From positions 62,001-126,000 of the forward strand of contig JAIETZ010000013.1 of the NCBI GenBank assembly GCA_019744775.1: DNA of 64,000 nucleotides, given 5' to 3'. The stretch comes from Candidatus Obscuribacterales bacterium (GTDB lineage: Bacteria; Cyanobacteriota; Vampirovibrionia; Obscuribacterales; Obscuribacteraceae). Every line of letters starts with the position of its first letter. Within the stretch, counting starts at the first letter, position 1. The notes beneath the pieces were generated by a model. It did no database searches. It was not told where the DNA came from and saw only the letters and a program-made list of their open reading frames with translations. Positions 1-64,000 of this stretch are shown piece after piece. Both the position numbers and the translations under genes were made by a program.

Positions 1-407
1 GCGGCAACAAGTTTTGTAAGCACTTCTTGAAGGCTGAGATTTCTTTGCCTGCAAGCTTCAGCAAGCGTCACTTTGCCGCCGCAGCAATAGTCGATGCCGT
101 ATTGTTCTAATACACAAGCGCGCTTGGGATCTTGACTGACTAAAAGACCAACAGGAAGCGCGGACATTTGTGCGCTTTCCCTCTGGGATGCATTTTCCGC
201 CGGGCGGACGCAAGTCTGCTCGTAGATATGAAAACTCACGCATGAGCAGGGTTGGAACATATCCTTAGAAGAATTGCACTCAGGGCACTGCCAGTTATCA
301 GGCAGATCCTCGAATTTAACAGCCGGGGAAATAGCCTGGCGAGGTTCTCCCAGTTTCTCATCAAATATATAGTTGCACACTGTACAGATTGTTTTACCGT
401 TTGTCAT
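1..407 (-). CDS. Rubredoxin / ScdA_N (RIC-type) fusion protein, 3' end outside window
   Basis: Reading leftwards from an ATG at 407 gives 135 codons open to the window edge. Residues 8-50 are a rubredoxin: Cys pairs at 8/11 (CTVC) and 41/44 (CPEC), with the family's FEDLPDNWQCPEC block, so one iron should be held by four cysteines. After a short linker with three more Cys (54, 56, 66), residues 82-135 match the ScdA_N (DUF542) domain of RIC/YtfE iron-sulfur repair proteins: a P-x-x-x-V/L start, YGIDYCCGG at 103-111 and an AC helix near 118. An excellent ribosome site (GGAGGT at about 413-418) fixes the start; an internal in-frame ATG at 167 would make ScdA_N alone. Likely role (inferred): electron transfer coupled to nitrosative or oxidative stress repair of Fe-S or di-iron centres. 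Whether a haemerythrin-like domain follows cannot be seen. Confidence 0.88.
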   Translation of the reverse strand, partial: MTNGKTICTVCNYIFDEKLGEPRQAISPAVKFEDLPDNWQCPECNSSKDMFQPCSCVSFHIYEQTCVRPAENASQRESAQMSALPVGLLVSQDPKRACVLEQYGIDYCCGGKVTLAEACRQRNLSLQEVLTKLVA

Positions 408-629
408 GATAGCTACCTCCGCTTTATGGATTTATGCATCTCTATATCCATAATAGCATAAACGGGGTCGGCTGGATCATACTTTAGGATGAGGTCAAGG
501 GAAAATGCCGACCTGGCGCTTGTAACTTCTGAGCAACAGTCGGCGCCTACTACGTATTTGCCGCATTGACGGAAACGCCCAAAATGTAGACCATTTAATA
601 AATCAATATTGGACTAGTGTGCCTACCGT

Positions 630-1598
630 ATGAGTGAGTTCAACGAGTTTAGCCAGCCGAGCGCTTTAGCCTGGAAGTCGGAAGTATCCGGCTCATGGTT
701 GGCTTATGAATCTCAAGACACACAACGCAAGCTTTCTACGGCTGCTCAGAAGCCGGAGCAGGCTCTATTGCAGCCTGATATAGATGTGGCCAGTGGCCGC
801 GCAGGCGACACGCTGAACTTCAGCAAAGACGAGAATGGCTACTTCTTCTTCAAAGTAAAAGGCGACGACAATTATGCTCGCCACTATTTCAACAAAGCTC
901 AGCAGTGGGCTCGGTTGGAAACTTTAGACAAAAATGGTCACCGCGTAGTTATTTCCTATGAGTTGGCCACACAACGAAACAAAGTTGACGAATGGTTGGC
1001 AACGAAAAAGCCAGTCGAAACTCCGGTGAAGACTCAGCCGAGTCATTTGGAAGTGACTCCGGCATTCACCAATGTTGAACAACAAAAATCTGTCGGTAGA
1101 CCGATACTTCCGGATCAATATCATTACTTGTCCAATATCACTGATTCCATGAATTTTAAAATAGGAAAAAACCCGTTGGGTGTTCTTCGAATGATTTCCG
1201 ACATAGCTGACAAAGTTGGAAATATGACTGATGATCAACTTGGTGCGATGCACGATTATATTGAAGGGACGCGCAATCGAGATCCGAAATTGAGACTGCA
1301 AATGGCAGTTGCAGAGTTGGCTAGAGCTTCGCAAATGATTCTGTCAAAGAACGAAAACGGCGAATTGGTATTCAGCGTTAAGGACGACAGTCCGGCTGGC
1401 GCCTACATAAACGCAGCAGTAGCGGAATTGGATAAAGCCATCCAATCATCCGACAGCCTAAAGGCATATGCAGATTACAGGCGGACTAATAACAAGGCTC
1501 GCAACCTCAGGGCAGCTATAAACTTTGTGAAAACATCACTCGACACCGGGGACTTGAAGGTCCTGAACGGACGCCCGCTTCCTGAGCTTCTGCCTTAG
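630..1598 (+). CDS. Hypothetical protein, 322 aa
   Basis: I do not recognise this family. The protein is hydrophilic, with no signal peptide or membrane segment. Residues 1-60 are polar and low in structure; 60-125 (NFSKDENGYFFFKVKGDD onward) look like a small mixed alpha/beta domain; 127-150 form a Pro/Thr-rich linker; 155-322 are mostly helical (many Ala, Asp, Lys and Asn). No strong ribosome site precedes the ATG, so the start is less certain than the frame. It is divergent from the rubredoxin gene and ends about 70 bases before dxr, which has its own candidate promoter, so it is probably transcribed alone. Probably cytoplasmic. Coding is supported by length and by the absence of a better competing frame. 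Confidence 0.6.
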   Translation: MSEFNEFSQPSALAWKSEVSGSWLAYESQDTQRKLSTAAQKPEQALLQPDIDVASGRAGDTLNFSKDENGYFFFKVKGDDNYARHYFNKAQQWARLETLDKNGHRVVISYELATQRNKVDEWLATKKPVETPVKTQPSHLEVTPAFTNVEQQKSVGRPILPDQYHYLSNITDSMNFKIGKNPLGVLRMISDIADKVGNMTDDQLGAMHDYIEGTRNRDPKLRLQMAVAELARASQMILSKNENGELVFSVKDDSPAGAYINAAVAELDKAIQSSDSLKAYADYRRTNNKARNLRAAINFVKTSLDTGDLKVLNGRPLPELLP

Positions 1599-1610
1599 CT
1601 TTGACTCATC

Positions 1611-1637
1611 TAGACACCCCTGTTTTCGAGCTAAAAT
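1611..1637 (+). promoter_or_regulatory. Candidate promoter for dxr-upp
   Basis: TAGACA (1611-1616) and TAAAAT (1632-1637) separated by 15 bases. The -10 lies in the word GCTAAAAT, which also stands before oppA and gpsA in this window. The short spacer makes the -35 assignment weak; TTGACT at 1601-1606 is an alternative but too far away. Confidence 0.35.
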
Positions 1638-1668
1638 GCTCCTTTGTAACTGTCTATAAGGTCTCTCC

Positions 1669-2844
1669 GTGAAGCGCATTGCCATCCTAGGCTCTACAGG
1701 CTCTATCGGACGCCAGACGCTCGACATTGCGCGGGCTCAGGCTGCCGAATTGAAGGTCGTTGCTTTGGCTGCCGGCTCAAAAAATTTGCCGGAGCTCTGC
1801 CAGCAGGTCATCGAATTTAAGCCCGAACTCATTTGTGTTCCGACGGCTGAGGCAGCCAAGGAAGTCGCCGGAAAGCTCACTTGCATGAAGGAGCTTCCCG
1901 AAATTGTCTACGGAGACGAGGGGCTAATAGCTGTTGCTACCCATCCAAGCGTCGAGACATTGGTGACGGCAGTTGTAGGATTTTTAGGATTGAAACCGAC
2001 AGCAGCCGCAGTGCGTGCCGGTAAAACAATTGCTTTGGCTAACAAAGAGACTTTGGTGGCAGCAGGCAGTGTCATCATGCCGATGGCCAAACAATATGGT
2101 GCCAACATTGTTCCTGTCGATAGCGAACATTCGGCTATTTTCCAATCTTTGTCAGGCTATAAGTCCAAAGACATCAAAAAGATTTGGCTCACTGGTTCTG
2201 GTGGTCCATTTAGAACATGGGACAAAGCAAAGATTGCAGCGGCTCGTGTTGAAGATGCGCTGCGTCATCCGAATTGGGCGATGGGCGCCAAAATAACGAT
2301 TGATTCGTCGACTTTGATGAATAAGGGCTTGGAAGTAATTGAAGCGCGTTGGTTGTTTGATATCGAGCCGGAGCGCATCAAAATAATTATTCATCCACAA
2401 TCAATTTTGCATTCGGCAGTGGAATTTGTTGATAATTCAGTCGTTGGACAAATGGGATTGCCTGACATGCGTTTGCCGATTCACTTCGCGCTTTTCTATC
2501 CGGAGCGTGTGTCATCTACTGAAGTGCCGCCGCTGGATTTGATTAAGTTGGGTAGTCTTACTTTCGAGGAGCCGGATTACGATCGCTTCCCGTGTTTGCG
2601 ATTGGCTAAAGAAGTTGCATCGAAAGAAGATACTTCAGCCTGTGTCTTGAATGCTGCCAACGAAATTGCCGTTGATGCATTTTTGAAGGGACGCATCAAG
2701 TTCATGGAAATTCCAGAACTTATCGAGAGAGTTTTGAACAAAACGAATTTCGTCTCCAAGCCAAACTTGGAACAAATCATTGAAGCGGACGAACAAAGCC
2801 GCAAAACAACTAGTGAATTGATGATGGCATTGGCCACAAAATAA
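1669..2844 (+). CDS. dxr: 1-deoxy-D-xylulose 5-phosphate reductoisomerase
   Basis: Full-length (391 aa) DXR, the enzyme that converts DXP to 2-C-methyl-D-erythritol 4-phosphate with NADPH, the committed step of the non-mevalonate isoprenoid pathway in the cytoplasm. The N-terminal NADPH fold has GSTGSIG at 8-14; ALANKETLVAAG lies at 122-133; PVDSEHSA carries the metal ligands D151 and E153; LTGSGGPF is at 174-181; HPNW (200-203) and MNKGLEVIEA with E222 complete the active site; NAANEIAV lies in the C-terminal helical domain. The start is GTG with AAGG about 6 bases upstream. upp follows after 12 bases, so the two are very likely co-transcribed. Confidence 0.97.
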   Translation: MKRIAILGSTGSIGRQTLDIARAQAAELKVVALAAGSKNLPELCQQVIEFKPELICVPTAEAAKEVAGKLTCMKELPEIVYGDEGLIAVATHPSVETLVTAVVGFLGLKPTAAAVRAGKTIALANKETLVAAGSVIMPMAKQYGANIVPVDSEHSAIFQSLSGYKSKDIKKIWLTGSGGPFRTWDKAKIAAARVEDALRHPNWAMGAKITIDSSTLMNKGLEVIEARWLFDIEPERIKIIIHPQSILHSAVEFVDNSVVGQMGLPDMRLPIHFALFYPERVSSTEVPPLDLIKLGSLTFEEPDYDRFPCLRLAKEVASKEDTSACVLNAANEIAVDAFLKGRIKFMEIPELIERVLNKTNFVSKPNLEQIIEADEQSRKTTSELMMALATK

Positions 2845-2856
2845 CCAGGGGGAATC

Positions 2857-3495
2857 ATGACAGTGACTGCTACGGAAGTTCAAGTTTGCAACCATCCACT
2901 TTTGCAACAGCATCTAACTAGACTGCGTGACTTTCAAACGCCAACTAGCGAATTTAGACGTCGCGCGGCTGAGTTGAGTCGTTTCCTTGTTTACGAAGCG
3001 ATTCGTGATTTGGCGGTAAGACCAGTTGGAGTCGAGACTCCACTTGGACCAGCTAAGGGGACTGTCATCAGTGATTACGTGATTCTGGCACCGGTTTTGC
3101 GCGCAGGGCTTATCTTGGCTGAATCAGCGCAAGATATCTTGCCTAATGCGCGAATTTATCACATTGGTTTGAAGCGCGATGAAGAAACTCTGCAAGCAAT
3201 TTCTTATTACGCCAAACTTCCCGATGCACTTCCATCGGAGGCTCGCGTGTATGTGTTGGATCCAATGCTCGCTACCGGTGGCTCGGCAGTTGCTGCGATT
3301 TCTGTATTCGATAAGATGAACGTGAAGAACATTCACCTTGTATCTTTCGTTGCCGCTCCGGAAGGCATCAAGAAAGTGCAACAGAAATATCCGCACGTCA
3401 AGATTACAACAGCGGCCATCGATGACAAGCTGAACGACCACGGCTACATCGTGCCAGGCTTGGGCGACGCCGGCGATCGTATTTTCGGGACGTAA
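2857..3495 (+). CDS. upp: Uracil phosphoribosyltransferase
   Basis: A 212-aa enzyme of pyrimidine salvage: uracil + PRPP gives UMP + PPi. Typical family order: HPLLQQHLTRLRD at 12-24, the VLRAG(L) block, the GLKRDEET loop, the PRPP-binding VLDPMLATGGSA motif, and the C-terminal uracil-binding end LGDAGDRIFGT. A strong ribosome site (GGGGGA) precedes the ATG. It sits 12 bases after dxr, so probably one transcript, although the two pathways are not directly linked. It is followed immediately by an inverted-repeat element that may end transcription. Length and motifs are normal for the family. Confidence 0.97.
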   Translation: MTVTATEVQVCNHPLLQQHLTRLRDFQTPTSEFRRRAAELSRFLVYEAIRDLAVRPVGVETPLGPAKGTVISDYVILAPVLRAGLILAESAQDILPNARIYHIGLKRDEETLQAISYYAKLPDALPSEARVYVLDPMLATGGSAVAAISVFDKMNVKNIHLVSFVAAPEGIKKVQQKYPHVKITTAAIDDKLNDHGYIVPGLGDAGDRIFGT

Positions 3496-3511
3496 ACCCA
3501 TTCGTCGCAAC

Positions 3512-3653
3512 GGGCGCATGCAATGCGCCCCTACAAACACGATGACACATGGTCTTGAATTCGAGGGGCGCAATAGTTTGCGTATCTGTGTGCGACGCTT
3601 GTTTCCGGGCGCACTGGGGCACTAGTCTGCGTAGGGGCGCATTGCATGCGCCC
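3512..3653. repeat. Small element bounded by 23-bp perfect inverted repeats (MITE/REP-like)
   Basis: The left arm (3512-3534, starting GGGCGCATGCAATGCG) and the right arm (3631-3653) are exact reverse complements over 23 bases, with a 96-bp interior. Each arm also holds its own small palindrome (GGGCGCATGCAATGCGCCC, nearly symmetric). The interior contains degraded versions of the same GGGCGCA word (near 3565 and 3607). No coding frame of substance. It lies between the convergent upp and dodecin genes, the usual place for non-autonomous repeats. No target duplication could be recognised with confidence. Confidence 0.75.
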
Positions 3654-3662
3654 TTTTGGAAT

Positions 3663-3866
3663 CTAGTCTTCCAACTTAAAGCCGATGCGTACCTTTACTT
3701 GGTATTCGCCAACTTGTCCGTCTTTGATTGTGCCGCGTTGTTCGACTACTTCGAACCAGCTGCAGTTACGTAGTGTTTTGGCAGCGCGTTTAACGGCTTC
3801 TTGGGTGGCGTCAGCGTAGCTCTTTGTTGAAGTGCCGACGATTTCAGTCATCTTGTATACGGCCAT
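3663..3866 (-). CDS. Dodecin family flavin-binding protein
   Basis: A 67-aa protein matching dodecin end to end: MAVYKMTEIVGTSTKSY at the N-terminus, the DATQEAVKRAAKTLRN helix, then WFEVVEQRGTI and YQVKVRIGFKLED strands. Dodecins form dodecameric shells that store flavins or CoA-type ligands and buffer free flavin; the conserved Trp (in CSWFEVVEQ) stacks on the isoalloxazine ring. The start at 3866 is preferred over a longer frame from 3899 because AAGGAG sits about 6 bases upstream and MAVYK is the standard N-terminus. It is convergent with upp across the inverted-repeat element and appears monocistronic. Confidence 0.95.
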   Translation of the reverse strand: MAVYKMTEIVGTSTKSYADATQEAVKRAAKTLRNCSWFEVVEQRGTIKDGQVGEYQVKVRIGFKLED

Positions 3867-3957
3867 GGAAAACTCCTTGCATGCATGAATATCCTTCAAC
3901 CAATCTAATCTAATGGAAACCTACTGGAGCCTAGCTTTGCAAAATGTGACATTTGGG

Positions 3958-3985
3958 TTGACAATGGCAAAGTTTCAGGAATAAT
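3958..3985 (+). promoter_or_regulatory. Strong sigma-70 type promoter
   Basis: TTGACA (3958-3963, perfect consensus) and AATAAT (3980-3985, five of six) with a 16-base spacer. Predicted transcription start is near 3992. No gene begins soon after it: the next features are a structured leader and a hairpin-T tract (4118-4150), then the ABC operon at 4308. Confidence 0.65.
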
Positions 3986-3991
3986 GAAGAG

Positions 3992-4150
3992 GCTATGTTG
4001 AAAATGATCACAGTACTCGCCGTCATTTACCCAGCACCTCAAGGTTGCTTGGTCAGAGGCAGTCGTGCATCTATCTTCACGTAAGTGATTTAGTTAACAA
4101 CTAGTAGATAGAAAGCTGCCTCCCATACCAAGAAGGGGGGCATTTTAATT
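3992..4150 (+). ncRNA. Candidate attenuated leader RNA or small RNA
   Basis: Stretch between the promoter at 3958 and the hairpin at 4118. Visible structure: a hairpin around 4030-4055 (AGCACC / GGTTGCT with a small bulge and TCAA loop), then an outer stem GGCAG (about 4058) with CTGCC (4116-4120), enclosing CTATCT with AGATAG. The CTGCC arm overlaps the 5' half of the terminator stem GCCTCCC, so the two folds exclude each other, as in attenuators and riboswitches. A 29-codon frame (3995-4083, MLKMITVLAVIYPAPQGCL...) could be a leader peptide but has a badly spaced ribosome site. I recognise no known riboswitch class. It could control the ABC operon downstream or simply be a stand-alone small RNA. 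Confidence 0.4.
4118..4150 (+). terminator. Hairpin followed by T-rich tract in ABC operon leader
   Basis: GCCTCCC (4118-4124) pairs with GGGGGGC (4135-4141), seven pairs including one G-U, around a 10-base loop, followed by ATTTTAATT. The U-tract is interrupted, so efficiency is uncertain. Confidence 0.5.
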
Positions 4151-4183
4151 AGGAGACTAACTTCAAGTGAGCACCAAGTACAT

Positions 4184-4259
4184 GTCATTCTGAGCGGTAG
4201 CGAAGAATCTCATAGCTTAAGTAGTGAGATCCTTCGTCGCAGATGCTCCTCAGGATGAC
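4184..4259. repeat. Imperfect palindromic REP-like repeat, copy 1
   Basis: The ends read GTCATTCTGAGCG and, reverse-complemented, GTCATCCTGAGGAGCAT; the inner arms carry GCGAAGAATCTCA against ACGAAGGATCTCA. The whole 76 bases can fold into one long hairpin. A second relative lies at 7854-7930 on the other side of the same operon. Confidence 0.65.
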
Positions 4260-4307
4260 AGCAGTTGTTGACTCAATATCTACATTGGGAGAACAGAGGA
4301 CACAAAC

Positions 4308-5300
4308 ATGAACGCCGTTGAGTTGGAAAATTTACGCAAAACCTTCGTCCAAAAACTTGGACGCGGATTCTCGCGGGTAACAAAAGAAATTGTCGCCGTT
4401 GATTCGGTAAGTTTCGAAGTGCCCGTTGGACAATCTGTTGCGTTTATTGGTCCTAACGGCGCCGGTAAATCGACAACCATTAAGATGCTCACCGGTATTT
4501 TGAATCCGACATCAGGCAGTGCTCACGTTTTGGGTGCTGTGCCTTGGAAGGAGAGAAATAAACTCACCTACAATATAGGTGCTGTATTTGGTCAGCGTTC
4601 GCAGCTCTGGTATCACCTGCCAGCCAGGGATACTTTTGAACTGCTGGCAAAAATCTATAGCCTAGATACGGCCGAGTACAAAAAGCGCGTAAGTGTTCTT
4701 ATTGATCGTTTTGCATTGGAATCCTTTTTGGACACCCCAGTGCGTAAACTTTCGCTCGGGCAAAGAATGCGGTGCGAAATCGCTGCCAGCTTGTTACACA
4801 AACCACAAGTGTTGTTTCTTGATGAACCAACCATCGGTTTGGATGTAATAGCCAGACAAGAGCTTCGCGATCTTATAAGTGAATGGAATCGTGAAGAGGG
4901 TTTGACCATCTTCCTAACCAGTCACGATGCCGGAGACATCGAAAGTGTCGCTAAGCGTGTGATTGTTATCAATCACGGGAGAGTTGTGCTTGATGATTCC
5001 GTCAACGCAATGAAACGTCAATATCTTTGTGAAAAGGTAATCGGCGTTAAATTCCACGATGCGCACAAGAGTCTCGATGTGCCTGGCATAAAGATACTCA
5101 AGTCCAACAGTCATGCGCTGAAGCTAGAAGTGGATACTCGTGTAATGCCAATTGAAAAGGCACTGCATGAGGTTATGCAAACTGGCTCTGTTGCGGACAT
5201 CACAATTGAAGATCCGCCATTGGAAGAGATCATCGCTCACATATACAGCCAAGGTCCTGAAGCTGCAGTTGACGAAAAGGAGGTGACCATAAGTGAATAG
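4308..5300 (+). CDS. ABC-2 type exporter, ATP-binding subunit (COG4586-like)
   Basis: A 330-aa cytoplasmic ATPase. Walker A GPNGAGKST at 48-56; Q-loop in FGQRSQLW; signature LSLGQ at 148-152; Walker B VLFLDEP with D172/E173; switch His at 206 (TSHD). The extended N-terminus before Walker A, the FGQRSQLWYHLPA block and the C-terminal 80-residue extension (235-330) are typical of the COG4586 group that works with paired COG4587 and COG3694 membrane subunits, which is exactly what follows. The substrate of this group is not established. An 8-base overlap with the next gene implies translational coupling. Transcription may start at the promoter at 3958 through the structured leader. Confidence 0.9.
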   Translation: MNAVELENLRKTFVQKLGRGFSRVTKEIVAVDSVSFEVPVGQSVAFIGPNGAGKSTTIKMLTGILNPTSGSAHVLGAVPWKERNKLTYNIGAVFGQRSQLWYHLPARDTFELLAKIYSLDTAEYKKRVSVLIDRFALESFLDTPVRKLSLGQRMRCEIAASLLHKPQVLFLDEPTIGLDVIARQELRDLISEWNREEGLTIFLTSHDAGDIESVAKRVIVINHGRVVLDDSVNAMKRQYLCEKVIGVKFHDAHKSLDVPGIKILKSNSHALKLEVDTRVMPIEKALHEVMQTGSVADITIEDPPLEEIIAHIYSQGPEAAVDEKEVTISE

Positions 5301-6090
5301 TTTTAAAAAGTACTTCTGGGTTGGACTCATCTCAGGAAAATCCAATCTTGCTTACTTTGGCGAAACTCTCGGCAGAATATTCTTTCTCGGAATAATTCTG
5401 TTTATCTTCCTTCGCTTATGGCAAGTTACCTATTCGCAGACCAATGCGACTATTCTTGGTGGCTTCACGATAGCTCAGATGCTGTGGTATCTGGTGGTAA
5501 CTGAATCCATCATGTTGTCGACTCCAAGGGTGTCGTATTACGTCGACCAGGCGGTACGGACAGGTGCGATCGCAGTTTATTTGCTGCGGCCGATGTCATA
5601 TCCGATGCACGAATTGTTTGCGTGCTTGGGTGAAAGATTCATCCGGTTTGGTCTCAACCTGGCGGTTGGATCGGTCATTGCGCTAATTTGTGTCGGACCG
5701 ATTCCACTTAATGCTCAGGGACTATTGCTATTTTTATTAGCAATACCCTTCGCGTTTGTGCTCGACTTCATGGGTTATTTCCTGGTTGGTCTGTGCGCAT
5801 TTTGGATGGAAGATACAACCGGACTGGTATTTCTCTACTCGAGAATAACCATGGTACTCGGCGGAATGCTCATTCCAATTGAGTTGTTTCCTGAAACCTG
5901 GCAGCCTATATTGCGTATCTTGCCGTTTTCATCAATTGTCTACGGACCGGCGCGCATGTTTGTCCGACCGGACTTCACTGAATTCGTTCAGTTGATAGTG
6001 CGTCAGGGACTGTCCATCGCTGTCTTTTCACTTGTTGTTTACCTCGTCTGGAACGCATGCCTCAAGCGTGTGTTCGCCAACGGAGGATAA
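5293..6090 (+). CDS. ABC-2 exporter permease subunit (COG4587-like)
   Basis: A 265-aa membrane protein with about six hydrophobic segments (for example FFLGIILFIFLRLW, then regions near 110-140, 145-170, 180-200 and 235-255). Start GTG with a near-perfect ribosome site AAGGAGGTGA placed inside the end of the ATPase gene, overlapping it by 8 bases. The pattern YYVDQAVRTGAIAVYLLRPMSYP resembles the ABC2_membrane_6 family, in which a cytoplasmic loop contacts the ATPase. It pairs with the next gene to form a heterodimeric channel in the inner membrane. Substrate unknown. Confidence 0.87.
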   Translation: MNSFKKYFWVGLISGKSNLAYFGETLGRIFFLGIILFIFLRLWQVTYSQTNATILGGFTIAQMLWYLVVTESIMLSTPRVSYYVDQAVRTGAIAVYLLRPMSYPMHELFACLGERFIRFGLNLAVGSVIALICVGPIPLNAQGLLLFLLAIPFAFVLDFMGYFLVGLCAFWMEDTTGLVFLYSRITMVLGGMLIPIELFPETWQPILRILPFSSIVYGPARMFVRPDFTEFVQLIVRQGLSIAVFSLVVYLVWNACLKRVFANGG

Positions 6091-6096
6091 AGGAAA

Positions 6097-6903
6097 ATGT
6101 TTAAACTAACTTCAAAACTGATCAACTATCTTTCCATGGCATGGTCCTACGTGCGCTTGAATTTCTTTGCGCAAATGGAATACAAGGCCGCTTTCTGGTC
6201 GCAGGTAATTGGAATGATTCTGAACAACTGCGTTTGGATTGTTTTTTGGAGCGTGTTCTTCACGCGATTCGACAATCTCGGTGGTTGGACTGTAAAAGAC
6301 GTCTTGACCGTCTGGTCGATATCGGCTGGCGGCTATGGACTGGCATATAGCATCTGCGGCAATGCGCTTGGACTTGCTTCGTTGATAAGCAATGGTCGAC
6401 TTGATGCGTGGATGTTATATCCACGTGCCTTGTTGTCGCACTTGCTGATCGGCAGAATGAGCGCGACTGCTTTCGGAGACATATTGTTTGCTTTGATTGT
6501 CTATGTCTTCTTTGTGAGACCGGATCTCCCACATTTCTTGTGGTTCTGTGCTCTGACCATCTCCGCTGCAGTCGTCTTTGTTGGCTTTAGCATACTGACC
6601 AGTTGCTTGAGCTTCTTCTTGGGAAATGCAGACGCGTTAGCGGAAAACGGCCGATTTGCTTTGGTCACCTTCAGCACCTACCCGGCTAGTATATTTCAGG
6701 GAGCATTGAAGCTACTCCTGTTTACTGTGATACCGGCCGGATTCGTTAGCTACCTGCCGGTGGAAGCGTTGCGTGAATTGTCAGTCGAGAAAACACTTAT
6801 GTGTTTTGCTGGCAGCTTGTCTGTTCTAGTCGTCGGAGTTGTCGTATTCTATTGGGGACTTCGTCGTTACGAGTCGGGCAATCTCATGGAGATGCGTGGG
6901 TGA
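6097..6903 (+). CDS. ABC-2 exporter permease subunit (COG3694-like)
   Basis: A 268-aa protein with about six membrane segments, starting with a cytoplasmic N-terminus and then WSQVIGMILNNCVWIVFWSV. The motif LASLISNGRLDAWMLYPRALLSHLL mirrors the TGAIAVYLLRPMSYP region of its partner upstream, as expected for two paralogous halves of one transporter. AAAGGA precedes the ATG by a few bases, 6 bases after the previous stop. Its TGA overlaps the GTG of the L,D-transpeptidase gene by four bases, so envelope remodelling and this transporter are probably translated together. Confidence 0.87.
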   Translation: MFKLTSKLINYLSMAWSYVRLNFFAQMEYKAAFWSQVIGMILNNCVWIVFWSVFFTRFDNLGGWTVKDVLTVWSISAGGYGLAYSICGNALGLASLISNGRLDAWMLYPRALLSHLLIGRMSATAFGDILFALIVYVFFVRPDLPHFLWFCALTISAAVVFVGFSILTSCLSFFLGNADALAENGRFALVTFSTYPASIFQGALKLLLFTVIPAGFVSYLPVEALRELSVEKTLMCFAGSLSVLVVGVVVFYWGLRRYESGNLMEMRG

Positions 6904-7844
6904 ATTTCAAGCCATTTCTTTTCCTCATTTCTTTGCTGGTTGGAGCTTCAGCGTTTGCGGCAACGCCGGCACAGAATGAGGAAAAGTACATGCGTACCGT
7001 TGTTTCGAAGGTGCGCAAGAATTGGAAGCCTCATAGGACAAGTGAGCCTTTAAAAATACGGGTGTCCTGGCAGCAGCATAAAGACGGTTCGATTTCGAAT
7101 GTGCATGTGATCAACCCCGGTAAAACGCCTTCAAACGAGAAGGAAGCAATTGCCGCAGTACTGAAGAGCGCGCCATTCGATCCGCTTCCGGCTAGCAGTT
7201 CGAAGTCTGTTGACATAGAACTGCACCTCGAAACCAGTCCTGTGCTTCGCATGACTGTTCAGAAGGCAGTTGAGACTTATGGACCTGCCTCAAGAGAAGT
7301 TCTTCGCGAGCGCTGTCGTATGGCAGGCATTTCTTATCCTCCGAAGCGCTTAACTCTGATTGGGTTAAAGCAAGAGAAATTGCTTTTGCTTTATAGCGGA
7401 GATGATAAAAGAAAATTGCTCGGCAGTTTCCATCTTGTAAGTTATAGCGGTACTCTTGGACCGAAGCTCAAACAAGGTGACCTGCAAATTCCCGAGGGCA
7501 TCTACCGTATTACTCATCCCGAGTCTTACAACATGTTGGCGCTGGGTGTGAATTACCCAAATGTTACTGACAGAATAAATGCCGCCGCTGATCATCGAAC
7601 AAAGCTCGGCAGCGACATTCTCGTGCATGGAGGTTCGCTTTCGACGGGATGTCTAGTAGTTTCCAATGAAGACATGGAGCAAGTTTTTGTTGCTGTCTAC
7701 GACGTCGGTTGCGCCAACACCAAATTGATAATTGCACCCTGCGATTTGCGCAAGACAAGACCAGATATCGACCTGAAAAAACAGCCCAAATGGCTGCCTG
7801 ATTTGTACAAGTCCATCAGAGCGCAAATGCTCAATTATCCATGA
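6900..7844 (+). CDS. Periplasmic TonB_C-like / YafK-type L,D-transpeptidase fusion
   Basis: A 314-aa secreted protein. The start is taken as GTG at 6900 (4-base overlap with the permease stop) because it begins a clean signal peptide, VNFKPFLFLISLLVGASAFA, then cleavage after AFA; the longer frame from 6801 puts a charged stretch in front. Residues about 25-110 resemble a TonB/TolA C-terminal domain (YMRTVVSKVRKNWKP, DGSISNVHVINPG, PFDPLP). Residues about 140-300 are a YkuD fold of the YafK type: GPKLKQGD and IPEGIYRI, then HGGSLSTGC with H243 and catalytic C251. YkuD enzymes cut or form peptidoglycan L,D cross-links or protein anchors. The combination suggests an enzyme tethered to an envelope partner; which reaction it performs cannot be told. 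Confidence 0.82.
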   Translation: MNFKPFLFLISLLVGASAFAATPAQNEEKYMRTVVSKVRKNWKPHRTSEPLKIRVSWQQHKDGSISNVHVINPGKTPSNEKEAIAAVLKSAPFDPLPASSSKSVDIELHLETSPVLRMTVQKAVETYGPASREVLRERCRMAGISYPPKRLTLIGLKQEKLLLLYSGDDKRKLLGSFHLVSYSGTLGPKLKQGDLQIPEGIYRITHPESYNMLALGVNYPNVTDRINAAADHRTKLGSDILVHGGSLSTGCLVVSNEDMEQVFVAVYDVGCANTKLIIAPCDLRKTRPDIDLKKQPKWLPDLYKSIRAQMLNYP

Positions 7845-7853
7845 CCTGGAAAC

Positions 7854-7930
7854 GTCACCCTGAGCAAAGCGAAGGGTCTCGCGCCTTTAACCCGTGGGAT
7901 TCTTCGCTCCCGTAGGTCGCTCAGAATGAC
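7854..7930. repeat. Imperfect palindromic REP-like repeat, copy 2
   Basis: Starts GTCACCCTGAGCAAAGCGAAG and ends with CGCTCAGAATGAC, able to fold as one hairpin. It shares the GTCAYYCTGAGC...AGCGAAG words with the copy at 4184-4259. It lies in the 218-base gap between the transpeptidase and tolC-like genes and may act as a transcription end point there. Confidence 0.65.
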
Positions 7931-8062
7931 TATCACTGAATATTTACCTAATCTACGACTTTCGAGAACTCGGAGTAGTACCATTAGCACCTGTGCCCTG
8001 GAGAGTCTCGGGTTAGCGCTTTCCGCGTATATATCGACCCGTAGACGCAGCTGGAAACCCCC

Positions 8063-9769
8063 ATGCGCAGATTTACTACGCTACTTCTTGCATTGTCGTT
8101 GGGAACGCTGAGTCCGTCTGTCCTAGCGCAGTCGTCAATAGGCGCTGTAAAATCACCTGCTTACAACTCCGGCAAGAAAAAATTAGCTCAGAAGTATGAC
8201 GCACCGCCGCCGGACACGATGGTGCCTCCTGTAAGTTCGAATATGCGCCCTTCCGACCCCGGAGTTCTAGAGGATCTCAAGCCTATTATTGGCGACCTGA
8301 CGCCGGAAGTGCAGTTGGAAGATTCGGTAATCATCCCTCCTGTCCCGTTCAATCAGATAATTCCTATCGGTCAAAACAAGCTACCGCCGATTAAATTGGA
8401 GGCGAGCTATACCGAACCTATTTCTCTCAAGCAAGCGCTTATGGTTGCTTTGGGAAATAACTTGCCTATTCAAATTTCCAAGGCCGACTTTGACACCAAT
8501 TACTACAAGTACTTAGGTTCATTCGGTGGTTTCCTTCCGACAATGTCGATGAGTTACATCGCTCAAAAGACTAGTAGCGGACCAATAACAACTTCGCAAT
8601 CACCATTTTTCATTATGATGATCTATCCGGTGTTCCAGGGTGGTGCCAGTTTATTTGGAATGCTGCAGGCGCGTCATACGCAGGTTGCCTCTAAGTATGC
8701 TTACTCCGCACAATCAAAGGATGTGTTGCTTAGAGTTGCAGAAAAGTATTATGACCTTGTCTTGAACAGAGCACTGTTGACCATTCGCACGAAAGCAGTT
8801 GAGGTTTCGAAATTCCAACTCAAAGTCAATGAGGATTTGAAAGCTGCTGGTCACGGTACAGATTTTGAAATCATGCAATCAAAGACTCAGTTGGCTGAGG
8901 ACAAACAAGATCTCATCAAACAACAGGTTGCTTTTCGCAAAGCAGCACTTAGACTGTCGGTTGCATTGAATTCCAGTTTGCTTGTGAATCTCGCGCCTAT
9001 CGACGATCGAATTACCAAGACGGAACTGGTCGATCATAAATTGTCTCCACAACAGCTAACGGCGTTAGCGATTGCCAATCGGCCGGAATTACAGCAGTAT
9101 GAACATCTGCGTCTAGCTGCTCGGCGAGCAGTACAAGTAGCGGCCGCGCCACTTTATCCGCGAGCTGGATTCTTTACCGCCAATATCATGAACCAAGGAG
9201 TAAGTGGCGGTGGCGCTGGTGGGCAAAGCAGCAGTAGTGTAGTTATTCCTGTTGGTGGCAGTGTTTCAGCCGGCGGTATCTCTGAAAGCGGCAGTGGCGC
9301 CAATTCCACATTTAGCCGAGGCTTTATTTTGAACTGGCTTCTGTATGGCGCAGGTGTTGGCAGTTTAGGCGACATGGCTGCAGCGAGAGCGCAAGCTCGT
9401 AAGGCAATGCTTAGTGCCAATCAAGAACTGCAAACGGTCATTGAAGATGTGCGCGAATCATTCTTAGACTCCGAGACTTCAGAAAGCGAAATTGAAGTTA
9501 CATCGGAAGCGGTGGCTGCCTCAGGCGAAGCTCTGCGTTTGGCTGATTTGCGTTTGCGCTATCAGTTGGGCACTAACTTGGAATTGATTGAAGCGCAGCG
9601 TGATTACATCAATGCATTATCACGGCGTGTTGAGGCTTTCATTGGCTATCGCCAATCGCAAGCCAAACTATTGCATGCCATTGGACTTATTTCAGTCGAT
9701 ACCTTATGTGCTGAAAAGCCCAGTGATTTTAAGGTCAATTTTGGAAAGTACCGAGGAAGAAATCCATGA
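8063..9769 (+). CDS. TolC-family outer membrane efflux protein
   Basis: A 568-aa protein with signal peptide MRRFTTLLLALSLGTLSPSVLAQ. After a 100-residue Pro-rich segment, the TolC/OEP fold begins at SLKQALMVALGNNLPIQISK (about 120) and continues as two long coiled-coil repeats; the second copy includes LADLRLRYQLGTNLELIEAQRDYINALSR, the usual OEP signature. A Gly/Ser-rich insertion (about 375-415) interrupts the second half and may be surface-exposed. It forms the outer-membrane channel for the adaptor and RND pump encoded next; its TGA overlaps the adaptor ATG (ATGA). Ribosome site weak (GGAAA). Substrates unknown. Confidence 0.93.
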   Translation: MRRFTTLLLALSLGTLSPSVLAQSSIGAVKSPAYNSGKKKLAQKYDAPPPDTMVPPVSSNMRPSDPGVLEDLKPIIGDLTPEVQLEDSVIIPPVPFNQIIPIGQNKLPPIKLEASYTEPISLKQALMVALGNNLPIQISKADFDTNYYKYLGSFGGFLPTMSMSYIAQKTSSGPITTSQSPFFIMMIYPVFQGGASLFGMLQARHTQVASKYAYSAQSKDVLLRVAEKYYDLVLNRALLTIRTKAVEVSKFQLKVNEDLKAAGHGTDFEIMQSKTQLAEDKQDLIKQQVAFRKAALRLSVALNSSLLVNLAPIDDRITKTELVDHKLSPQQLTALAIANRPELQQYEHLRLAARRAVQVAAAPLYPRAGFFTANIMNQGVSGGGAGGQSSSSVVIPVGGSVSAGGISESGSGANSTFSRGFILNWLLYGAGVGSLGDMAAARAQARKAMLSANQELQTVIEDVRESFLDSETSESEIEVTSEAVAASGEALRLADLRLRYQLGTNLELIEAQRDYINALSRRVEAFIGYRQSQAKLLHAIGLISVDTLCAEKPSDFKVNFGKYRGRNP

Positions 9770-10965
9770 ACGTAAAGCGCGCAATGCTAGTAGCACTAGC
9801 TGCACTAACGCTAACATCCTGCAGCCAGGAGCCGGCAAAAGAAGGCCGCCCGCCAGCGCACGTCACAACGACACGGATTGACTCTGCCACCGTCACTACG
9901 GCGAGCACCCTTATCGGGGAAATGGATTCCCGTAAGTCAATTGACCTTTATCCAAAAGTTGATGGTTATGTTAGAGCTATTCCTGTTCGTCCTGGCGAAA
10001 AGATAAGAGCCGGTCAGCTAATTATCGCTATCGATCCAACCAAACAAGAGGCAACTGTTGCCGCCAAGCGCAGTACCGTTGAATTGGCTAGGGCAGACCT
10101 AGCCAAGGAAATCGGAGAATTGAAATCGCAGGAAGCAGACTTGTCGGCTCAAGAAGCTCAAGTCCAATTCAATGATATCGAATACAAGCGCTATTACTGG
10201 TTGGGGCAGCGGGGAGTAGTCGCTCAAGCAACGGTTGACTCGCAAGAACGTGATTTGAAAGTTGCTCAAGCAAAACTAAAATCGCTCAAAGAAGCAATCG
10301 AAGCTCAAAAGGAAGTTATTGTCAGGGCACGACGTCGCGTTGACGAAACTAGGGCTGAACAAAAGGAAGAGGAAGCTCAACTCAGTTACTTCTCAATGAA
10401 AGCTCCCTTCGATGGAACCATCGGAAATATTCCAGTCAAGATTGGAGACTACGTCGCGCAATCTACTAAGTTAACCTCCGTTAGCCAAGTCAAGCCGCTT
10501 GAGGTCAATGTCCTTGTTCCAAAAGACGACGCTGCAACTCTTAAGCAAGGCATGACTATGGAACTCTTAGATCGTGATGGAAATGTCGCCGGCACCAGCA
10601 CTATTTTCTACATCTCACCAATTGTCGACTTGGCTAACCAGTCAGTTCAAGTAAAAGGACTCTATCCAAATGACGGACTACAGTTCCGTCCTGACCAAAC
10701 ATTGGAAGTGCGCATCATCATAAGCAAAGCGTCTGGAATTATGGTCCCAACAGAATCACTAACCTTTGTCGCAGGACAGCCATTTGTCTTTGTCGTTGAA
10801 CAAAAAGACGGGAAGACAGTGGCTGCACAACGAGTGGTTCACATTGCTGACATTCGTGACAATAAAGCAACTCTGACTGATGGAGTTAAGGTTGGCGAAA
10901 CTTTAGTTGTTTCCGGTGTGCAGAATTTGTCTGATGGAACTCCGGTGGTGGTGGATAACAAGTAA
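9766..10965 (+). CDS. RND efflux periplasmic adaptor lipoprotein (MFP/HlyD family)
   Basis: A 399-aa lipoprotein: lipobox LTSC with lipidated C19 after a short signal peptide. Then the barrel-sandwich half motif DGYVRAIPVRPGEKIRAGQ, a long helical hairpin (about 90-205, rich in Glu, Lys and Gln), the return half APFDGTIGNIPVKIGDYV, a beta-barrel (about 240-320) and a membrane-proximal domain to the end. This order is that of AcrA/MexA adaptors, which link the inner-membrane RND pump to TolC. Stop TAA overlaps the pump's ATG by one base. Part of a tightly coupled five-gene unit. Confidence 0.95.
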   Translation: MNVKRAMLVALAALTLTSCSQEPAKEGRPPAHVTTTRIDSATVTTASTLIGEMDSRKSIDLYPKVDGYVRAIPVRPGEKIRAGQLIIAIDPTKQEATVAAKRSTVELARADLAKEIGELKSQEADLSAQEAQVQFNDIEYKRYYWLGQRGVVAQATVDSQERDLKVAQAKLKSLKEAIEAQKEVIVRARRRVDETRAEQKEEEAQLSYFSMKAPFDGTIGNIPVKIGDYVAQSTKLTSVSQVKPLEVNVLVPKDDAATLKQGMTMELLDRDGNVAGTSTIFYISPIVDLANQSVQVKGLYPNDGLQFRPDQTLEVRIIISKASGIMVPTESLTFVAGQPFVFVVEQKDGKTVAAQRVVHIADIRDNKATLTDGVKVGETLVVSGVQNLSDGTPVVVDNK

Positions 10966-13900
10966 TGTTTGCCGAATTCTTCATTAGCCGACCAGTATTT
11001 GCCACAGTATGTTCAATCATTATTGTGATTGCCGGCGCCGTCTGCATACCTGCTTTGCCTATTTCCCAGTACCCATCCTTGGCGCCCCCGCAAGTTCAGG
11101 TAACCAGTACATATATCGGTGCCAGCGCAGAACAAGTTGAGTCGTCAGTAACGACAGCTCTTGAAAAAGAAATCAACGGTGTTCAGGGATTAAAGTACAT
11201 TCAGTCAACAAGCGGCAATGACGGCACCAGCAAAATTACAGCCACATTTGATCTTGAGCGCGGTATTGATCAGGCTGCGGTTGATGTGCAAACAAAAGTA
11301 GCAACTGCTCAAGGCAGACTTCCGGAAGACGTAAAACGTCTTGGCGTTTCGATTAACAAAGTATCTACATCTATTGTTCTTGCTTTAGCTGTCTATGCAG
11401 ATGGCGTCAATTACACGCCGGAGTTTATTAGTAATTACATCGACCTTTATGTCAAAGATCCATTGAAGTCAATTTCCGGGGTCGGTGATGTGAACATTGT
11501 GGGTGAGCGGAAATACGCCATGCGTATATGGCTTGATCCCAACAAGCTTTCCGAATATTTGATGAGCCCGCTTGATGTGGTTAATGCACTACAAGCGCAA
11601 AACAAGCAAGTGGGAGCAGGTGATTTGGGGGGAGCACCGGCACCAACTGGGCAGCGTTACCAATACAACATCAAAGTTTATGGACGTATGTCTAATCCGC
11701 AGGAGTTTGCCAATATCGTTGTGAAGCGATCAGGTGATGGCACGCTCATTCATGTACGCGATATCGGACGTGTTGAATTGGGTGCTGAGAATTACGTTAC
11801 CAACAGCGTATATAAGGGCAAAGATGCAATCGCGCTGGTTATTTATCTCCGCTCAGGTGGTAATGCCCTTCAAGTAGCAAAGGAAGCGCGTGCTGTCTTA
11901 GCTAAGCTTGCTGAGAATTATCCACCAGGTCTAAAAGTTGATGTCTGTCTTGATACGACTGAAGCTGTCAGCGAGTCTATTGAAGAAGTCAAACACACCT
12001 TGTTTGAAGCAATACTTTTGGTAATTCTAGTCATTTTTGTATTCTTACAAGACTGGCGCAGCATGATTATCGCTTGCGTGACGATTCCGGTTTCGTTGAT
12101 TGGCACGTTTGCCTTCATGCAGCTATTTGGTTTTTCAATTAACACTCTGACGCTTTTTGGTTTGACATTGGCGACGGGTCTTGTTGTTGATGATGCCATT
12201 GTCGTTGTGGAAAACGTCAAGCGCCATATGGAAGAATCTAAGCTTTCAGCCTTTGAAGCTACGAAAGTCGCAATGCGAGAGACAGCCGGTGCGCTTGTGG
12301 CGACAGCATTGGTACTTGTGGCAGTATTCGTCCCGGTAGCATTTTTCCCTGGTACAACCGGACAGCTTTATAAGCAGTTTGCTTTGACGATTGCAATTTC
12401 AGTGGCGCTATCAGCATTCAATGCTCTGACACTTAGTCCAGCTCTTGCAGCCTTGCTTCTCAAGGGTGAAGAGCATCCGAATGCAATTTTCACTAAGATA
12501 AATCAAGCAATAGATTGGTTGCGCCGAACATATGAGTCGTCGTTGGCTTTTGTTCTCAAGGTAGAACCATTGGTTATATTGCTGATGATTGGTGCAGTCG
12601 GGCTGACGTGCTGGTTATTTAAGATTCTGCCGACAGGCTTTGTGCCCTATGAAGACCAAGGCTATTTCTTCACGTTGATACGGGCTCCTGAAGGTTCATC
12701 GCTGGAATACACGACTGATGTTGTTAAGAAAGTGGCGAAACTGGAGGACAGTGTACCGGAGGCTAACTCATCGCTTGGACTGTCTGGATTTGGTTTTTCG
12801 GGCAACGCGGCTAATTTGGGCATGGTCTTTTCTAACTTGAAGCACTGGAAGCATCGCGAAGGACCGGAGCATTCATTAGATGCCATCATTCAGCGATTAC
12901 GCAAGCCATTATCTGAAATTACGGAAGCAAGCTGTGTGCCCTTTAATCCACCAGCTTTAGAAGGACTAGGTAACTTTGGTGGCTTTGTTTATGAATTGCA
13001 AGACTTAACTGGAAAGTCTATTACCGATCTGGCTAACACTGCTAAGCAGCTCACCCTTGCCGGAAATAAAACTAAAGGGCTCGAAGGTCTTTTCACTACG
13101 TTTAGCGCCAGTACTCCGCAGTTACAGTTGAAAGTAAAGCGCGATCTAGCCGAGGTTCTAAACGTCGATACGTCTTCTGTTTTAGATACCTTGCAGGTAT
13201 TGTCCGGTTCTTCGTATGTAAATGATTTTGATTACTTGAACAGAAGTTACCGAGTATATGTTCAAGCCGACAAACAATTCAGAGCTAATCCGCAAAGTAT
13301 TTTTGAATACTACGTACATTCACGCGATGGGCAAATGATTTCCTTGCGCAATTTGTTGGATTTCGAACCAGCGCTTACTGCCAGCACCATAAATCACTAC
13401 AATCTTTTCCGCTCAGTGGAAATCAACGGTAATCCTGCTGCTGGTTATAGCTCGGGACAGGCAATTGAATTTATGGACAAGTTATCCAAGGACGTGCTGC
13501 CGAAAAATATGACATTTTCTTGGTCTGGAATTTCACTTGAAGAAATAAGTGCCGGCAGCAGTGCTGTGTTCATTTTCATACTTGGATTGGTTTTTGTATT
13601 TCTCGTTTTATCGGCGCAATATGAAAGCTATACTGATCCGGCAATTATTCTTTTATCCGTTCCGCCGGCTATGTTGGGCGCTCTGCTTTTCCAGTGGCTG
13701 CGCGGGTTAGAAAATGATGTCTTCTGTCAGATTGGTCTAGTAATGCTTGTTGGACTAGCCAGCAAAAACGCAATCTTGATTGTCGAATTTGCTAATCACC
13801 TATTGGAGAAGGAAAAATTGTCCTTCAAGGAAGCTGCCCTGAAAGCCGCAGGATTGCGTCTGCGACCAATTCTAATGACTTCGTTGGCATTTATAGTGGG

Positions 13901-14075
13901 TCTTCTTCCACTCGTGCTCGCAAACGGCGCTGGAGCCAACGCCAGGCAGTCACTAGGTACCGCAGTCTGCGGCGGCATGTTGGTGTCTACTTTCATTACC
14001 CTTTATCTGGTGCCTGTAGTGTTTTCATTGATGAAGTCGTTTTTGGCGAAGTTTAAGAAGGGGGATGTGCAATGA
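10965..14075 (+). CDS. RND multidrug efflux transporter, AcrB/HAE1 family
   Basis: A 1036-aa proton-driven inner-membrane pump of full family length. N-terminus MFAEFFISRPVFATVCSI is characteristic. Two large periplasmic loops alternate with two groups of six membrane helices. The proton relay residues are present: D409 and D410 in TM4 (VVDDAIVVVENV) and K934 in TM10 (LASKNAILIVEF). The PxFFP motif (VPVAFFPG) and the GFVPYEDQG start of the second half are intact, so it should be functional. It probably exports hydrophobic drugs, detergents or lipids together with the adaptor and TolC proteins. The ATG of the TPR gene overlaps its stop (ATGA). Confidence 0.97.
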   Translation: MFAEFFISRPVFATVCSIIIVIAGAVCIPALPISQYPSLAPPQVQVTSTYIGASAEQVESSVTTALEKEINGVQGLKYIQSTSGNDGTSKITATFDLERGIDQAAVDVQTKVATAQGRLPEDVKRLGVSINKVSTSIVLALAVYADGVNYTPEFISNYIDLYVKDPLKSISGVGDVNIVGERKYAMRIWLDPNKLSEYLMSPLDVVNALQAQNKQVGAGDLGGAPAPTGQRYQYNIKVYGRMSNPQEFANIVVKRSGDGTLIHVRDIGRVELGAENYVTNSVYKGKDAIALVIYLRSGGNALQVAKEARAVLAKLAENYPPGLKVDVCLDTTEAVSESIEEVKHTLFEAILLVILVIFVFLQDWRSMIIACVTIPVSLIGTFAFMQLFGFSINTLTLFGLTLATGLVVDDAIVVVENVKRHMEESKLSAFEATKVAMRETAGALVATALVLVAVFVPVAFFPGTTGQLYKQFALTIAISVALSAFNALTLSPALAALLLKGEEHPNAIFTKINQAIDWLRRTYESSLAFVLKVEPLVILLMIGAVGLTCWLFKILPTGFVPYEDQGYFFTLIRAPEGSSLEYTTDVVKKVAKLEDSVPEANSSLGLSGFGFSGNAANLGMVFSNLKHWKHREGPEHSLDAIIQRLRKPLSEITEASCVPFNPPALEGLGNFGGFVYELQDLTGKSITDLANTAKQLTLAGNKTKGLEGLFTTFSASTPQLQLKVKRDLAEVLNVDTSSVLDTLQVLSGSSYVNDFDYLNRSYRVYVQADKQFRANPQSIFEYYVHSRDGQMISLRNLLDFEPALTASTINHYNLFRSVEINGNPAAGYSSGQAIEFMDKLSKDVLPKNMTFSWSGISLEEISAGSSAVFIFILGLVFVFLVLSAQYESYTDPAIILLSVPPAMLGALLFQWLRGLENDVFCQIGLVMLVGLASKNAILIVEFANHLLEKEKLSFKEAALKAAGLRLRPILMTSLAFIVGLLPLVLANGAGANARQSLGTAVCGGMLVSTFITLYLVPVVFSLMKSFLAKFKKGDVQ

Positions 14076-14860
14076 CGGGAAATAGAATGGTCGACGCAGT
14101 TAGATCAACCGACGAAAAGTCGAAACGCTGGAAAGCTACTTTCGCTGCCTCGCGCATGGCGTACCAAACTGGCGAATTTCGTCAGGCGGAAAGCCTTTTG
14201 GCGCGCGCCCTTGAACTTGCAAGCGACATTCCTGACCGCAGCTTTGCCATAAGTGCCACGCAAGTGGGAATAGGTGCTGTATTACTCGCTGAGAGCAGAA
14301 TTCGCGAGGCTCTGAGCCAGTTTCGAAAGGCTGTAACCGGTCTAGAAGGACATGGCGACGACGAGCATAAAGAACTGTTGGCAGTTGCACTTAGATTCTA
14401 TGCGCAAACACTCTCCGAGAGTGGCGATGAGCGCGGCGCAGAAAAGGAATTGCTCAGATCAATAGATATTCTTCGTGGACTGGGCGCTGATGGGCGTGTT
14501 CAAATGGCATATTCATTAGCCGATCTGAGTGGACTGTATCTAAGTGTGGGTCGTCGTAGCGAAGCGGAGAAATACATTGGCGAAGCAATGAAAATCGCCG
14601 CATTCTTCTTGGAGCCTGGTAGCGCTGAATATACGCGTGTCGATATGATCTACCAAATAAGCAAGCCGATGCCCGAAGAAGAGCGTCACGATATGGCTCA
14701 AGATGGAATTAGACGACTTCAGTATGCGTATGGTGCTAAACATCCGAATATCGCTTGGGCACTAGAGCGTTATTTCAAGGTTCTCACTGAAAGCGGAAAC
14801 ACTGCGAAGTTGGAAGAAGCAAAGGAAATGTTTGGCATTACTGATAAGGCTGGGAAGTAG
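14072..14860 (+). CDS. TPR-repeat protein coupled to RND pump operon
   Basis: A 262-aa hydrophilic helical protein without signal peptide. Several tetratricopeptide-like repeats can be read: AYQTGEFRQAESLLARALEL (about 28-47), LAESRIREALSQFRKAVTGL, ESGDERGAEKELLRSIDIL, LSVGRRSEAEKYIGEAMKI, with the usual small-large-Ala spacing. TPRs bind protein partners; the 4-base overlap with the pump gene suggests a role beside the pump or the PPK2 kinase that follows 6 bases later. No enzymatic motif. The function is not known to me. Confidence 0.85.
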   Translation: MTGNRMVDAVRSTDEKSKRWKATFAASRMAYQTGEFRQAESLLARALELASDIPDRSFAISATQVGIGAVLLAESRIREALSQFRKAVTGLEGHGDDEHKELLAVALRFYAQTLSESGDERGAEKELLRSIDILRGLGADGRVQMAYSLADLSGLYLSVGRRSEAEKYIGEAMKIAAFFLEPGSAEYTRVDMIYQISKPMPEEERHDMAQDGIRRLQYAYGAKHPNIAWALERYFKVLTESGNTAKLEEAKEMFGITDKAGK

Positions 14861-14865
14861 AAATT

Positions 14866-15690
14866 ATGAAAAAAACAGCTAAGAAAAAGAAGATAGAATC
14901 CGAGTCCAAGTCCAAGATGGATAGAGAAACCTATGAGCACGAACTGACAAAACTGCAAACCGAGCTTTGTCATCTTCAAGATTGGGTGAAGCGTACAGGT
15001 GAGCGCATTGTTATTGTTTTTGAAGGAAGGGATGCCGCAGGCAAGGGTGGTGTCATCAAGACCATCACTGCCCGGGTTAGTCATAGAGTCTTTCGCGTGG
15101 TTGCATTACCGGCGCCGTCGGATCGCGAGAAAACACAACTGTATGTGCAGCGCTATTTGAAGCACTTTCCCGCCGCCGGCGAAATCGTTATTTTCGACCG
15201 TAGTTGGTACAACCGAGCCGGTGTCGAGCGCGTGATGGGATTTTGTACTGAGGCACAGTATGAAAAGTTCCTTGACGATTGCCCTTCTTTTGAGGCAACT
15301 ATCGTTGAAAATGGCATCCGTTTATTTAAGTATTGGCTGGAGGTAAGCAACGAAGAGCAAGAGAAGCGATTTCAAGCAAGAATTGATGACCCCAAGCGCC
15401 AGTGGAAGCTGAGTAATATGGATTTACCATCCAGAACTCACTGGTATGACTATTCACGCGCGCGTGATGCGATGTTTGAAGCAACCGATACTGAATTTGC
15501 TCCCTGGTATATTGTTGACTCCAGCGATAAGAAGAGAGCGCGTCTCAATTTGATTTCACATTTTTTGGGCAATGTTCCGTACAAGAAAGGCAAGCACGAA
15601 AAGTCTAAGTTGCCGAAGCGAAAGACGAAGGATGCCTACGATGACGTTGCTTCTATCAAAAATCGCAATTGGATTCAGGAAAAATACTAG
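14866..15690 (+). CDS. ppk2: Polyphosphate kinase 2 family protein
   Basis: A 274-aa single-domain PPK2. Walker A FEGRDAAGKGG at 52-62, Walker B IFDRSWYNRAGVERVMGF around 107-125, lid residues KRW/FQARIDDPKRQWKLS near 165-185. PPK2 enzymes move phosphate between polyphosphate and nucleoside di- or monophosphates; class cannot be fixed by eye, though single-domain length fits class I or III. Lys/Arg-rich N- and C-terminal tails flank the core, possibly for polyanion binding. It follows the TPR gene by 6 bases (ribosome site GGGAAG), so it looks co-transcribed with an efflux pump, an uncommon pairing. Polyphosphate storage fits the suspected lineage. Confidence 0.92.
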   Translation: MKKTAKKKKIESESKSKMDRETYEHELTKLQTELCHLQDWVKRTGERIVIVFEGRDAAGKGGVIKTITARVSHRVFRVVALPAPSDREKTQLYVQRYLKHFPAAGEIVIFDRSWYNRAGVERVMGFCTEAQYEKFLDDCPSFEATIVENGIRLFKYWLEVSNEEQEKRFQARIDDPKRQWKLSNMDLPSRTHWYDYSRARDAMFEATDTEFAPWYIVDSSDKKRARLNLISHFLGNVPYKKGKHEKSKLPKRKTKDAYDDVASIKNRNWIQEKY

Positions 15691-15698
15691 GCCGCCAA

Positions 15699-16106
15699 CT
15701 AGGTTTTAGACCGCTCAAGATTGAGCAAGCGTTCTTCGTGATTGATTAGCTTCTCGTCAATTCGAAGCAACGACGCCCTGATTTCATGGAGTTGCCCGTT
15801 TGTGTCCTTGCGAAATGTAGTCAGCTCTTTGTCGATCCTGTCAATCTTGCCGCCGAGACCGGTGCTGACGTCATCAATTCTGTGATTCAGCCTAGACTCC
15901 ATTTGGTTCATTTCAAATTTGAAGTCAAGTGACATGTCGGACATTCGTTTATCGACTTCGGTCAATATATCAATTTTCTGTTGGACCATTTGCTTTCCGA
16001 CTTCGGTTAAAACATAGTCCATGCCCTTGTGGAGTTCAAGGACTAGTCCGTGAATAAGCTCTTCATTGAATCTGTTGGCGTCTTGCATATTGAAATCATA
16101 CCCCAT
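15699..16106 (-). CDS. Coiled-coil hypothetical protein
   Basis: About 135 residues from ATG at 16106 (MGYDFNMQDANRFNEEL); another ATG lies at 16088 and the frame stays open to 16292, but the upstream part overlaps the SseB-like gene and has an unlikely composition. The body is one long amphipathic helix with heptad pattern: LTEVGKQMVQQKIDILTEVDKRM, then MNQMESRLNHRIDDV and LHEIRASLLRIDEKLINHEERL. No membrane segment. Such proteins often serve as small scaffolds or are DUF-type relatives of phage-tail-like coiled coils; no function can be assigned. No clear ribosome site, so the start is uncertain. Convergent with ppk2. Confidence 0.65.
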   Translation of the reverse strand: MGYDFNMQDANRFNEELIHGLVLELHKGMDYVLTEVGKQMVQQKIDILTEVDKRMSDMSLDFKFEMNQMESRLNHRIDDVSTGLGGKIDRIDKELTTFRKDTNGQLHEIRASLLRIDEKLINHEERLLNLERSKT

Positions 16107-16192
16107 TTTCAAGTGGTGATGGATTAGAGCTACATAGGGCTCTATATAAAAGACGGAAAACTCGGCAAAAAGTTCAAATTGGGAGATGAAAT

Positions 16193-16603
16193 TTACGATG
16201 CGTCCGTACCGAAGTCGCGAATAATGCCATCCATGCCGTCTGGGGAGATTTCTAAGCCGGCATAGAATCCGGGATTTATTAGTATCCCGCAATTAGGGGC
16301 AATGGTTCTTAGCCACTTCAATGCTTCGCTGCCGTGGGGAATTGAGAGACAGAACGTAAATTGTGGTGCGACTTTTTCGATACGTTCCCGGGTGGTGAAC
16401 ACGCCAATGAAATTGTTGTCGTTCTTCGTTAGCAACATTGGTGAAAAGCCTGAACGATCTTCACTGACTTCAGTTTCACTCGGTACATGCAATTCCAATT
16501 GCATAAGAGCCTCTAAAAATTCTTCTAGTGGAATGGTTCCGTCTTGGGCTTTTGTCAACATAAGCTCCAGCTTGTTTACCGGAGTAAAGTTATCGTTTTG
16601 CAT
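16193..16603 (-). CDS. SseB-like (enhanced serine sensitivity) domain protein
   Basis: A 136-aa protein resembling the SseB N-terminal domain: helical start with LEEFLEALMQLELHVP, then MLLTKNDNNFIGVFTTRERIEKV and GILINPGFYAGLEISPDGM. In this family the strand-turn words IPVFTS(R)E and LxINPG are the hallmarks. SseB-domain proteins are widespread and poorly understood (named from enhanced serine sensitivity in E. coli; also found in effector secretion and immunity contexts). It lies 10 bases after the GNAT gene and is likely in the same short operon. Confidence 0.75.
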   Translation of the reverse strand: MQNDNFTPVNKLELMLTKAQDGTIPLEEFLEALMQLELHVPSETEVSEDRSGFSPMLLTKNDNNFIGVFTTRERIEKVAPQFTFCLSIPHGSEALKWLRTIAPNCGILINPGFYAGLEISPDGMDGIIRDFGTDAS

Positions 16604-16613
16604 TGATGTATCC

Positions 16614-17054
16614 CTAATTTGTTGTTTGCGTTTCTGAACCTTGATTGCGATTGCGGATTTCCATTCTATTTTCCGGAAATTCAGTTACTTTGAATCCGAA
16701 TTGTTCGTATAGTTTGTGAGCGTCTTTTGTAGCCAGCGCCCATTTCTCAATTGATTGCAATTGCGGATGTTCCATTGTAGTTTTCATCAACAGTTTGCCC
16801 AGGCGTTGTCCTCGATAGTCTTCATGAACAATTACATCGCAAATGTAGGCATAGGTCGAGTAATCAGTGACTATTCTTGTGAAGCCTATCTGTCGATCGC
16901 CATCGAATATACCGATGCAACAGGAATTTTTGAGCGATATCTCAATTGCGTCTTTGCTGCGATTTGCAGCCCAGTAAGAACGCCATAGCATGTCGCAAAT
17001 GTCAGCCAAGTTCATATCGGAGGTGTTAGTGGATATTCGGAAGTTGGTGTCCAT
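16614..17054 (-). CDS. GNAT family N-acetyltransferase
   Basis: A 146-aa single GNAT domain. Motif A is ICDVIVHEDYRGQRLGKLLMKTTMEH, with R-G-Q-x-x-G-K as the acetyl-CoA pyrophosphate loop; upstream strands read CCIGIFDGDRQIGFTRIVTD; the C-terminal part (LATKDAHKLYEQFGF) is the usual motif B. It transfers acetyl from acetyl-CoA to an amine of a small molecule or protein; substrate not predictable. First gene of a three-gene minus-strand set with the SseB-like and coiled-coil proteins. Confidence 0.9.
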   Translation of the reverse strand: MDTNFRISTNTSDMNLADICDMLWRSYWAANRSKDAIEISLKNSCCIGIFDGDRQIGFTRIVTDYSTYAYICDVIVHEDYRGQRLGKLLMKTTMEHPQLQSIEKWALATKDAHKLYEQFGFKVTEFPENRMEIRNRNQGSETQTTN

Positions 17055-17066
17055 TACTTACTCAAA

Positions 17067-17098
17067 GAGAGAGGGTGATCGATAGACCACCCTCTCAT
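17067..17098 (-). terminator. Hairpin downstream of acyl-CoA dehydrogenase gene
   Basis: GAGAGGGTG (17069-17077) and CACCCTCTC (17088-17096) form a perfect 9-bp stem with a 10-base loop. On the minus strand it is followed by CTCTTTG, a weak U-tract; it separates the catabolic operon from the GNAT gene. Confidence 0.6.
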
Positions 17099-17119
17099 CG
17101 TTTCTATTCAGGGTGCTGT

Positions 17120-18334
17120 TTATACACCGACTCCGGCTAATACAGCTCCGGCCAATGCGGTCGGCTTGCCTGTTGGCTTACCGTTAGCGTAACGGATGCC
17201 GAGAGCATCTTGAGCGATGATCATGCGCTGAATTTCGCGGGTGCCTTCGTATATGTTCAATACTTTGGCATCGCGGAAGTAGCGCTCGACTGGGTACTCA
17301 TCGGAGAAGCCGTAGCCACCGAAGATTTGTACTGCGTCGTGACCGGCACGGTTAGCTGCTTCGCCGCAAAATAGTTTAGCTATTGATGTCTCCAAGGTGT
17401 TGCGAACGCCGCGGGTTTTCAAATCGGCAGCGCGGAGGTACAAGAGACGTCCAGCTTCACAATCAGCAACCATGTTGGCGATCATGGCTTGCACTTGTTG
17501 GTGCTCACCGATAGGCACTCCGAAAGTGCGACGCTGCATGGCGTACTTGGTGCACTGATCGATACAACCTTGTACAAGACCAACTGCACCGGCTGCGACT
17601 GAGAAGCGACCGTTATCCAAAGCGGACATGGCAATTTTGAAACCATCGCCAACTTCGCCGAGCATGTTTTCTTTCGGTACGCGTACTTCATCCAAGAAAA
17701 GTTCGGATGTGTCGGAGGCGCGTAGTCCTAATTTGCCGTGGATGCTGCGGGCTGTGAAGCCTTTTGACTTGGTATCAACGATAAAGCAGCAGATGCCTTT
17801 GTGACCAAGTGACTTGTCTATGGTTGCAAACACGAGAGCGTGTGTAGCAATTGATCCGCAGGAGATCCAGGTCTTTTGACCGCTCAACAAATAGTCAGTG
17901 CCATCTTTGACAGCTTTTGTTTGTTGGTTGGCGGCATCTGATCCGGCTTCTGGTTCGGTCAAACCGAAACAACCGATAAATTCGCCATTACACATCTTCG
18001 GCAGGTACTTCATCTTCTGCTCTTCTGTTCCCCATTTGAGGATTGTCAAAGCAACAAGTGATGTCTGTACTGAGAACAATGTACGGGTGGAGGAGCACAC
18101 GCGGTTGACTTCTTCAGTCATCAAACCGTAGGCGATGTAGTCCATTCCCAAACCGCCGTATTTTTCCGGCACTGGGCAGCCTAGGAAACCTTCAGCGAAG
18201 ATTTTCTTGGCGATATCCCAATCGAATTTGCAATCGCGATCGTTCTTTTGTGCCTTAGGGGCAATTTCACGATCAGCAAATTCGCGCATGTGGTTGCGCA
18301 TATCGAGCTGTTCTTGTGTGAATTCGAAGTTCAT
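17120..18334 (-). CDS. Acyl-CoA dehydrogenase
   Basis: A 404-aa flavoprotein with complete ACAD layout: N-terminal helical domain (MNFEFTQEQLDMRNHMREFADREI), FAD-binding middle (GLTEPEAGSDAA at 124-135, TWISCG at 155-160), C-terminal domain with RRTFGVPIGEHQQVQ (268-282), IFGGYGF (337-343) and the catalytic Glu 363 in YEGT. It oxidises an acyl-CoA to the 2-enoyl-CoA and passes electrons to ETF. The catalytic Glu position fits short/medium-chain enzymes. A strong GGAG site fixes the start. It lies about 20 bases behind the aldehyde dehydrogenase gene and is third in an aminotransferase - dehydrogenase - acyl-CoA dehydrogenase operon. The small hydrophobic C-terminal tail (ALAGAVLAGVGV) is unusual. 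Confidence 0.95.
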   Translation of the reverse strand: MNFEFTQEQLDMRNHMREFADREIAPKAQKNDRDCKFDWDIAKKIFAEGFLGCPVPEKYGGLGMDYIAYGLMTEEVNRVCSSTRTLFSVQTSLVALTILKWGTEEQKMKYLPKMCNGEFIGCFGLTEPEAGSDAANQQTKAVKDGTDYLLSGQKTWISCGSIATHALVFATIDKSLGHKGICCFIVDTKSKGFTARSIHGKLGLRASDTSELFLDEVRVPKENMLGEVGDGFKIAMSALDNGRFSVAAGAVGLVQGCIDQCTKYAMQRRTFGVPIGEHQQVQAMIANMVADCEAGRLLYLRAADLKTRGVRNTLETSIAKLFCGEAANRAGHDAVQIFGGYGFSDEYPVERYFRDAKVLNIYEGTREIQRMIIAQDALGIRYANGKPTGKPTALAGAVLAGVGV

Positions 18335-18355
18335 TGTTTCGTCTCCAGTGGGTAG

Positions 18356-19876
18356 TTATTGATTGTTGTTGTGTGTGTCGATCTGCGCTTTTTGCAGTTT
18401 GCCAGAGTAGTCGACGTAGATTGATTTCCACTCTGTGAATTGTTCGATAGCGGTGATGCCGGCTTCACGGTGACCGTTGCCGGTTTGCTTGACGCCGCCA
18501 AACGGCAACTGAATTTCAGCACCGATGGTTGGAGCGTTGATGTAAACGATGCCTGATTCCAGCTCTTCAATAGCTGTGAAGGCACGGTTTACATCTTGTG
18601 TGTACATGGACAAGGACAAGCCGTAATCGGTGCCGTTAGCTACTTGAATGGCTTCTTCAAAGGACTCAACCGGCATTACTGCGGTGATTGGTCCAAAGAT
18701 TTCTTCCTGAGCAATACGCATGCCTGGTTTTACATCGGCAAATACTGTCGGCTCGTGGAAACAGCCTTTACCCATTGCGCCGTCGTCGAGGATGTTGCCG
18801 CCGACAACGAGCTTGGCGCCGTCTTTTTTACCGATATCCACATAGCTGTGAACGCTCTCCAATTGAGCTTTGCTGACGACTGGACCTACATCTACTGATG
18901 GATCTAGTCCGTTGCCAATCTTAAGTGCTTTGGTGCGGGCTTCAAAGCGCTCGAGGAATTCCTTATAGCGCTTTTTGTGAACGATGATGCGGCTGGTCGC
19001 TGTGCAGCGCTGACCGGCTGTTCCAAATGATCCCCAGAGAGCGCCTTCAACAACGAGGTCCATATCGGCATCGTCCATTACGCAGATAGCGTTTTTGCCA
19101 CCTAGTTCGCACGATATCTTCTTCATCAACTCGCCGCAACGACCGGCAATTTGACGACCGACTTGTGTCGAGCCTGTTACTGAAATTACGCGTACGCGTG
19201 GATCTTCAACCAATGGCATACCGACTTTGCTGCCGGAGCCTGTAACGAAGTTGATAACACCTGGTGGTAAACCGGCATCGATCAATACTTGCACAAACAT
19301 CTGAGCGCAAAGTGGTGTGTCGGTTGCCGGTTTGAAAACGATAGTGTTACCTGATACCAATGCCGGCAGAATCTTCCAGCTTGGAATAGCTACTGGGAAG
19401 TTCCATGGTGTAATGACACCAACAACGCCCATTGGTTGGCGAATTGCCATAGCGAACTTGTTACGCAATTCAGATGGCGTTGTGTGACCGAAAAGACGTC
19501 TGCCTTCACCAGCCATGTACTTAGCCATGTCGATAGCTTCTTGAACATCACCACGAGCTTCTTTGATGACCTTACCCATTTCACGGACCATTGTCTGGGC
19601 CATTTCTTCTTTGCGGGTTTCCATCAAAAGAGCTGCTTTGAGGAGGAGTTCAGCACGCTCTGGAGCTGGCGTTTTCTTCCACTCTGGGTATGCTTTAGCA
19701 GCAGCATCAACAGCAGCAGTTACATCTTCCGGTGTGGAAGCTGCAAATTGACCAACTACCTCATCGACATTGGCAGGACTTGTGCTGACGAATGTTTCGC
19801 CGCCTTTGGCCTTCTGCCATTTGCCACCAATATAGTTGCCGTGAACTTCGGTCTTTTCCAGCGTCTTTGCTGCCAT
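18356..19876 (-). CDS. NAD(P)-dependent aldehyde dehydrogenase family protein
   Basis: A 506-aa ALDH superfamily enzyme. Key points: PWNFPVAIP (157-165), KPATDTP (182-188), GSTQVGR (235-241), general base E257 in CELGGKNA and catalytic C291 in GQRCTATSR, then EEIFGP further on. It oxidises an aldehyde to the acid. Placed between a class III aminotransferase and an acyl-CoA dehydrogenase, it probably handles the semialdehyde produced by the aminotransferase (succinate, glutarate or malonate semialdehyde type). The exact substrate cannot be read from sequence. AGGAGAG precedes the ATG. Confidence 0.94.
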
Positions 19877-19941
19877 TAGCTTCTCTCCTGTTTGTATGCT
19901 CCGGTCTCGCTTGTTGCTCGACCTTTGCTTATTTTTCTATT

Positions 19942-21249
19942 CTATGCCTTCACTGAAGCAATTGCTTTTTCAAGGATGTCGATGCCTTTGTTGGCTTCGT
20001 CATCGCTCATATTCAGAGGCGGAATCAATCTAATTACTTGCCCGTACGATCCGCAGGTGAGGACAAGTAACTTATTCTCGAAGCACTTGTCGGCGACAGC
20101 ATGGGCAATTTCCTTGGATGGCTTGCCGTTCTTGTCGCTAAACTCAACGCCTATCATTAAGCCGAGACCGCGCACATCAGATACGTGCGGGTGGGACTTA
20201 GCGAATGTCGTTAATCTGTCTATGATCTTCTTGCCGAGAGTTGCTGAACGATCAACAAGCTTCTCTTCTTGGATGACGCCGATGGTGGCAAGGGCGGCAG
20301 CGCAAGAAACTGGATTGCCACCGTATGTGGAACCATGACGTGCCGGCTTCCACTGTTCGCTTATTTCGCGGCGTGTAGCAAATGCTGAAATTGGCATGCC
20401 GCCACCAATGGCTTTAGCCATGAGCATAATGTCCGGAACCGTTTGGCTGTGTTCGACTGCGAATAATTTACCTGTGCGACCAAAACCTGATTGCACTTCG
20501 TCGGCAATTAGCAATATGCCGTGGCGGTTGGCGATTTCTTTCAGCTTAGGCAGGAAGCTTGATGGTGGTACCACATAGCCGCCTTCACCAAGAACTGGCT
20601 CAACGATAATTGATGCTACTTGTTCCGGGCTGATGAACTGATTGAAGAGTACGTTGAAGTGCTCGAGGACTTCAGCAACGCAAGCTTCCGGATCATTAGG
20701 TGTGTTGGAGCGGAACACATAAGGATATGGCAGCGTGTAGACAGGTCCCGGCAATGGCTCGTAGCGCTCGCGGTAATAGAGCTTGGAGTTGGTGAGCGCG
20801 GTTGCCATAAATGTGCGACCGTGGAAAGCGCCCTTGAAGTTGATGATGCCTGGGCGTCCGGTTACGTAGCGTGCCATCTTAATGGCACCTTCTACTGCTT
20901 CAGCGCCGCTGTTGGAGAGGAAGATAGACTCTAAGCCCTTCGGAGTAATGGTGCTCAGCTTCTCGCAGAGATCAATATATGGTTTGTGGTGCGTCACAAC
21001 TGACGTGTGCATCAGCGTTGCCACTTGCTTCTGTACTGCTTCTACTACTTTAGGATGGCAGTGACCGACATTGTTGACGGCAATACCGGTGCTGAAATCG
21101 AGATATGCGTCGCCATTCATGTCATAGAGGTAGGAGCCGGCGGCACGTTCAGTGACGATGTGGAAATACCTGTCCAAAACTGGATTTACGAAAGACTTGT
21201 CTTTGTCGAGGTATTGTTGGTTCTTATTCATTGTCTCTGCCATGACCAT
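19942..21249 (-). CDS. Class III PLP aminotransferase (4-aminobutyrate / acetylornithine type)
   Basis: A 435-aa fold-type I aminotransferase. Motifs: DFSTGIAVNNVGHCHP (51-66), SNSGAEAVEGAIKMAR (112-127), FKGAFHGRT, IIVEPVLGEGG, the PLP-ring Asp 250 in LLIADEVQSGFGRTG, and the Schiff-base Lys 279 in LMAKAIGGG. It moves an amino group from an omega-amino acid to 2-oxoglutarate. Operon partners (aldehyde dehydrogenase and acyl-CoA dehydrogenase) favour catabolism of GABA, 5-aminovalerate or beta-alanine over arginine synthesis. AAGGAG lies about 7 bases before the first ATG. First gene of the operon, downstream of the ribosomal terminator region. Confidence 0.93.
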   Translation of the reverse strand: MVMAETMNKNQQYLDKDKSFVNPVLDRYFHIVTERAAGSYLYDMNGDAYLDFSTGIAVNNVGHCHPKVVEAVQKQVATLMHTSVVTHHKPYIDLCEKLSTITPKGLESIFLSNSGAEAVEGAIKMARYVTGRPGIINFKGAFHGRTFMATALTNSKLYYRERYEPLPGPVYTLPYPYVFRSNTPNDPEACVAEVLEHFNVLFNQFISPEQVASIIVEPVLGEGGYVVPPSSFLPKLKEIANRHGILLIADEVQSGFGRTGKLFAVEHSQTVPDIMLMAKAIGGGMPISAFATRREISEQWKPARHGSTYGGNPVSCAAALATIGVIQEEKLVDRSATLGKKIIDRLTTFAKSHPHVSDVRGLGLMIGVEFSDKNGKPSKEIAHAVADKCFENKLLVLTCGSYGQVIRLIPPLNMSDDEANKGIDILEKAIASVKA

Positions 21250-21304
21250 GGTTGGCTCCTTGTGTTTTTTATGTAACCTTGATTTTCTCTAAGTTTTTGT
21301 CGCC

Positions 21305-21350
21305 TAAAAGAAGGATCCTCGCTTTTCTTGTTTCTCAGCAAGGACCCTCC
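21305..21350 (-). terminator. Rho-independent terminator after rplA
   Basis: On the minus strand AGGGTCCTTGCT (21348-21337) pairs with AGCGAGGATCCTT (21323-21311): 12 pairs in a row, two of them G-U. The wobble pairs work only in the minus-strand RNA, which gives its direction. A CTTTT tract follows. Confidence 0.75.
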
Positions 21351-21373
21351 TGTTTGTTTGTGTTTGGTTTGCC

Positions 21374-22096
21374 TTAGCCAACCAGGTATTTGTGCAACTC
21401 CGGCAAGCGGGCAACGTCCAGCTTGAGTCCAGGACCCATGGTCGAACTCAGATAAACAGCTTTGATGTATACGCCTTTGACGGTTGGTGGCTTGATTTTT
21501 TGTACTTGTTCAAATACAGCAGCCAAGTTCTTCAGCAAGCGTGCATCGTCGAACGACATCTTGCCGATAGCCATTTGTACAACGCCGCCATCTTTCTCAG
21601 AGCGGAAGGAAACCTTACCGGCTTTGAGATCTTTGACGGCTTTGCCAACTTCTGGGGTTACGGTGCCGTCTTTCGGGTTTGGCATCAAACCGCGCGGTCC
21701 TAATACCTTACCGAGTTTGGACAACATTGCCATTGCATCAGGTGTAGCAACGAGTTTGTCGAATTCGAGGAATCCGTCGCCGATTTTGGCAACGAGTTCT
21801 TCGGCTCCGGCAAAGTCAGCTCCTGCTGCTTCGGCTTCTTTCACCTTCTCGCCTTTGGCGACGACAGCTACGCGGACTTCTTTACCGGTACCACCTGGCA
21901 GAGCCACTGTGGAACGAACAGCTTGGTCGGACATCTTGGGGTTGATACCCAGACGGAAAGCCACTTCGACGGATTCATCGAACTTAGGCTTTTTGAATTC
22001 TTTGAGGATTTTGATTGCATCTTCAGCAGCGAGCAATTCTTTGTTTGCCTGGGCAACTTTTTCGAGTTGCTGTTGACGCTTTGTTGGCTTTGGCAT
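21374..22096 (-). CDS. rplA: 50S ribosomal protein L1
   Basis: A 240-aa L1, which binds 23S rRNA at the mobile L1 stalk and often represses its own operon by binding the mRNA. The sequence has the family's [35 protein letters not shown] and [18 protein letters not shown] segments and ends in the usual [17 protein letters not shown]. Last gene of the secE-nusG-rplK-rplA group; it is followed by a terminator, not by rplJ-rplL. AAGGAC precedes the ATG. Confidence 0.98.
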
Positions 22097-22217
22097 TGTG
22101 TGGTCCTTTTGTTTTCTGGTGTGTGTAGTGCTCAGGCTTTCGCCCTCGCTTCATTCCATTTTTCGCTCGGTTCGAGATTGTTATTCACAACCCTTGCCTT
22201 GCTTCCAGATGGTTTGG

Positions 22218-22640
22218 TTATTCCTGGACGGTGAGACCCATATTGCGGGCGGTACCTGCAATCATGCGCTCTGCTGATTCGATTGTTGTGGCGTTCAAAT
22301 CAGGTAATTTGATCTTGGCGATTTCAGTGATTTTGGCTTTGCTGATCGAACCAATTTTGGTTTTGTTCGGTGCAGCAGAACCCTTCTCGACGTTAGCAGC
22401 CTTCTTCAAAAGTTCAGCAGCTGGTGGGGTCTTTAAGATGAAATCGAATGAACGATCTTCGTAAACCGAGATTTCTACCGGGATAACGGTTCCGGCTTTG
22501 TCCTGCGTCTTGGCGTTGTACTCTTTGCAGAATTGCATGATGTTGACGCCGTGTTGACCCAGAGCTGGACCAATAGGCGGTGCTGGGTTGGCTTTGCCAG
22601 CCTGAATCTGTAACTTGATTTTACCTACTACCTTTTTCAC
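22218..22640 (-). CDS. rplK: 50S ribosomal protein L11
   Basis: A 140-aa L11 with the standard [20 protein letters not shown] start, [15 protein letters not shown], and C-terminal RNA-binding half GTARNMGL. It forms the GTPase-associated centre with 23S rRNA and is involved in the stringent response. Start is GTG with AAGGA upstream. A 120-base gap separates it from rplA, in which I see no clear terminator or promoter. Confidence 0.98.
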
Positions 22641-22708
22641 TGCTCTAGATCCTTATATTGCGAACGGACATTGATCTTATGGCCCAAACGGGCTTAAAGA
22701 CTATAGAT

Positions 22709-23269
22709 TTACACTTTTATAACCTGGTTAAACTCTAGTTCCACTGGGGTTGCGCGACCAAAGATGATGACGGATGCCTTCAAGCGCTCGCGCTCCAGAT
22801 TGACTTCGGTGATTTCACCAGTAAAGTCGGCAAACGGTCCGCCTGTAATACGGACGAAGTCGCCAACCTTGACATCGATGACGGCTGTCTTTTTGCCTTT
22901 GCCACCGGTGACTGCCATTTGGCGGCGCAAGATTTTGCGGATTTCAGCATCTTGTACTGGAATCGGCTTCTTGCCTGCACCGACATATTTGGTGACGCCA
23001 GGAGCTTCGCGTACGACTCTCCAAGAATCGTCATCCAAAATCATTTCAACAAACACATAGCCAGGGTACTCGCGCTCTTTCTTCTCGACGCGCTTTCCTT
23101 CCTTGACCTTTGTTACAAGCTTCTCGGGAACAATGACACCGAAAATCTTGTCGGATGCGCCCATGGTGACGATGCGCTTTTCGATGTGCTCTTTTACTTT
23201 GTTCTCGTGACCCGATGCTGTTTGTACTGCGTACCAGCGGCGCTGACCATCACTCTTTATGAATGCCAT
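22709..23269 (-). CDS. nusG: Transcription termination/antitermination protein NusG
   Basis: A 186-aa NusG: NGN domain starts RRWYAVQTASGHENKVKEHIEKR and continues through YPGYVFVEM and PGVTKYVGAG; the C-terminal KOW domain holds VGDFVRITGGPFADFTGEI. It binds RNA polymerase and links it to Rho or the ribosome. GGAGC site upstream of the ATG; 22 bases behind secE. Confidence 0.98.
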   Translation of the reverse strand: MAFIKSDGQRRWYAVQTASGHENKVKEHIEKRIVTMGASDKIFGVIVPEKLVTKVKEGKRVEKKEREYPGYVFVEMILDDDSWRVVREAPGVTKYVGAGKKPIPVQDAEIRKILRRQMAVTGGKGKKTAVIDVKVGDFVRITGGPFADFTGEITEVNLERERLKASVIIFGRATPVELEFNQVIKV

Positions 23270-23291
23270 CTAACTGCTCCAAAATTCCTAA

Positions 23292-23732
23292 CTAACTACG
23301 TGTAAGCCCGCCGCCGAGCATGCGAGACCAGTGCTCCAGCGGACCAAAAACTGCATGTCCCAAGACCCAGTCAAAACTGAGGACCATGAGAGTGATGACT
23401 GTGACCAAGAAGATGACGGAATACGTTTCGCGAATTACCTGGGCTCGTTCCGGCCAGGTGATTTTCTGGAACTCAATTAACACTTCTTTTAGAAACTGGC
23501 GAATGTCTTTGATGGACTCGCCTACTGGAGCGTCATCGTCGCCTTTCTTCTTTTTCTTCTTGTCGTCGCCCTTGCCCAGTGCGTCGCCCACGAGCTTCTG
23601 CATGGGACTGACGCCTTGTTTGCCGCCGGATTTACTGTTTTTTGCTGACTTAGAGCCGCCGTCCTTGCCCTTAGCCTTCGTGGCTTCGGCGTCATCGGCT
23701 ATTGCGTTCTGGCCCTTTTTCTTTTCTGCCAT
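23292..23732 (-). CDS. secE: Preprotein translocase subunit SecE with long charged N-terminal extension
   Basis: The last 65 residues are a normal bacterial SecE: amphipathic helix FLKEVLIEFQKITWPERAQV (about 80-100), then one membrane helix YSVIFLVTVITLMVLSFDWVL. The first 75 residues are a Lys/Asp/Gly-rich, low-complexity extension, so at 146 aa the protein is about twice the E. coli core size. SecE stabilises SecY in the SecYEG channel. Gene position between tRNA-Trp and nusG is the classic one. Its ribosome site is weak. Confidence 0.95.
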   Translation of the reverse strand: MAEKKKGQNAIADDAEATKAKGKDGGSKSAKNSKSGGKQGVSPMQKLVGDALGKGDDKKKKKKGDDDAPVGESIKDIRQFLKEVLIEFQKITWPERAQVIRETYSVIFLVTVITLMVLSFDWVLGHAVFGPLEHWSRMLGGGLTRS

Positions 23733-23765
23733 TTGTTTGCTTCAATCCGGAGGTAATGTGAGACT

Positions 23766-23836
23766 CGCGCCCTGAAGGAATCGAACCCTCGCTAACGGTT
23801 TTGGAGACCGCTGTTCTACCGTTAAACTAAAGGCGC
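23766..23836 (-). tRNA. tRNA-Trp (CCA anticodon)
   Basis: Read on the minus strand: acceptor GCGCCTT pairs with AGGGCGC, short D arm, anticodon stem-loop with CTCCAAA (anticodon CCA), T arm with GAGGGTTCGATTCCTTC. The discriminator base is G, the bacterial tRNA-Trp identity element. No encoded CCA end. Placed between rpmG and secE, the common bacterial arrangement. Confidence 0.96.
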
Positions 23837-23889
23837 ACAATAGCGTGATTGTGCCAAAGGCACGACATCACGCGCGAGTGAGCCCAAGC

Positions 23890-24057
23890 TTATTTCTTGG
23901 TCTCTTTATGCTCTGTGTGCGAACGGCACCAGCGGCAATACTTGGATAGACTGATTCTTTCCGCGTCGTTTCTCTTGTTTTTCATGGTGGTGTAATTGCG
24001 TCTTTTGCAATCACCGCAAGCCATCGTAACAATGATGCGGTCGTCCTTCTTGGCCAC
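23890..24057 (-). CDS. rpmG: 50S ribosomal protein L33
   Basis: A 55-aa protein starting with GTG ([20 protein letters not shown]). It has the zinc-ribbon form of L33: CGDC near residues 14-17 and CRWC at 41-44, with [10 protein letters not shown] between. Ends HKETKK. AGGAG sits about 7 bases before the start. It is the first gene of the rpmG - tRNA-Trp - secE - nusG - rplK - rplA unit and is preceded by a strong promoter. Confidence 0.95.
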
Positions 24058-24135
24058 GGGATTATCTCCTTAGGTTCTTAAACTCTGAAAACCGGCTGGG
24101 GTTCCAATTTTTCGGTTGATTGGAAAATCAACCAG

Positions 24136-24161
24136 AAAAAAAAGACCTCCTGCGAGGCGTC
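24136..24161 (-). promoter_or_regulatory. Hairpin with U8 tract at the very start of the rpmG transcript
   Basis: On the minus strand the sequence just after the predicted start reads GACGCCTC GCAG GAGGTC, a small GC hairpin (24161-24144), followed by eight T (24143-24136). This looks like an intrinsic terminator or attenuator but sits unusually close to the promoter. A second perfect 8-bp hairpin (24114-24133) follows before the gene. Confidence 0.35.
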
Positions 24162-24167
24162 CAGTTA

Positions 24168-24197
24168 AGTATATCCAAACTTCGAAAATAATGTCAA
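24168..24197 (-). promoter_or_regulatory. Sigma-70 type promoter of rpmG operon
   Basis: Minus strand TTGACA (24197-24192, perfect) and TATACT (24173-24168) with an 18-base spacer. Predicted start near 24161, giving a leader of about 100 bases before rpmG. Confidence 0.7.
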
Positions 24198-24249
24198 TTC
24201 AACTTATATGCAAACTGGCTAAGCCTTATGAAAAATCAATAATTGGCGC

Positions 24250-24255
24250 TAAAAT
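24250..24255 (+). promoter_or_regulatory. -10 element directly before oppA-like gene
   Basis: TAAAAT within GGCGCTAAAAT, only 8 bases before the ATG at 24264; a partial -35 TTATGA lies at 24226-24231 (18-base spacer). The transcript would begin 1-3 bases before the start codon. Confidence 0.45.
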
Positions 24256-24263
24256 TAAGCCTG

Positions 24264-25856
24264 ATGAAGTTCCTCTTACCATTGTTGGCTGTTGCTCTTA
24301 TCCTGGTCCTTGTCGGTGCCGGGTGGAATCAAAAGGCGGTAAAACCCGAAGCTGGCTGTTTGCGGATCAACTTAGGTACCGAACCGCCCAGTTTGGATTG
24401 GTCGGTAACCGTCGATAACTATTCGTTTGATGTGATTGCCAACTTGATGGTTGGCTTGACGCAGTATCGCAACAATTTGACATGTAAGCCTTCGGTTGCC
24501 TCGTCTTGGGAAGTGCTCGATGGCGGCAAGCGCTATGTCTTTCACTTGCGCAAAGACGTCGTTTGGACAGACGGCAAGTCTGTGACGGCGCATGATTTTG
24601 TTTATGCCTGGCGACGAATGCTCACGCCGGCAACTGCTGCTCAAAATGCTTTTCTCTTTTACGATGTCATAAATGCCTATGAGTTCAACACAGGCAAGAT
24701 AAAAGACTTCCAGCAAGTTGGCATAAAAGCGCAGGATGATTACACGTTGGAAGTAAAGTTGCGCAGGCCGGTTGCTTACTTCATCAACATCACTGCGCTG
24801 TCCCCGGCTTTTCCGTTAAGACAAGACATTGTTGAGCGTTATGGTGACAGTTGGTGTGAACCAGGACACATTGTTACCAATGGACCATTTTTACTAACTA
24901 AATGGCAGCATGAATACAAAATTGAATTGGCTGCCAACCCGCGTTTCTTTGAAGGAGAGCCAAAGCTCAAGAAAATAAAGTATTTCATGGTACCGGAGCC
25001 ATCAACCGCACTCGCACTCTATGAAAATGGCGAATTGGATTTTATTGATAATCGCAGTTTCCCAACACCTGATGTTGAACGCTATCGCACTTCGCCTGAG
25101 TATCACAACTATCCTTTGCTGAGAAATAACTATGTTGGTTTCAATGTCACAAAGAAACCGTTTGATAACAAGCTAGTGCGTCAAGCATTCTCTGCTGCAA
25201 TTGATCGCGACGTATTTCCGAAAATCTTGCGCCGAAAGGAATTCCCCAGCTCTTGCTGGATACCGCCTAGTCTTATGGGTTACGATCCAAACTCTGGACC
25301 GAGGTTTGATGCCGCCCGTGCACAAAAGCTCCTTGCTGATGCAGGATATCCCGATGGGAAGGGTCTGCCTCCAATTACGTTTCTCTATCCGCAGCGCGAA
25401 GATGTGCGTTTAGTAGTCGAAGCCATGCAAGACCAGCTTAAGAAGAATCTGCATGTAAATGTAGAGTTGATCAATCAAGAATGGAAAGTATTTCTGGCTA
25501 CTTGTCGCAATGATGCTCCGCAAATGTATCGTTCGTCCTGGGGTGCGGATTATCCTGATCCAGAAACTTTCATGAGCAATTTCACTAGCCGCAATGGCAA
25601 CAACCACACGCGCTGGAAGAATAAAGCATATGACGATTTGGTTGAAAGAGCCGGTGGTGAACCCAATCAAGCAAAACGTGCGGCGCTGTATAAGGAAGCA
25701 GATACTCTGCTGTGCAAAGAAGAATCACCGCTTATTTGCACGTACTTGGCTAGTCAAAATATTCTCGTTCGTCCATGGGTAAAGGGACTTGAATTTAACG
25801 CCATGGATTTGCAGTTTTTCAAGTCTGCCTATATTGAAACCAAAGGATTTGAATAA
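24264..25856 (+). CDS. oppA: Peptide/solute ABC importer, extracellular substrate-binding protein
   Basis: A 530-aa SBP_bac_5 family protein. N-terminal hydrophobic segment MKFLLPLLAVALILVLVGAG acts as signal or membrane anchor; no lipobox Cys. Mature part starts CLRINLGTEPPSLDWS and includes LVGLTQYRNNLTCKPSVASSWEVLDGGKRYVFHLRKDVVWTDG-type features (family signature for OppA), VRQAFSAAIDRD and YPDPETFMSNF near the C-terminus. It binds oligopeptides or similar solutes outside the inner membrane. The ATG at 24264 is preferred over a TTG at 24243; there is no ribosome site. Its stop overlaps the ATG of the permease gene. Confidence 0.92.
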   Translation: MKFLLPLLAVALILVLVGAGWNQKAVKPEAGCLRINLGTEPPSLDWSVTVDNYSFDVIANLMVGLTQYRNNLTCKPSVASSWEVLDGGKRYVFHLRKDVVWTDGKSVTAHDFVYAWRRMLTPATAAQNAFLFYDVINAYEFNTGKIKDFQQVGIKAQDDYTLEVKLRRPVAYFINITALSPAFPLRQDIVERYGDSWCEPGHIVTNGPFLLTKWQHEYKIELAANPRFFEGEPKLKKIKYFMVPEPSTALALYENGELDFIDNRSFPTPDVERYRTSPEYHNYPLLRNNYVGFNVTKKPFDNKLVRQAFSAAIDRDVFPKILRRKEFPSSCWIPPSLMGYDPNSGPRFDAARAQKLLADAGYPDGKGLPPITFLYPQREDVRLVVEAMQDQLKKNLHVNVELINQEWKVFLATCRNDAPQMYRSSWGADYPDPETFMSNFTSRNGNNHTRWKNKAYDDLVERAGGEPNQAKRAALYKEADTLLCKEESPLICTYLASQNILVRPWVKGLEFNAMDLQFFKSAYIETKGFE

Positions 25857-26776
25857 TGTTGGCGTTGGTTCTTAAGCGAATAGTCTGGGCGATACCGGTG
25901 CTGTTTATCGTAGCCACGATATCGTTCGGCTTGATGCGCATAGTTCCTGGCGGTCCATTCGATGAAGAAAAGTCATTGCCTCCGGAGATTATTGCCAACA
26001 TCAAAGCAAAATACCATTTGGATAAGCCAATCCCTGAGCAGTACATCATTTATATGAGCCGGTTGGTTAAAGGCGACATGGGTGTTTCTTATAAGTACGT
26101 CAATCGCACCGTCAACGATATTCTTGGTGATGCGTTTCCAGTATCGCTTGAGCTTGGTCTATTAGGATTAGCTTTGGCGATTGTAATCGGTGTGCCTTTA
26201 GGAACCATTGCTGCTGTTAATCGGGGAAGTAAGCTTGATTTTCTATCTATGCTTATTGCAACAGTGGGAATTTCTGTCCCGGGATTTGTGACTGGTGCGC
26301 TTTTGATTTTAGTCTTTGGACTCTGGTTGAAGCTGGCGCCTGTTGCGTTGTGGGAGTCCTTCAGGCATATGCTGTTGCCGGCGCTCACTCTAAGTTTGTC
26401 GCCTGCTGCTTACTTGGCTCGACTAACAAGAGCCAGTGTGCTGGAAGTAATGGAAAAAGATTATGTGCGAACAGCTCGCTCGAAAGGATTGTCGTCCAGC
26501 AAGACAATCGTGAAACATGTTCTGAGAAATGCGCTTGTGCCTGTGCTTACAGTGCTGGGACCGTTAACGGCAATCGTCATTACCGGCTCATTTGTCGTTG
26601 AATATATGTACGCAATTCCGGGTATGGGTAGATTTTTCATTACTGCCGTATCCAATCGTGACTACGACTTGATCATGGCGACCACTCTAATATTTGCGGT
26701 ACTGCTTGTCATAGCCAATACGATTGTTGATGTTCTCTACACGGTTCTCGATCCAAGAATGCAGGTGAAGGGGTAA
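25856..26776 (+). CDS. oppB: Peptide ABC importer permease (OppB/DppB type)
   Basis: A 306-aa inner-membrane protein with six helices. N-terminus MLALVLKRIVWAIPVLFIVATISFGLMR is the standard first helix; the cytoplasmic EAA-type loop is RASVLEVMEKDYVRTARSKGLSSSKTIVKHVLRNAL, which docks on the ATPase; ends VVDVLYTVLDPRMQ-like. Start ATG overlaps the previous stop by one base. Forms a heterodimer with the next gene product. Confidence 0.95.
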   Translation: MLALVLKRIVWAIPVLFIVATISFGLMRIVPGGPFDEEKSLPPEIIANIKAKYHLDKPIPEQYIIYMSRLVKGDMGVSYKYVNRTVNDILGDAFPVSLELGLLGLALAIVIGVPLGTIAAVNRGSKLDFLSMLIATVGISVPGFVTGALLILVFGLWLKLAPVALWESFRHMLLPALTLSLSPAAYLARLTRASVLEVMEKDYVRTARSKGLSSSKTIVKHVLRNALVPVLTVLGPLTAIVITGSFVVEYMYAIPGMGRFFITAVSNRDYDLIMATTLIFAVLLVIANTIVDVLYTVLDPRMQVKG

Positions 26777-26777
26777 G

Positions 26778-27701
26778 ATGTCCAATCTTGAACAGTTATC
26801 CATAGAACCTGCCGGCGGGCCGGAAGAAGTCACTAAGCGTATCGAGAGCGGCAATCCAGTCATTACCGCTTGGAGAAGACTAAAGAAAATCCCAACGGCT
26901 GTCGTTGCGTGGGTAATAATTTCCCTGATGTTGGCATTGGCAATTGCTTCGCTTTTAGGCGTGCCGTTAACTCCATATTCTTTTGATCAAACAAGTACGA
27001 CTCTACTGGCTGATCCTAGTTGGCAGCATTTGATGGGCACGGATGAATTGGGGCGCGATGTTCTCACTCGTGTTATTTACGGCTCACGCTTGTCTATAAG
27101 CATCGGAATAACAACTGCCTTGGTGGCGCTAGTAATTGGCACGGTCTATGGAGCAACCGCCGGATACTGCGAAGGCAAAGTTGATTCATTCCTCATGCGC
27201 GGTGTCGACATCGCCTATTCATTGCCTGACTTGTTGGTGATGATTTTAGTCGGAGTTCTTGTTGGTCGCGGCACGCAAGGGATTCTGTTCGCGCTTGCTT
27301 TAGTGAGTTGGATGGGTACAGCAAGATTAGTCCGAGCGCAATTCATGCAGTTGAAGCACGAGGAATTCATCGAAGCGGCTCGTGCCTGCGGTCAACCAGT
27401 GCTTCCTCTTATATGCAAACACTTCTTGCCCAATGCCATGGGACCAATTATCGTTGCCCTCACATTTATTGTTCCATCGGCAATTCTCTCCGAATCCACA
27501 TTGAGCTTCATCGGGTTAGGTCTTTCACCGCCCGCCTGTAGCTGGGGCACACTTGCTGCGGATGGTTGGCGCTCGTTACGCACTCATCCGCATTTGATTC
27601 TTTTTCCGAGCCTATTTATTTTCCTGACTGTGCTGTCGTTCAACTTCTTGGGCGATGGACTGCGTGACGCCCTCGATCCGCGAACGAGATTGAAAAAGTA
27701 G
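26778..27701 (+). CDS. oppC: Peptide ABC importer permease (OppC/DppC type)
   Basis: A 307-aa permease with a cytoplasmic N-terminus of about 45 residues, then six helices. Family blocks: HLMGTDELGRDVLTRVIYGSR, the EAA loop QLKHEEFIEAARACGQPVLPLICKHFLPN, and the end NFLGDGLRDALDPR. It completes the channel with OppB. No oppD/oppF ATPase genes follow; the next gene is convergent and only one base away, so the ATPases must be encoded elsewhere. Confidence 0.95.
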   Translation: MSNLEQLSIEPAGGPEEVTKRIESGNPVITAWRRLKKIPTAVVAWVIISLMLALAIASLLGVPLTPYSFDQTSTTLLADPSWQHLMGTDELGRDVLTRVIYGSRLSISIGITTALVALVIGTVYGATAGYCEGKVDSFLMRGVDIAYSLPDLLVMILVGVLVGRGTQGILFALALVSWMGTARLVRAQFMQLKHEEFIEAARACGQPVLPLICKHFLPNAMGPIIVALTFIVPSAILSESTLSFIGLGLSPPACSWGTLAADGWRSLRTHPHLILFPSLFIFLTVLSFNFLGDGLRDALDPRTRLKK

Positions 27702-27702
27702 A

Positions 27703-28743
27703 TTAATCGGGCTGCGTAATTACCACGCGGAATCTTGCTTCACCACTCATCATGCGCTCGTATGCTTCTTGAGCCTGATCGAACGGATACTCTTCGATCA
27801 TTGGTCTTATGTCGAAGCGTGCTGAGAATTCCAGACATTCCTCGGAGTCTTTTGCCGTTCCGCTGGGCCAGCCCATAATCTGTTTTCTGCCACCGATGAG
27901 TTGAATGGGGGAAATATTTAGGGGCTCTGTATCCGCACCAACTATTACCATTTTGCCGCCGATTGTTAGTGCATCAACCCATGGCGACATTGCCTTTGAG
28001 CTGGCAGCAGTTGCAAGAATGACTTTGGCGCCGCCAATATTTTTCAATTTTCTTACGGCGTCTTTGCTCTCCGAATTGATGTATAAATGCGCGCCTAGAT
28101 TGCCTGCAAATTCCGCTTTGTCATCGCCGCGTGCGATTGCAACAGTGTAGAAACCCATTTTGTTAGCGAATTGAACGGCTAAATGTCCTAGTCCACCAAT
28201 CCCAATTATGGCTACTACATCGCCACCTTTTGCTCCGGAATGGCGCAAGGCATTGAATGTTGTTACGCCGGCGCAAAGCAAGGGTGCAGCATCGGCAAAA
28301 TCCAATTCGTCCGGTATTAATGCACACACCGATTCGGAAAAAATTGCGTATTGGGCGTACCCGCCGGCAATTGAAATGCCCGGCGTTTTCAGCAGACTGC
28401 AAGATATGAAATCACCGCTGCGGCAAGCGGCGCACTCACCACAATGTCCGCCATGCCAGCCGACGCCGACGCAATCACCCGGTTGCAGACGTTTCACATC
28501 CGGTCCGACGCTTTCAACGGTTCCGGCAATTTCATGTCCGGGACAAACTGGATATTTTAGTCCGGGGAAGTGTCCATCCATGGCAAAACTATCGCTGTGA
28601 CAAATTCCACAGGCTGCTACTTTGACAAGTACCTGATCGCCTTGCGGTATTGGATACCTAACTTCTCGAACAGAAAAACTACTCTCCGGTTTGTCCAAAA
28701 AAATTGCTTTTCCTATGTGTTCGGTTTGTTTGGTGTTTGGCAT
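27703..28743 (-). CDS. Zinc-dependent alcohol dehydrogenase (MDR family)
   Basis: A 346-aa medium-chain dehydrogenase. Catalytic zinc ligands C45 (CGICHSD) and H70 (PGHE); structural zinc lobe C101, C104, C107, C115 (HCGECAACRSGDFISC); cofactor loop GIGGLGHLAVQFA. It reduces aldehydes or oxidises alcohols with NAD(P); the overall pattern resembles the AdhA/YahK-type bacterial enzymes but substrate is unclear. GAGAGGAC precedes the ATG. It converges on oppC with only one base between stops. Confidence 0.94.
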   Translation of the reverse strand: MPNTKQTEHIGKAIFLDKPESSFSVREVRYPIPQGDQVLVKVAACGICHSDSFAMDGHFPGLKYPVCPGHEIAGTVESVGPDVKRLQPGDCVGVGWHGGHCGECAACRSGDFISCSLLKTPGISIAGGYAQYAIFSESVCALIPDELDFADAAPLLCAGVTTFNALRHSGAKGGDVVAIIGIGGLGHLAVQFANKMGFYTVAIARGDDKAEFAGNLGAHLYINSESKDAVRKLKNIGGAKVILATAASSKAMSPWVDALTIGGKMVIVGADTEPLNISPIQLIGGRKQIMGWPSGTAKDSEECLEFSARFDIRPMIEEYPFDQAQEAYERMMSGEARFRVVITQPD

Positions 28744-28790
28744 GCTTAGTCCTCTCAGCAGAGCAAATTAGATTAGCAGGCTTCCTGCGT

Positions 28791-28856
28791 CTGTCTAGAT
28801 TTTGAGCATCTTGACAGGGTTGTTCGAAAATTATATAATCTAGACAGTCTAGACAG
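28791..28856 (+). promoter_or_regulatory. Consensus promoter with operator repeats for toxin-antitoxin pair
   Basis: TTGACA (28811-28816) and TATAAT (28834-28839) with exactly 17 bases between: a fully consensus sigma-70 promoter. Two tandem copies of TCTAGACAG (28839-28847 and 28848-28856) lie on the transcription start, and the inverted form CTGTCTAGA stands upstream at 28791-28799. These are the expected operator sites for self-repression by the antitoxin. Confidence 0.85.
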
Positions 28857-28868
28857 GAGTAATCTTCC

Positions 28869-29126
28869 ATGTGGCAACTTCAAGAAGCTAAAAATCGCTT
28901 GTGCCAGCTTGTTGATGAGGTTCAAAAGAAAGGGCCTCAAGTCATTACACGCCGAGGGACTGAAGTTGCTGTTTTGCTTTCTTACAACGATTTCTTGAAG
29001 CTCAAGGGAAAGAAAGTAAATGAAAAGAAGCAGAGTCTAGCTGAGTTTTTGATGGCATCTCCACTTGCAGGAAGTGGTATCAAGATTGAAAGAGATAAAA
29101 GCTTAGGCAGGGAAATAGAGTTGTGA
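28869..29126 (+). CDS. Phd/YefM-type antitoxin
   Basis: An 85-aa protein starting MWQLQEAKNRLCQLVDEVQKKGPQVITRRGTEVAVLLSYNDF, the Phd/YefM DNA-binding fold (QEAK..L..L...V, then ITRRGTEVAVL). The C-terminal part (about 50-85, SLAEFLMASPLAGSGIKIERD) is the flexible toxin-binding tail. It should bind the TCTAGACAG repeats in its own promoter and neutralise the PIN toxin encoded 10 bases downstream. AGGAG site about 9 bases before ATG. Confidence 0.93.
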   Translation: MWQLQEAKNRLCQLVDEVQKKGPQVITRRGTEVAVLLSYNDFLKLKGKKVNEKKQSLAEFLMASPLAGSGIKIERDKSLGREIEL

Positions 29127-29136
29127 GATTCAAGAA

Positions 29137-29556
29137 ATGAGTTTTCTTCTTGATACGTGTGTAGTTTCTGAATTTGTGGCGCCTCGCCCTAACCAAGCTG
29201 TCACAAAATGGCTTCACGATTTGGTAGAAGAGTCCGCTTATCTTAGTGTCGTTACCATCGGCGAGATTCGACGTGGAATAAGTCGAACACCAAGTGTAAA
29301 GCGGCGCGATATGTTAGCCAAATGGTTACACGAGGAATTGCTAATCCGTTTTGATAATCGGATATTGCCACTTGATACCGGCGTTCTGCTCGATTGGGGC
29401 GAGTTTACCGGCAGTCTCGCAAATGAAGGAAGACCGATGCCAATAATGGACTCATTGATAGCGGCAACAGCAGTCCACCATGGACTTACCGTCGTCACTC
29501 GGGACACTGAAGACTTTAGTAGAGCGCGCGTTCGGGTTTTCAATCCATGGAAATGA
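29137..29556 (+). CDS. PIN-domain ribonuclease toxin (VapC/FitB-type)
   Basis: A 139-aa PIN domain. Metal-binding acidic residues: D6 (FLLDTCVVSEF), Glu in TIGEIRRGI (about 47), Asp in PIMDSLIAATAVHHGL (about 106) and the last Asp in VVTRDTEDFSRA (about 124). VapC-type toxins cleave tRNA or rRNA. Paired with the Phd-type antitoxin directly upstream, a common combination. Ends VRVFNPWK, as in many members. Complete and apparently intact. Confidence 0.93.
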   Translation: MSFLLDTCVVSEFVAPRPNQAVTKWLHDLVEESAYLSVVTIGEIRRGISRTPSVKRRDMLAKWLHEELLIRFDNRILPLDTGVLLDWGEFTGSLANEGRPMPIMDSLIAATAVHHGLTVVTRDTEDFSRARVRVFNPWK

Positions 29557-29759
29557 TGTGTGTGAAATCCCTGCTTTGCTGGGTGTAACTCAAATACTCA
29601 TGGATTAAAAAGGCTGCCGTCAGATAAGAAAAAAGCCGGCTGTCAATAGCTAAATGATAAAATAGACATATATTTTCGACCTTGGCGGGGTCGTGGTGGA
29701 GTTGCGGCCGATTTGTCCTCGGCACCAATTGGGTGCTTGTTTCAGGCGTTGGAGGGCGA

Positions 29760-32700
29760 GTGAGAAACGTACTAGTTGCCGTCTTGGTATTGGCTTTGAA
29801 TTGGCTTCAGTGCCCAATTCTGGCGCAAGAAATACCTGTTGACCCCGTACCGGATGCTAGCTTGGCTGCCCAGAGCGCAGCGGCGACTGCGCCTGATGCT
29901 GGGCTGAATTTGAATTTGTCCTCAACTGTCGCCTCGATGACGGCTCCAACATCCATGACCAATCCTGTCAACGTTAATTTGGGCGGTGTGCTTACGTCCA
30001 TTGCGCCTGGCAGTGCTGTTACGCCTGCGCAAATGGTTGCCCTTCATCAGATAATGCGAACGGGTGTGCAAAGCCTGGTTCTGGACAGCATGGGAGCAGC
30101 GCAGGGTGGCACTATGACCATTGGTAGCCATTTGGGTTCGATGCTGGGCTCGCTTACTATTCCGTCAGGAGTCACGGTTTTGTCCAATGCAGCTTCTGCT
30201 GGCGCCATCAATCTGACCGGTAATCTTGTAAATTCAGGCAGCTTTTATTTGTACTCAACAAACGCTGCGACAACGTCTGCTTCAGTTAGTGCTCTCAATA
30301 TTTTCAATAATCAGGGAGCAATGCTATCGACGGTTTTGCCATCTACCTTGCAGGCGAGTTTGCCTTCAGCATTGTCCAGCTTGAACCTGAACCTAAGCGC
30401 TATCAACAACATTGTGAATGCCGGAACAATTGCCAGTTCCGGCAATTTAAATCTTTATGCCGGAGGCTCCATTACCAACGTCGGAGCTAATGCAGTCATG
30501 CAAGCGATGCAGTCTCTGGCACTCACCTCAATGGCAGGAAATATAACCAACGCCGGATTAATGGCCGCTACTTACGGAAACATCAACGTCAATGCGGCAC
30601 AAATTACAAACATGACGGTGAATAATCTTGGCGGCGTGATGCAAGCTTTGAATGGTTCAATCAACTTTCGCGATCAGGCATATGCCGGTGCGGCAAATAT
30701 TTCTTTGCTTGGCGGTGACTATCTATCAAAGGTGTTGAATCTCCATGGCGGACAAGGCACTGTTGATTTGAATGTCGGTAATGTGACTGGTGTTTTGAAT
30801 GCGTGGGGACAATGTGTACGCATGACTGTTGATGCGCCGGTTTTGCAATTGGGTACCATCAATGCCACTGGCGATCCGTATGTCGTGGTGACTGGCGATT
30901 TGAATTTAAATTCAGTTGTTTCTGCTCCTTACTTAGTAGCGATTGCCGGACAAAACATCTTCACCTCTCAGACAAATACCCAATTAATAACCAATGGAGG
31001 CAATCTCGTTTTGGCCGCCGGTGCCGTGGCGGTTGATGCCTCCGGCTCTTGTGCTAACTGCATAAACATAGATAGGTCGGAGTCCGGTGGCGATATCTTC
31101 TTGACCGCAGGTAGAAATTTCGGGCCTTTTGCCAGTCAAAATATCCAGGCTATTGATACAAGCAGCGGTTCCGGCAAGGGAGGCAACTTAACTCTAATTG
31201 CATTCGCTGATTATGAAACCGGACAAACGCGAGGAGGTCATGTTGCTCTGGCACCCGGAGTAATTGTACGGACTAATGGTATCGGCGCGTCAGCAAATGG
31301 AAATGTGACTGTCGTTGCTGAAGCTGCCGGCGGAATGGCTATTGGAATGGGTGGTATCAATACACCGGCTTCTTCTTTTGGTGCAGGTGGTGGTGGCATT
31401 GTTGCTTTGAATGTTGCTACACCAAATGCCGGGCCCGGCGGGCCGACTGTGGACACCGCCAACGGCAATGTCGTTGGTTTGTTCACATCGAATAATTTGC
31501 AAAACGGATCAATATTAGTAGGACAGATTGTGACTGGTGGAGCATTTGCCGATGCAACGCATACAGCAGGAACCGTCAACATCTCGACAGCCGGAGCGAT
31601 TAACACAGGGCTCATAAATGCAGCCGGTGCTGCCGGTACCGGTGCCCCGCGCAATACGGCTTTCAACGGCAACGCTCAATGGGGTGGTAACGGCGGTAAC
31701 GGTAGCAATGTAACCCTGATAGCAGGTGGACCGATCACTACGCAATCAATTCTCTCTTTTGGAGGAGGAGGTGGTGGCGGTGCCGGGGCGAGTGCCAACA
31801 CTTCACTAGTTGGTGGCGAGGGAGGCAGCGGCGGCTCGGGCGGTAACATTTATCTTGGTACAACCAGCACTACCGGCAATACAATTTTCGTCACGGGTGA
31901 TGTTAATTCATCAGGCGGTGGCGGAGGAGGCGGCGGTGGTGGTTCTGTAACCGATGGCTTCAATCTACAAAGTGGCCCCGGCGGTGACGGTGGTGTCGGC
32001 GGTGATGCTGGTACGATCACGATTTCTGCTCCTTCTGCAGTATCCGTTACGGGAGGCTTGTACGCCGTCGGAGGTGGCGAAGGTGGTGCTGGAATGGTTG
32101 GAGCGATACTCAGTTTTGATTCGCCCGGCGGAGGAGGCGGTGGTGGCGGCGGGAGTTTTGGCGGTCCAGGAGGAGGTGGTGGCGGCGGATCAGGCAGGAG
32201 ACGAACTGGCGGTAGCGCCAGTGAATCCGGAAAGGGTGGCGGCAGCGGTATTAGCTATGACGGAGCTGGATTTGGTGAAGATGGTCTGTATACGACGACG
32301 CTTAGCTTTCAGTGGGGCGGCGCCGGTGGAGGCGGTGGTGGCTACTCCCAGGACTTTTCCCATATCCCTCAGGGTGTAGGCGGCGGCGGTGGGCTTAGCG
32401 GCGGCTTTAGCGGTGTGGCCCTATTACCTCCCGGTGAAAGTGGCTTTAATGCCGGTGGTGCCGGTGAGTCAGGCACCTCGAACGCGATCTCCTTGCATGT
32501 TGACGCAGTGAGTGTAGGCGGCGTAATTAATTCAAAGAATAGTTCGGTTGAATTTATTCCCTATCGCGCAACAGGCGTTATTTTTGGAGGAAGTGGTTCG
32601 ACTCCTTCAGTGCTCTACCTTGATAGTGCTTTGCTCTCGAATATTACTACCGGCGTTTTAACTGTCGGCTCACCCACTTATGCCGGCGGTATTTTTGTGG

Positions 32701-35700
32701 CTGCGGCGACAAGCGTTCCATATAACTTGACTTTCTTGACGGATTCATCAGGTGGCGTTGAGACGATTTCAGGCGTTCTTTCAACAAATACTCTTGCAAT
32801 AAACTCTGGCTATATCGGCAATGCGTTGCAGCCGTTGCTCGTTTCTGTGCCCAACTTGAGTGCAAGATCCTCAAGCGGAGACGTCTATATACAAGACAAC
32901 ACGAGCGTGAATTTATTTAACTCTGGTGTAGCAACATCAGGAATAATAATCGATTTTCATATTTTGGTTCCCACTACAGGCAGTTCAATCACAATTCAGT
33001 CGCCAATCGTTATCGATGGTGCCGGAGGGAAGATTGATTTATCCGCTGATGGTGACATCATCGACACATCCGGTTCAGCCTTGCAGGCGGACAACATTAT
33101 ACTCTCAGGTAATCATGTAGGAGATGTTGATCATCCGATTTATATAGCAGCCGGTTCCGGAAACGTTGTTAACTTATCACTTAATTCTGCCGATGATTAT
33201 ATTGTCGATGCAAATCCTGGCGAAAACATCAATATTGGAGCTATTACATCGACAGGACCAGTGTTCATATTGGAAAACGGTTCAATCACAGTATCTGGGC
33301 CGATTTCGACTAACGGCACTGTGACGTTAGCTTCAATTTTAGGAAGTAACGGTTCGATTATTGTCAATGACACCATTACTGCGCATGACAAAATTCGCCT
33401 CACTGCTGATGGAACAGGAACAATGGATATTAATGCCGGCATATTATCCAATAATGCGGACATTATTCTCTCGGCTGCCAATATTGTAGCGACAAGTACT
33501 ATCGATGCCGGTACCGGCGCTGTTAGACTAATTCCCTCTACGAATGAACCAATTGTTGTGAATGGTTTGTCGGTTGGTCCGGCGGGGACATTTTATGCAA
33601 CGAGTAGTTTACTAAATGCAATTACAGCTGATCGAGTGATTATTGGTTTACCTAGTTCACAGGGAGCCACTTCGTTAGCTGCACCGCTAAATCTTGGTCT
33701 GGGTGGCTATGAGTTTGATCTTGCCTTCGCAAGCGGCGGACCATTTCAGGCAAATAGTCAACCCATATTCTCCAATGGTAAATCGTTAACCATAGCAGCA
33801 GGTTCCAGTCTTGACTTGCATACCGTGCGCGTCATTAATGGGGCTGCTGTTTTTGTCTCGCGTGGAAATATCAACTTTGTAGCGATTGATACATCTTCCA
33901 CTGTGGGCGATGGAGGCAATATCGTAGCGGTTGCTGGTGCGGATTACACAAATGATGGTGACAAAATTACCGTAATCGGGTCTTCACCTTCGGGCGGTTC
34001 AATTGTACAGAATTTTGGCTCAAACGCTTTAAGGTCATCCAGCACTGTCGGCAAAGGTGGCGATATTACTCTTGTTGCTTTTGCTACCATGCTGAGTGCG
34101 CTTGACGGTACCGGAAGAATTACCTTGCACCCCTCGGTAACCGTGGAGAGTCAAGGTGCTGGCGCAGACAGTGGCGATGTTATGATAATTGCCAATGGTG
34201 GTGGATCCGCTATCAATTTAGGTTCAATTAGAACTGCTGGTGGTACTGCCGGCTCTGGAAACATCAACATTTCAGCGACCGATCCGATGGGATGGCCGCC
34301 TACACCAACTCCAGTTGATATAAATACACAGACTGGTGTCACTAGCGCTTCTTTCTGTTGCGGTCCAGCTTCGTTTGGTTCGATTAGTATTAACACTATT
34401 ACAGGTGTGGGTGAAAGCAATGTTACGGTGATGGCGGGTAATTTCTTGCATATTACTCAAGTAGTTCTTGATGGCGGACCAGGTCAAAACGGCGGTCACC
34501 TTCAACTTGCAGCTGGTGCGTCTGGAATAGCAGCACCACGGGCATTTATAATTGGTAGCTTTGCTGTCAACGGAGTGGACAACATATCACTGCAGCCAGG
34601 TGTAAATGCTACTCAATATGGCACAGTCTCAGTCAGTAATAATGGCAATATCAATGTTAACCAACTAATACGAGCAGAAACAATATTTATGGTCACCGGA
34701 TTTTCAGGTGGTCCTGCGGCTGGTTTTATAAAAGATATAAGCGACGGCGCTCCTGGCTCGACCTGGCTGCAAGCAAATACTATTCAGTTGGCTACATTTG
34801 GCACGGGTCTACTCGATAACCATATCGGTGTGTCTATAGCTAGCAACGGCAATGCGAGTGTACGTTTACAGGCGATAAGTGGTAATGACAATCTCAGCAT
34901 TCGAAGTGCATCCAATGTGGATGTATTTATAACTTCAAGTGCCGGCAATGACAAAGTATTCAGTCTGACCACAACTTCCGGCAGCAATGCTTCGATAATT
35001 ATTAACCACGACATAATTGTCAGCGGCCCTGTCGGCACGATCAATCTTACTGCCGATGGATCGGGCACCATAACCCGTCCTAATTATCAGGGCACTTTGT
35101 TTGCGCATACGGTCAATCTAACAAGTAGTTCGGGCGATTTAGGAACCGACGCTTCACACATTGATATGCAATCTCCGGACTTTCATTTCAGCACGACTGG
35201 CAGTGTTTTCTTGGATTCTGTGGGACCAATTATCCTGCCTGTTGTAAGCATGTCCGCTTCGCAGAAATTTGCCTTTACGACAAGATCGGACGTCAATGGT
35301 GATGCCTCCATAACGCTTGTAAGCAATGGCAGTAATCCGACAATTCAGGCAGGAACAGTAAAACTCTCCCATCAATCAGGAAATAATACCGGTTTTCTCA
35401 TTCAGCAAGCCCCAGGCACCATTGCTTCTATCTCTGCCATCAATTTATCGCTGGACGGTGGCTCGAATGTAACCATTACAAATAAATTGGATAACACCGG
35501 CGTTCACTTAACTTTCGGCCACACCAATTCCACTTCCAATGTGACAAGTATCGGTAATGTTTACTTGGCCGGATCTGCTGGTTCCGGGGGCGATTTCACA
35601 TTGACGGCCAAACCTGATGCATTAGGCAATGCCAATATTGGCGCTGATCCGGGAGTGTTTTTCCACATGCCTAAAACCAATATTACACTTATAACAACCG

Positions 35701-38132
35701 GGGCTATGTCTACTATCAATACAAACCAGCTGGCTACATCGAGTGGTACTGGCGGCGGCAATTTGCGTTTGGTTACGCAAGGCGGGGACATTACCACTGG
35801 TGATATCTTCACTGATAACTTGCAACAGATTTTTAGTGGTTCAGGAACTCCTCCCAATCATGCGGGCAATGTTGAAATTACAACTGGTACTGGAAGCATC
35901 AATGGCGGCAATATTGTCGTGGGTAATATTAAAGCGAGTTCTTATACTTTCGATTCTAATCTCGCTTCGTTCTTTCCAAATGGATCTAATGGAAAGGGCG
36001 GAGACGTAACGCTGACGTCTCAGGGTGCCACATCATCGGGTTATATACAGACTGGAACAATCAGAACGGAAGGAGATAAGGGTGCTGGCTCAGTTAATCT
36101 AATCAGTGAATTTTCCTCTGTAACAACAAATGCGATTACATCATTCAATGGAGCGCGCCTGATCGGCTTTTCTGGTGTTATGCCGGGATTAAATGGTGGG
36201 GACGTCAATTTAACGGCTGGTACAAATATTACAGTCAACGGTGCAATTGACAGCCACGCATCGTACTTTGTGCCTGGCGGAAGCCCAGTCGTGGCTAGGA
36301 CAAATGGCGTTGGTGGCAATGTGCATCTTGTAGCTAATGGTTCAAACGTCGCGACCGGTTCTATTCTGGTCACTGGTGACATTATTACTATTGGTGATCT
36401 CGGATCGGGTAATGTCGTAATAGAAAGTCGTGGCGGCAATATCAGCCTGCAAAACATTCACGCTGAAAATTTCCATAGGATCTTTAATGGTGTAACACAC
36501 GTCGTTGGTTCTGTGACAATTGCAACGGGAACTCCTATTGTTAATGGTGGTAGCATCGTTGTCGGCAGCATAAATACAAGTTCACGTCCGCTTACTATTA
36601 ACGTGGGTGACATCGGCGGAGATGTAACTTTGTCTTCGACGGGAAATGATCCGGCTTTAGGATCAATAACAATAAACGGCGATATTGATACCATTGGTGT
36701 TAACGGCAATGGTAAAGTTCAAATAACGACAAGGGCGGGTAATGTGGTGCACGCTGCCGGTGAGATAAAGGCAGGCTTGTTAAGTTTTGACAGCAACACT
36801 GGGAACTTTGGTTCTCGACCGGGCTTGGGTGGTCGGGCCATTACGACTGCGATATCAAGCCTTGAGTTCAGCACTGTGGGCGATGTCTATATTAACCAAA
36901 CTGGTGATTTGATTATTGATTCATCTTCTGCCAGTAGCTTTCCATTTAATTCAAGAGTGGAAATTTCTTCCACAGGATCGATTTTTCTCAACGGCTTCAT
37001 TGGTTTTGCGCAATTCTTAACCTTAGTATCTGGCGCTGATATCTTAAATACCCCTTCAATGTCCGGTCAGTTTACTTTGGCTGCAGACTACATAACACTT
37101 CAGGCAGCCGGAACAATCGGCACGGTTAGCGATCCTCTAAGAATACGTACGTTTTTGGGTTATACTGCTTCCAATCCTAATTACATTGATGAACAATTTT
37201 ATTCCCCACTTCCTTTACCACCGCCGCCGCCTCCTCCATTACTAGGACAGTCGCCGGAGACGTTACAGGATATTTTCGAGTCCAGTGTTTTTGCCAACGA
37301 AATCAACGATGTGCAGACATTGGGCCAAACAGGCGCCAGTCTCGAGCACCAGTTAGTGGGGAATTCCAACGTGAACTACCTTCAAGGTGGCCAGCAGGTA
37401 GCGCTGGATGTGCAAATGGGTAACAGCCACGGGCTCGCCAATACGATTAATTCCGCAAATTTCATAGGGGATTCCGGTCATGACTTGCCGGGCAATCAAC
37501 CTACGACAGACAACCAAGCCCTTGGGCAAAGTTTTTCTTATTGCGATGCTGCTGAATTCAATTCAAATTCTGTAGGGCAAATGCAGTCTCATGGAGCATC
37601 GATTGGTTCATCGACGGTAGGCAATCTATGTGTATTGCAACAAGGCAATTTTGTGTTTCAGCCGCACGCAGATATTACCGTGCAGGTGCAAGAAGGTAGT
37701 GTTGAAATTCCAACCGGCGCAACAGTTTTGGTTATGGAAACAGGCAATGATGTCGCCGTATTTGACATTAGCGATGGTCCGAAAGGTCGTGTTCGTGTGA
37801 AGTCGGGCAACAAGATAATTACGATGTCGCCAGGAAAGCAAGTCGTGTTAACAAGACAATTAGATGCGGACTTCGACAAGATAAATCCATCGAAACTTAT
37901 AGGCTACAAAAACCCGAAGAGCCAATTGGTGGCAGACGACATTCGTGCTTATTCAGCCGACTTCTCGCTGCCGTCTGTGATGATGAGCGTTGCCCCAATG
38001 AAGCGCCTGCTTACATCAGACAGCCCGGCCGACAGAAAACTTGTCCAGCGCATGATCAAAAACGCTGTAGTCTTGTCTATGCTGCCATCGAAATCAGGAC
38101 CATTTAAGACGTCTGGAAATAGTCATCCATAG
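29760..38132 (+). CDS. Giant secreted haemagglutinin-like beta-helix protein with FecR-like C-terminal domain
   Basis: A 2790-aa protein, the largest gene here. The start is GTG at 29760 with GGAGG about 5 bases before; it begins a clear signal peptide (VRNVLVAVLVLALNWLQC...ILAQ), which a longer frame from 29682 would bury. Residues about 60-600 and 900-2450 consist of irregular short beta repeats rich in Gly, Asn, Thr and Ser (patterns such as GNITNAG, GGNLTLIA, GSGNINI, GDVTLTS), as in filamentous haemagglutinin-type beta-helices. Residues about 665-890 are extremely Gly-rich (runs of up to nine Gly). A Pro stretch (about 2485, SPLPLPPPPPPPLL) leads to the end region, where about 2620-2715 resemble a FecR domain (ADITVQVQEGSVEIPTGATV, GRVRVKSGNKIITMSPG). 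Probably surface or matrix adhesin. No autotransporter barrel or sorting signal seen. Confidence 0.85.
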   Translation: MRNVLVAVLVLALNWLQCPILAQEIPVDPVPDASLAAQSAAATAPDAGLNLNLSSTVASMTAPTSMTNPVNVNLGGVLTSIAPGSAVTPAQMVALHQIMRTGVQSLVLDSMGAAQGGTMTIGSHLGSMLGSLTIPSGVTVLSNAASAGAINLTGNLVNSGSFYLYSTNAATTSASVSALNIFNNQGAMLSTVLPSTLQASLPSALSSLNLNLSAINNIVNAGTIASSGNLNLYAGGSITNVGANAVMQAMQSLALTSMAGNITNAGLMAATYGNINVNAAQITNMTVNNLGGVMQALNGSINFRDQAYAGAANISLLGGDYLSKVLNLHGGQGTVDLNVGNVTGVLNAWGQCVRMTVDAPVLQLGTINATGDPYVVVTGDLNLNSVVSAPYLVAIAGQNIFTSQTNTQLITNGGNLVLAAGAVAVDASGSCANCINIDRSESGGDIFLTAGRNFGPFASQNIQAIDTSSGSGKGGNLTLIAFADYETGQTRGGHVALAPGVIVRTNGIGASANGNVTVVAEAAGGMAIGMGGINTPASSFGAGGGGIVALNVATPNAGPGGPTVDTANGNVVGLFTSNNLQNGSILVGQIVTGGAFADATHTAGTVNISTAGAINTGLINAAGAAGTGAPRNTAFNGNAQWGGNGGNGSNVTLIAGGPITTQSILSFGGGGGGGAGASANTSLVGGEGGSGGSGGNIYLGTTSTTGNTIFVTGDVNSSGGGGGGGGGGSVTDGFNLQSGPGGDGGVGGDAGTITISAPSAVSVTGGLYAVGGGEGGAGMVGAILSFDSPGGGGGGGGGSFGGPGGGGGGGSGRRRTGGSASESGKGGGSGISYDGAGFGEDGLYTTTLSFQWGGAGGGGGGYSQDFSHIPQGVGGGGGLSGGFSGVALLPPGESGFNAGGAGESGTSNAISLHVDAVSVGGVINSKNSSVEFIPYRATGVIFGGSGSTPSVLYLDSALLSNITTGVLTVGSPTYAGGIFVAAATSVPYNLTFLTDSSGGVETISGVLSTNTLAINSGYIGNALQPLLVSVPNLSARSSSGDVYIQDNTSVNLFNSGVATSGIIIDFHILVPTTGSSITIQSPIVIDGAGGKIDLSADGDIIDTSGSALQADNIILSGNHVGDVDHPIYIAAGSGNVVNLSLNSADDYIVDANPGENINIGAITSTGPVFILENGSITVSGPISTNGTVTLASILGSNGSIIVNDTITAHDKIRLTADGTGTMDINAGILSNNADIILSAANIVATSTIDAGTGAVRLIPSTNEPIVVNGLSVGPAGTFYATSSLLNAITADRVIIGLPSSQGATSLAAPLNLGLGGYEFDLAFASGGPFQANSQPIFSNGKSLTIAAGSSLDLHTVRVINGAAVFVSRGNINFVAIDTSSTVGDGGNIVAVAGADYTNDGDKITVIGSSPSGGSIVQNFGSNALRSSSTVGKGGDITLVAFATMLSALDGTGRITLHPSVTVESQGAGADSGDVMIIANGGGSAINLGSIRTAGGTAGSGNINISATDPMGWPPTPTPVDINTQTGVTSASFCCGPASFGSISINTITGVGESNVTVMAGNFLHITQVVLDGGPGQNGGHLQLAAGASGIAAPRAFIIGSFAVNGVDNISLQPGVNATQYGTVSVSNNGNINVNQLIRAETIFMVTGFSGGPAAGFIKDISDGAPGSTWLQANTIQLATFGTGLLDNHIGVSIASNGNASVRLQAISGNDNLSIRSASNVDVFITSSAGNDKVFSLTTTSGSNASIIINHDIIVSGPVGTINLTADGSGTITRPNYQGTLFAHTVNLTSSSGDLGTDASHIDMQSPDFHFSTTGSVFLDSVGPIILPVVSMSASQKFAFTTRSDVNGDASITLVSNGSNPTIQAGTVKLSHQSGNNTGFLIQQAPGTIASISAINLSLDGGSNVTITNKLDNTGVHLTFGHTNSTSNVTSIGNVYLAGSAGSGGDFTLTAKPDALGNANIGADPGVFFHMPKTNITLITTGAMSTINTNQLATSSGTGGGNLRLVTQGGDITTGDIFTDNLQQIFSGSGTPPNHAGNVEITTGTGSINGGNIVVGNIKASSYTFDSNLASFFPNGSNGKGGDVTLTSQGATSSGYIQTGTIRTEGDKGAGSVNLISEFSSVTTNAITSFNGARLIGFSGVMPGLNGGDVNLTAGTNITVNGAIDSHASYFVPGGSPVVARTNGVGGNVHLVANGSNVATGSILVTGDIITIGDLGSGNVVIESRGGNISLQNIHAENFHRIFNGVTHVVGSVTIATGTPIVNGGSIVVGSINTSSRPLTINVGDIGGDVTLSSTGNDPALGSITINGDIDTIGVNGNGKVQITTRAGNVVHAAGEIKAGLLSFDSNTGNFGSRPGLGGRAITTAISSLEFSTVGDVYINQTGDLIIDSSSASSFPFNSRVEISSTGSIFLNGFIGFAQFLTLVSGADILNTPSMSGQFTLAADYITLQAAGTIGTVSDPLRIRTFLGYTASNPNYIDEQFYSPLPLPPPPPPPLLGQSPETLQDIFESSVFANEINDVQTLGQTGASLEHQLVGNSNVNYLQGGQQVALDVQMGNSHGLANTINSANFIGDSGHDLPGNQPTTDNQALGQSFSYCDAAEFNSNSVGQMQSHGASIGSSTVGNLCVLQQGNFVFQPHADITVQVQEGSVEIPTGATVLVMETGNDVAVFDISDGPKGRVRVKSGNKIITMSPGKQVVLTRQLDADFDKINPSKLIGYKNPKSQLVADDIRAYSADFSLPSVMMSVAPMKRLLTSDSPADRKLVQRMIKNAVVLSMLPSKSGPFKTSGNSHP

Positions 38133-38204
38133 GCAGTTGTCAAAAGTTTGTCACGAAACGATAGAACTTCACTCTTTGACCAGATTACAAGCGTAATTGC
38201 GCGC

Positions 38205-38210
38205 TAAAAT
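38205..38210 (+). promoter_or_regulatory. -10 element directly before gpsA
   Basis: TAAAAT inside GCGCGCTAAAATT, ending 6 bases before the ATG at 38217. Predicted start would fall at or next to the A of ATG, so a leaderless mRNA is likely. TTGACC at 38176-38181 is too far (23 bases) to be a standard -35. Confidence 0.45.
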
Positions 38211-38216
38211 TTATCT

Positions 38217-39236
38217 ATGGCAATCGAGCAAAATTCTTCTCGCATAGCAATTATGGGAGCGGGTAGTTGGGGATCCACTCTCGCTTGGCTTTTCTCGAAT
38301 CACGGTCGTGAAGTTTCCATTTGGGTTCGGGAAACAGAAAAAGTCGCACTGAAAAAAGAGCACAGGCATCCAAAAGGCGGTGCCACAGTTCCTACTCTAG
38401 TTCGCATATCATCAGATATGGCCGAGGCAGTCAAAGGAGCCGAGGTTATACTCTTTTGTTGTACGTCCCAGTCGATGCGTGAGGTCGCCGGCAAATTCTA
38501 TAAAGCCTGGCAGGCTCAAGAATCAAATGGCAATGCCAAACCAATTCTTGTCACGTGCGCAAAGGGATTTGAACTTTCCACTCTGAAGCGTATGACGGAA
38601 GTCTTAAAAGAGTGCGCACCTGGTTTTGCGGTAGCAGCGCTATCGGGGCCCAATTTAGCGGGTGAAATAGCTAAAGGGTTGCCAACGGCAACTGTTGTAG
38701 CGTCCGATGACGAGAAGACTGCCTCTGCTGTGCAAGTTGCTCTTTCCGTTTCGTCGTTTCGTGTCTACACCAATGATGATGTGATTGGCGTTGAATTGGG
38801 TGGGGCGTTGAAAAATATCTTTGCAGTTGCGTCCGGATGCGTTGATGGTTTGGGCTTAGGAGCTAACGCGAAGTCAACATTGCTCACGCGTGGCTTGGTG
38901 GAGATGATGCGCTTGTCTGGAAAGCTTGGCGCAAAGCCCTCTACCTTGACAGGTCTTGCCGGAATGGGCGATCTCTTTGCTACTTGTTCCAGTGAATTGT
39001 CTCGAAATTACAGACTCGGTAAACAAATGTCGCAAGGAGCATCGCTGGCTGACGTAATTAACAACTTGGGCGGAGTTGCCGAAGGAGTTTGGACTGCAGA
39101 GGCAGTTTGCGAAATGGCAAAGAATTTGGGAATTGATTTACCGATTGTGACGCAGATTAACGCCACAATTAAGGGAACAACTACACCAGAGCACGCGATT
39201 ATGACCTTAATGACAAGACCTCTATCCAGTGAGTAG
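38217..39236 (+). CDS. gpsA: NAD(P)-dependent glycerol-3-phosphate dehydrogenase
   Basis: A 339-aa enzyme that makes sn-glycerol 3-phosphate from DHAP for phospholipid synthesis. Rossmann motif GAGSWG at 14-19; substrate region GPNLAGEIAKGLPTATVVAS; catalytic Lys in VELGGALKNIFAVASG; C-terminal GLAGMGDLFATCSSELSRNYRLG. Typical length. No ribosome site precedes the ATG, and a -10 box ends 6 bases upstream. Followed closely by a glycosyltransferase gene, with which it is probably co-transcribed. Confidence 0.97.
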   Translation: MAIEQNSSRIAIMGAGSWGSTLAWLFSNHGREVSIWVRETEKVALKKEHRHPKGGATVPTLVRISSDMAEAVKGAEVILFCCTSQSMREVAGKFYKAWQAQESNGNAKPILVTCAKGFELSTLKRMTEVLKECAPGFAVAALSGPNLAGEIAKGLPTATVVASDDEKTASAVQVALSVSSFRVYTNDDVIGVELGGALKNIFAVASGCVDGLGLGANAKSTLLTRGLVEMMRLSGKLGAKPSTLTGLAGMGDLFATCSSELSRNYRLGKQMSQGASLADVINNLGGVAEGVWTAEAVCEMAKNLGIDLPIVTQINATIKGTTTPEHAIMTLMTRPLSSE

Positions 39237-39240
39237 CAAA

Positions 39241-40548
39241 ATGCCAAATAACAATCACCGCGATATCAAACCGGCAAACGGAACCAAAAGATTGCTCATG
39301 CTTTCCTGGGAGTATCCGCCGCGCATTATTGGCGGACTTGCTCGCGTTGTAGCTGAACTATCATACGAGCTTGTTAACTTGGGTTGGGAAGTTCATGTAG
39401 TTACAGCGGATCATCCCGGCGCTAAAGAGCATGAGATGGACAATGGTGTACATGTGCACCGTGTAAAAAATCAAACAGATTCCACACCGGACTTTTTGAA
39501 TTGGGTTTCGCGTCTGAATTTTGGTCTTTTGCAATATGCAATTGAGTTGCATCGTAAAACGCCATTTTCACTTGTGCATGCTCATGATTGGATGGTGACT
39601 GATGCTGCATGGGTAATGAAGACAGGTTTTGGGCTGCCTATAGTCTCGACGATTCACGCTACAGAAGCTGGGCGCATGCATGGAATTCACAACGATGTTC
39701 AGCGTTATATACACCAAGTCGAATGGCGCCTTACGTTTGAATCCTGGGATGTGATTGTTAACAGTCAGCACATGCATCATGAACTTATGAGGCTGTTTGG
39801 AGTGCCGGCTGACAAAATTGTGGTCATTCCCAATGGTTGCTCACCTGAAAAATTCAATCAGTCATTTGATGTGCAAAAATTGCGCAGCCAATATGCAACT
39901 AATTCTGAGAAGGTTATTTTGTACGTTGGTCGCATGGTGCAAGAGAAGGGAGTGCAAGTCTTACTAGATGCAGCACCGCATATTCTGGCAGCGGTTCCTA
40001 ACGCTAAATTTGTTTTTGTCGGCAGTGGTTATTTCCTCGATGAACTGAAAGCCAAGGCTGACTATTTGGGTGTCGGACATAAGTGCCGTTTCTTGGGTTA
40101 CGTAAGCGATGAAGATTTGGTGCGCATCTACAAAATAGCTGATGTCGTTTGTATTCCTAGTCTTTATGAACCATTTGGCATTGTCGCTCTGGAGGGTATG
40201 GCAGCAGGTGTCCCCGTTGTATCTACAGACACTGGCGGTCTCACCGATTTTGTTGAGCACATGGTCACGGGAATTACAACTTACACAGGGGACGCCGGTT
40301 CATTGGCTTGGGGTGTTACAGAAGCTCTGCGCAACGAAAAGCTGGCAACTGAGCTCAAGAAAAATGCCTATGACAAAGTGACACACATCTACAATTGGAA
40401 AGTCATAGCAAAGCGCACAAACGAAGTCTATGAAAAAGTCCTGATGCAAGCAGCAGCCATGGGTGCTGACGGTGTTGCTTCTCGTCCTGAAAAACCAACT
40501 TTAAAGGCCGCCAAGGCCGTGGTGCCCCCGTCGATGGCCAGATCCTAA
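39241..40548 (+). CDS. GT4 family glycosyltransferase
   Basis: A GT-B glycosyltransferase (about 435 aa). N-terminal domain LLMLSWEYPPRIIGGLARVVAELSYELVNLG gives the acceptor-side Gly loop, VHAHDWM and ATEAGRMHG resemble starch/glycogen synthase-like GT4/GT5 enzymes. C-terminal nucleotide-sugar domain: VILYVGRMVQEKGVQVLLDA, and the donor motif SLYEPFGIVALEGMAAGVPVV with E..E. It transfers a hexose from a nucleotide sugar, plausibly to glucan or envelope polysaccharide. Start chosen as ATG 39241; a GTG at 39229 overlapping gpsA is possible, neither has a ribosome site. Linked to the sugar-nucleotide fusion gene 16 bases downstream. Confidence 0.9.
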   Translation: MPNNNHRDIKPANGTKRLLMLSWEYPPRIIGGLARVVAELSYELVNLGWEVHVVTADHPGAKEHEMDNGVHVHRVKNQTDSTPDFLNWVSRLNFGLLQYAIELHRKTPFSLVHAHDWMVTDAAWVMKTGFGLPIVSTIHATEAGRMHGIHNDVQRYIHQVEWRLTFESWDVIVNSQHMHHELMRLFGVPADKIVVIPNGCSPEKFNQSFDVQKLRSQYATNSEKVILYVGRMVQEKGVQVLLDAAPHILAAVPNAKFVFVGSGYFLDELKAKADYLGVGHKCRFLGYVSDEDLVRIYKIADVVCIPSLYEPFGIVALEGMAAGVPVVSTDTGGLTDFVEHMVTGITTYTGDAGSLAWGVTEALRNEKLATELKKNAYDKVTHIYNWKVIAKRTNEVYEKVLMQAAAMGADGVASRPEKPTLKAAKAVVPPSMARS

Positions 40549-40564
40549 AAGGAGCTAGACAACA

Positions 40565-43132
40565 ATGAAAGCCGTAATCATGGCCGGTGGTTCAGGCACC
40601 CGCTTGAGACCTTTAACCAGCGATTTGCCAAAGCCCATGGTACCCGTGGCTAATAAGCCTATGGCTGAGCATATAGTCAACCTTTTGAGAAAGCACAATT
40701 TCGACGACATCGTTTTTACGCTGCACTATTTGCCTGAAGCAATTGAGAATTACTTCGGTGATGGCAGTGAGTTTGGTGTCAACATTCGATACTCAACTGA
40801 GCACGGCAAGCCGTTGGGTACAGCGGGCTGTGTCAAAGCGATTCAAGATAATTTGGATTCAACTTTTCTTGTTATCTCAGGTGATTGTTTAACTGACATT
40901 GATTTGACCAAGGCCATTCAGTTCCATAAAGAGAAAAAATCCAAAGCAACAATTGTTTTGAAGCGTGTGGAAAATCCACTTGATTATGGCGTAGTCATAA
41001 CCGATGGTGAGAATCGTATTCAACGTTTTGTGGAAAAACCGGGCGCATCGGAAATATTTTCAGACACGGTAAATTCTGGAATATACATACTGGAACCGGA
41101 AGTTCTGCTCTATATAATTATGGGCCGCGAGCAAGATTTCTCCAACGATCTTTTCCCATTGCTGCTTCTGCGCAATGAGCCAATGTATGGATACGTTGCT
41201 GATGGTTACTGGTGCGACATAGGCAATTTGGCTGTATATCGCCAAGCGCATCTGGATATTCTTGATGGCAAAGTGAAACTAGAAATTGCCGAACAACAAA
41301 TAGTTCCCGGTGTGTTTGTTGGACAAGGGACAGAAATTGATCCCAAAGCTAATTTGGAAGCCCCAATATTAATAGGCAGCAATTGCCGTATTGGACGTGA
41401 TACCCATTTGGGTCCACACACTGTGATAGGCGACAATGTCATTGTTCAAGAAAAGGTTTCACTGAAGCAGCCAATTATTTGGTCGGGTTCTTATATAAGC
41501 AACGAAGCACAACTGCGCGCCTGCATTCTCTGTAAAAGCGTGACTGTGCACAGAGGTGCAGAAATTCTTGAAGGTGCTGTCATCGGTGCGGACTCGTCTG
41601 TGGGACAAGAAGCCCATATTGCTCCGGATGTGCGAATCTGGCCCAATAAGTCAGTCGATTCAGGAGCCAGTGTAACTTCTTCTGTTATTTGGGGGACGCG
41701 TGCGCCGAGAAGCCTCTTTGGTGCTCGTGGAGTATCTGGACTGGTTAATGTGGAAATTACTCCGGAGTTTGCTGTTAATTTGGCGGCGGCTTATGGTGCC
41801 ACTATTAAAAATGGACCCGTGCTTGTCAGCCGCGACTATTGGGGCGTCAGTCGCATGATCAGCCGAGCAATTGTCTCTGGGTTGATGTCTGTCGGTGTTG
41901 AGGTGCAAAACCTGGAAGCGATGCCTTTGCCGATTGCTCGTTTCTATGTGAAAACACAAAGAGCGGCAGGTCTCATTCATACGCGAGTTTCGCAGCGTGA
42001 AACTGACAAGATCGCCATTGAGTTTTTCAATAGCGATGGAACGGTAATATCTAAATCAATGGAGCGCAAGATTGAAGGTACCTTCTTTAAGAAAGACTTT
42101 CCGCGCTGCTTGCCGGCTGATGTCGGAAATATTAGTTATCCAAGTCGCGTGCGCGAATACTACATGGCCGAATTCTTGACCCACATAAAAGGTCAGGTGT
42201 TTGAACAAGACAAAGTGGCATTCTGTGTGATGCCCGGTTCGACATTCACACGTATGACCAAAGATGGTTCGTTTACCACGCGTGCGCCAAAGGTTGCAGT
42301 TGATTATGCGATGGCTGAAACTGGCGTAATCTTGCCTGACTTGCTTGGTCAATTAGGTGTGGAAACCGTTGTCTTGAACGCTTCTATCCGTGGTGTGCCG
42401 CCACGGCAAGAAGAGCGCATTGCCATGCGCAAGCAATTAGCTGATGTTGTAAAAGCTTTGAAGGCTGATTTGGGTATCCAGATTGGTCGCAATGGTGAGC
42501 AAATAACTCTCGTTGACGAAACAGGACAAATTATTCGCGGTGAATTACTGCTTGCCACAATTGTCGATATCGTTTTACGCGACAAACCAGGGCGCTCCGT
42601 TGTTGTGCCTGTAAATTCCAGCTCTGTAATAGAGCGCATTGCCGCTCGCTACGGCTCGAAAGTTGTGCGCTGCAAGGCATCGGAAACAGAAATTGGCGTG
42701 ACGGTTTCGCAACTTTCCGATGCTGCTCTAGGGGGCTCGTCCAATGGATGTTTTGTTTTCCCGGAATTCCAAAATGGCTATGACGCTATGTTTGTCATAG
42801 GTCAGGTCTTGGAGCATCTAACATATCAAGGACGCACACTGTCGCAGGCGGTTAATCAGTTGCCGACGCTTATTTATCAAGTTGATTCGGTGCACTGTCC
42901 ATGGGAACGCAAGGGACGCGTTATGCGTTTGCTGGTGGAAAAACATCACAACAAGCCCATGGAACTTCTTGATGGTGTTAAGATTCAGACTAGGCCGGAG
43001 CACTGGATTCTAGTGCTGCCGGATCCGGTCGATCCCCTCGTCCATGTATATGCCGACGGTATTGACCTGCAATCAACTTCGGCGGACTTAAATGAGTACA
43101 CCCAGCTGGTTCGATACCTGCAACAAGTTTAA
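40565..43132 (+). CDS. Nucleotidyltransferase / hexapeptide-repeat / phosphomannomutase-like fusion (cyanobacterial-type mannose-1-P guanylyltransferase)
   Basis: An 855-aa, three-part protein. Residues 1-230: NDP-sugar pyrophosphorylase with MAGGSGTRLRPLTSDLPKPMVPV (donor loop), SGDCLTD (metal Asp) and FVEKPG. Residues about 245-370: left-handed beta-helix hexapeptides (ILIGSNCRIGRDTHLG, VIGDNVIV). Residues about 385-855: phosphomannomutase-like domains with key motifs eroded: the phospho-Ser loop TASHNP reads RVSQRE (S476 kept), the metal loop DxDGDR reads GRNGEQ, and the C-terminal phosphate loop is changed. So the first half probably makes GDP-mannose or another NDP-sugar, while the mutase half is probably inactive or regulatory. 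The same architecture is known from cyanobacteria. Strong AAGGAG site; follows the GT4 gene. Confidence 0.9.
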   Translation: MKAVIMAGGSGTRLRPLTSDLPKPMVPVANKPMAEHIVNLLRKHNFDDIVFTLHYLPEAIENYFGDGSEFGVNIRYSTEHGKPLGTAGCVKAIQDNLDSTFLVISGDCLTDIDLTKAIQFHKEKKSKATIVLKRVENPLDYGVVITDGENRIQRFVEKPGASEIFSDTVNSGIYILEPEVLLYIIMGREQDFSNDLFPLLLLRNEPMYGYVADGYWCDIGNLAVYRQAHLDILDGKVKLEIAEQQIVPGVFVGQGTEIDPKANLEAPILIGSNCRIGRDTHLGPHTVIGDNVIVQEKVSLKQPIIWSGSYISNEAQLRACILCKSVTVHRGAEILEGAVIGADSSVGQEAHIAPDVRIWPNKSVDSGASVTSSVIWGTRAPRSLFGARGVSGLVNVEITPEFAVNLAAAYGATIKNGPVLVSRDYWGVSRMISRAIVSGLMSVGVEVQNLEAMPLPIARFYVKTQRAAGLIHTRVSQRETDKIAIEFFNSDGTVISKSMERKIEGTFFKKDFPRCLPADVGNISYPSRVREYYMAEFLTHIKGQVFEQDKVAFCVMPGSTFTRMTKDGSFTTRAPKVAVDYAMAETGVILPDLLGQLGVETVVLNASIRGVPPRQEERIAMRKQLADVVKALKADLGIQIGRNGEQITLVDETGQIIRGELLLATIVDIVLRDKPGRSVVVPVNSSSVIERIAARYGSKVVRCKASETEIGVTVSQLSDAALGGSSNGCFVFPEFQNGYDAMFVIGQVLEHLTYQGRTLSQAVNQLPTLIYQVDSVHCPWERKGRVMRLLVEKHHNKPMELLDGVKIQTRPEHWILVLPDPVDPLVHVYADGIDLQSTSADLNEYTQLVRYLQQV

Positions 43133-43214
43133 GTTTCTGATTAAATCGCCCTTTAAGTGGTAATAGATCTATATAGAAGGCTCTAATGGCCTGGTTTTGA
43201 GGTAATTATCAGTC

Positions 43215-43649
43215 GTGCCCAGTATTAACCCCGATGTATTAAAGCAAACGCTTGAGCACTTTGCCGAGCAAGAAGCTGCAGTTGACGCTGAAATTCAGCA
43301 GTCTGAAGAGCAGATAGCTGAGCTGGAAGCCAGAATTGTCGAATGTGGCGAGCGCTTGAAAACGGTCGAGGCGGACAGGGATCATGTCATGGAAATCATG
43401 AATCGCTATGCCTCGAAATCGGCTACTAGCGAGGCTAAACCACCGGCTAAGGCGGAAAAAGCTGAAGCTAAAGCCGCTCCAGCAGCGCCCAAAGCCCAGC
43501 AAGGCACTGCTAAACCTATTAAAGAACCACCAAAAGCAGCTCCTAAAGCTCAACCGGCTGCCGCTGAAGAGAAAAAGGCGGAAGAAGCCGAGGGTGATGA
43601 CGACACCGTCAAGAACATCAACGACGCGCTACGTGGTCTCTTTAGATAA
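43215..43649 (+). CDS. Coiled-coil protein with Ala/Lys/Pro-rich linker
   Basis: A 144-aa protein with GTG start. Residues 1-65 are a strong coiled coil (ETLxHFAEQEAAVDAEIQQSEEQIAELEARI pattern, many Glu and heptad Leu/Ile). Residues 70-125 are Ala, Lys, Pro and Glu only, a flexible charged linker. The last 15 residues (VKNINDALRGLFR) could be a short amphipathic tail. No signal peptide. I do not recognise a family; composition alone suggests a soluble scaffold or nucleic-acid/ribosome-associated helper. It stands alone between the sugar and leucine-type catabolic genes. Confidence 0.6.
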   Translation: MPSINPDVLKQTLEHFAEQEAAVDAEIQQSEEQIAELEARIVECGERLKTVEADRDHVMEIMNRYASKSATSEAKPPAKAEKAEAKAAPAAPKAQQGTAKPIKEPPKAAPKAQPAAAEEKKAEEAEGDDDTVKNINDALRGLFR

Positions 43650-43761
43650 TTCTTTTGGCGAAAATTAAACCGCATCTGATAACATTGAGGGCGTTGCGCA
43701 TTCCTATGTATCTCAATGTAGATTGTCGCGATTTCCTATTGTAGATTTGGCGGGTGGAAAA

Positions 43762-43974
43762 GTGAGTGAAGTAACGGCCATGATGGCTGGCATCGTAGTA
43801 GACGTTCTTGTCAAAGTCGGCGACGACGTGAGCGACGGACAAGATGTCGTCATACTTGAATCAATGAAAATGCAATTGCCGGTTCATTCAACTGGTGCAG
43901 GAAAAGTAGCCGAAATAAAAGTCGGCACTGGTGACTTTGTTAACGAAGGCGATGCTCTGCTGTCACTTTCCTAG
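43762..43974 (+). CDS. Small biotin/lipoyl-domain carrier protein (BCCP-like)
   Basis: A 70-aa single biotinyl domain from GTG at 43762 (VSEVTAMMAGIVVDVLVKVGDDV): one hammerhead with ESMKMQ, biotin-acceptor Lys 36, then GKVAEIKVGTGDFVNEGDALL. A longer frame from TTG 43723 adds residues uncommon in the family. Stand-alone carriers like YngHB of Bacillus supply acyl-CoA carboxylases; here the following HMG-CoA lyase and enoyl-CoA hydratase fit a methylcrotonyl-CoA carboxylase pathway, but carboxylase subunits are not in the window. The next gene begins 22 bases later. Confidence 0.88.
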   Translation: MSEVTAMMAGIVVDVLVKVGDDVSDGQDVVILESMKMQLPVHSTGAGKVAEIKVGTGDFVNEGDALLSLS

Positions 43975-43995
43975 AACGTAACGAGAAGGTTCGAA

Positions 43996-44934
43996 ATGTT
44001 CGAGAAGTTGCCTGGACAAGTTACGGTATTCGAAGTTGGTCCACGCGATGGGCTGCAGAATGAAGAGCGCTTTGTGCCGACTGCGGACAAAGTTCGCTTG
44101 ATTGAAGCGCTGGCCTCTGCTGGTCTGAAAAATATAGAAATTACTTCTTTTGTCAGCCCGAAATGGATACCGCAATTGGCTGACGGCGCTGATGTTGCAG
44201 CTTTATTGAAGTTGCCTGCTGATGTAATTACATCTGCCCTTGTGCCTAACTTGAAGGGGCTGGATTCCGCTCATGCTGCCGGCGTGCGCAAAGTAGCGGT
44301 ATTTATGTCTGCATCTGAAAGTCATAGCAAGCGCAACATAAATAAAACAATCGACGAAGCTGTCACGACACTTTCTGAAGTGGTAATTGCCGCTAAGGAA
44401 AAAGGACATTTGGTTCGGGGTTACTTGTCTGTTGTATTTGAATGTCCGTATGAAGGATCTGTTGATCGTAATCAAGTTGCGCGATTGGTTGAGCGTTTGC
44501 TTTCTATGGGTATCGATGAACTTTCACTGGGTGACACAATTGGTGCGGCAACACCTGGACAAGTTGCAACGCTGGTTAAGTTGTTGTCCAAGAGCGTGCC
44601 GTTGGAGAAAATGGCGCTGCATTTTCATGACACTAGAGGTACGGCATTGGCAAATGTCGTTGCCGGATTGGAAAGCGGCGTGACAACATTTGATGCTTCT
44701 ATCGGCGGTATGGGCGGTTGTCCTTATGCGCCTGGCGCTGCCGGCAATTTAGCGACGGAGGATTTGATTTACATGCTCAATGGCTTGGGCGTGAAAACAG
44801 GAGTTGATCTAAATAAACTAGTTGATTGTGGTGCTCTTGCGCAAGAAATCATCGGTAGGCAATTGCCGGGAAGATATTTGAAAGCAGCACTGGCATCAAG
44901 AGACAAGGCGAGTTGCGTGGAGGCTAAGAAGTGA
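43996..44934 (+). CDS. mvaB: Hydroxymethylglutaryl-CoA lyase
   Basis: A 312-aa TIM-barrel of the DRE-metallolyase group. Metal and catalytic residues: GPRDGLQNE (15-23), SLGDTIG, HFHDTRG (metal His), and the loop GGMGGCPYAPGAAGN with catalytic C242. It splits HMG-CoA into acetyl-CoA and acetoacetate, the last step of leucine breakdown. Neighbouring biotin carrier and enoyl-CoA hydratase support that pathway. Stop TGA overlaps the GTG of the hydratase. Confidence 0.95.
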   Translation: MFEKLPGQVTVFEVGPRDGLQNEERFVPTADKVRLIEALASAGLKNIEITSFVSPKWIPQLADGADVAALLKLPADVITSALVPNLKGLDSAHAAGVRKVAVFMSASESHSKRNINKTIDEAVTTLSEVVIAAKEKGHLVRGYLSVVFECPYEGSVDRNQVARLVERLLSMGIDELSLGDTIGAATPGQVATLVKLLSKSVPLEKMALHFHDTRGTALANVVAGLESGVTTFDASIGGMGGCPYAPGAAGNLATEDLIYMLNGLGVKTGVDLNKLVDCGALAQEIIGRQLPGRYLKAALASRDKASCVEAKK

Positions 44935-45752
44935 CGGCAATGACTATGACTGAATCACTAATTGTTGAAAAGCAAGGTTCAATAGCTTTTCTCAAACTCA
45001 ATCGTCCGGATGTGCTCAACAGTCTCAATAGAGACTTGTTGACCAATCTTCTCAAAGCCTGCGATGAGCTGAGTTCTGACAAGGATTGCCGTGTGGTTGT
45101 GATTATTGGCTCCGGCACAAAAGCTTTCTGTGCAGGCGCTGATCTTGCCGAGCGCAAAGGTATGACTGAAGGACAAGTTTTGGATTACTTGAGCTTGATT
45201 CAAAAAACAATGCTGGCGGTTGAGCGTCTGCCTCAAGTAGTAATAGCTGCCATCAACGGATCGGCTTTTGGTGGTGGTACAGAATTGTCTCTAGCTTGTG
45301 ATTTGCGCATGATGGTTGAAGAAGCGAGTTTGCGATTGACTGAAGTAAAACTTGGAATTATTCCTGGTGCCGGTGGCACTCAGCGTTTGCCTCGTCTAAT
45401 CGGCAAGTCAAAAGCAAAGGAATTAATTCTCACGGGTTCACCTATTTCAGCTAAGGATGCGCAAGCTTTTGGGCTTGTGCACCGTGTTGTCCCGGCGGCA
45501 AGTGCAGGCAGTGGTGCCTACCACCAGGAATTGCTGAAACAGGCAGAAGACTGGGCGAAAGAAATAGCTAACAATGCGCCACTTGCTCTAAAGCAGGCAA
45601 AATATGCCATAGACAATGGATTTGATAGAGATCTCGAAGCTGGATTGGCAATCGAAACAAAAGCTTATCTTCAATTGCTCAATACAAAAGATCGTTTGGA
45701 AGGCTTGAAAGCATTTGCAGAAAAGCGCCCCCCACAATACACTGGCGAATAA
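44931..45752 (+). CDS. Enoyl-CoA hydratase/isomerase family protein (methylglutaconyl-CoA hydratase candidate)
   Basis: A 273-aa crotonase-fold enzyme: GSIAFLKLNRPDVLNSL, CAGADLAER (oxyanion turn), AINGSAFGGGTELSLACDLRM, and the second catalytic Glu region TEVKLGIIPGAGGTQRLPRLIG. The GTG start overlaps the HMG-CoA lyase stop by 4 bases. Directly behind mvaB, so hydration of 3-methylglutaconyl-CoA is the best guess; a general beta-oxidation role is the alternative. Ends EKRPPQYTGE as in many homologues. Confidence 0.93.
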   Translation: MTAMTMTESLIVEKQGSIAFLKLNRPDVLNSLNRDLLTNLLKACDELSSDKDCRVVVIIGSGTKAFCAGADLAERKGMTEGQVLDYLSLIQKTMLAVERLPQVVIAAINGSAFGGGTELSLACDLRMMVEEASLRLTEVKLGIIPGAGGTQRLPRLIGKSKAKELILTGSPISAKDAQAFGLVHRVVPAASAGSGAYHQELLKQAEDWAKEIANNAPLALKQAKYAIDNGFDRDLEAGLAIETKAYLQLLNTKDRLEGLKAFAEKRPPQYTGE

Positions 45753-45768
45753 CAGACAGGAGAGGAAC

Positions 45769-46443
45769 ATGTTCAAGGGTGGAAATTTGATGGAAGCATC
45801 CCTAGATAGACAGCATCCGGATATTCTTGACACCGCTGGTCGTGAGACTTTGCCTTTGCCTGTCACCGGACTAATTCTATGTGGCGGCAAGAGCAAGCGT
45901 ATGGGCAGACCTAAGGCGTTTCTGCCTTATGGTGGACGCACAATCGTTGAACATCTAGTCGACAGATTTACAAAATTGTTCGACGAAGTATTTCTTGTTG
46001 CTAATGAGCCGGATGCCTTTTCGCAAATGACCGTTGATGTTGTAAAAGATATTTTGCCTAACCGCGGACCCGTTTGCGGCATTCTTTCAGGACTGTTGGT
46101 AGCAAAGCATGAGCATGTTTTTGTTGTTGCTTGCGACATGCCTCTTATAGATAGAAAATTGGTCAGGGAAATGTCTCGCCAGAGGCGTGATTATGATGTC
46201 GTAGTTCTGGGACACGATGGCGAAGTTGAACCGTTACTTGGCTTCTATGCCAAGTCCTGCGTAAAACCGTTGGAAGATGCGTTGTTTGCCGGGAAAAATG
46301 CAGTGCATGAAGTGCTAACAGGTGTCTCGGCGAAGGTGTTTGACTATAAGCAAGTGGTCAATACATCCGTGCAATTGCCGGCATATTTCAATGTCAACAC
46401 ACCTTTGGATTATTCCGAGCTTTTAGCTAATACAACCAGATAA
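45769..46443 (+). CDS. mobA: Molybdenum cofactor guanylyltransferase
   Basis: A 224-aa nucleotidyltransferase. The GTP-binding loop LILCGGKSKRMGRPKAFLPYG is typical of MobA; then GPVCGILSGL and VACDMPLID (metal Asp). It attaches GMP to molybdopterin to form the dinucleotide cofactor. The start at 45769 is preferred over 45715, since GGAGAGGAAC directly precedes it and the longer frame overlaps the hydratase. No other molybdenum gene is in view. Convergent with the pilus locus 6 bases later. Confidence 0.93.
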   Translation: MFKGGNLMEASLDRQHPDILDTAGRETLPLPVTGLILCGGKSKRMGRPKAFLPYGGRTIVEHLVDRFTKLFDEVFLVANEPDAFSQMTVDVVKDILPNRGPVCGILSGLLVAKHEHVFVVACDMPLIDRKLVREMSRQRRDYDVVVLGHDGEVEPLLGFYAKSCVKPLEDALFAGKNAVHEVLTGVSAKVFDYKQVVNTSVQLPAYFNVNTPLDYSELLANTTR

Positions 46444-46449
46444 AAGCGC

Positions 46450-47247
46450 CTAGCGAATACGCTCAAGAGTCTTCACTGAGCGTTCGCCATCTTCTTCAAT
46501 AGTCACGCTATCAGGTGCAACTCGGACGACTTCCAGTGACTCAAACTTTTCTCCACTGCCTAATGTAATTGTGGGCGGCCATTTGTTGTCTGCGCGAAGA
46601 CGTCCATCGGTTATTTTGAGCACAGCCCGGTCGGCCAAAACAGCTACTAGGCGTACCTTGTGCGAGAGCATTGGCCTTGACGGTGGTTCAGGTATTTGGT
46701 CTGAGGCAAGCACTGGTGGGGCATAAGTATGTACAACCGGTGGCGGAGGCGGCACGAGCATGCGTTTGCTCTTGATTGGAGCAGTAGGTGTTTCCTCGTC
46801 CAGTGAAGCGCCGTGGCTCGGAAACGGCTTCAATCCAGTTATTCCAATAAAAGGATCCTTTCTTCCAGCACCCTTTCGTGCGACTACCTCGGCGTCAACG
46901 CGACCAGTAGCAGCAATTTTTGTTGGTTCTTGCGCTTGCGCAGGCACTGCAGGCATTGGCGTCTGGTTCGTGCCGGTCATTGTTGTAGTCGGGGGTATCG
47001 TTGGCTGTGGCATTGTATTACCAGGTTGGCGAACCGGTTCGGCCATGCCAACCTTAAACTCCGGCGAAGGCGGTTTTACAGCTACCACAGCCATCTTCTT
47101 GATTTTTGTACGTTTCGCCTTTATTGGTCTGTCGGTAATTTCTTCTTGTTTTGCAATTTGTGCATTTTGCCAAACATTGACGCCGCCGATGAGCAGAGCG
47201 CCGGCGAGTATTAACAGTAAGATTCGTGTTCGCTTGCTATCTGGCAT
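46450..47247 (-). CDS. PilP-like type IV pilus assembly protein
   Basis: A 265-aa protein with an N-terminal membrane helix (ILLLILAGALLIGGVNVW), a long Pro/Thr/Lys-rich periplasmic linker (about 50-175, including a run PPPPPP) and the PilP/GspC hallmark GRKDPF around residue 128, then a small beta domain (KVRLVAVLADRAVLKITDGRL, FESLEVVRVAPDSVTI) at 190-260. PilP ties the PilN-PilO pair to the outer-membrane secretin PilQ; here no lipobox is present, a difference from proteobacterial PilP. Last gene of the locus; no pilQ follows. Confidence 0.72.
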   Translation of the reverse strand: MPDSKRTRILLLILAGALLIGGVNVWQNAQIAKQEEITDRPIKAKRTKIKKMAVVAVKPPSPEFKVGMAEPVRQPGNTMPQPTIPPTTTMTGTNQTPMPAVPAQAQEPTKIAATGRVDAEVVARKGAGRKDPFIGITGLKPFPSHGASLDEETPTAPIKSKRMLVPPPPPVVHTYAPPVLASDQIPEPPSRPMLSHKVRLVAVLADRAVLKITDGRLRADNKWPPTITLGSGEKFESLEVVRVAPDSVTIEEDGERSVKTLERIR

Positions 47248-47256
47248 CTTTCATCT

Positions 47257-48021
47257 CTAAGGTAAATAGTATGTCGTCAAAAGAAAGGAGATGTCCAATT
47301 TCTTGTTCAGCTCAACCTGCATTTTTTTCTTGTCGGATGCGCTCATCTCCGGTAAGTCAATTTCAAGTTGGTTGATACCAATTACACGTTGATAGGCTTC
47401 CAGTTTTTTCATCAACTCAACAAATGATGGATAGTCGCCCGTTACGCTACATTGAACCAGCAATGTGTTTAGTCCAGCTTCTTGTTCTGGGGTGAGTACT
47501 TCTTTGGGCTTTTCTTTAGTCTTGCCTTTAGCCTTCTTGTCCTTCTTGTCCTTATCTTTTGCCTTGTCTTTATCCTTATCGGGACCGCTTATAGCCTCTG
47601 ACTTATTCTTGCCGCCTAAAGACAACTTGCCTCCGGATTTTTCCAGTGCTTGTTGTTGTTCTTTGTCCTCTTGAGCAATTTCTTTTAATTTATCTTTGCC
47701 TGGTGGTTGGACACTGACCAAGTCCATTCCTGACTCCTGGCACATTCTTTCCACATCAATCATCAAAAGATCGATATCGGGTGCTTTCGGTACGGAAGCT
47801 CGTAGTGCTTCTATTTCTACTTCAAGTTTCTTTTGATCATCCTTGAGTTTGTTGAGGTTGGTAATTTTGCTTTTCAGAACTACTTGTTCTTTGGATTTAT
47901 CCTTTAATTCCTGATCTTTAGCCTGCCAATCAGTAACTGCCTGACTGGTAACGGCAAACCACATTACAGCCGCCAACGCGAATGGCAAGGCGCAGACTAA
48001 GATTTTTTCTCTAAGTTGCAT
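47257..48021 (-). CDS. PilO-like type IV pilus assembly protein
   Basis: A 254-aa bitopic protein: short cytoplasmic start, membrane helix (about 9-30, CALPFALAAVMWFAVT), periplasmic coiled coil (about 35-75), a region LMIDVERMCQESGMDLVSVQPPG typical of PilO's first ferredoxin-like half, a long Lys/Asp-only insertion (about 140-170) and a second half (LLVQCSVTGDYPSFVELMKKLEAY) near 190-215. PilO pairs with PilN below the pilus channel. The highly charged insertion is unusual. AGGTGAGGTGAT precedes the ATG. Confidence 0.8.
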   Translation of the reverse strand: MQLREKILVCALPFALAAVMWFAVTSQAVTDWQAKDQELKDKSKEQVVLKSKITNLNKLKDDQKKLEVEIEALRASVPKAPDIDLLMIDVERMCQESGMDLVSVQPPGKDKLKEIAQEDKEQQQALEKSGGKLSLGGKNKSEAISGPDKDKDKAKDKDKKDKKAKGKTKEKPKEVLTPEQEAGLNTLLVQCSVTGDYPSFVELMKKLEAYQRVIGINQLEIDLPEMSASDKKKMQVELNKKLDISFLLTTYYLP

Positions 48022-48029
48022 TTATCACC

Positions 48030-50096
48030 TCACCTGCTACTGCCATTTTGTGCAACGGTATAAAGACGTGACATAGCCTTCATTAATGCATCGCGACCCT
48101 GGAAGCCAACCATGTGATCCAAAACTTGTCCCTGTTGTCCAAGGAAAAACATATTGGGTACGGCACGAACGTTGTAATGCTCAACTAGTGCTTTATTTTT
48201 TGGATCGTCAATATCGATGGAGACAAATTCAATCTTGTCTCCATATTGACGTTGCGCTTCTTCTACGTGCGGCTTCAATGCTTTGCATGGGCCACACCAG
48301 GTAGCATAAAAATCCAAAAATTGTGGTTTGGAGGATTGTGGACGACTAGAAATTGCATTCGGTACATTTGGCGCTCCTGGCGCTGTTCCAGGCAATGCAT
48401 TTACCGGATTGATTATTCTTTCAGGAGTTATGGCTGCCGTGATAGCAAAGTTGATAATGCGCGGATCTTTTTCTTCTCGGGATGCTGATTCCACCTCAAC
48501 TGTCGGAGCAAGATGCGACCCTTCAATGTTGATTGCCAGGTGGCTGACGCCTTTGAAATCAGTTGCGTGTCCTTCCAGGCGCAGCGTGCGCTGTGACAAG
48601 ACAATCTTTCTTATCTGCACGCCTTCCGGCGTATCAGTTCTTATGGTTTCCAGAGTCTGTGACCAAGGGTGTCTTTCCTTGATGATATTTACCAGAATTA
48701 CTTTGCGCCGTTCTAACTGCTCGGTGGCTTCTTTTATCTCGGGCAATTGTTTTAGCTGGACTTTCTGTCTGTCAAAATCCGCCTGTTGACGGTCAATTTG
48801 AGCTTGTTTTTGTGGGATATCGACTTGTGTGGCATAAGCCCAGAATCCGGCTACCCCGAGAAGAATAGCAGTGCCCACAGCCAGTGCAGGCATAAACCAC
48901 GGAGTAGTTTCTTCAGCTACGACAGAAATTCCGGCAACAGGACCCAAGCCTTCCAGCAGAGTTGCTGATGGTCCTTCTCTATTTAAATCAAGATCCACAG
49001 TTGAGACAGGCGACCAGGCCGGCTCAACCAAAAGTCCCAACGGCAATGCGTAGACTGCTCGCTGGTTCATAGGGATAAGTTCAGAGTTAACCAAATTCTG
49101 GAACGGATCAATTATTGTCGAAGGGATATTTAGCCTTGTCTGCAAGAAGCGATCTACTTGCGGAACTATAGAACCTGGACCGGAAACATACATCTCCTGA
49201 ATTTCCACTTCACCGACTTGCGAACGATAGAAATCAATCGAACGAATAATTTCATCGGAAATATCACCAAGTACAGTTCGGGCGATTTGTGCTGCTTGAG
49301 TGAGAGCAGCGTCATTGCTGGTTGTTTGCAAAAGAGGAATGTGCGGAGCTAAACCGCGCGCTTCCATCACTGTAATGTCCAGACTACGCGCAATGGATTC
49401 CGTTAAGGTGTCCATACCCAGCACAACAGAGCGGCTGAATAACGGCGTGCCTGCCTTCAGGAAATTGATGTCTGTGCCGTCGTGACGGACGGAAACTGAC
49501 ATAGTCAGTTTGTCATCTTGTACGCCGTATCCGGCAAAAGCCAATGCTCTAATTGTCGACAGTGACGAGACACTTATAGTGTTTAATGGAATGCCTACAA
49601 TGTCTGAAACATGCCAGAAAGAATCCACAATGTGTTTTTGGATAGCTGCCAAAATTACATCGACTCTTTGTACGCCATCAACATCCGTGCGCTCAGAAGC
49701 TGGCAATAAGGACCAATCAAGATTAGCTTCTTCCAGTGGAAACGGCACGTGATGCAAGGCTTCTTGCCTGACAACGTCGGCAAGTTCTTCCGGCGGAATA
49801 CCTGTTGGTACAGGCAGCAAACGAATAATTACTGATTGCCCAGGTGCGGCCACGTTTAGAAGCGGTAACGGCCGGGCTATTTTGATACCGGCTGATTGGA
49901 TTACTTCTTTCAGTGTATAGCCGACTGCTTCCGGATCAACAATAATTCCTTCACGAACGGAGTTGACCGGGCTTGGCTGATAGGCAAAACGGACGAATTC
50001 AATGCCCCTTTTGGTCTTCTCGACCTGGATAAGGGTAATTGTCTCACTATTAATATCGACGCCCAGCTTTGGGCCTGTCTTATTTAGGGAGAACAC
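48030..50096 (-). CDS. PilM-PilN-thioredoxin triple fusion
   Basis: A 688-aa protein joining three parts usually encoded separately. Residues 1-345: actin-like PilM (LGVDINSETITLIQVEK, IIDPEAVGYTLKEVIQ..., VRQEALHHVPFPLEEANLDW, VYVSGPGS-type segment MYVSGPG at 302-308). Residues about 366-560: PilN with a VDLDLNRE stretch near 367, membrane helix FMPALAVGTAILLGVAGFWA (401-420), coiled coil (425-475) and ferredoxin-like domain (480-560). After a Pro/Asn linker, 593-688 are a thioredoxin: FYATWCGPCK with C601 and C604, and the cis-Pro in VRAVPNMFF. Known PilM is cytoplasmic and the PilN tail periplasmic, so the thioredoxin should be periplasmic. GTG start. Precedes pilO and pilP. Confidence 0.92.
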   Translation of the reverse strand: MFSLNKTGPKLGVDINSETITLIQVEKTKRGIEFVRFAYQPSPVNSVREGIIVDPEAVGYTLKEVIQSAGIKIARPLPLLNVAAPGQSVIIRLLPVPTGIPPEELADVVRQEALHHVPFPLEEANLDWSLLPASERTDVDGVQRVDVILAAIQKHIVDSFWHVSDIVGIPLNTISVSSLSTIRALAFAGYGVQDDKLTMSVSVRHDGTDINFLKAGTPLFSRSVVLGMDTLTESIARSLDITVMEARGLAPHIPLLQTTSNDAALTQAAQIARTVLGDISDEIIRSIDFYRSQVGEVEIQEMYVSGPGSIVPQVDRFLQTRLNIPSTIIDPFQNLVNSELIPMNQRAVYALPLGLLVEPAWSPVSTVDLDLNREGPSATLLEGLGPVAGISVVAEETTPWFMPALAVGTAILLGVAGFWAYATQVDIPQKQAQIDRQQADFDRQKVQLKQLPEIKEATEQLERRKVILVNIIKERHPWSQTLETIRTDTPEGVQIRKIVLSQRTLRLEGHATDFKGVSHLAINIEGSHLAPTVEVESASREEKDPRIINFAITAAITPERIINPVNALPGTAPGAPNVPNAISSRPQSSKPQFLDFYATWCGPCKALKPHVEEAQRQYGDKIEFVSIDIDDPKNKALVEHYNVRAVPNMFFLGQQGQVLDHMVGFQGRDALMKAMSRLYTVAQNGSSR

Positions 50097-50131
50097 TGAC
50101 TATCAAACCCCGCTGCGCGCATCCAAAGTCA

Positions 50132-51172
50132 TTATCTATCACCTGCTTGAAAGATGCCACCGCCAGTCCAAAAAATGGCGGCCATTGCCCCTGCTGCCAG
50201 CGCCGGACCAAAAGGAAATGGCTTGGAGACCTTGCTGCCGACTGAAATAAAGCCGAGCATACCGCCGGCGATTGCCCCCAGGGCGCAAGATCCCAGCCAT
50301 GGCGTAGATAAAGCAATCCCGCCGGCCGCCATTTGAAAGGCGCCTAGAATGGCTCCCACAATAACAATCCCCAGGGATGCTCCGAACAGCACAGGTCTTA
50401 GGCACTGGCTGATAATCCCGTGCTTGTACATTTCGCGTGCCAAATAAATGACACCCATTATGGTGCCGACCAGAAATCCAATAATTAGAGCAACGAGTAA
50501 TTTCTGCCAACCAAGCCAGGCGGATATCACCGCCGATAGTACCGCGTCGCCACCGCCCATTACTTCTATCTCTTCATTTTCAGCATCTGCTTCCGCCAGA
50601 GCTTCGCCGGCTTCGACTGGTGGCGTTTTGTGGAAACACAAATACCATTTCAGTCCGTAGTGAGCGATGAAATCAAAGAGGATGTAACTTATGCCTATGC
50701 CTGCAAGCGTTCCTAAAAGATCATTGCGAATGAAATGACTGTAGGCGATACCCACAAGCATCGAAGGGTAGGTGATGTCATGCGGTATCAGTTTTTCTCT
50801 TAAATCGGTTACGGTTATCGCAATTAGCGTAGAGGAAAATGCCATCATTGCTGCCGTTTGCCAGGTTGGACCAAACGTCTTAAATAGGATGATGAAAATT
50901 ATTGCCGTAAAAAATTCTACAAGTGGATACTGAATGGAAATCTTAGCCTGGCAGAAGCGGCATTTCCCTTTGAGGATGAGATAAGAAATTATTGGAAAAT
51001 TGTCGTACCACTTAATGCTTTTATTGCACGACGGGCAATGCGACGGCGGCCACAATATGGACTCATTTGCCAATGTGCGCGATGCCAGAACATTCAAAAA
51101 ACTGCCGCAAGCAAGACCAAGAATTACAACCAGGACATCTTGGGTAAGCTGTGAATTGAGGTCTATTGGCAT
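50132..51172 (-). CDS. pilD: Prepilin leader peptidase / N-methyltransferase
   Basis: A 346-aa A24 aspartic peptidase. N-terminal methylase part has LACGSFLNVLASR and the zinc cysteines C46, C49 (CPSC), C71, C74 (CRFC). Catalytic Asp 123 in TDLREKLIPHDITYP and Asp 209 in GGGD. It cleaves and methylates pilins at the inner membrane. Longer than the family norm (about 290): an acidic loop (about 185-205) before GGGD and extra hydrophobic segments at the end. Its ATG touches the stop of the ABC permease gene. Confidence 0.93.
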   Translation of the reverse strand: MPIDLNSQLTQDVLVVILGLACGSFLNVLASRTLANESILWPPSHCPSCNKSIKWYDNFPIISYLILKGKCRFCQAKISIQYPLVEFFTAIIFIILFKTFGPTWQTAAMMAFSSTLIAITVTDLREKLIPHDITYPSMLVGIAYSHFIRNDLLGTLAGIGISYILFDFIAHYGLKWYLCFHKTPPVEAGEALAEADAENEEIEVMGGGDAVLSAVISAWLGWQKLLVALIIGFLVGTIMGVIYLAREMYKHGIISQCLRPVLFGASLGIVIVGAILGAFQMAAGGIALSTPWLGSCALGAIAGGMLGFISVGSKVSKPFPFGPALAAGAMAAIFWTGGGIFQAGDR

Positions 51173-51958
51173 CTAGGAAAATTCGCGTCGTTCGGTAATA
51201 AGTGTTGACAGAGCAAGCAGTAAAACTATATAGGCCATGATATAGGCAACCAGATAAGTAATCAATTCAGAACCGGGATTGACACCACTTGTTAAATCCG
51301 AGCGTACTAGAGTTAGTTTTGCCAGATCGGGCATGACCCAATAGGCAGTTTTTAGAATGAGCTTTGTCGAGGCTGAGTCTGTAATCTGGGCCAGAGCAAG
51401 CAGTGACTGTCCCAGATGTCCTATCAACCAGGCGCCTAGTGTAAATACAACACTCATCATTGGGGTGGCAAAAGTTGAGAAGAATGTTGCTATTGCCGTT
51501 ATGAACAGCAATTCCAAATAAATAAGCGGCAGCGAATAGATTAAATCGAAATTGATCTTCTGATCAGGCGACATGTACCAAGCTAATGCCACAAGAAAGC
51601 TGCCCATAAGAATGGTCACGATTAAAAGACAAATTGCCAGACCAAGAAATTTCCCCAAGACAAATTGCCAACGTTTGATCGGTTTGGTGACAATTAGGTA
51701 GATGGTGCGTTTTTCAATTTCCTTATAGACAAGCGCAGTGCCGACAAAAATTGCAATAATGCCACCAAAAACGGAAATGGTGGCAAGCCCCAGATCTACA
51801 AGAATGCGCAGGTTCTGCCCGACTGATAAACTTCCCAGGACAATTCCTGCCAAGGTCAAAATAAAGGCAAACAGCAAAAATGCATAAAGTACACGATCGC
51901 GCACCGTTTCACGCAGTGTGTTTAGAGCAATTGTCATAACGGCGTTAATGGCGTTCAT
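51173..51958 (-). CDS. ABC-2 type permease in pilus locus
   Basis: A 261-aa membrane protein of the NosY/GldF kind: first helix YAFLLFAFILTLAGIVLGSL, TISVFGGIIAIFVGTALVYKEIEKRTIYLIVTKPIKRWQFVLGKFLG (the usual coupling region), four more helices and a hydrophobic end (AYIMAYIVLLLALSTLI). Together with the ATPase gene 2 bases upstream it forms an ABC exporter. Related pairs serve gliding or multi-copper enzyme maturation; here it sits between a sigma factor and pilD, so a role in pilus or surface export is inferred from position only. Confidence 0.88.
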   Translation of the reverse strand: MNAINAVMTIALNTLRETVRDRVLYAFLLFAFILTLAGIVLGSLSVGQNLRILVDLGLATISVFGGIIAIFVGTALVYKEIEKRTIYLIVTKPIKRWQFVLGKFLGLAICLLIVTILMGSFLVALAWYMSPDQKINFDLIYSLPLIYLELLFITAIATFFSTFATPMMSVVFTLGAWLIGHLGQSLLALAQITDSASTKLILKTAYWVMPDLAKLTLVRSDLTSGVNPGSELITYLVAYIMAYIVLLLALSTLITERREFS

Positions 51959-51960
51959 AA

Positions 51961-52728
51961 TTAGTTGCCCTTCTTATGATTTGCTTCCGCTTCTTGAATG
52001 GTGGCAAGGAAGAAGTCCTCTAGTTTTAGGTAGTTGCCACCGGCAGTAATGTCGGAAACCTTGCCTTGGTAGATTAGCTTGCCTCTGTTGAGAATACCTA
52101 TGCGATCACAGACTTCGCTTACATCAGGCAATAGATGTGAATTAAAAAATATGGTCTTGCCTTCACTCTTTAGTCTGTGCAAGATAGTCCGCACATCTCG
52201 CCTGCCGATTGGATCAAGTCCGGATGTCGGTTCGTCCCAAAAGATAAGTTCCGGATCGTTCAAAAGAGATTGGGCAATTCCCAGGCGCTGCATCATCCCT
52301 TTGGAGAATTTGCCAATTGGCCTTTTGGCCGCATCAGTCAGACCGACTAGTTCTAAAAGTTCTTTGGCTCTTTCTTTCCTTTGCTTGTTAGGCAAAGCAA
52401 ATAGACGTCCGGAGAAATCAAGGAATTCTTGTGCGCTTAAATAAGAATAGAAATAAGGAGCTTCCGGCAAAAATCCCACTCGAGCGAGTGCTCGTGTATC
52501 GCCTGCGTCGTATCCCAAAACTTTTACTTCGCCGGATGTCGGGCGCAAGAGGCCGAGGAGTAATTTGAGCGTTGTTGTCTTGCCGGCGCCGTTTAGTCCG
52601 AGCAAGCCAAATGTCTCGCCTTTACCTATTGTCAGGCTCAGTTGGTCTAGAGCCTGAAATCGTTTTCTCAAAAAATTGCTGAAGTGTACTTTGCCTAAGT
52701 TGACTGTTTCAATGACGGCTTGGGTCAT
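51961..52728 (-). CDS. ABC-2 exporter ATP-binding protein in pilus locus
   Basis: A 255-aa ATPase: Walker A GLNGAGKTTT (around 43-52), signature FSKGMMQRLGIAQ, Walker B LIFWDEPTSGLDP, switch His in FNSHLL. GxxGAGKTT with the DVSEVCDRIGILNRGKLIYQG segment is typical of the NatA/CcmA-like group. The start overlaps the sigma-factor gene by 20 bases and lacks a strong ribosome site, suggesting reinitiation. Energises the permease next door. Confidence 0.92.
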   Translation of the reverse strand: MTQAVIETVNLGKVHFSNFLRKRFQALDQLSLTIGKGETFGLLGLNGAGKTTTLKLLLGLLRPTSGEVKVLGYDAGDTRALARVGFLPEAPYFYSYLSAQEFLDFSGRLFALPNKQRKERAKELLELVGLTDAAKRPIGKFSKGMMQRLGIAQSLLNDPELIFWDEPTSGLDPIGRRDVRTILHRLKSEGKTIFFNSHLLPDVSEVCDRIGILNRGKLIYQGKVSDITAGGNYLKLEDFFLATIQEAEANHKKGN

Positions 52729-53611
52729 GGTTGTTCTTTTGGCTGGCGCCCTTCTTGCTTTGGGTGATTATCTTGTACAGCTCGCTTGTTGCTGCTCTCA
52801 GTCTTCTGGAAACTTGCATTTGAGATATCCCTAGGCGGCGAGCGACTTCAGTTTGGCTCAAGTCCTCATAGAAAGTCAACTCAACAACCTCACGCAAACC
52901 ATCGCGCAATTGCTTGATAGCTTCGCCCAGCATGAAACGGTCTTCTTTGGCTATTTGCAAATTCTGGTATTTGCCGTCAACCAAGGTGTCAACAAGAGAC
53001 TGCTCGTTGCCGGCATCTCCTGTTAAGGCTTGGTCAAGGGAAATCATCGTACGGCGTCTGTCTACCTCATAGGCTTCGTTAACGCGCGATACCGGGATTT
53101 GCAGCTCGCCGGCAATTTCCACATCGGTGGGCTCTCTGCCCAGGCGCAATGTCAGGTTTTGCACCAAACGGTTGATGCGGAAGGACAATTCCTGCAATTC
53201 TCTGGGAGCACGGATCATTGCCGTCCGGTCTCTTAAATAGTGGCGTATTTCGCCTGTTACTAAGTGGGTAGCATAAGTCTGAAACTTAGCTCCGGCATCA
53301 GGCTTAAACTGGTCCACAGCCTTGATAAGCCCAATTGAGCCCACTTGAATCAAATCCTCGACAGGGTCAGTCGAACGGCGGGCTAAGCCGTAGGCAATAC
53401 GCTTAACAAGCGGAATTGCCGCCTGGATGACAGCATCACGTACAGCTGGATCCCTTGTCTCGGCATAGACTTTCAGCCACTGATGAATTTGATCGTGGCT
53501 TCTGTCCTTTTCGGACCTATCAGACCCCGGTCCGAGGTCTACTTTCTGCTCGAGTGCCGGTTCTTCCGGCGGCGTTGGCTGCGTTTTTTCTTGCAAGCTC
53601 CGGTGCACCAT
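52709..53611 (-). CDS. RNA polymerase sigma factor, SigB/SigF/SigG type
   Basis: A 300-aa group 3 sigma factor. Region 2: LVKRIAYGLARRSTDPVEDLIQVGSIGLIKAVDQF and FQTYATHLVTGEIRHYLRDR; region 3: APRELQELSFRINRLVQNL; region 4 helix-turn-helix: LSQTEVARRLGISQMQVSRRLRAA. Residues 1-40 are a polar tail. Related SigF proteins control type IV pili and motility in cyanobacteria, and this gene is embedded in the pilus locus, so a similar role is a fair inference. No anti-sigma gene is adjacent. GAGG site 7 bases before ATG. Confidence 0.93.
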   Translation of the reverse strand: MVHRSLQEKTQPTPPEEPALEQKVDLGPGSDRSEKDRSHDQIHQWLKVYAETRDPAVRDAVIQAAIPLVKRIAYGLARRSTDPVEDLIQVGSIGLIKAVDQFKPDAGAKFQTYATHLVTGEIRHYLRDRTAMIRAPRELQELSFRINRLVQNLTLRLGREPTDVEIAGELQIPVSRVNEAYEVDRRRTMISLDQALTGDAGNEQSLVDTLVDGKYQNLQIAKEDRFMLGEAIKQLRDGLREVVELTFYEDLSQTEVARRLGISQMQVSRRLRAATSELYKIITQSKKGASQKNNHDPSRH

Positions 53612-53722
53612 TTATTGCCTCGTGACGACTAATTTATATTGTAATTGATTGTAATCGGCATTGAAAAGCAAAGGCAAGATCTTTGACGGCTTAACCTGAC
53701 CAATCTTTATGATTTAAGGCGA

Positions 53723-55027
53723 TTATTTAACCTGGTTGATAATGGTGAAGATGGGCAGGTACATGCCGATAACGACAGCGCCTACGATTCCGCCAATGCC
53801 TACAACCATGATTGGCTCAAGCAAAGAGGTAAGGGCTTCTACCGAGTTTTCGACCTCAACATCGTAAAAGTCGGCGATTTTTTCCAGCATCTCATCCATA
53901 CGACCGGTTTCTTCACCAATGGCAACCATCTGTGTGACCATGGGTGGAAAGATTGGATCTCTGGAAAGGGGTTTGGAAACCGTTCCACCCTGTCGTACTT
54001 CGTTGTGTACGTTTTCAATGGAGCGCATTATTACAGCATTTCCGGCCGTCTCCTTAACTACTTCCAGCGAAGAGAGCATTGGGACGCCTGAGTGAATTAA
54101 TGTGCCGAATGTGCGAGAAAAACGAGCGATAGCCACCTTCTTTAAAAGATCGCCGAATATAGGCAGCGTCAGGAGAAAAGCATCAATTTTGTAGCGGCCG
54201 TCTTCAGTCTGATACCACTTAGCAATACCGGCACCAGCTCCTAAAGTAGCCAGAAATAGAATTAGCATCCATATGGATCGAACAAAGTCCGATAAGGACA
54301 AAAGCAGCTGGGTGAACGCAGGCAACTCTGCGCCCATTTCCGTAAACATCTTGGAAAAAATAGGCAGAATGAACGTAAGCATGCCCCACAAAACCAGTAG
54401 AGCAACCAGCAATACAGCAATTGGATAATACATTGCTGATTGTACCTTCTGCGTAAGTCTTGACGCAGACTCCTGAAATTCGGCTAATCGAGCGAGAACT
54501 TCATCGAGAATACCGCCTGTTTCGCCGGCGCGAATCATTGCCACGAAAAGCCGGTCAAACACATCTGGGTGGTGGGCCATGGCATCGGATAAAGAAAGAC
54601 CTTGTTCAACGGATTTACGCACAGATTCAAGAGTGGCTTTCATTTTTTTGTTTTCGCATTGCTCGACCATGACGGACAGCCCGCGCAGAATAGCTACACC
54701 CGCTTTCACCATTGAGGCAAATTGGCGTGAAAATACAACAAGATCCTTAAGTCCGACTCGTGGCTGTAGAAGCGCTACAACTTGAGTCATTATCGGGCTT
54801 GATGCGCCCTGAGTACCAAATGTCTTTTTAGCGGCTTCAAAAATTGCGTCCGCTGCAACGTCCTGGGGTTTTGCTGCCGCATCCGATGTCTTTTTTGCGC
54901 GTATCTCAACAACACTCATGCCGCGACTGGCCAAACGCGCACGCAAGGCCGACGGTGATTCGGCCTGTGCTGTGGCTTCCAAAACCCGCCCTGTTCTGTC
55001 TCTAACTCTGTATATGAATTCGACCAA
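53723..55027 (-). CDS. pilC: Type IV pilus inner-membrane platform protein PilC
   Basis: A 434-aa member of the T2SF/PilC family: N-terminal MVEFIYRVRDRTGRVLEATAQA, then two T2SF domains, the first with FSRQFASMVKAGVAILRGLSVM (about 102), the second with FSRTFGTLIHSGVPMLSSLEVV; four membrane segments including MLILFLATLGAGAGIAKW and VVGIGGIVGAVVIGMYLPIF. PilC anchors the assembly and retraction ATPases. TTG start with GAGGAG 8 bases upstream. Follows pilT by 14 bases. Confidence 0.95.
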   Translation of the reverse strand: MVEFIYRVRDRTGRVLEATAQAESPSALRARLASRGMSVVEIRAKKTSDAAAKPQDVAADAIFEAAKKTFGTQGASSPIMTQVVALLQPRVGLKDLVVFSRQFASMVKAGVAILRGLSVMVEQCENKKMKATLESVRKSVEQGLSLSDAMAHHPDVFDRLFVAMIRAGETGGILDEVLARLAEFQESASRLTQKVQSAMYYPIAVLLVALLVLWGMLTFILPIFSKMFTEMGAELPAFTQLLLSLSDFVRSIWMLILFLATLGAGAGIAKWYQTEDGRYKIDAFLLTLPIFGDLLKKVAIARFSRTFGTLIHSGVPMLSSLEVVKETAGNAVIMRSIENVHNEVRQGGTVSKPLSRDPIFPPMVTQMVAIGEETGRMDEMLEKIADFYDVEVENSVEALTSLLEPIMVVGIGGIVGAVVIGMYLPIFTIINQVK

Positions 55028-55041
55028 CTAGCTAACTCCTC

Positions 55042-56157
55042 TCAACGTCGCCCACCCGCACCTGCATATTGTGTACCGGCAAGTAGGCGCTGTAAATCCT
55101 CCGGATGCGAGGATTTGGTCAGAGCGTCTTCCAATGAAACCTGTCCTGTTTTACATAAATTGGCAAGACATGATTCAAGCGTTTGCATGCCGTGAGCGCC
55201 GCCTGTTTGGATTGCAGAATAGATTTGAGCTGTCTTTGCTTCACGAATTAGGTTGGCAATGGCAGGAGTATTAACAAGGATTTCCAGAGCGAGTACCCGA
55301 CCTTTGGTCAAGTTGGTGCCACCTTGGGTCTGTTGCAGCTTGGGAAGAAGAGTCTGGCTCAATACTGCCACTAATGATCCTGAGAGCATCACGCGCACCT
55401 GCTCTTGTTGTGCTGGAGGAAACACGTCGATAATTCGGTCAATTGTTTGTGCAGCTGAGGATGTGTGCAAGGTGCCAAAGACAAGGTGACCTGTTTCAGC
55501 GGCTGTCAGCGCTAGTTGAATAGTTTCCAAATCGCGCATTTCACCTACAAGAATTACATCGGGATCTTCACGTAAGGCAGCTCTTAAGGCATTGCCGAAA
55601 CTCCTTGTGTCGTTGCCCAGTTCGCGCTGGGAAACAACTGATTGTTTGTTGCCGTGAATGAATTCAATTGGATCTTCAATAGTTAGGATGTGCTCGCAAC
55701 GGTTTTCATTGATCCAGTCAATCATCGATGCCAGAGTTGTAGATTTACCAGAGCCTGTTGGTCCTGTTACCAATACAATTCCGCGAGGCTTATGGACAAT
55801 TTCTTTAATTAGTGGGGGCAGTCCGAGTTCATTCATATTAGGAACTTTGGCGACAATTGTACGCAAAGCTGCCGCATAAGAACCCCTATCTCTATAAGCA
55901 TTAACACGCCAACGTCCAAGTCCTTCAAGACCATAGCTGCAGTCTAACTCGTAGGTCTGCTCCAGAGTCTTGCGTTGTTCTTGGTTGATAATCGAGAAAA
56001 TTAGCCGCTGCGTATCTTCTTTTGTTAATGGATCGAACTGTGTGCGAATGAGTTTGCCGGAGACACGAATAATAGGAGGCTGACCAACCTTAACGTGTAA
56101 GTCGGAAGCTCCGCGGTCATAAACCACTTGCAGTATCTCTTGCATTTCTATGGACAT
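55042..56157 (-). CDS. pilT: Type IV pilus retraction ATPase PilT
   Basis: A 371-aa hexameric ATPase: N-terminal DLHVKVGQPPIIRVSGKL, Walker A TGPTGSGKSTTLASMID, Asp box ILTIEDPIEF, Walker B DVILVGEMRDLETI, His box LVFGTLHTSSAAQTI, and the PilT-specific retraction motif AIANLIREAKT near the C-terminus (ALEILVNTPAIANLIREAKTAQI region). The AIRNLIRE-like helix supports PilT rather than PilB. It removes pilins from the base during retraction. 13 bases behind pilB. Confidence 0.96.
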   Translation of the reverse strand: MSIEMQEILQVVYDRGASDLHVKVGQPPIIRVSGKLIRTQFDPLTKEDTQRLIFSIINQEQRKTLEQTYELDCSYGLEGLGRWRVNAYRDRGSYAAALRTIVAKVPNMNELGLPPLIKEIVHKPRGIVLVTGPTGSGKSTTLASMIDWINENRCEHILTIEDPIEFIHGNKQSVVSQRELGNDTRSFGNALRAALREDPDVILVGEMRDLETIQLALTAAETGHLVFGTLHTSSAAQTIDRIIDVFPPAQQEQVRVMLSGSLVAVLSQTLLPKLQQTQGGTNLTKGRVLALEILVNTPAIANLIREAKTAQIYSAIQTGGAHGMQTLESCLANLCKTGQVSLEDALTKSSHPEDLQRLLAGTQYAGAGGRR

Positions 56158-56170
56158 TATTACCGCCTTT

Positions 56171-58300
56171 CTAGAGGGCTATAGCCTCATTCCCCGATTG
56201 TTGTTCCAATGGTTTTGCCGGTGGTTTTTCTACCTGCTTCACCGGCTGAACGATTTTTCTTTTTGTCTGGCAATGCGGGCAGCAATGCCACGACCCAGGT
56301 ACATTTGCCTGGCAGCATTCACACCTGCCATCTAACGCCGCCTCGAGTGTTGTCAGTCCGCATTTGGGACAGCTTGACCAGTGTGCTTCTTGGAAGGTGC
56401 CACATCGTTTGCAGGTTTGTTTTAGGTCGACGCGACAGAACGGACACTTCATGAAGTCGACGCCTATTGGGTTGCGGCATTTCGGACATAATTTGTCTTC
56501 GCCGCCGGTGTCGGACATTGTCACACGAATGATTTCATCAATTGTCGTCATTCCTTCACCGACCAGACGTAAGCTGTAGTCTTTCAGCGGTATCATGCCT
56601 GATTGCTTTGCTGCAAATCTGAGCATGGCAGTTGAGGCTCCTGACGAGATTAGCTCGCGAATTTCGTCATTGATACGTAAGACTTCATAAACACCAACGC
56701 GACCTTTGTAGCCGGTCTTGTTGCAAACGTCACAGCCGACACCTTTATAAAAGATAGGCAAATTGTTGTTGCCGACATTCAGGCGATAGTACTTTATCGT
56801 TGCATCTGCCAATGCCTCCTGCCCTTTGTCGAGCATGCCGATATATTCTAACAACGCTCTATCAGGAACGTAGTCGGTTTTACATTCAGCGCAAACTTTT
56901 CTTACCAGGCGTTGAGCAATAATGCCGATAGTTGCAGATGCCACAAGGAAAGGATCGATATCCATTTCTGCTAGACGTGTAATTGCGGAAGGCGCATCGT
57001 TGGTGTGAAGCGTGGTGAAAACAAGGTGACCTGTAAGAGCTGCTTCCACGGCTACCTTGGCTGTTTCTTTGTCGCGCGTTTCACCGACGAGCATGACGTC
57101 GGGATCTTGACGGAGGAAGGCTCTCAAAATACGGGAAAAATCCAGTCCTTTTTCTCTCAATACTTGAGTCTGGTTGATGCCAATCATTTCATATTCAATT
57201 GGATCTTCGGCTGTTACGATATTGACTCCAGGCGAGTTCAATTCCGCCAGTGCTGAATAGAGTGATGTACTCTTTCCGGAACCGGTTGGACCTGTAACAA
57301 AGATAATGCCGAATGGTTTGCGAATCATTTCGCGTATGTGACCCAAAGAATCGCTGTCGGTAATTAGTTTGTCCAACGACAATTGCACGTTGGAAGAATC
57401 CAAAATACGCATGACCACTTTCTCGCCGTATCGTCCAGGTACGGTGGAGACACGGAAGTCGATATCTTTGTTGGCGAAGCGCACTCTGATGCGACCGTCC
57501 TGCGGCACGCGCCTTTCCGCAATATCCAGAGATGACATCACTTTGAAGCGGGATACAAGAGCGGAGATAATTGCCTTTGGTAGTTTGCGATCTACGTAAA
57601 GCACACCATCTAGACGATAGCGAATAATCATATCTTCTTCTTGGGGCTCCGCGTGAATATCGGAGCATTTTTGCTTAATCGCTTTAGCAATAATTTGATT
57701 AGCTAGATAAATAATTGGAGCATCTTCAGCAGAACGTGCAAGGTCAATCTCGTTGATGCTCATATCGAGATCGGTGTCGATTGTATCCAGTGTGGATAAA
57801 TCTACATCACCCTCGATGAACTGACGCTCTTGCTCTTCCGGAGATACGAAAAGCTCAGCTTCTCGACGAGCGTACATGGTTTCCATAAAGCTTTGGAAAT
57901 CATCTTCGGTGCAGACAAGTGGACTTACTTGGAAGCCCTTTAGTCTGTATTTGATGTCGTCTAGAGCTAGGAGATTATTGGGATTGACCATGGCAATGGT
58001 CAATCTATTACCTTGGCGGGACACAGGCACAAGTTGGTGCTGGCGCATGATGCCGTCGGGCAACAGAGTCATAAGCTCCTCGTCCGCTTCAACTTTAGCC
58101 AGCGCTACATAGGGCACGCCATACTGTAACTCGAGTGCATTTTTTAGGTGGCTTTCACCAGCTAGTCCCATTCGTGAAAGAATGACGGTCAGCGGATCGC
58201 CTGTGCGGGCGCGTTCTGCTTGTACGAGCTTCAACTCCTCATCGGTAATTAAGCCGTTTTCTACAAGTAATTCGCCAATTTCTTTCTTGATAAGGGCCAT
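56171..58300 (-). CDS. pilB: Type IV pilus extension ATPase PilB, paralogue 1, with C-terminal zinc ribbons
   Basis: A 709-aa PilB/GspE ATPase. N-terminal MshEN-type domain starts MALIKKEIGELLVENGLITDEEL; the core has Walker A GPTGSGKSTS (337-346), Asp box IVTAEDPIEY, Walker B DVMLVGETRDKETA and His box LVFTTLHTNDAPS; the GspE tetra-Cys zinc motif is CAEC...CDVCNKTGY. Uncommonly, the last 80 residues carry further CxxC pairs (CPKC, CPFC, CKRC, CPKC, CQAN/CPHC) forming a double zinc ribbon, then a Pro/Lys tail. Start at 58300 is chosen over 58390 since the paralogue upstream begins with the same MAL-KKE words. Powers pilus assembly from the cytoplasm. Confidence 0.94.
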   Translation of the reverse strand: MALIKKEIGELLVENGLITDEELKLVQAERARTGDPLTVILSRMGLAGESHLKNALELQYGVPYVALAKVEADEELMTLLPDGIMRQHQLVPVSRQGNRLTIAMVNPNNLLALDDIKYRLKGFQVSPLVCTEDDFQSFMETMYARREAELFVSPEEQERQFIEGDVDLSTLDTIDTDLDMSINEIDLARSAEDAPIIYLANQIIAKAIKQKCSDIHAEPQEEDMIIRYRLDGVLYVDRKLPKAIISALVSRFKVMSSLDIAERRVPQDGRIRVRFANKDIDFRVSTVPGRYGEKVVMRILDSSNVQLSLDKLITDSDSLGHIREMIRKPFGIIFVTGPTGSGKSTSLYSALAELNSPGVNIVTAEDPIEYEMIGINQTQVLREKGLDFSRILRAFLRQDPDVMLVGETRDKETAKVAVEAALTGHLVFTTLHTNDAPSAITRLAEMDIDPFLVASATIGIIAQRLVRKVCAECKTDYVPDRALLEYIGMLDKGQEALADATIKYYRLNVGNNNLPIFYKGVGCDVCNKTGYKGRVGVYEVLRINDEIRELISSGASTAMLRFAAKQSGMIPLKDYSLRLVGEGMTTIDEIIRVTMSDTGGEDKLCPKCRNPIGVDFMKCPFCRVDLKQTCKRCGTFQEAHWSSCPKCGLTTLEAALDGRCECCQANVPGSWHCCPHCQTKRKIVQPVKQVEKPPAKPLEQQSGNEAIAL

Positions 58301-58311
58301 TGTTTTAAGCG

Positions 58312-60369
58312 TTACCTCCCATTTTTTGCCGTTTGACAGTAGGGACAAGTGTCCAAAATTTCGCTGACTTCCGCCTGGCATGTCCGGCAAGAGGTTTCAC
58401 ATGACGCATCGTCTTTGGAAAATCCGCACTGAGCACAACTTTCCCAGGACGCTTCTTGGAAGGCGCCGCATCGTTGGCAAGTTTGTTTCAAGTCATATTG
58501 ACAGAACGGACACTTAACAAAATCATCGCCGATGGGGTTGTGACAGGTGGGACAGAGTTTGTCTTGTCCTGTGGTGTCGGACATCGTTACACGTATGACT
58601 TCGTCGACACTTGTCACTCCTTGTGCAACCAGACGTATGCTGTAGTCTTTGAGTGGTATCATGCCGTTTTGCTTGGCGGCAAATCGAACATGGGATAAAT
58701 TGGCGCCGGAAGCAATTAGCTGACGCAATTCATCCGATAGTCGCATGATTTCGTAAACTCCGGAACGTCCTTTGTAGCCGGTGTTCTGGCAGGTATTGCA
58801 GCCTTTGCCTTTGTAAAATATGGGCATGCCGTCATCATTTATTTTCAGGCGATAGTAATTGACCGTTGCTTCGGCGACTCTGTCATGGTGCTTTTCCATA
58901 AGACCTAAATATTCGAGCACGGATTTTTCCGGTACATATTCTTCGATGCAGTCAGTGCAAACTCGTCTTACCAATCGCTGGGCAACAACCCCGATTGTGG
59001 CTGCCGCCACCAGATATGGGTCAATTGACATTTCGGACAATCTTGTAATTGCTGATGGTGCATCGTTTGTGTGGAGCGTGGTAAATACAAGGTGACCGGT
59101 TAGAGCTGCTTCAACAGCTATTTTGGCTGTTTCTTTATCGCGTGTTTCTCCAACGAGCATAACGTCTGGATCTTGGCGCAGAAATGCTCTCAGCACGCGA
59201 GCAAAATCCACGCCTTTTTCGCGCAGTACTTGCACTTGTGTAATGCCCTTCATGTCATATTCAATCGGGTCTTCGACAGTGAGGATATTTATCTCTTTCG
59301 AGTTGCGCTCGGCAAGAGCCGCATAAAGACTAGTCGTTTTTCCGGAACCTGTCGGACCGCAGACAAAGATAATGCCATATGGCTTATTTATCATGTCTTT
59401 TATTTCGTCGAGGCTTTCCTTGTCGGAAACAAGCTTGTCCAATTGCAGTGCCGTATTGCTTTTATCGAGAAGTCTCATCACGACCTTCTCGCCGTGTTTT
59501 ACAGGAAGCGTAGAGACACGGAAGTCCGTATCGCGTCCGGAGAATCTTAAGCGCATACGTCCGTCTTGCGGCACGCGTCTTTCGGCAATATCAAGGCTGC
59601 TCATGATCTTAAAGCGTGAGATTAATGGACCTAAAACCGCCTTTGGTAATTTGCGGTCAATGAACAGGACGCCGTCTAAACGATAACGAACGACAATTTG
59701 TTTTTCTTGCGGCTCGATGTGGATATCGGAATAGCGCATCTTAATTGCTTTAGCCAATATCTGGTTTGCCAGAAGAACAATTGGCTCGTCAGCCGCCTGC
59801 TTGGCCATCTCAATTTCAGAAAATTCTTGCTTCTGTTCGTTGATGATGGACAAGGCTGAGGTTAAGTCGACTTCTTGATCTAAATACGCTTGCTGAGCTT
59901 CCTCGTGTTCGCCCGGGCCGGCTTTAGACATGAACTTGCCATAGCAAGTCTCCATGAAATATTGGAAGTCATCTTCGGTGCAGACCATTGGTTTGATATG
60001 CAAACCTTGCAGTCTGTATTTGATGTCATCGAGCGCCACCAAGTTGTTAGGATTTACCATCGCCAACAGGAGCCTATCGCCCTCTTTGCCAATGGGGGCG
60101 ACTTGGAATTTACGCATGATGCTTTCAGGCAGCATGCCAAGGGTGTCATCATCCGGTGTGCTGTTAGCTAATGCGACATAGGTGACGCCGTATTTGAGTT
60201 CCAGGGCGGTCTTGAGGTGGTTTTCTGTAACCAACCCCATTTTGGCCAGTACCATGGAGAGCGGCTCCCCTGTACGGGCGCGCTCTTCTTGGGCCTTTTG
60301 TAACTCCTCGTCGGTGATTAGCCCGTTGTCGACGAGAAGGTCGCCAAATTCCTTTTTGACAAGGGCCAT
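58312..60369 (-). CDS. Type IV pilus extension ATPase PilB, paralogue 2, with C-terminal zinc ribbons
   Basis: A 685-aa close relative of the next gene, with the same order: MALVKKEFGDLLVDNGLITDEELQ, Walker A GPTGSGKTTS (338-347), LTVEDPIEY, DVMLVGETRDKETA, LVFTTLHTNDAPS, CTDC...CNTCQNTGY, and a C-terminal block CPTC, CPFC, CQRC, CAQC, CRTC, CPYC. First gene of the minus-strand pilus operon; GGAAGG 5 bases before the ATG. The pair probably arose by tandem duplication and may act as alternative or mixed hexamer ATPases. Confidence 0.94.
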   Translation of the reverse strand: MALVKKEFGDLLVDNGLITDEELQKAQEERARTGEPLSMVLAKMGLVTENHLKTALELKYGVTYVALANSTPDDDTLGMLPESIMRKFQVAPIGKEGDRLLLAMVNPNNLVALDDIKYRLQGLHIKPMVCTEDDFQYFMETCYGKFMSKAGPGEHEEAQQAYLDQEVDLTSALSIINEQKQEFSEIEMAKQAADEPIVLLANQILAKAIKMRYSDIHIEPQEKQIVVRYRLDGVLFIDRKLPKAVLGPLISRFKIMSSLDIAERRVPQDGRMRLRFSGRDTDFRVSTLPVKHGEKVVMRLLDKSNTALQLDKLVSDKESLDEIKDMINKPYGIIFVCGPTGSGKTTSLYAALAERNSKEINILTVEDPIEYDMKGITQVQVLREKGVDFARVLRAFLRQDPDVMLVGETRDKETAKIAVEAALTGHLVFTTLHTNDAPSAITRLSEMSIDPYLVAAATIGVVAQRLVRRVCTDCIEEYVPEKSVLEYLGLMEKHHDRVAEATVNYYRLKINDDGMPIFYKGKGCNTCQNTGYKGRSGVYEIMRLSDELRQLIASGANLSHVRFAAKQNGMIPLKDYSIRLVAQGVTSVDEVIRVTMSDTTGQDKLCPTCHNPIGDDFVKCPFCQYDLKQTCQRCGAFQEASWESCAQCGFSKDDASCETSCRTCQAEVSEILDTCPYCQTAKNGR

Positions 60370-60415
60370 GGTAGCCTTCCGTGTCACTCCGTCAGCTTTT
60401 AATGTTCCCGAAAGT

Positions 60416-60443
60416 TTGGACAGCTAAACATTTAACCTAAAAT
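60416..60443 (+). promoter_or_regulatory. Candidate promoter of GT-C glycosyltransferase gene
   Basis: TTGGAC (60416-60421) and TAAAAT (60438-60443), 16 bases apart; the predicted start lies near 60450, leaving a leader of about 22 bases that includes GGAGG. Confidence 0.5.
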
Positions 60444-60471
60444 AGACTGATTAATATAATTGGAGGCCACC

Positions 60472-61983
60472 GTGCTCCGCAAAGACGTCCAGACCCTAGT
60501 TTTGATCCTCATCTTGGCTTTTGGCTTGCGCCTATCCGGCTTGGGCTTTGAGAGTCTTTGGCTGGATGAGTGTTATCAAACGCTGATTGAGACCTATGGG
60601 CATGAGGCTCCTGATTTTGCCTCAGTAAGCGATACGCCGTATCTCTTTCAATTCAGAGACTTAGTTGATACCGCCGCGCTTATGAAGAACTTTTCCAAGG
60701 TGGATTCGGTTTGCCCGCCTTTATACGCGGTAATCCTCAATAAGTGGCTGCAAGTCTTCGGTGGTTCTGATATTGAAATTCGGTTTTTATCTTGTTTTAC
60801 TTCCCTTTTGGCGCTGGCAGCCGTTTATGTCGTAAGCCGAAGTATATTCAATACTCAGACCGCAATATTTGCCGGACTGCTGATGGCTGTTTCGCCATTT
60901 GATATCGGCTATGCACAGGAAGCGCGCATGTATAGCCTTGTTGAACTTGCCTCTGTTGTTTCGTTTGGCAGTTTGATTATTATATGCCGCTGGAAGGATT
61001 CTAAGCTGCCCATTTTGCCTTGGGCATTTTATGTGACTTTTACTTGGGCACTACTTAATAGCCACTACACTGCACTGTTTATTGCTTTTGCCGGCGGTTT
61101 GTGGGGCCTCATAGAAATAATCCGAAAGCGCAGTCTCAGACTTTTCTTGACTCTTTGCGCCGGCTGGCTGGCAGTTGCAATCTTATGGCTGCCTTGGTTG
61201 CCCTTTCTTTTCAAAGCGATTAGTGCTCGCAAGGGCTCGCTCTATGTAGCTAGGGAATTTTCCTGGTCTTGGCCTTTGTATGCGTTGTTTTGCAAGATAC
61301 CTATCAATTGGTTGTCTTATATATGCGGGCGGCGCGTTGCAGTGATACCGCTCTATGCCACTGCCGCCTCGTTTTTATTGTTGGCGCTGAGAAAGACATT
61401 GGCTAAATCAGAGCAGTTAAATTCATTTCTAGCACTTTGGTTTTGGGTGCTGGTGCCGGCTTTGTGTATTTGGTTAACCGATGTTGTACAAAGTAATCGC
61501 ATTATAGAAGTCTCTCGCTACTTGATTGGTACCGCTCCGGCAATGTACATACTGTGTGGTGCGGGATTAGCTTCCGTCAGCAAGCACTACAAGTTTTGGT
61601 TGTATGTGCTCGTATGCCACAGCGTGTTGGCAATGGCTAATAACACTTACCAACACATTGTCCCTCAAAAGGAACCATGGAGACAAATGGCTCAAATGGT
61701 GGAGTCCAAGGTCGCAGACGATATGCTCTTTGTTTGCCAGCCCTACGACATTGTTTGTTTGGATAGATATCTGCACAGTCCGCGCAAGCAAATTGGTCTT
61801 AGCACCGCCATGAATGAGGAAACCGTGTCGAAGACCGTCGGCAAATACAACAGGTTTTGGCTGTTAACAGCTTTGGATGGCGAAGCAATTATTACGCGCA
61901 TGCCCAAAAACCTTGCTGTAAAGCAAGAATTTAAACTTGGGCGGGGACTGAATTTGCGTTTGTATGAGGTTACGAAACAGTAG
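60472..61983 (+). CDS. GT-C (family 39-like) membrane glycosyltransferase
   Basis: A 503-aa protein with about ten membrane helices. The first extramembrane loop has WLDE with Asp 32 and Glu 33, the usual GT-C acidic site; a second family block is DIGYAQEARMYSLVEL. It resembles ArnT/PMT-type enzymes that use polyprenyl-phosphate sugars to modify lipids or proteins outside the inner membrane. Start is GTG at 60472 with GGAGG just upstream; a TTG at 60460 is less likely. Divergent from the pilB operon, so pilin or surface glycan modification is possible but unproved. Its 3' end overlaps the next gene by 14 bases on the opposite strand. Confidence 0.85.
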   Translation: MLRKDVQTLVLILILAFGLRLSGLGFESLWLDECYQTLIETYGHEAPDFASVSDTPYLFQFRDLVDTAALMKNFSKVDSVCPPLYAVILNKWLQVFGGSDIEIRFLSCFTSLLALAAVYVVSRSIFNTQTAIFAGLLMAVSPFDIGYAQEARMYSLVELASVVSFGSLIIICRWKDSKLPILPWAFYVTFTWALLNSHYTALFIAFAGGLWGLIEIIRKRSLRLFLTLCAGWLAVAILWLPWLPFLFKAISARKGSLYVAREFSWSWPLYALFCKIPINWLSYICGRRVAVIPLYATAASFLLLALRKTLAKSEQLNSFLALWFWVLVPALCIWLTDVVQSNRIIEVSRYLIGTAPAMYILCGAGLASVSKHYKFWLYVLVCHSVLAMANNTYQHIVPQKEPWRQMAQMVESKVADDMLFVCQPYDIVCLDRYLHSPRKQIGLSTAMNEETVSKTVGKYNRFWLLTALDGEAIITRMPKNLAVKQEFKLGRGLNLRLYEVTKQ

Positions 61984-62992
61984 CGGCTTCTAGGTGGCGC
62001 GAACCGTTTTTAACCACGCAATTGTTGCCGATGACGCATTGAGTCAAGCTGACGCCCGGCTCAATGTTGCTGTCTGACCAGACAACCGTATCGCGCAGCT
62101 CGCTGTCTGCACCAATGGTGCAATTGTCGCCAATTATCACATTGCCGAAAATCTTTGCGCCGGCTTCAATGCGGCTATTTGCTCCAAGCATCAAATTGCC
62201 TTTTATGCGGGCGCTCTCGTCAATGTAGGCATTGTTGCCGACATATCCGAAGTCAACGTGATTTCCCGGCATTTTGAGTTTCAATTTGCCTTCTAAGGCA
62301 TCAAAGTTGGATACGCGATATTGCTTGATAGTACCCACATCCGACCAATAATCAGTAATTTCATAGCCTAGAACAGGCAGACCTTCTTTTACCAAAAGGG
62401 GAAACAGTTGCTTGCCGAATCCAAAAGACCCGTCTTTGGGAATGTGGTTGAAGACTTCCGGCTCAAGAATGTAAATGCCTGTGGAAGCTAAGTCGGACAG
62501 TGCTTCTTTTGGATCCGGCTTTTCTTGAAAACCAGTGATAAAGCCGTCTTTGTTAGTTAGCACAACGCCGAATTGGCTGACGTCATCAACGCGTTTGATA
62601 CCAATAGTTGCCAGAGCTTTTTTCTCTTTATGTGCTTTGATCAATTTTGAAAGATCTGCATCTGTGAGCAAGTCGCCCATTAAGACTATAAACGTGTCAT
62701 CCTGCAAAAACTCTCTGCAAGCGCGTACGCCGCCGGCATCCCCGCTTAATTCTTTTTCGTGATGCCAGGTAAGTTTAGTACCGAACTTAGAGCCGTCACC
62801 AAAATATTCGATAAGCTTGTCCGGTAAATGGTGCAAATTGGCAATAATATCGGTTATGCCGTGGTCTGAAAGCAGGTTGATTATGTGTTCCATAACAGGA
62901 ACATTACAGACTGGAACCAGTGGTTTCGGTATTTGTGTCGTCAGGGGATCCAGCCGGGAACCAACTCCAGCTGCCAGTACCATTGCTTTCAT
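61970..62992 (-). CDS. Sugar-nucleotide pyrophosphorylase with hexapeptide repeats
   Basis: A 340-aa NDP-sugar synthase: MVLAAGVGSRLDPLTTQIPKPLVPV (donor loop; the common GTRLRPLT reads GSRLDPLT), MGDLLTDADL (metal Asp), FQEKPDP, TGIYILEPEV, and C-terminal hexapeptides (GNLMLGANSRIEAGAKIFGNVIIGDNC). It activates a hexose 1-phosphate, likely mannose or glucose. It is a paralogue of the N-terminal half of the fusion at 40565. Start overlaps the argH-like stop by 4 bases (ATGA), so the two are co-translated; ends in a convergent overlap with the GT-C gene. Confidence 0.9.
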   Translation of the reverse strand: MKAMVLAAGVGSRLDPLTTQIPKPLVPVCNVPVMEHIINLLSDHGITDIIANLHHLPDKLIEYFGDGSKFGTKLTWHHEKELSGDAGGVRACREFLQDDTFIVLMGDLLTDADLSKLIKAHKEKKALATIGIKRVDDVSQFGVVLTNKDGFITGFQEKPDPKEALSDLASTGIYILEPEVFNHIPKDGSFGFGKQLFPLLVKEGLPVLGYEITDYWSDVGTIKQYRVSNFDALEGKLKLKMPGNHVDFGYVGNNAYIDESARIKGNLMLGANSRIEAGAKIFGNVIIGDNCTIGADSELRDTVVWSDSNIEPGVSLTQCVIGNNCVVKNGSRHLEAATVS

Positions 62993-64000
62993 GATTTGGT
63001 TTGCTTCTCCTTTTGCTTATTGTCCATTTGTTTTTCCAACAGCCTATTGGCAAATTTGCTGGGTAATCTTTGTCTGTCGTGAACAAGAAATTCTTCTGCG
63101 CGTTTTAGAGCGGCTGAAACTTGTTCAAGTGATGTGCCGCCAAAAGATGAACGAGCTGAAACAGATCCCTCAATAGTTACGTGCTCGTAAATTTCATTGT
63201 CAAAAGCAGCAGAGAAATGCTGCCACTCGGAAAGAGCAAGATCCGAGAGATCTTTGTTGCGCTCTTTGCAGTATTGAACAATTGATTCGATAATTTTTGC
63301 CGCCTTGTCGGGAGCGGTGTCACGCTCGACTAGATAGTCAACGGCATTGGCAGCGTTTGTCAGATCTTGCGATGCCGCTTCTTTCATTCGCTCAGCATCA
63401 AAGCGCAATGCCGGCAAAAGTTTTCCTGTCAACTCAAGTAGAAACTTCAAGGTATCAACCATGTCAATTAAGCCTGGTAGACATTCTTGTAGGTCCTGAC
63501 TGAAGGCAAATGGCAACCCCTTTAATTCGGCGCAAAATTCGTTTAACCGACCAAAAATTTGCGATGGACGCGAACGCAGTATTTCTAGGAGCTCGGGATT
63601 GCGCTTTTGCGGCATGTTCAAACTGCGTAGTCCAAAAGCCCTCGGCAGTTTTACAAAGGCGAATTCTTGTGTTGCCCATAGAAGCAAATCAGAACTCATT
63701 TGCGACAAGTGAATGCCGACAAGCGCCGCGAAGGAACCAAACTCGATTAAATAGTCGCGGTCGGCAACTGCATCAAGGCTATTTTCGATGACATCGGCAA
63801 AGCCTAGATAAGATGCCACCAGTTTGCGGTCGATGGGTTGAGTGGTGCCGGCTAAGGCACTGGCACCCAGAGGCAGTGTGTTTAATCTGCCGTAAAAATC
63901 CAAAAGTCTTTCCGTATCGCGGCGTAGTCTAGCTTCATTAGCCAGCCACCAGTGAGACAGGAGAATTGGAACAGCCGGCTGCATGTGCGTGTAGCCAGGC
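62989..64000 (-). CDS. argH: Argininosuccinate lyase-like protein, 5' end outside window
   Basis: The frame runs to the right edge, where PGYTHMQPAVP begins, so about the first 150 residues are missing. Clear family blocks: PLGASALAGTTQPIDR, NSLDAVADRDYLIEF, LSQMSSDLLLWATQEF, LKGLPFAFSQDLQE. The lyase frees arginine and fumarate from argininosuccinate. Odd point: the mobile loop, usually GSSxMPQKKNP, reads RSLNMPQKRNP, with a Gly-to-Arg and a Ser-to-Leu change, and NKDMQED is FSQDLQE; this may be a divergent or altered-function copy. Co-translated with the sugar-nucleotide gene downstream. Confidence 0.87.
   Translation of the reverse strand, partial: PGYTHMQPAVPILLSHWWLANEARLRRDTERLLDFYGRLNTLPLGASALAGTTQPIDRKLVASYLGFADVIENSLDAVADRDYLIEFGSFAALVGIHLSQMSSDLLLWATQEFAFVKLPRAFGLRSLNMPQKRNPELLEILRSRPSQIFGRLNEFCAELKGLPFAFSQDLQECLPGLIDMVDTLKFLLELTGKLLPALRFDAERMKEAASQDLTNAANAVDYLVERDTAPDKAAKIIESIVQYCKERNKDLSDLALSEWQHFSAAFDNEIYEHVTIEGSVSARSSFGGTSLEQVSAALKRAEEFLVHDRQRLPSKFANRLLEKQMDNKQKEKQTKS

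Follow-up and report, generated by a model that had tools for sequence, protein, structure and literature searches.

Leader region of the exporter operon

In an uncultured bacterium that is related to the cyanobacteria and is itself non-photosynthetic, the DNA between the upp gene and an ABC-2 type exporter operon is very probably a ribosome-mediated (leader-peptide) transcription attenuator of that operon. Its architecture is conserved, its pairing is specific to each leader, modelled RNAs switch with the position of the ribosome, and the short open reading frame (ORF) it contains is conserved. The initial annotation had recognized the wiring of an attenuator in front of an ABC-2 operon, an assignment that is now backed by 23 of 37 loci, by arm swaps and by folds with a masking ribosome. 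The region was studied in a window of 64,000 nucleotides, positions 62001-126000 of contig C13 in a genome of 4.1 Mb (G000) of the order Obscuribacterales.

The leader region is preceded by upp and by a dodecin gene in divergent orientation. The exporter operon (4308-6903) on the downstream side encodes one ATPase and two ABC2_membrane_6 permeases (Table 1) and is followed by an LD-transpeptidase-like ORF (weak Pfam match) and, further downstream, by TolC-like and RND-efflux-type ORFs that were named by inspection of their sequence.

The promoter described initially as having no gene close behind it is present, and the next gene starts at 4308. The bulged hairpin and the GGCAG/CTGCC and CTATCT/AGATAG stems were likewise found, GGCAG (4058-4062) and CTGCC (4116-4120) forming the core of a longer stem that joins 4056-4063 to 4115-4122. 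The terminator-like hairpin given as 4118-4141, with a 5' arm overlapping CTGCC, runs more exactly from 4117 to 4142. Its T tract consists of just four T, so that it was missed by a generic scan with a 5-T threshold, which found no terminator in the window and one promoter-like site against 0.8 expected. With a folding z-score of -2.2 for the leader, the case from the window sequence alone is modest; conservation in same-genus genomes and at 23 of the 37 orthologue loci lifts the elements above chance. Given the usual start site, the leader RNA in the window is probably leaderless.

Table 1. Features of the leader region and the exporter operon (positions in the window)
Feature	Position	Strand	Remarks
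Promoter, TTGACA (3958-3963), 16-nt spacer, AATAAT (3980-3985)	3958..3985	+	same hexamers and spacer in both same-genus genomes
Leader ORF, 29 codons and TAA, peptide MLKMITVLAVIYPAPQGCLVRGSRASIFT	3995..4084	+	ATG 9 nt past the -10 box
Hairpin 1:2 within the leader ORF	4019..4060	+	-12.5 kcal/mol; arm-swap test 0/20,000
Strand 2, antiterminator 5' arm GAGGCAGT	4056..4063	+	inside leader codons 21-23
CTATCT (4071-4076)/AGATAG (4106-4111) stem	4071..4111	+	enclosed by the antiterminator; within the genus a C-G pair is replaced by G-C (compensatory)
Strand 3, antiterminator 3' arm GCTGCCTC	4115..4122	+	overlaps the terminator 5' arm
Terminator hairpin 3:4, 4117-4142 (TGCCTCCC/GGGGGGCA), then TTTTAATT including TTTT	4117..4146	+	-13.5 kcal/mol
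Palindromic dispersed repeat between attenuator and ABC gene	about 4175..4260	+	TGTCATTCTGAGC...GCTCCTCAGGATGACA; partial copies are numerous in its genome
ABC exporter ATPase, DrrA-like, regulated gene	4308..5300	+	PF00005; best NCBIfam TIGR01188, under its cut-off
Two ABC2_membrane_6 permeases	5293-6090 and 6097-6903	+	PF06182 over cut-off

The leader proper is a single-copy element of its genome, the dispersed repeat being confined to about 4175-4260, where most of the 41 matches of the region to its own genome fall. This repeat is inserted in two of three same-genus genomes, G048 being the one without it. Because the repeat is inserted there, the terminator hairpin in the window ends as far as 165 nt ahead of the ABC start; the hairpin in G048 ends 30 nt ahead of the ABC ATG. 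Leaders of the exact promoter-ATG type were found in the window genome at this position only. A relaxed promoter-ATG pattern gave nine sites, against three for a reversed-pattern control, and the other eight were discarded for want of a short ORF, a terminator and a gene together. Phage records compared with the leader region gave no match.

Conservation of the leader plan

Promoter, RNA and terminator are kept in two same-genus genomes at 83% and 77% identity. Orthologues of the ABC ATPase occur in 36 of the 53 genomes of the order (E <= 1e-80). When the class was searched at E <= 1e-90, 36 of 240 genomes had the gene, and all of these belong to one family. The 37 loci examined are the orthologue loci plus L033 (G048), where the gene is cut by the contig end. 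At 23 loci, representing 15 genera of this one family, a promoter, an ORF of 23-33 codons with the antiterminator arm, a terminator and the ABC gene follow each other. The promoter spacer is 16 nt in all 23 leaders, and each has an intrinsic terminator ahead of the first structural gene; the automatic terminator search covered 30 of the 37 loci, and the hairpins of L082 and L092 were placed by hand. Promoter and terminator are present and a clear ORF is absent at L104-L106, while 11 loci carry no leader. Nine of the latter are from two genera in which the ABC gene follows another gene. In 10 genomes whose ABC gene lacks a leader or follows another gene, no leader was found further upstream within about 3.5 kb.

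Alternative pairing and ribosome masking

Covariation in homologous upstream regions had been proposed as a check on the initial annotation, and it bears the pairing out. Since RNAalifold retained only three pairs in the loose alignment of 22 leaders, covariation was examined through arm swaps between genera (one leader each, n = 15). The swaps destroy the pairing, with 0 of 20,000 permutations for each of the helices 1:2, 2:3 and 3:4, and within the genus of the window CTATC/GATAG has become GTATC/GATAC. Antiterminator arms co-vary with the terminator arm, as seen in GGAGGC/GCCTCC (L073, L103), GGAAGC/GCTTCC (L098, L100), GGAGC/GCTCC (L099, L101) and GAGGCAG/CTGCCTC (window). In all 23 leaders the sequence that pairs best with the 5' arm of the terminator starts at nt 42-67, within the ORF; its strength was matched by at most 5 of 300 shuffles in 16 of them, and the antiterminators of the other seven fall short.

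In the masking model, the 5' sequence was hidden as it would be by a ribosome and the nascent RNA was folded. Mean antiterminator pairing was 0.78 with the modelled ribosome at codons 8-14 versus 0.30 at codons 18-24, a difference of 0.48, whereas none of 40 shuffle replicates exceeded 0.12; of the 23 leaders, L074 alone does not pass this control. Full RNAs folded to equilibrium had a minimum terminator probability of 0.47 on average, versus at least 0.79 in shuffles. Five leaders (L074, L092, L094, L096 and L097) are terminator-dominated throughout these folds, and kinetics would therefore have to decide in their case. For the window leader, the terminator probability is 0.92 without a ribosome, 0.02-0.03 with a stall at codons 8-9, 0.67-0.91 at codons 10-11, 0.30 at codon 13 and about 0.95 from codon 18 on. 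Sequestration of strand 2 in the absence of a ribosome is clear in L090 (0.01) and L093 (0.04) and absent in L099 (0.91), and the folding model gives poor sequestration in many leaders. Antiterminator and terminator exclude each other, and in the models the ribosome covers or frees the antiterminator; the case is weaker for 7 of the 23 leaders.

Leader ORF and peptide

The 29-codon frame, which had been put forward as a possible leader peptide, belongs to a conserved class of ORFs. A length of 23-33 codons is found in all 23 leaders versus 3.4 expected from dinucleotide shuffles, a count that includes some selection as the ORFs were hand-picked from candidates; by genus the corresponding numbers are 15 of 15 versus 2.2. 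Over 25 codons, frame 0 has no stop in 22 of 23 leaders, compared with 19 of 46 cases for the two alternative frames. The ORF starts 6-9 nt past the -10 box in 17 leaders. The 5' UTR is longer in the other six (L085, L095-L098 and L100), of which L095-L097 have GGAG or AGGA near the start; the start in L085 is uncertain. The peptide sequence is weakly conserved, and none of the 23 ABC leader peptides contains an amino-acid run or a repeated codon. Because length and frame are kept, and because close pairs differ chiefly by amino-acid-changing substitutions (14 vs 2 for L071/L033, 4 vs 2 for L099/L101), these comparisons indicate that selection clearly acts to keep a reading frame as such, whereas selection on the peptide is not clear.

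Serine, methionine and other leaders of the same plan

When a covariance model of 22 leaders (almost purely sequence, with three pairs) was run on the 53 genomes, the 23 ABC leaders, including the 22 used in building it, came up at E <= 1.2e-10, followed by weaker matches. Seven of the nine weaker matches that were read precede other genes and have a promoter, a short ORF and a terminator; the remaining two, L160 and L161, were rejected as not leader-like.

One of the seven (L157) lies ahead of serS (TIGR00414 over cut-off) and encodes the peptide MNKQQHRTNSSSSPK. Among the serS orthologues, 19 of 21 (L175-L195) have a serine-rich ORF upstream, with at least three consecutive Ser in 17, for example MNKAAHRNSSSSSQ; L190 and L192 are doubtful, L193 and L194 have none, and the automatically assigned starts are probably too far upstream in some, such as L175. 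Mostly a promoter is found just ahead and a GCCCGC...GCGAGGC terminator behind. In folding models of 15 serS leaders (no terminator was found for L176, and L177, L190 and L192 were left out) the antiterminator reaches 0.65-0.69 with the ribosome at codons 9-13 versus 0.12 at the stop codon. On sequence and modelled folds, the serS leaders are a predicted seryl-tRNA synthetase attenuator.

Another match (L159) encodes a Met-rich peptide and is followed by genes for a cystathionine gamma-synthase-type protein and an aspartate kinase. Of 66 places that matched the Met gene, 30 were taken as loci; in 23 of these (L196-L218) the orthologue has upstream an ORF with at least three further Met, for example MQNRLNMSMAMSMPSGEGG and MNNRATMMSMTMMSPPREV, together with terminators, and the seven without a Met-rich ORF are among the more distant ones. 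The folding model for the 23 Met leaders gives an antiterminator of 0.60-0.89 with the ribosome at codons 9-13 versus 0.18 at the stop codon.

In both the serS and the Met leaders, codons for the amino acid concerned stand where the ribosome is predicted to stall. Shortage of Ser or Met should raise expression of the serS and Met genes, and by established attenuation logic read-through would then follow a stall at codons 9-13, which fixes the sign. The Ser and Met leaders, found without being sought, are positive controls of the attenuation plan.

The other leaders of this plan (L153, L154-L156 and L158) precede a PLP-decarboxylase-like gene, a gene for a protein with a Thr-rich N-terminus and a proS-like gene, all named from sequence; the leader of the Thr-rich-N-terminus protein, in the g5 genomes, encodes the peptide MFTRHMRRHCCHSVNRQGGMRTRI.

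Proposed mechanism and signal

In the mechanism that we infer, RNA polymerase would initiate a few bases ahead of the leader ATG, giving a probably leaderless RNA from which the ORF would be translated. If no ribosome is present, hairpin 1:2 would tend to hold strand 2 and terminator 3:4 would form, leaving the exporter genes off. Unhindered translation should have the same outcome, the ribosome being on strand 2 as strand 3 emerges, with formation of the terminator. A ribosome halted at about codons 8-14, however, would sit on strand 1 and leave strand 2 free; pairing of strand 2 with strand 3 would then block the terminator and allow read-through into the exporter genes.

The signal would most likely be slowed or arrested translation, caused by compounds that act on the ribosome or by a nascent chain that is itself sensitive. 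Shortage of a single amino acid is less likely because the ABC leaders are devoid of amino-acid runs. The exporter type and the RND-type ORFs, which adjoin the exporter in the window and in G024 (L170) and not in G014 (L171), suggest that the exporter removes toxic compounds, and translation inhibitors may therefore be the likeliest signal. Tentatively, and with appreciable doubt, we consider that the Obscuribacterales could have a family of leaderless attenuators built on one chassis with varied sensors. These would be runs of serine in front of serS, runs of methionine where Met synthesis is controlled and, in the ABC version, a new class of arrest peptide (consensus approximately M-x4-Y-M-x-P-T-x-I) that would halt the ribosome on an inhibitor then exported by the pump.

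It is unlikely that the ABC leaders instead sense starvation through one charged tRNA, with Tyr or Ile as the best candidates, in the manner of the Ser and Met leaders, even though the architecture is equal to theirs and codon usage offers some ground for it. Tyr occupies codon 6 in 16 of the 23 leaders, as TAC every time, and codons 5-15 contain at least one TAC in every leader and TAT in none, a bias that is either a peptide feature or a portion of the 1:2 stem. Codons 9-15 frequently encode Ile, Val, Leu, Ala, Pro or Phe, with Ile at 14 of 112 positions versus 12 of 324 elsewhere (16 leaders). Both the TAC and the Ile signal may stem from RNA pairing constraints, no codon is repeated in any ABC leader as compared with 3-7 Ser or several Met in the sister leaders, and the regulated genes encode an exporter and not enzymes of amino-acid metabolism. 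Macrolide-type arrest motifs with Ile or hydrophobic residues exist, and the composition of codons 9-15 was considered as such a motif; the proposal was rejected since strand 1 is pyrimidine-rich for pairing with strand 2, which favours such codons and confounds the enrichment.

A new riboswitch, proposed in the initial annotation, would select antiterminator or terminator through a metabolite bound to the 5' domain, the ORF being incidental. The exclusive helices with covariation-type support and the TACATG stretch conserved near codon 6 in many leaders would fit such an element, but we regard it as very improbable. No ligand-type core common to all leaders is apparent (just two columns of A3 are invariant), the antiterminator arm lies inside the conserved ORF, whose start and length are kept in all 23 leaders by way of both leaderless starts (17) and longer 5' UTRs (6), and sister elements encode Ser and Met runs. 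That no riboswitch class could be named agrees with an Rfam search at gathering and relaxed scores, which gave no match beyond chance.

The least probable explanation is the free-standing small RNA also raised at the outset, which would have its own promoter and terminator, as found, and leave the ABC operon uncontrolled: the 165-nt distance in the window is in its favour but reflects the inserted repeat, in 10 of 23 leaders a mere 22-34 nt separate the end of the hairpin from the ABC start, where another promoter would not fit, the top 23 model matches all precede the ABC gene (most, however, had built the model), and the 6S-like match of the genome is located elsewhere. With the leader acting as an attenuator, the short terminated RNA would be a by-product.

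Comparison with known systems

The nearest known system, judged by analogy, is the bmrB-bmrCD locus of Bacillus subtilis. Its description (PMC4191407) has a translated short ORF, alternative stem-loops and a terminator upstream of the multidrug ABC transporter genes bmrCD, with read-through of the terminator in response to antibiotics that slow translation. Whereas BmrB, as described there, has 53-54 codons and a terminator inside the ORF, the ORFs studied here have 23-33 codons, the terminator follows the ORF, the start is mostly leaderless, and the exporter is of the ABC-2 type, in another phylum and with predicted induction.

Drug-stalled leader peptides that control an intrinsic terminator before a resistance gene are described for msrDL (PMC10314930) and yxjB (PMC6851288), where the drug and the stall codon are known. 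MsrDL, by that account, is six residues long, and the terminator there is blocked directly by the stalled ribosome; the Obscuribacterales leaders use a separate antiterminator.

With trp-type attenuators the leaders share the 1:2, 2:3, 3:4 wiring and the uncovering of strand 2 by an early stall; the ABC leaders differ in having no amino-acid run, which the serS and Met leaders from this order do have. For mycobacterial Cys leaders, attenuator RNAs that start at or near the leader AUG are reported (Canestrari, 2020); these would resemble the present leaders in their leaderless ORF, in another phylum and with other regulated genes. The same likeness and differences apply to rnTrpL of Sinorhizobium, whose attenuator RNA starts at or near the leader AUG according to PMC7298713. 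PMC12121999 reportedly deals with an antibiotic-sensing uORF.

PMC2965389 reports many candidate ABC-transporter attenuators and states that Proteobacteria and Actinobacteria were at the time the only groups with known leader peptides, to which it added Firmicutes. The listing for Actinobacteria in PMC1262725 comprises Trp, Cys and branched-chain leaders and none for methionine. Our partial coverage of the literature yielded no leader-peptide or attenuator report for Melainabacteria, Obscuribacterales, Obscuribacter or Vampirovibrionia, and no report of leader-peptide attenuation in cyanobacteria or of Ser or Met leader peptides. The kind of mechanism is already known; the ABC-2 exporter version, conserved in one Obscuribacterales family, would on this coverage be new. 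It provides a testable inducible-efflux switch in a group without described leader-peptide control, as far as the literature was searched, and indicates a family-wide regulatory style of mostly leaderless mini-ORFs in which a stalled ribosome would open the terminator. With the Ser and Met versions as a calibration of the mechanism, the ABC version would be a direct assay for the inhibitor met by these uncultured bacteria. The example also illustrates that structured leaders of the attenuator kind can pass for orphan riboswitches.

Other elements

6S RNA (RF00013) was discarded as an identity for the leader, since the only match in the genome is at C9:4236-4442 of G000 (33.4 bits, under the 46.4-bit cut-off). 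This match is itself a probable 6S RNA, and 28 of 50 genomes of the family have comparable, mostly weak matches. Another palindromic repeat, GGGCGCATTGCATGCGCCC, is present at 3512-3530 and 3635-3653 in opposite orientations and flanks a stretch behind upp.

Follow-up and report, generated by a model that had tools for sequence, protein, structure and literature searches.

The order Candidatus Obscuribacterales possesses a family of predicted giant secreted proteins that end in a common module, a remote relative of FecR as judged from profile and model comparison. One of them, of 2,790 residues, is encoded in the window discussed here, i.e., the 64,000 nucleotides at positions 62,001 to 126,000 of contig JAIETZ010000013.1. 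We read the giants as surface or matrix proteins that use their FecR-derived C-terminus as a sorting or anchoring module; as a whole, this explanation may equally well hold or fall. That the family is order-specific within the sampled phylum and heavily amplified is well supported by profile searches.

Giant secreted proteins take up roughly one tenth of this genome and are encoded by dozens of genes in many of its relatives; neither Pfam nor NCBIfam has a model that covers the 2,790-residue member. A FecR-like fold nearly always serves here as the terminal module of secreted proteins and not in sigma signalling. One may ask of what use proteins as long as 25,007 residues are to a non-photosynthetic cyanobacterium. 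A literature search, with subscription journals and most preprints outside its scope, yielded no description of the family. Neither giant surface proteins nor C-terminal sorting modules are new as such; their combination via a FecR-derived module, at such a scale and confined to a single order of the sampled phylum, does appear to be.

The open reading frame

The frame runs without internal stops to a stop codon at 38132 and offers two candidate starts, TTG at 29682 and GTG at 29760. The GTG, which yields 2,790 residues, has a GGAGGG just upstream, and the signal peptide opens directly after it. The features are:

29751-29756, +, Shine-Dalgarno-like GGAGGG just upstream of the GTG at 29760 (sequence)
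29760-38132, +, giant open reading frame, 2,790 residues (single open frame; dN/dS against a sister species)
29760-29825, +, signal peptide MRNVLVAVLVLALNWLQCPILA, cleavage at about residue 22-23 (sequence; similar N-terminus on other family members)
29907-31052, +, conserved N-terminal module (N-module) of about 390 residues, predicted beta-helix (alignment A2; model pLDDT 79.5)
31053-37211, +, variable beta-helix-like body rich in Gly, Asn, Thr and Ser (composition; mostly without match in the nearest paralogues; pieces silent in Pfam)
31560-32459, +, Gly-rich block with 34-41% Gly, residues 601-900 (composition; Gly-codon repeats)
37212-37238, +, Pro run PLPPPPPPP at residue 2485 (sequence)
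37617-37853, +, FecR-like beta core of the C-terminal module (AlphaFold model, PDB fold match, profile-profile comparison)
37854-38129, +, tail of the C-terminal module, a beta hairpin and three helices, placed at the very end of almost every member (alignments and model; no known family)

The signal peptide, the beta-helix-like body, the Gly-rich block and the Pro run, all named in the original prediction, are indeed present in this one open frame. Pfam, searched with the whole protein and with pieces of it, and NCBIfam, searched with the whole protein, recognised nothing in it. Scans for sigma-70 promoters and terminators performed no better than shuffled sequences. Immediately upstream lies a gene for a PIN-domain (VapC-like) protein (29137-29556, +).

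An orthologue fragment from a sister species (L017) is 87% identical to the N-terminal part of the protein. Over 646 codons the comparison gives a dN of 0.038 and a dS of 0.317, hence a dN/dS of 0.12. Judged by this ratio, the frame is a real, functional protein that is maintained by selection.

Conserved ends and a variable middle

The N-module was found in 38 of the 53 genomes of the order that were searched. Nineteen open reading frames of the own genome contain it, and all but one of them also have the C-terminal module (C-module); the exception runs off contig C5. When the 2,790-residue protein is aligned with four paralogues, the alignment covers mainly residues ~1-630 and ~2265-2787, and three of the four show no match in between; with two paralogues it is confined to residues ~1-555 and ~2265-2787. 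When 19 bodies were compared with one another, relatedness could be detected in 62 of the 171 pairs. Such a pattern in the alignments suggests that the constrained ends serve a shared handling process, while the free middle carries the individual function.

The C-terminal module and its likeness to FecR

The C-module comprises the last ~190 residues, i.e., the FecR-like core and a new tail of ~90 residues, a beta hairpin with three helices for which no known relatives were found. The Pfam model for FecR (PF04773) matched neither the 2,790-residue protein nor any of 25 aligned C-termini. A profile built from these 25 sequences, compared with a second profile that comprised 19 true FecR domains from within the order, nevertheless aligned over 70 collinear columns with a probability of 77% (P 2e-5), while the controls failed (reversed FecR 0.1%; the N-module as an unrelated profile 1.7%). 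The AlphaFold model of the C-module reached a pLDDT of 80.7 and a pTM of 0.81. Its sole PDB match with E ≤ 0.001 was a FecR-family anti-sigma factor, 4m0n (E 4.3e-4); because the TM score is 0.30, this likeness is a partial one. By profile and model, the core is a remote, partial relative of FecR beyond the reach of Pfam's FecR model. The FecR-type domain of the original prediction thus fails at the level of PF04773 and survives in the profile-profile and fold comparisons.

Several proteins carry a second FecR-like core further upstream. These duplicates lack the tail, and it is therefore the tail that is the truly terminal element.

A few other resemblances could be dismissed. A match to PF18308 (GGA_N-GAT) and weak sequence matches in the PDB, to C1q or to designed proteins, were put down to the chance resemblance of a helix or of beta repeats. 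The only genuine PF04773 protein found in the genome (G000:C5:219094-220893; L001, L055) is 599 residues long and combines a signal peptide and the FecR domain with an extended repeat tail of Pro, Thr and Asn; PF04773 matches are also present in 15 other genomes of Candidatus Obscuribacterales.

The family in the genome and in the order

Far from being an isolated oddity, the giant is one of 28 in its genome, and its family extends across the order. With the last 310 residues as query, 25 further matches turned up in the own genome, mostly in giant frames. A profile search revealed at least 28 open reading frames with a full C-module, which together make up 122,899 residues or 9.0% of the 4.1-Mb genome. 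The longest frames of the family have 25,007, 12,520, 10,865 and 8,554 residues. The first of them, a predicted frame (G000:C2:174643-249666, -) that is very large for a bacterium, has a signal peptide, an incomplete N-module and a pair of FecR-like cores, of which the last is terminal. Two truncated frames, a giant without C-terminus at the edge of contig C5 (G000:C5:1-18354, L162) and a C-module frame without N-terminus at the start of contig C4 (G000:C4:3-5585, L045), may be the halves of one gene split by the assembly.

The module keeps almost strictly to the end of the protein. In 27 of the 28 copies it lies 0-35 residues before the stop (median 2.5), and 29 other genomes, each represented by its best copy, show a distance of 0-16 residues. 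The sole full C-module in a non-terminal position is followed by TPRs in a 493-residue protein (G000:C1:210963-212444, L032). By a crude count, signal peptides precede 29 of 41 C-module frames versus 105 of 294 other frames; four of the 12 misses have lost their N-terminus at a contig edge. The module also terminates small secreted proteins of 229-574 residues without a passenger recognisable to Pfam and is therefore independent of the beta-helix.

The main rival to an address or anchor is a plain cap. The C-module, as a structural or oligomerisation domain, would then close the beta-helix and guard against aggregation, without carrying any sorting information. Its terminal placement on beta-helix giants and its beta-rich fold would suit this task. 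The small proteins, however, have neither an N-module nor an evident beta-helix to be closed, and the FecR core may be duplicated upstream while the tail remains terminal. We consider a cap rather unlikely.

Across the order, the C-module profile found matches in 49 of 53 searched genomes, with up to 61 per genome, some of which are likely partial. Two of the four genomes without a match are 93-95% complete. In a phylum sample of 386 genomes only the own one matched, none of the 385 other Cyanobacteriota did, and searches of plasmids and phages yielded no match either. Since the profile search covered Cyanobacteriota only, the restriction to the order holds within the sampled phylum. Close relatives also occur in two records, SBAT01000316.1 (L018) and SBAT01000026.1 (L021), which are titled "Chloroflexi bacterium isolate Bin_14_1_1"; the title looks mislabelled, and the records seem to represent G436, a genome from the same genus.

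Export and gene neighbourhood

Melainabacteria have genes for a diderm envelope (PMC4040986). The own genome, which is 97.8% complete, contains no TpsB/ShlB, not even a ShlB barrel at E ≤ 1. Its single Omp85 scores best as BamA and also has a match to the POTRA_2 (ShlB-type) domain. The genome also has two secretins, one PilQ-like and one with a pilus-formation N-terminal domain (T2SS-T3SS_pil_N); the latter (G000:C11:185514-188240, L164) lies near an RND-efflux-like gene. The C-terminus of the giant is the FecR-like module and contains no Pfam beta-barrel, in contrast to autotransporters (type Va). No partner enzyme or translocon is evident beside the family genes at the loci examined, where these genes are solitary or form tandem arrays with neighbours that vary from locus to locus. 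The supposed lack of a visible translocator partner is borne out by a genome without TpsB/ShlB and with just the BamA-like Omp85.

The protein had also been called haemagglutinin-like. It might be a divergent two-partner-secretion (TPS) exoprotein. The N-module would then be a TPS domain, and export would proceed N-end first through an Omp85 pore. It is indeed conserved and a predicted beta-helix, the weak fold matches of its model include the TPS secretion domains found in HMW1, HxuA and EtpA, and the single Omp85 does show the ShlB-type POTRA_2. Yet none of these fold matches reaches E ≤ 0.001 in the PDB, and hmmscan, run with the entire protein and with segments of it, found no TPS domain (PF05860); one further TPS-domain search was likewise without match, its controls being silent too. 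With the only Omp85 looking like BamA and no TpsB at hand, family membership was rejected, and the label haemagglutinin-like finds no support in the family sense. As a mechanism, this route is kept as a weak and improbable one.

FecR domains act in the periplasm. The giants might accordingly remain there, as an envelope scaffold or associated with peptidoglycan, with the FecR-like end docking in that compartment. That no exporter was found in the genome would fit. On the other hand, lengths of up to 25,007 residues and a variable body would be more typical of surface proteins, and a periplasmic residence is, in our opinion, quite improbable. The predicted location of the giants is probably extracellular.

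Finally, the C-module could be the sensor of a FecR-type signalling chain, as its FecR-like fold and remote homology might imply. However, instead of a cytoplasmic anti-sigma domain and a transmembrane helix, the N-terminus presents a signal peptide followed by the beta-helix-like body; by Pfam, no ECF sigma factor, TonB receptor or secretion gene adjoins the gene; and the 28 copies sit almost without exception at the C-termini of secreted proteins. Sensing was rejected for lack of supporting gene context, nothing but the fold speaking for it; its probability is very small indeed. The proposal that the FecR-like end "senses or docks" has to be divided: the almost invariable placement at the C-terminus agrees with docking or anchoring, and sensing is unsupported.

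Elsewhere in the window, a type IV pilus cluster (50132-58390) encodes a prepilin peptidase, PilC, PilT and PilB, and within the cluster a PilM-PilN fusion of 688 residues bears a C-terminal thioredoxin domain (48030-50096, -). At 40565-43132 (+), a sugar nucleotidyltransferase is fused to a left-handed beta-helix and phosphoglucomutase/phosphomannomutase domains.

A possible mode of action

The proposed sequence of events is the following. A Sec signal peptide would bring the chain into the periplasm. The N-module of ~390 residues would initiate a right-handed beta-helix, and the variable repeat body would make up a long stalk or matrix fibre. The C-module, i.e., the FecR-derived beta domain with its hairpin/helix tail of ~90 residues, would be recognised by a common envelope component, and this recognition would sort the protein across the outer membrane or anchor it there.

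By the logic that led to PEP-CTERM, namely terminal position, amplification and few other recognisable domains in the carriers, the C-module has the looks of an address or an anchor. Sorting or anchoring, and not mere capping, is a role to which we lean slightly. The sorting reading also has to cope with one internal C-module, varying neighbours, no partner found and four genomes of the order without a match. More tentatively, Candidatus Obscuribacterales might possess an export or anchoring system not described so far. Dozens of giant surface proteins per cell would carry the folded, FecR-derived domain and its helical tail as their C-terminal address, to be read by an envelope receptor. The initial guess of a matrix or attachment protein remains the best kind of guess for a secreted giant with a FecR-like end and no recognisable partner. 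In practical terms, a single C-module profile provides a handle to count the giants and, via phylogenetic profiling, to trace whatever machinery is responsible for their export or retention.

Comparison with known systems

The FecR family (PF04773; anti-sigma factor in PDB 4m0n/4m0h) resembles the core of the C-module in fold and, over 70 columns, in remote profile similarity. The C-module differs by the absence of a Pfam-level match, of an anti-sigma domain and of a sigma factor or TonB receptor context, and by its new terminal tail. With TPS exoproteins such as FHA, HMW1 and HxuA, the giants share a signal peptide, a conserved N-module and a long beta-helix-like body, in addition to the weak fold resemblance. 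They lack a TPS domain match and a TpsB and have, in contrast, a conserved C-module.

A formal analogy is seen in the PEP-CTERM proteins. There the module lies few residues from the C-terminus, usually in many copies per genome, its carriers show little else in the way of recognisable domains, and it occurs in diderms only (PMC1569441). The C-module, too, occupies the extreme C-terminus of many secreted proteins per genome, and lineage-wide amplification near the C-terminus of carriers with few other domains is common to it and to both PEP-CTERM and MYXO-CTERM tags (PMC1569441, PMC11980579). Unlike these tags, it is a folded domain of ~190 residues without signature motif, transmembrane helix or basic tail, and no sortase was identified. 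The aligned C-termini look like a soluble beta/helical domain without a motif of the PEP-CTERM/MYXO-CTERM type, NCBIfam remained silent, and models of the C-terminal sorting domain of T9SS had no match in Pfam or NCBIfam.

The giants may also be likened, by description, to the giant surface proteins Giant1-5 of Apilactobacillus kunkeei, which take up ~6% of the genome (PMC12863079). In both cases a family of giant proteins, here presumed to be extracellular, occupies a large share of the genome. A. kunkeei, however, belongs to an unrelated lineage. The copies described here are scattered, attain lengths of as much as 25,007 residues and have the FecR-like terminal module in common.
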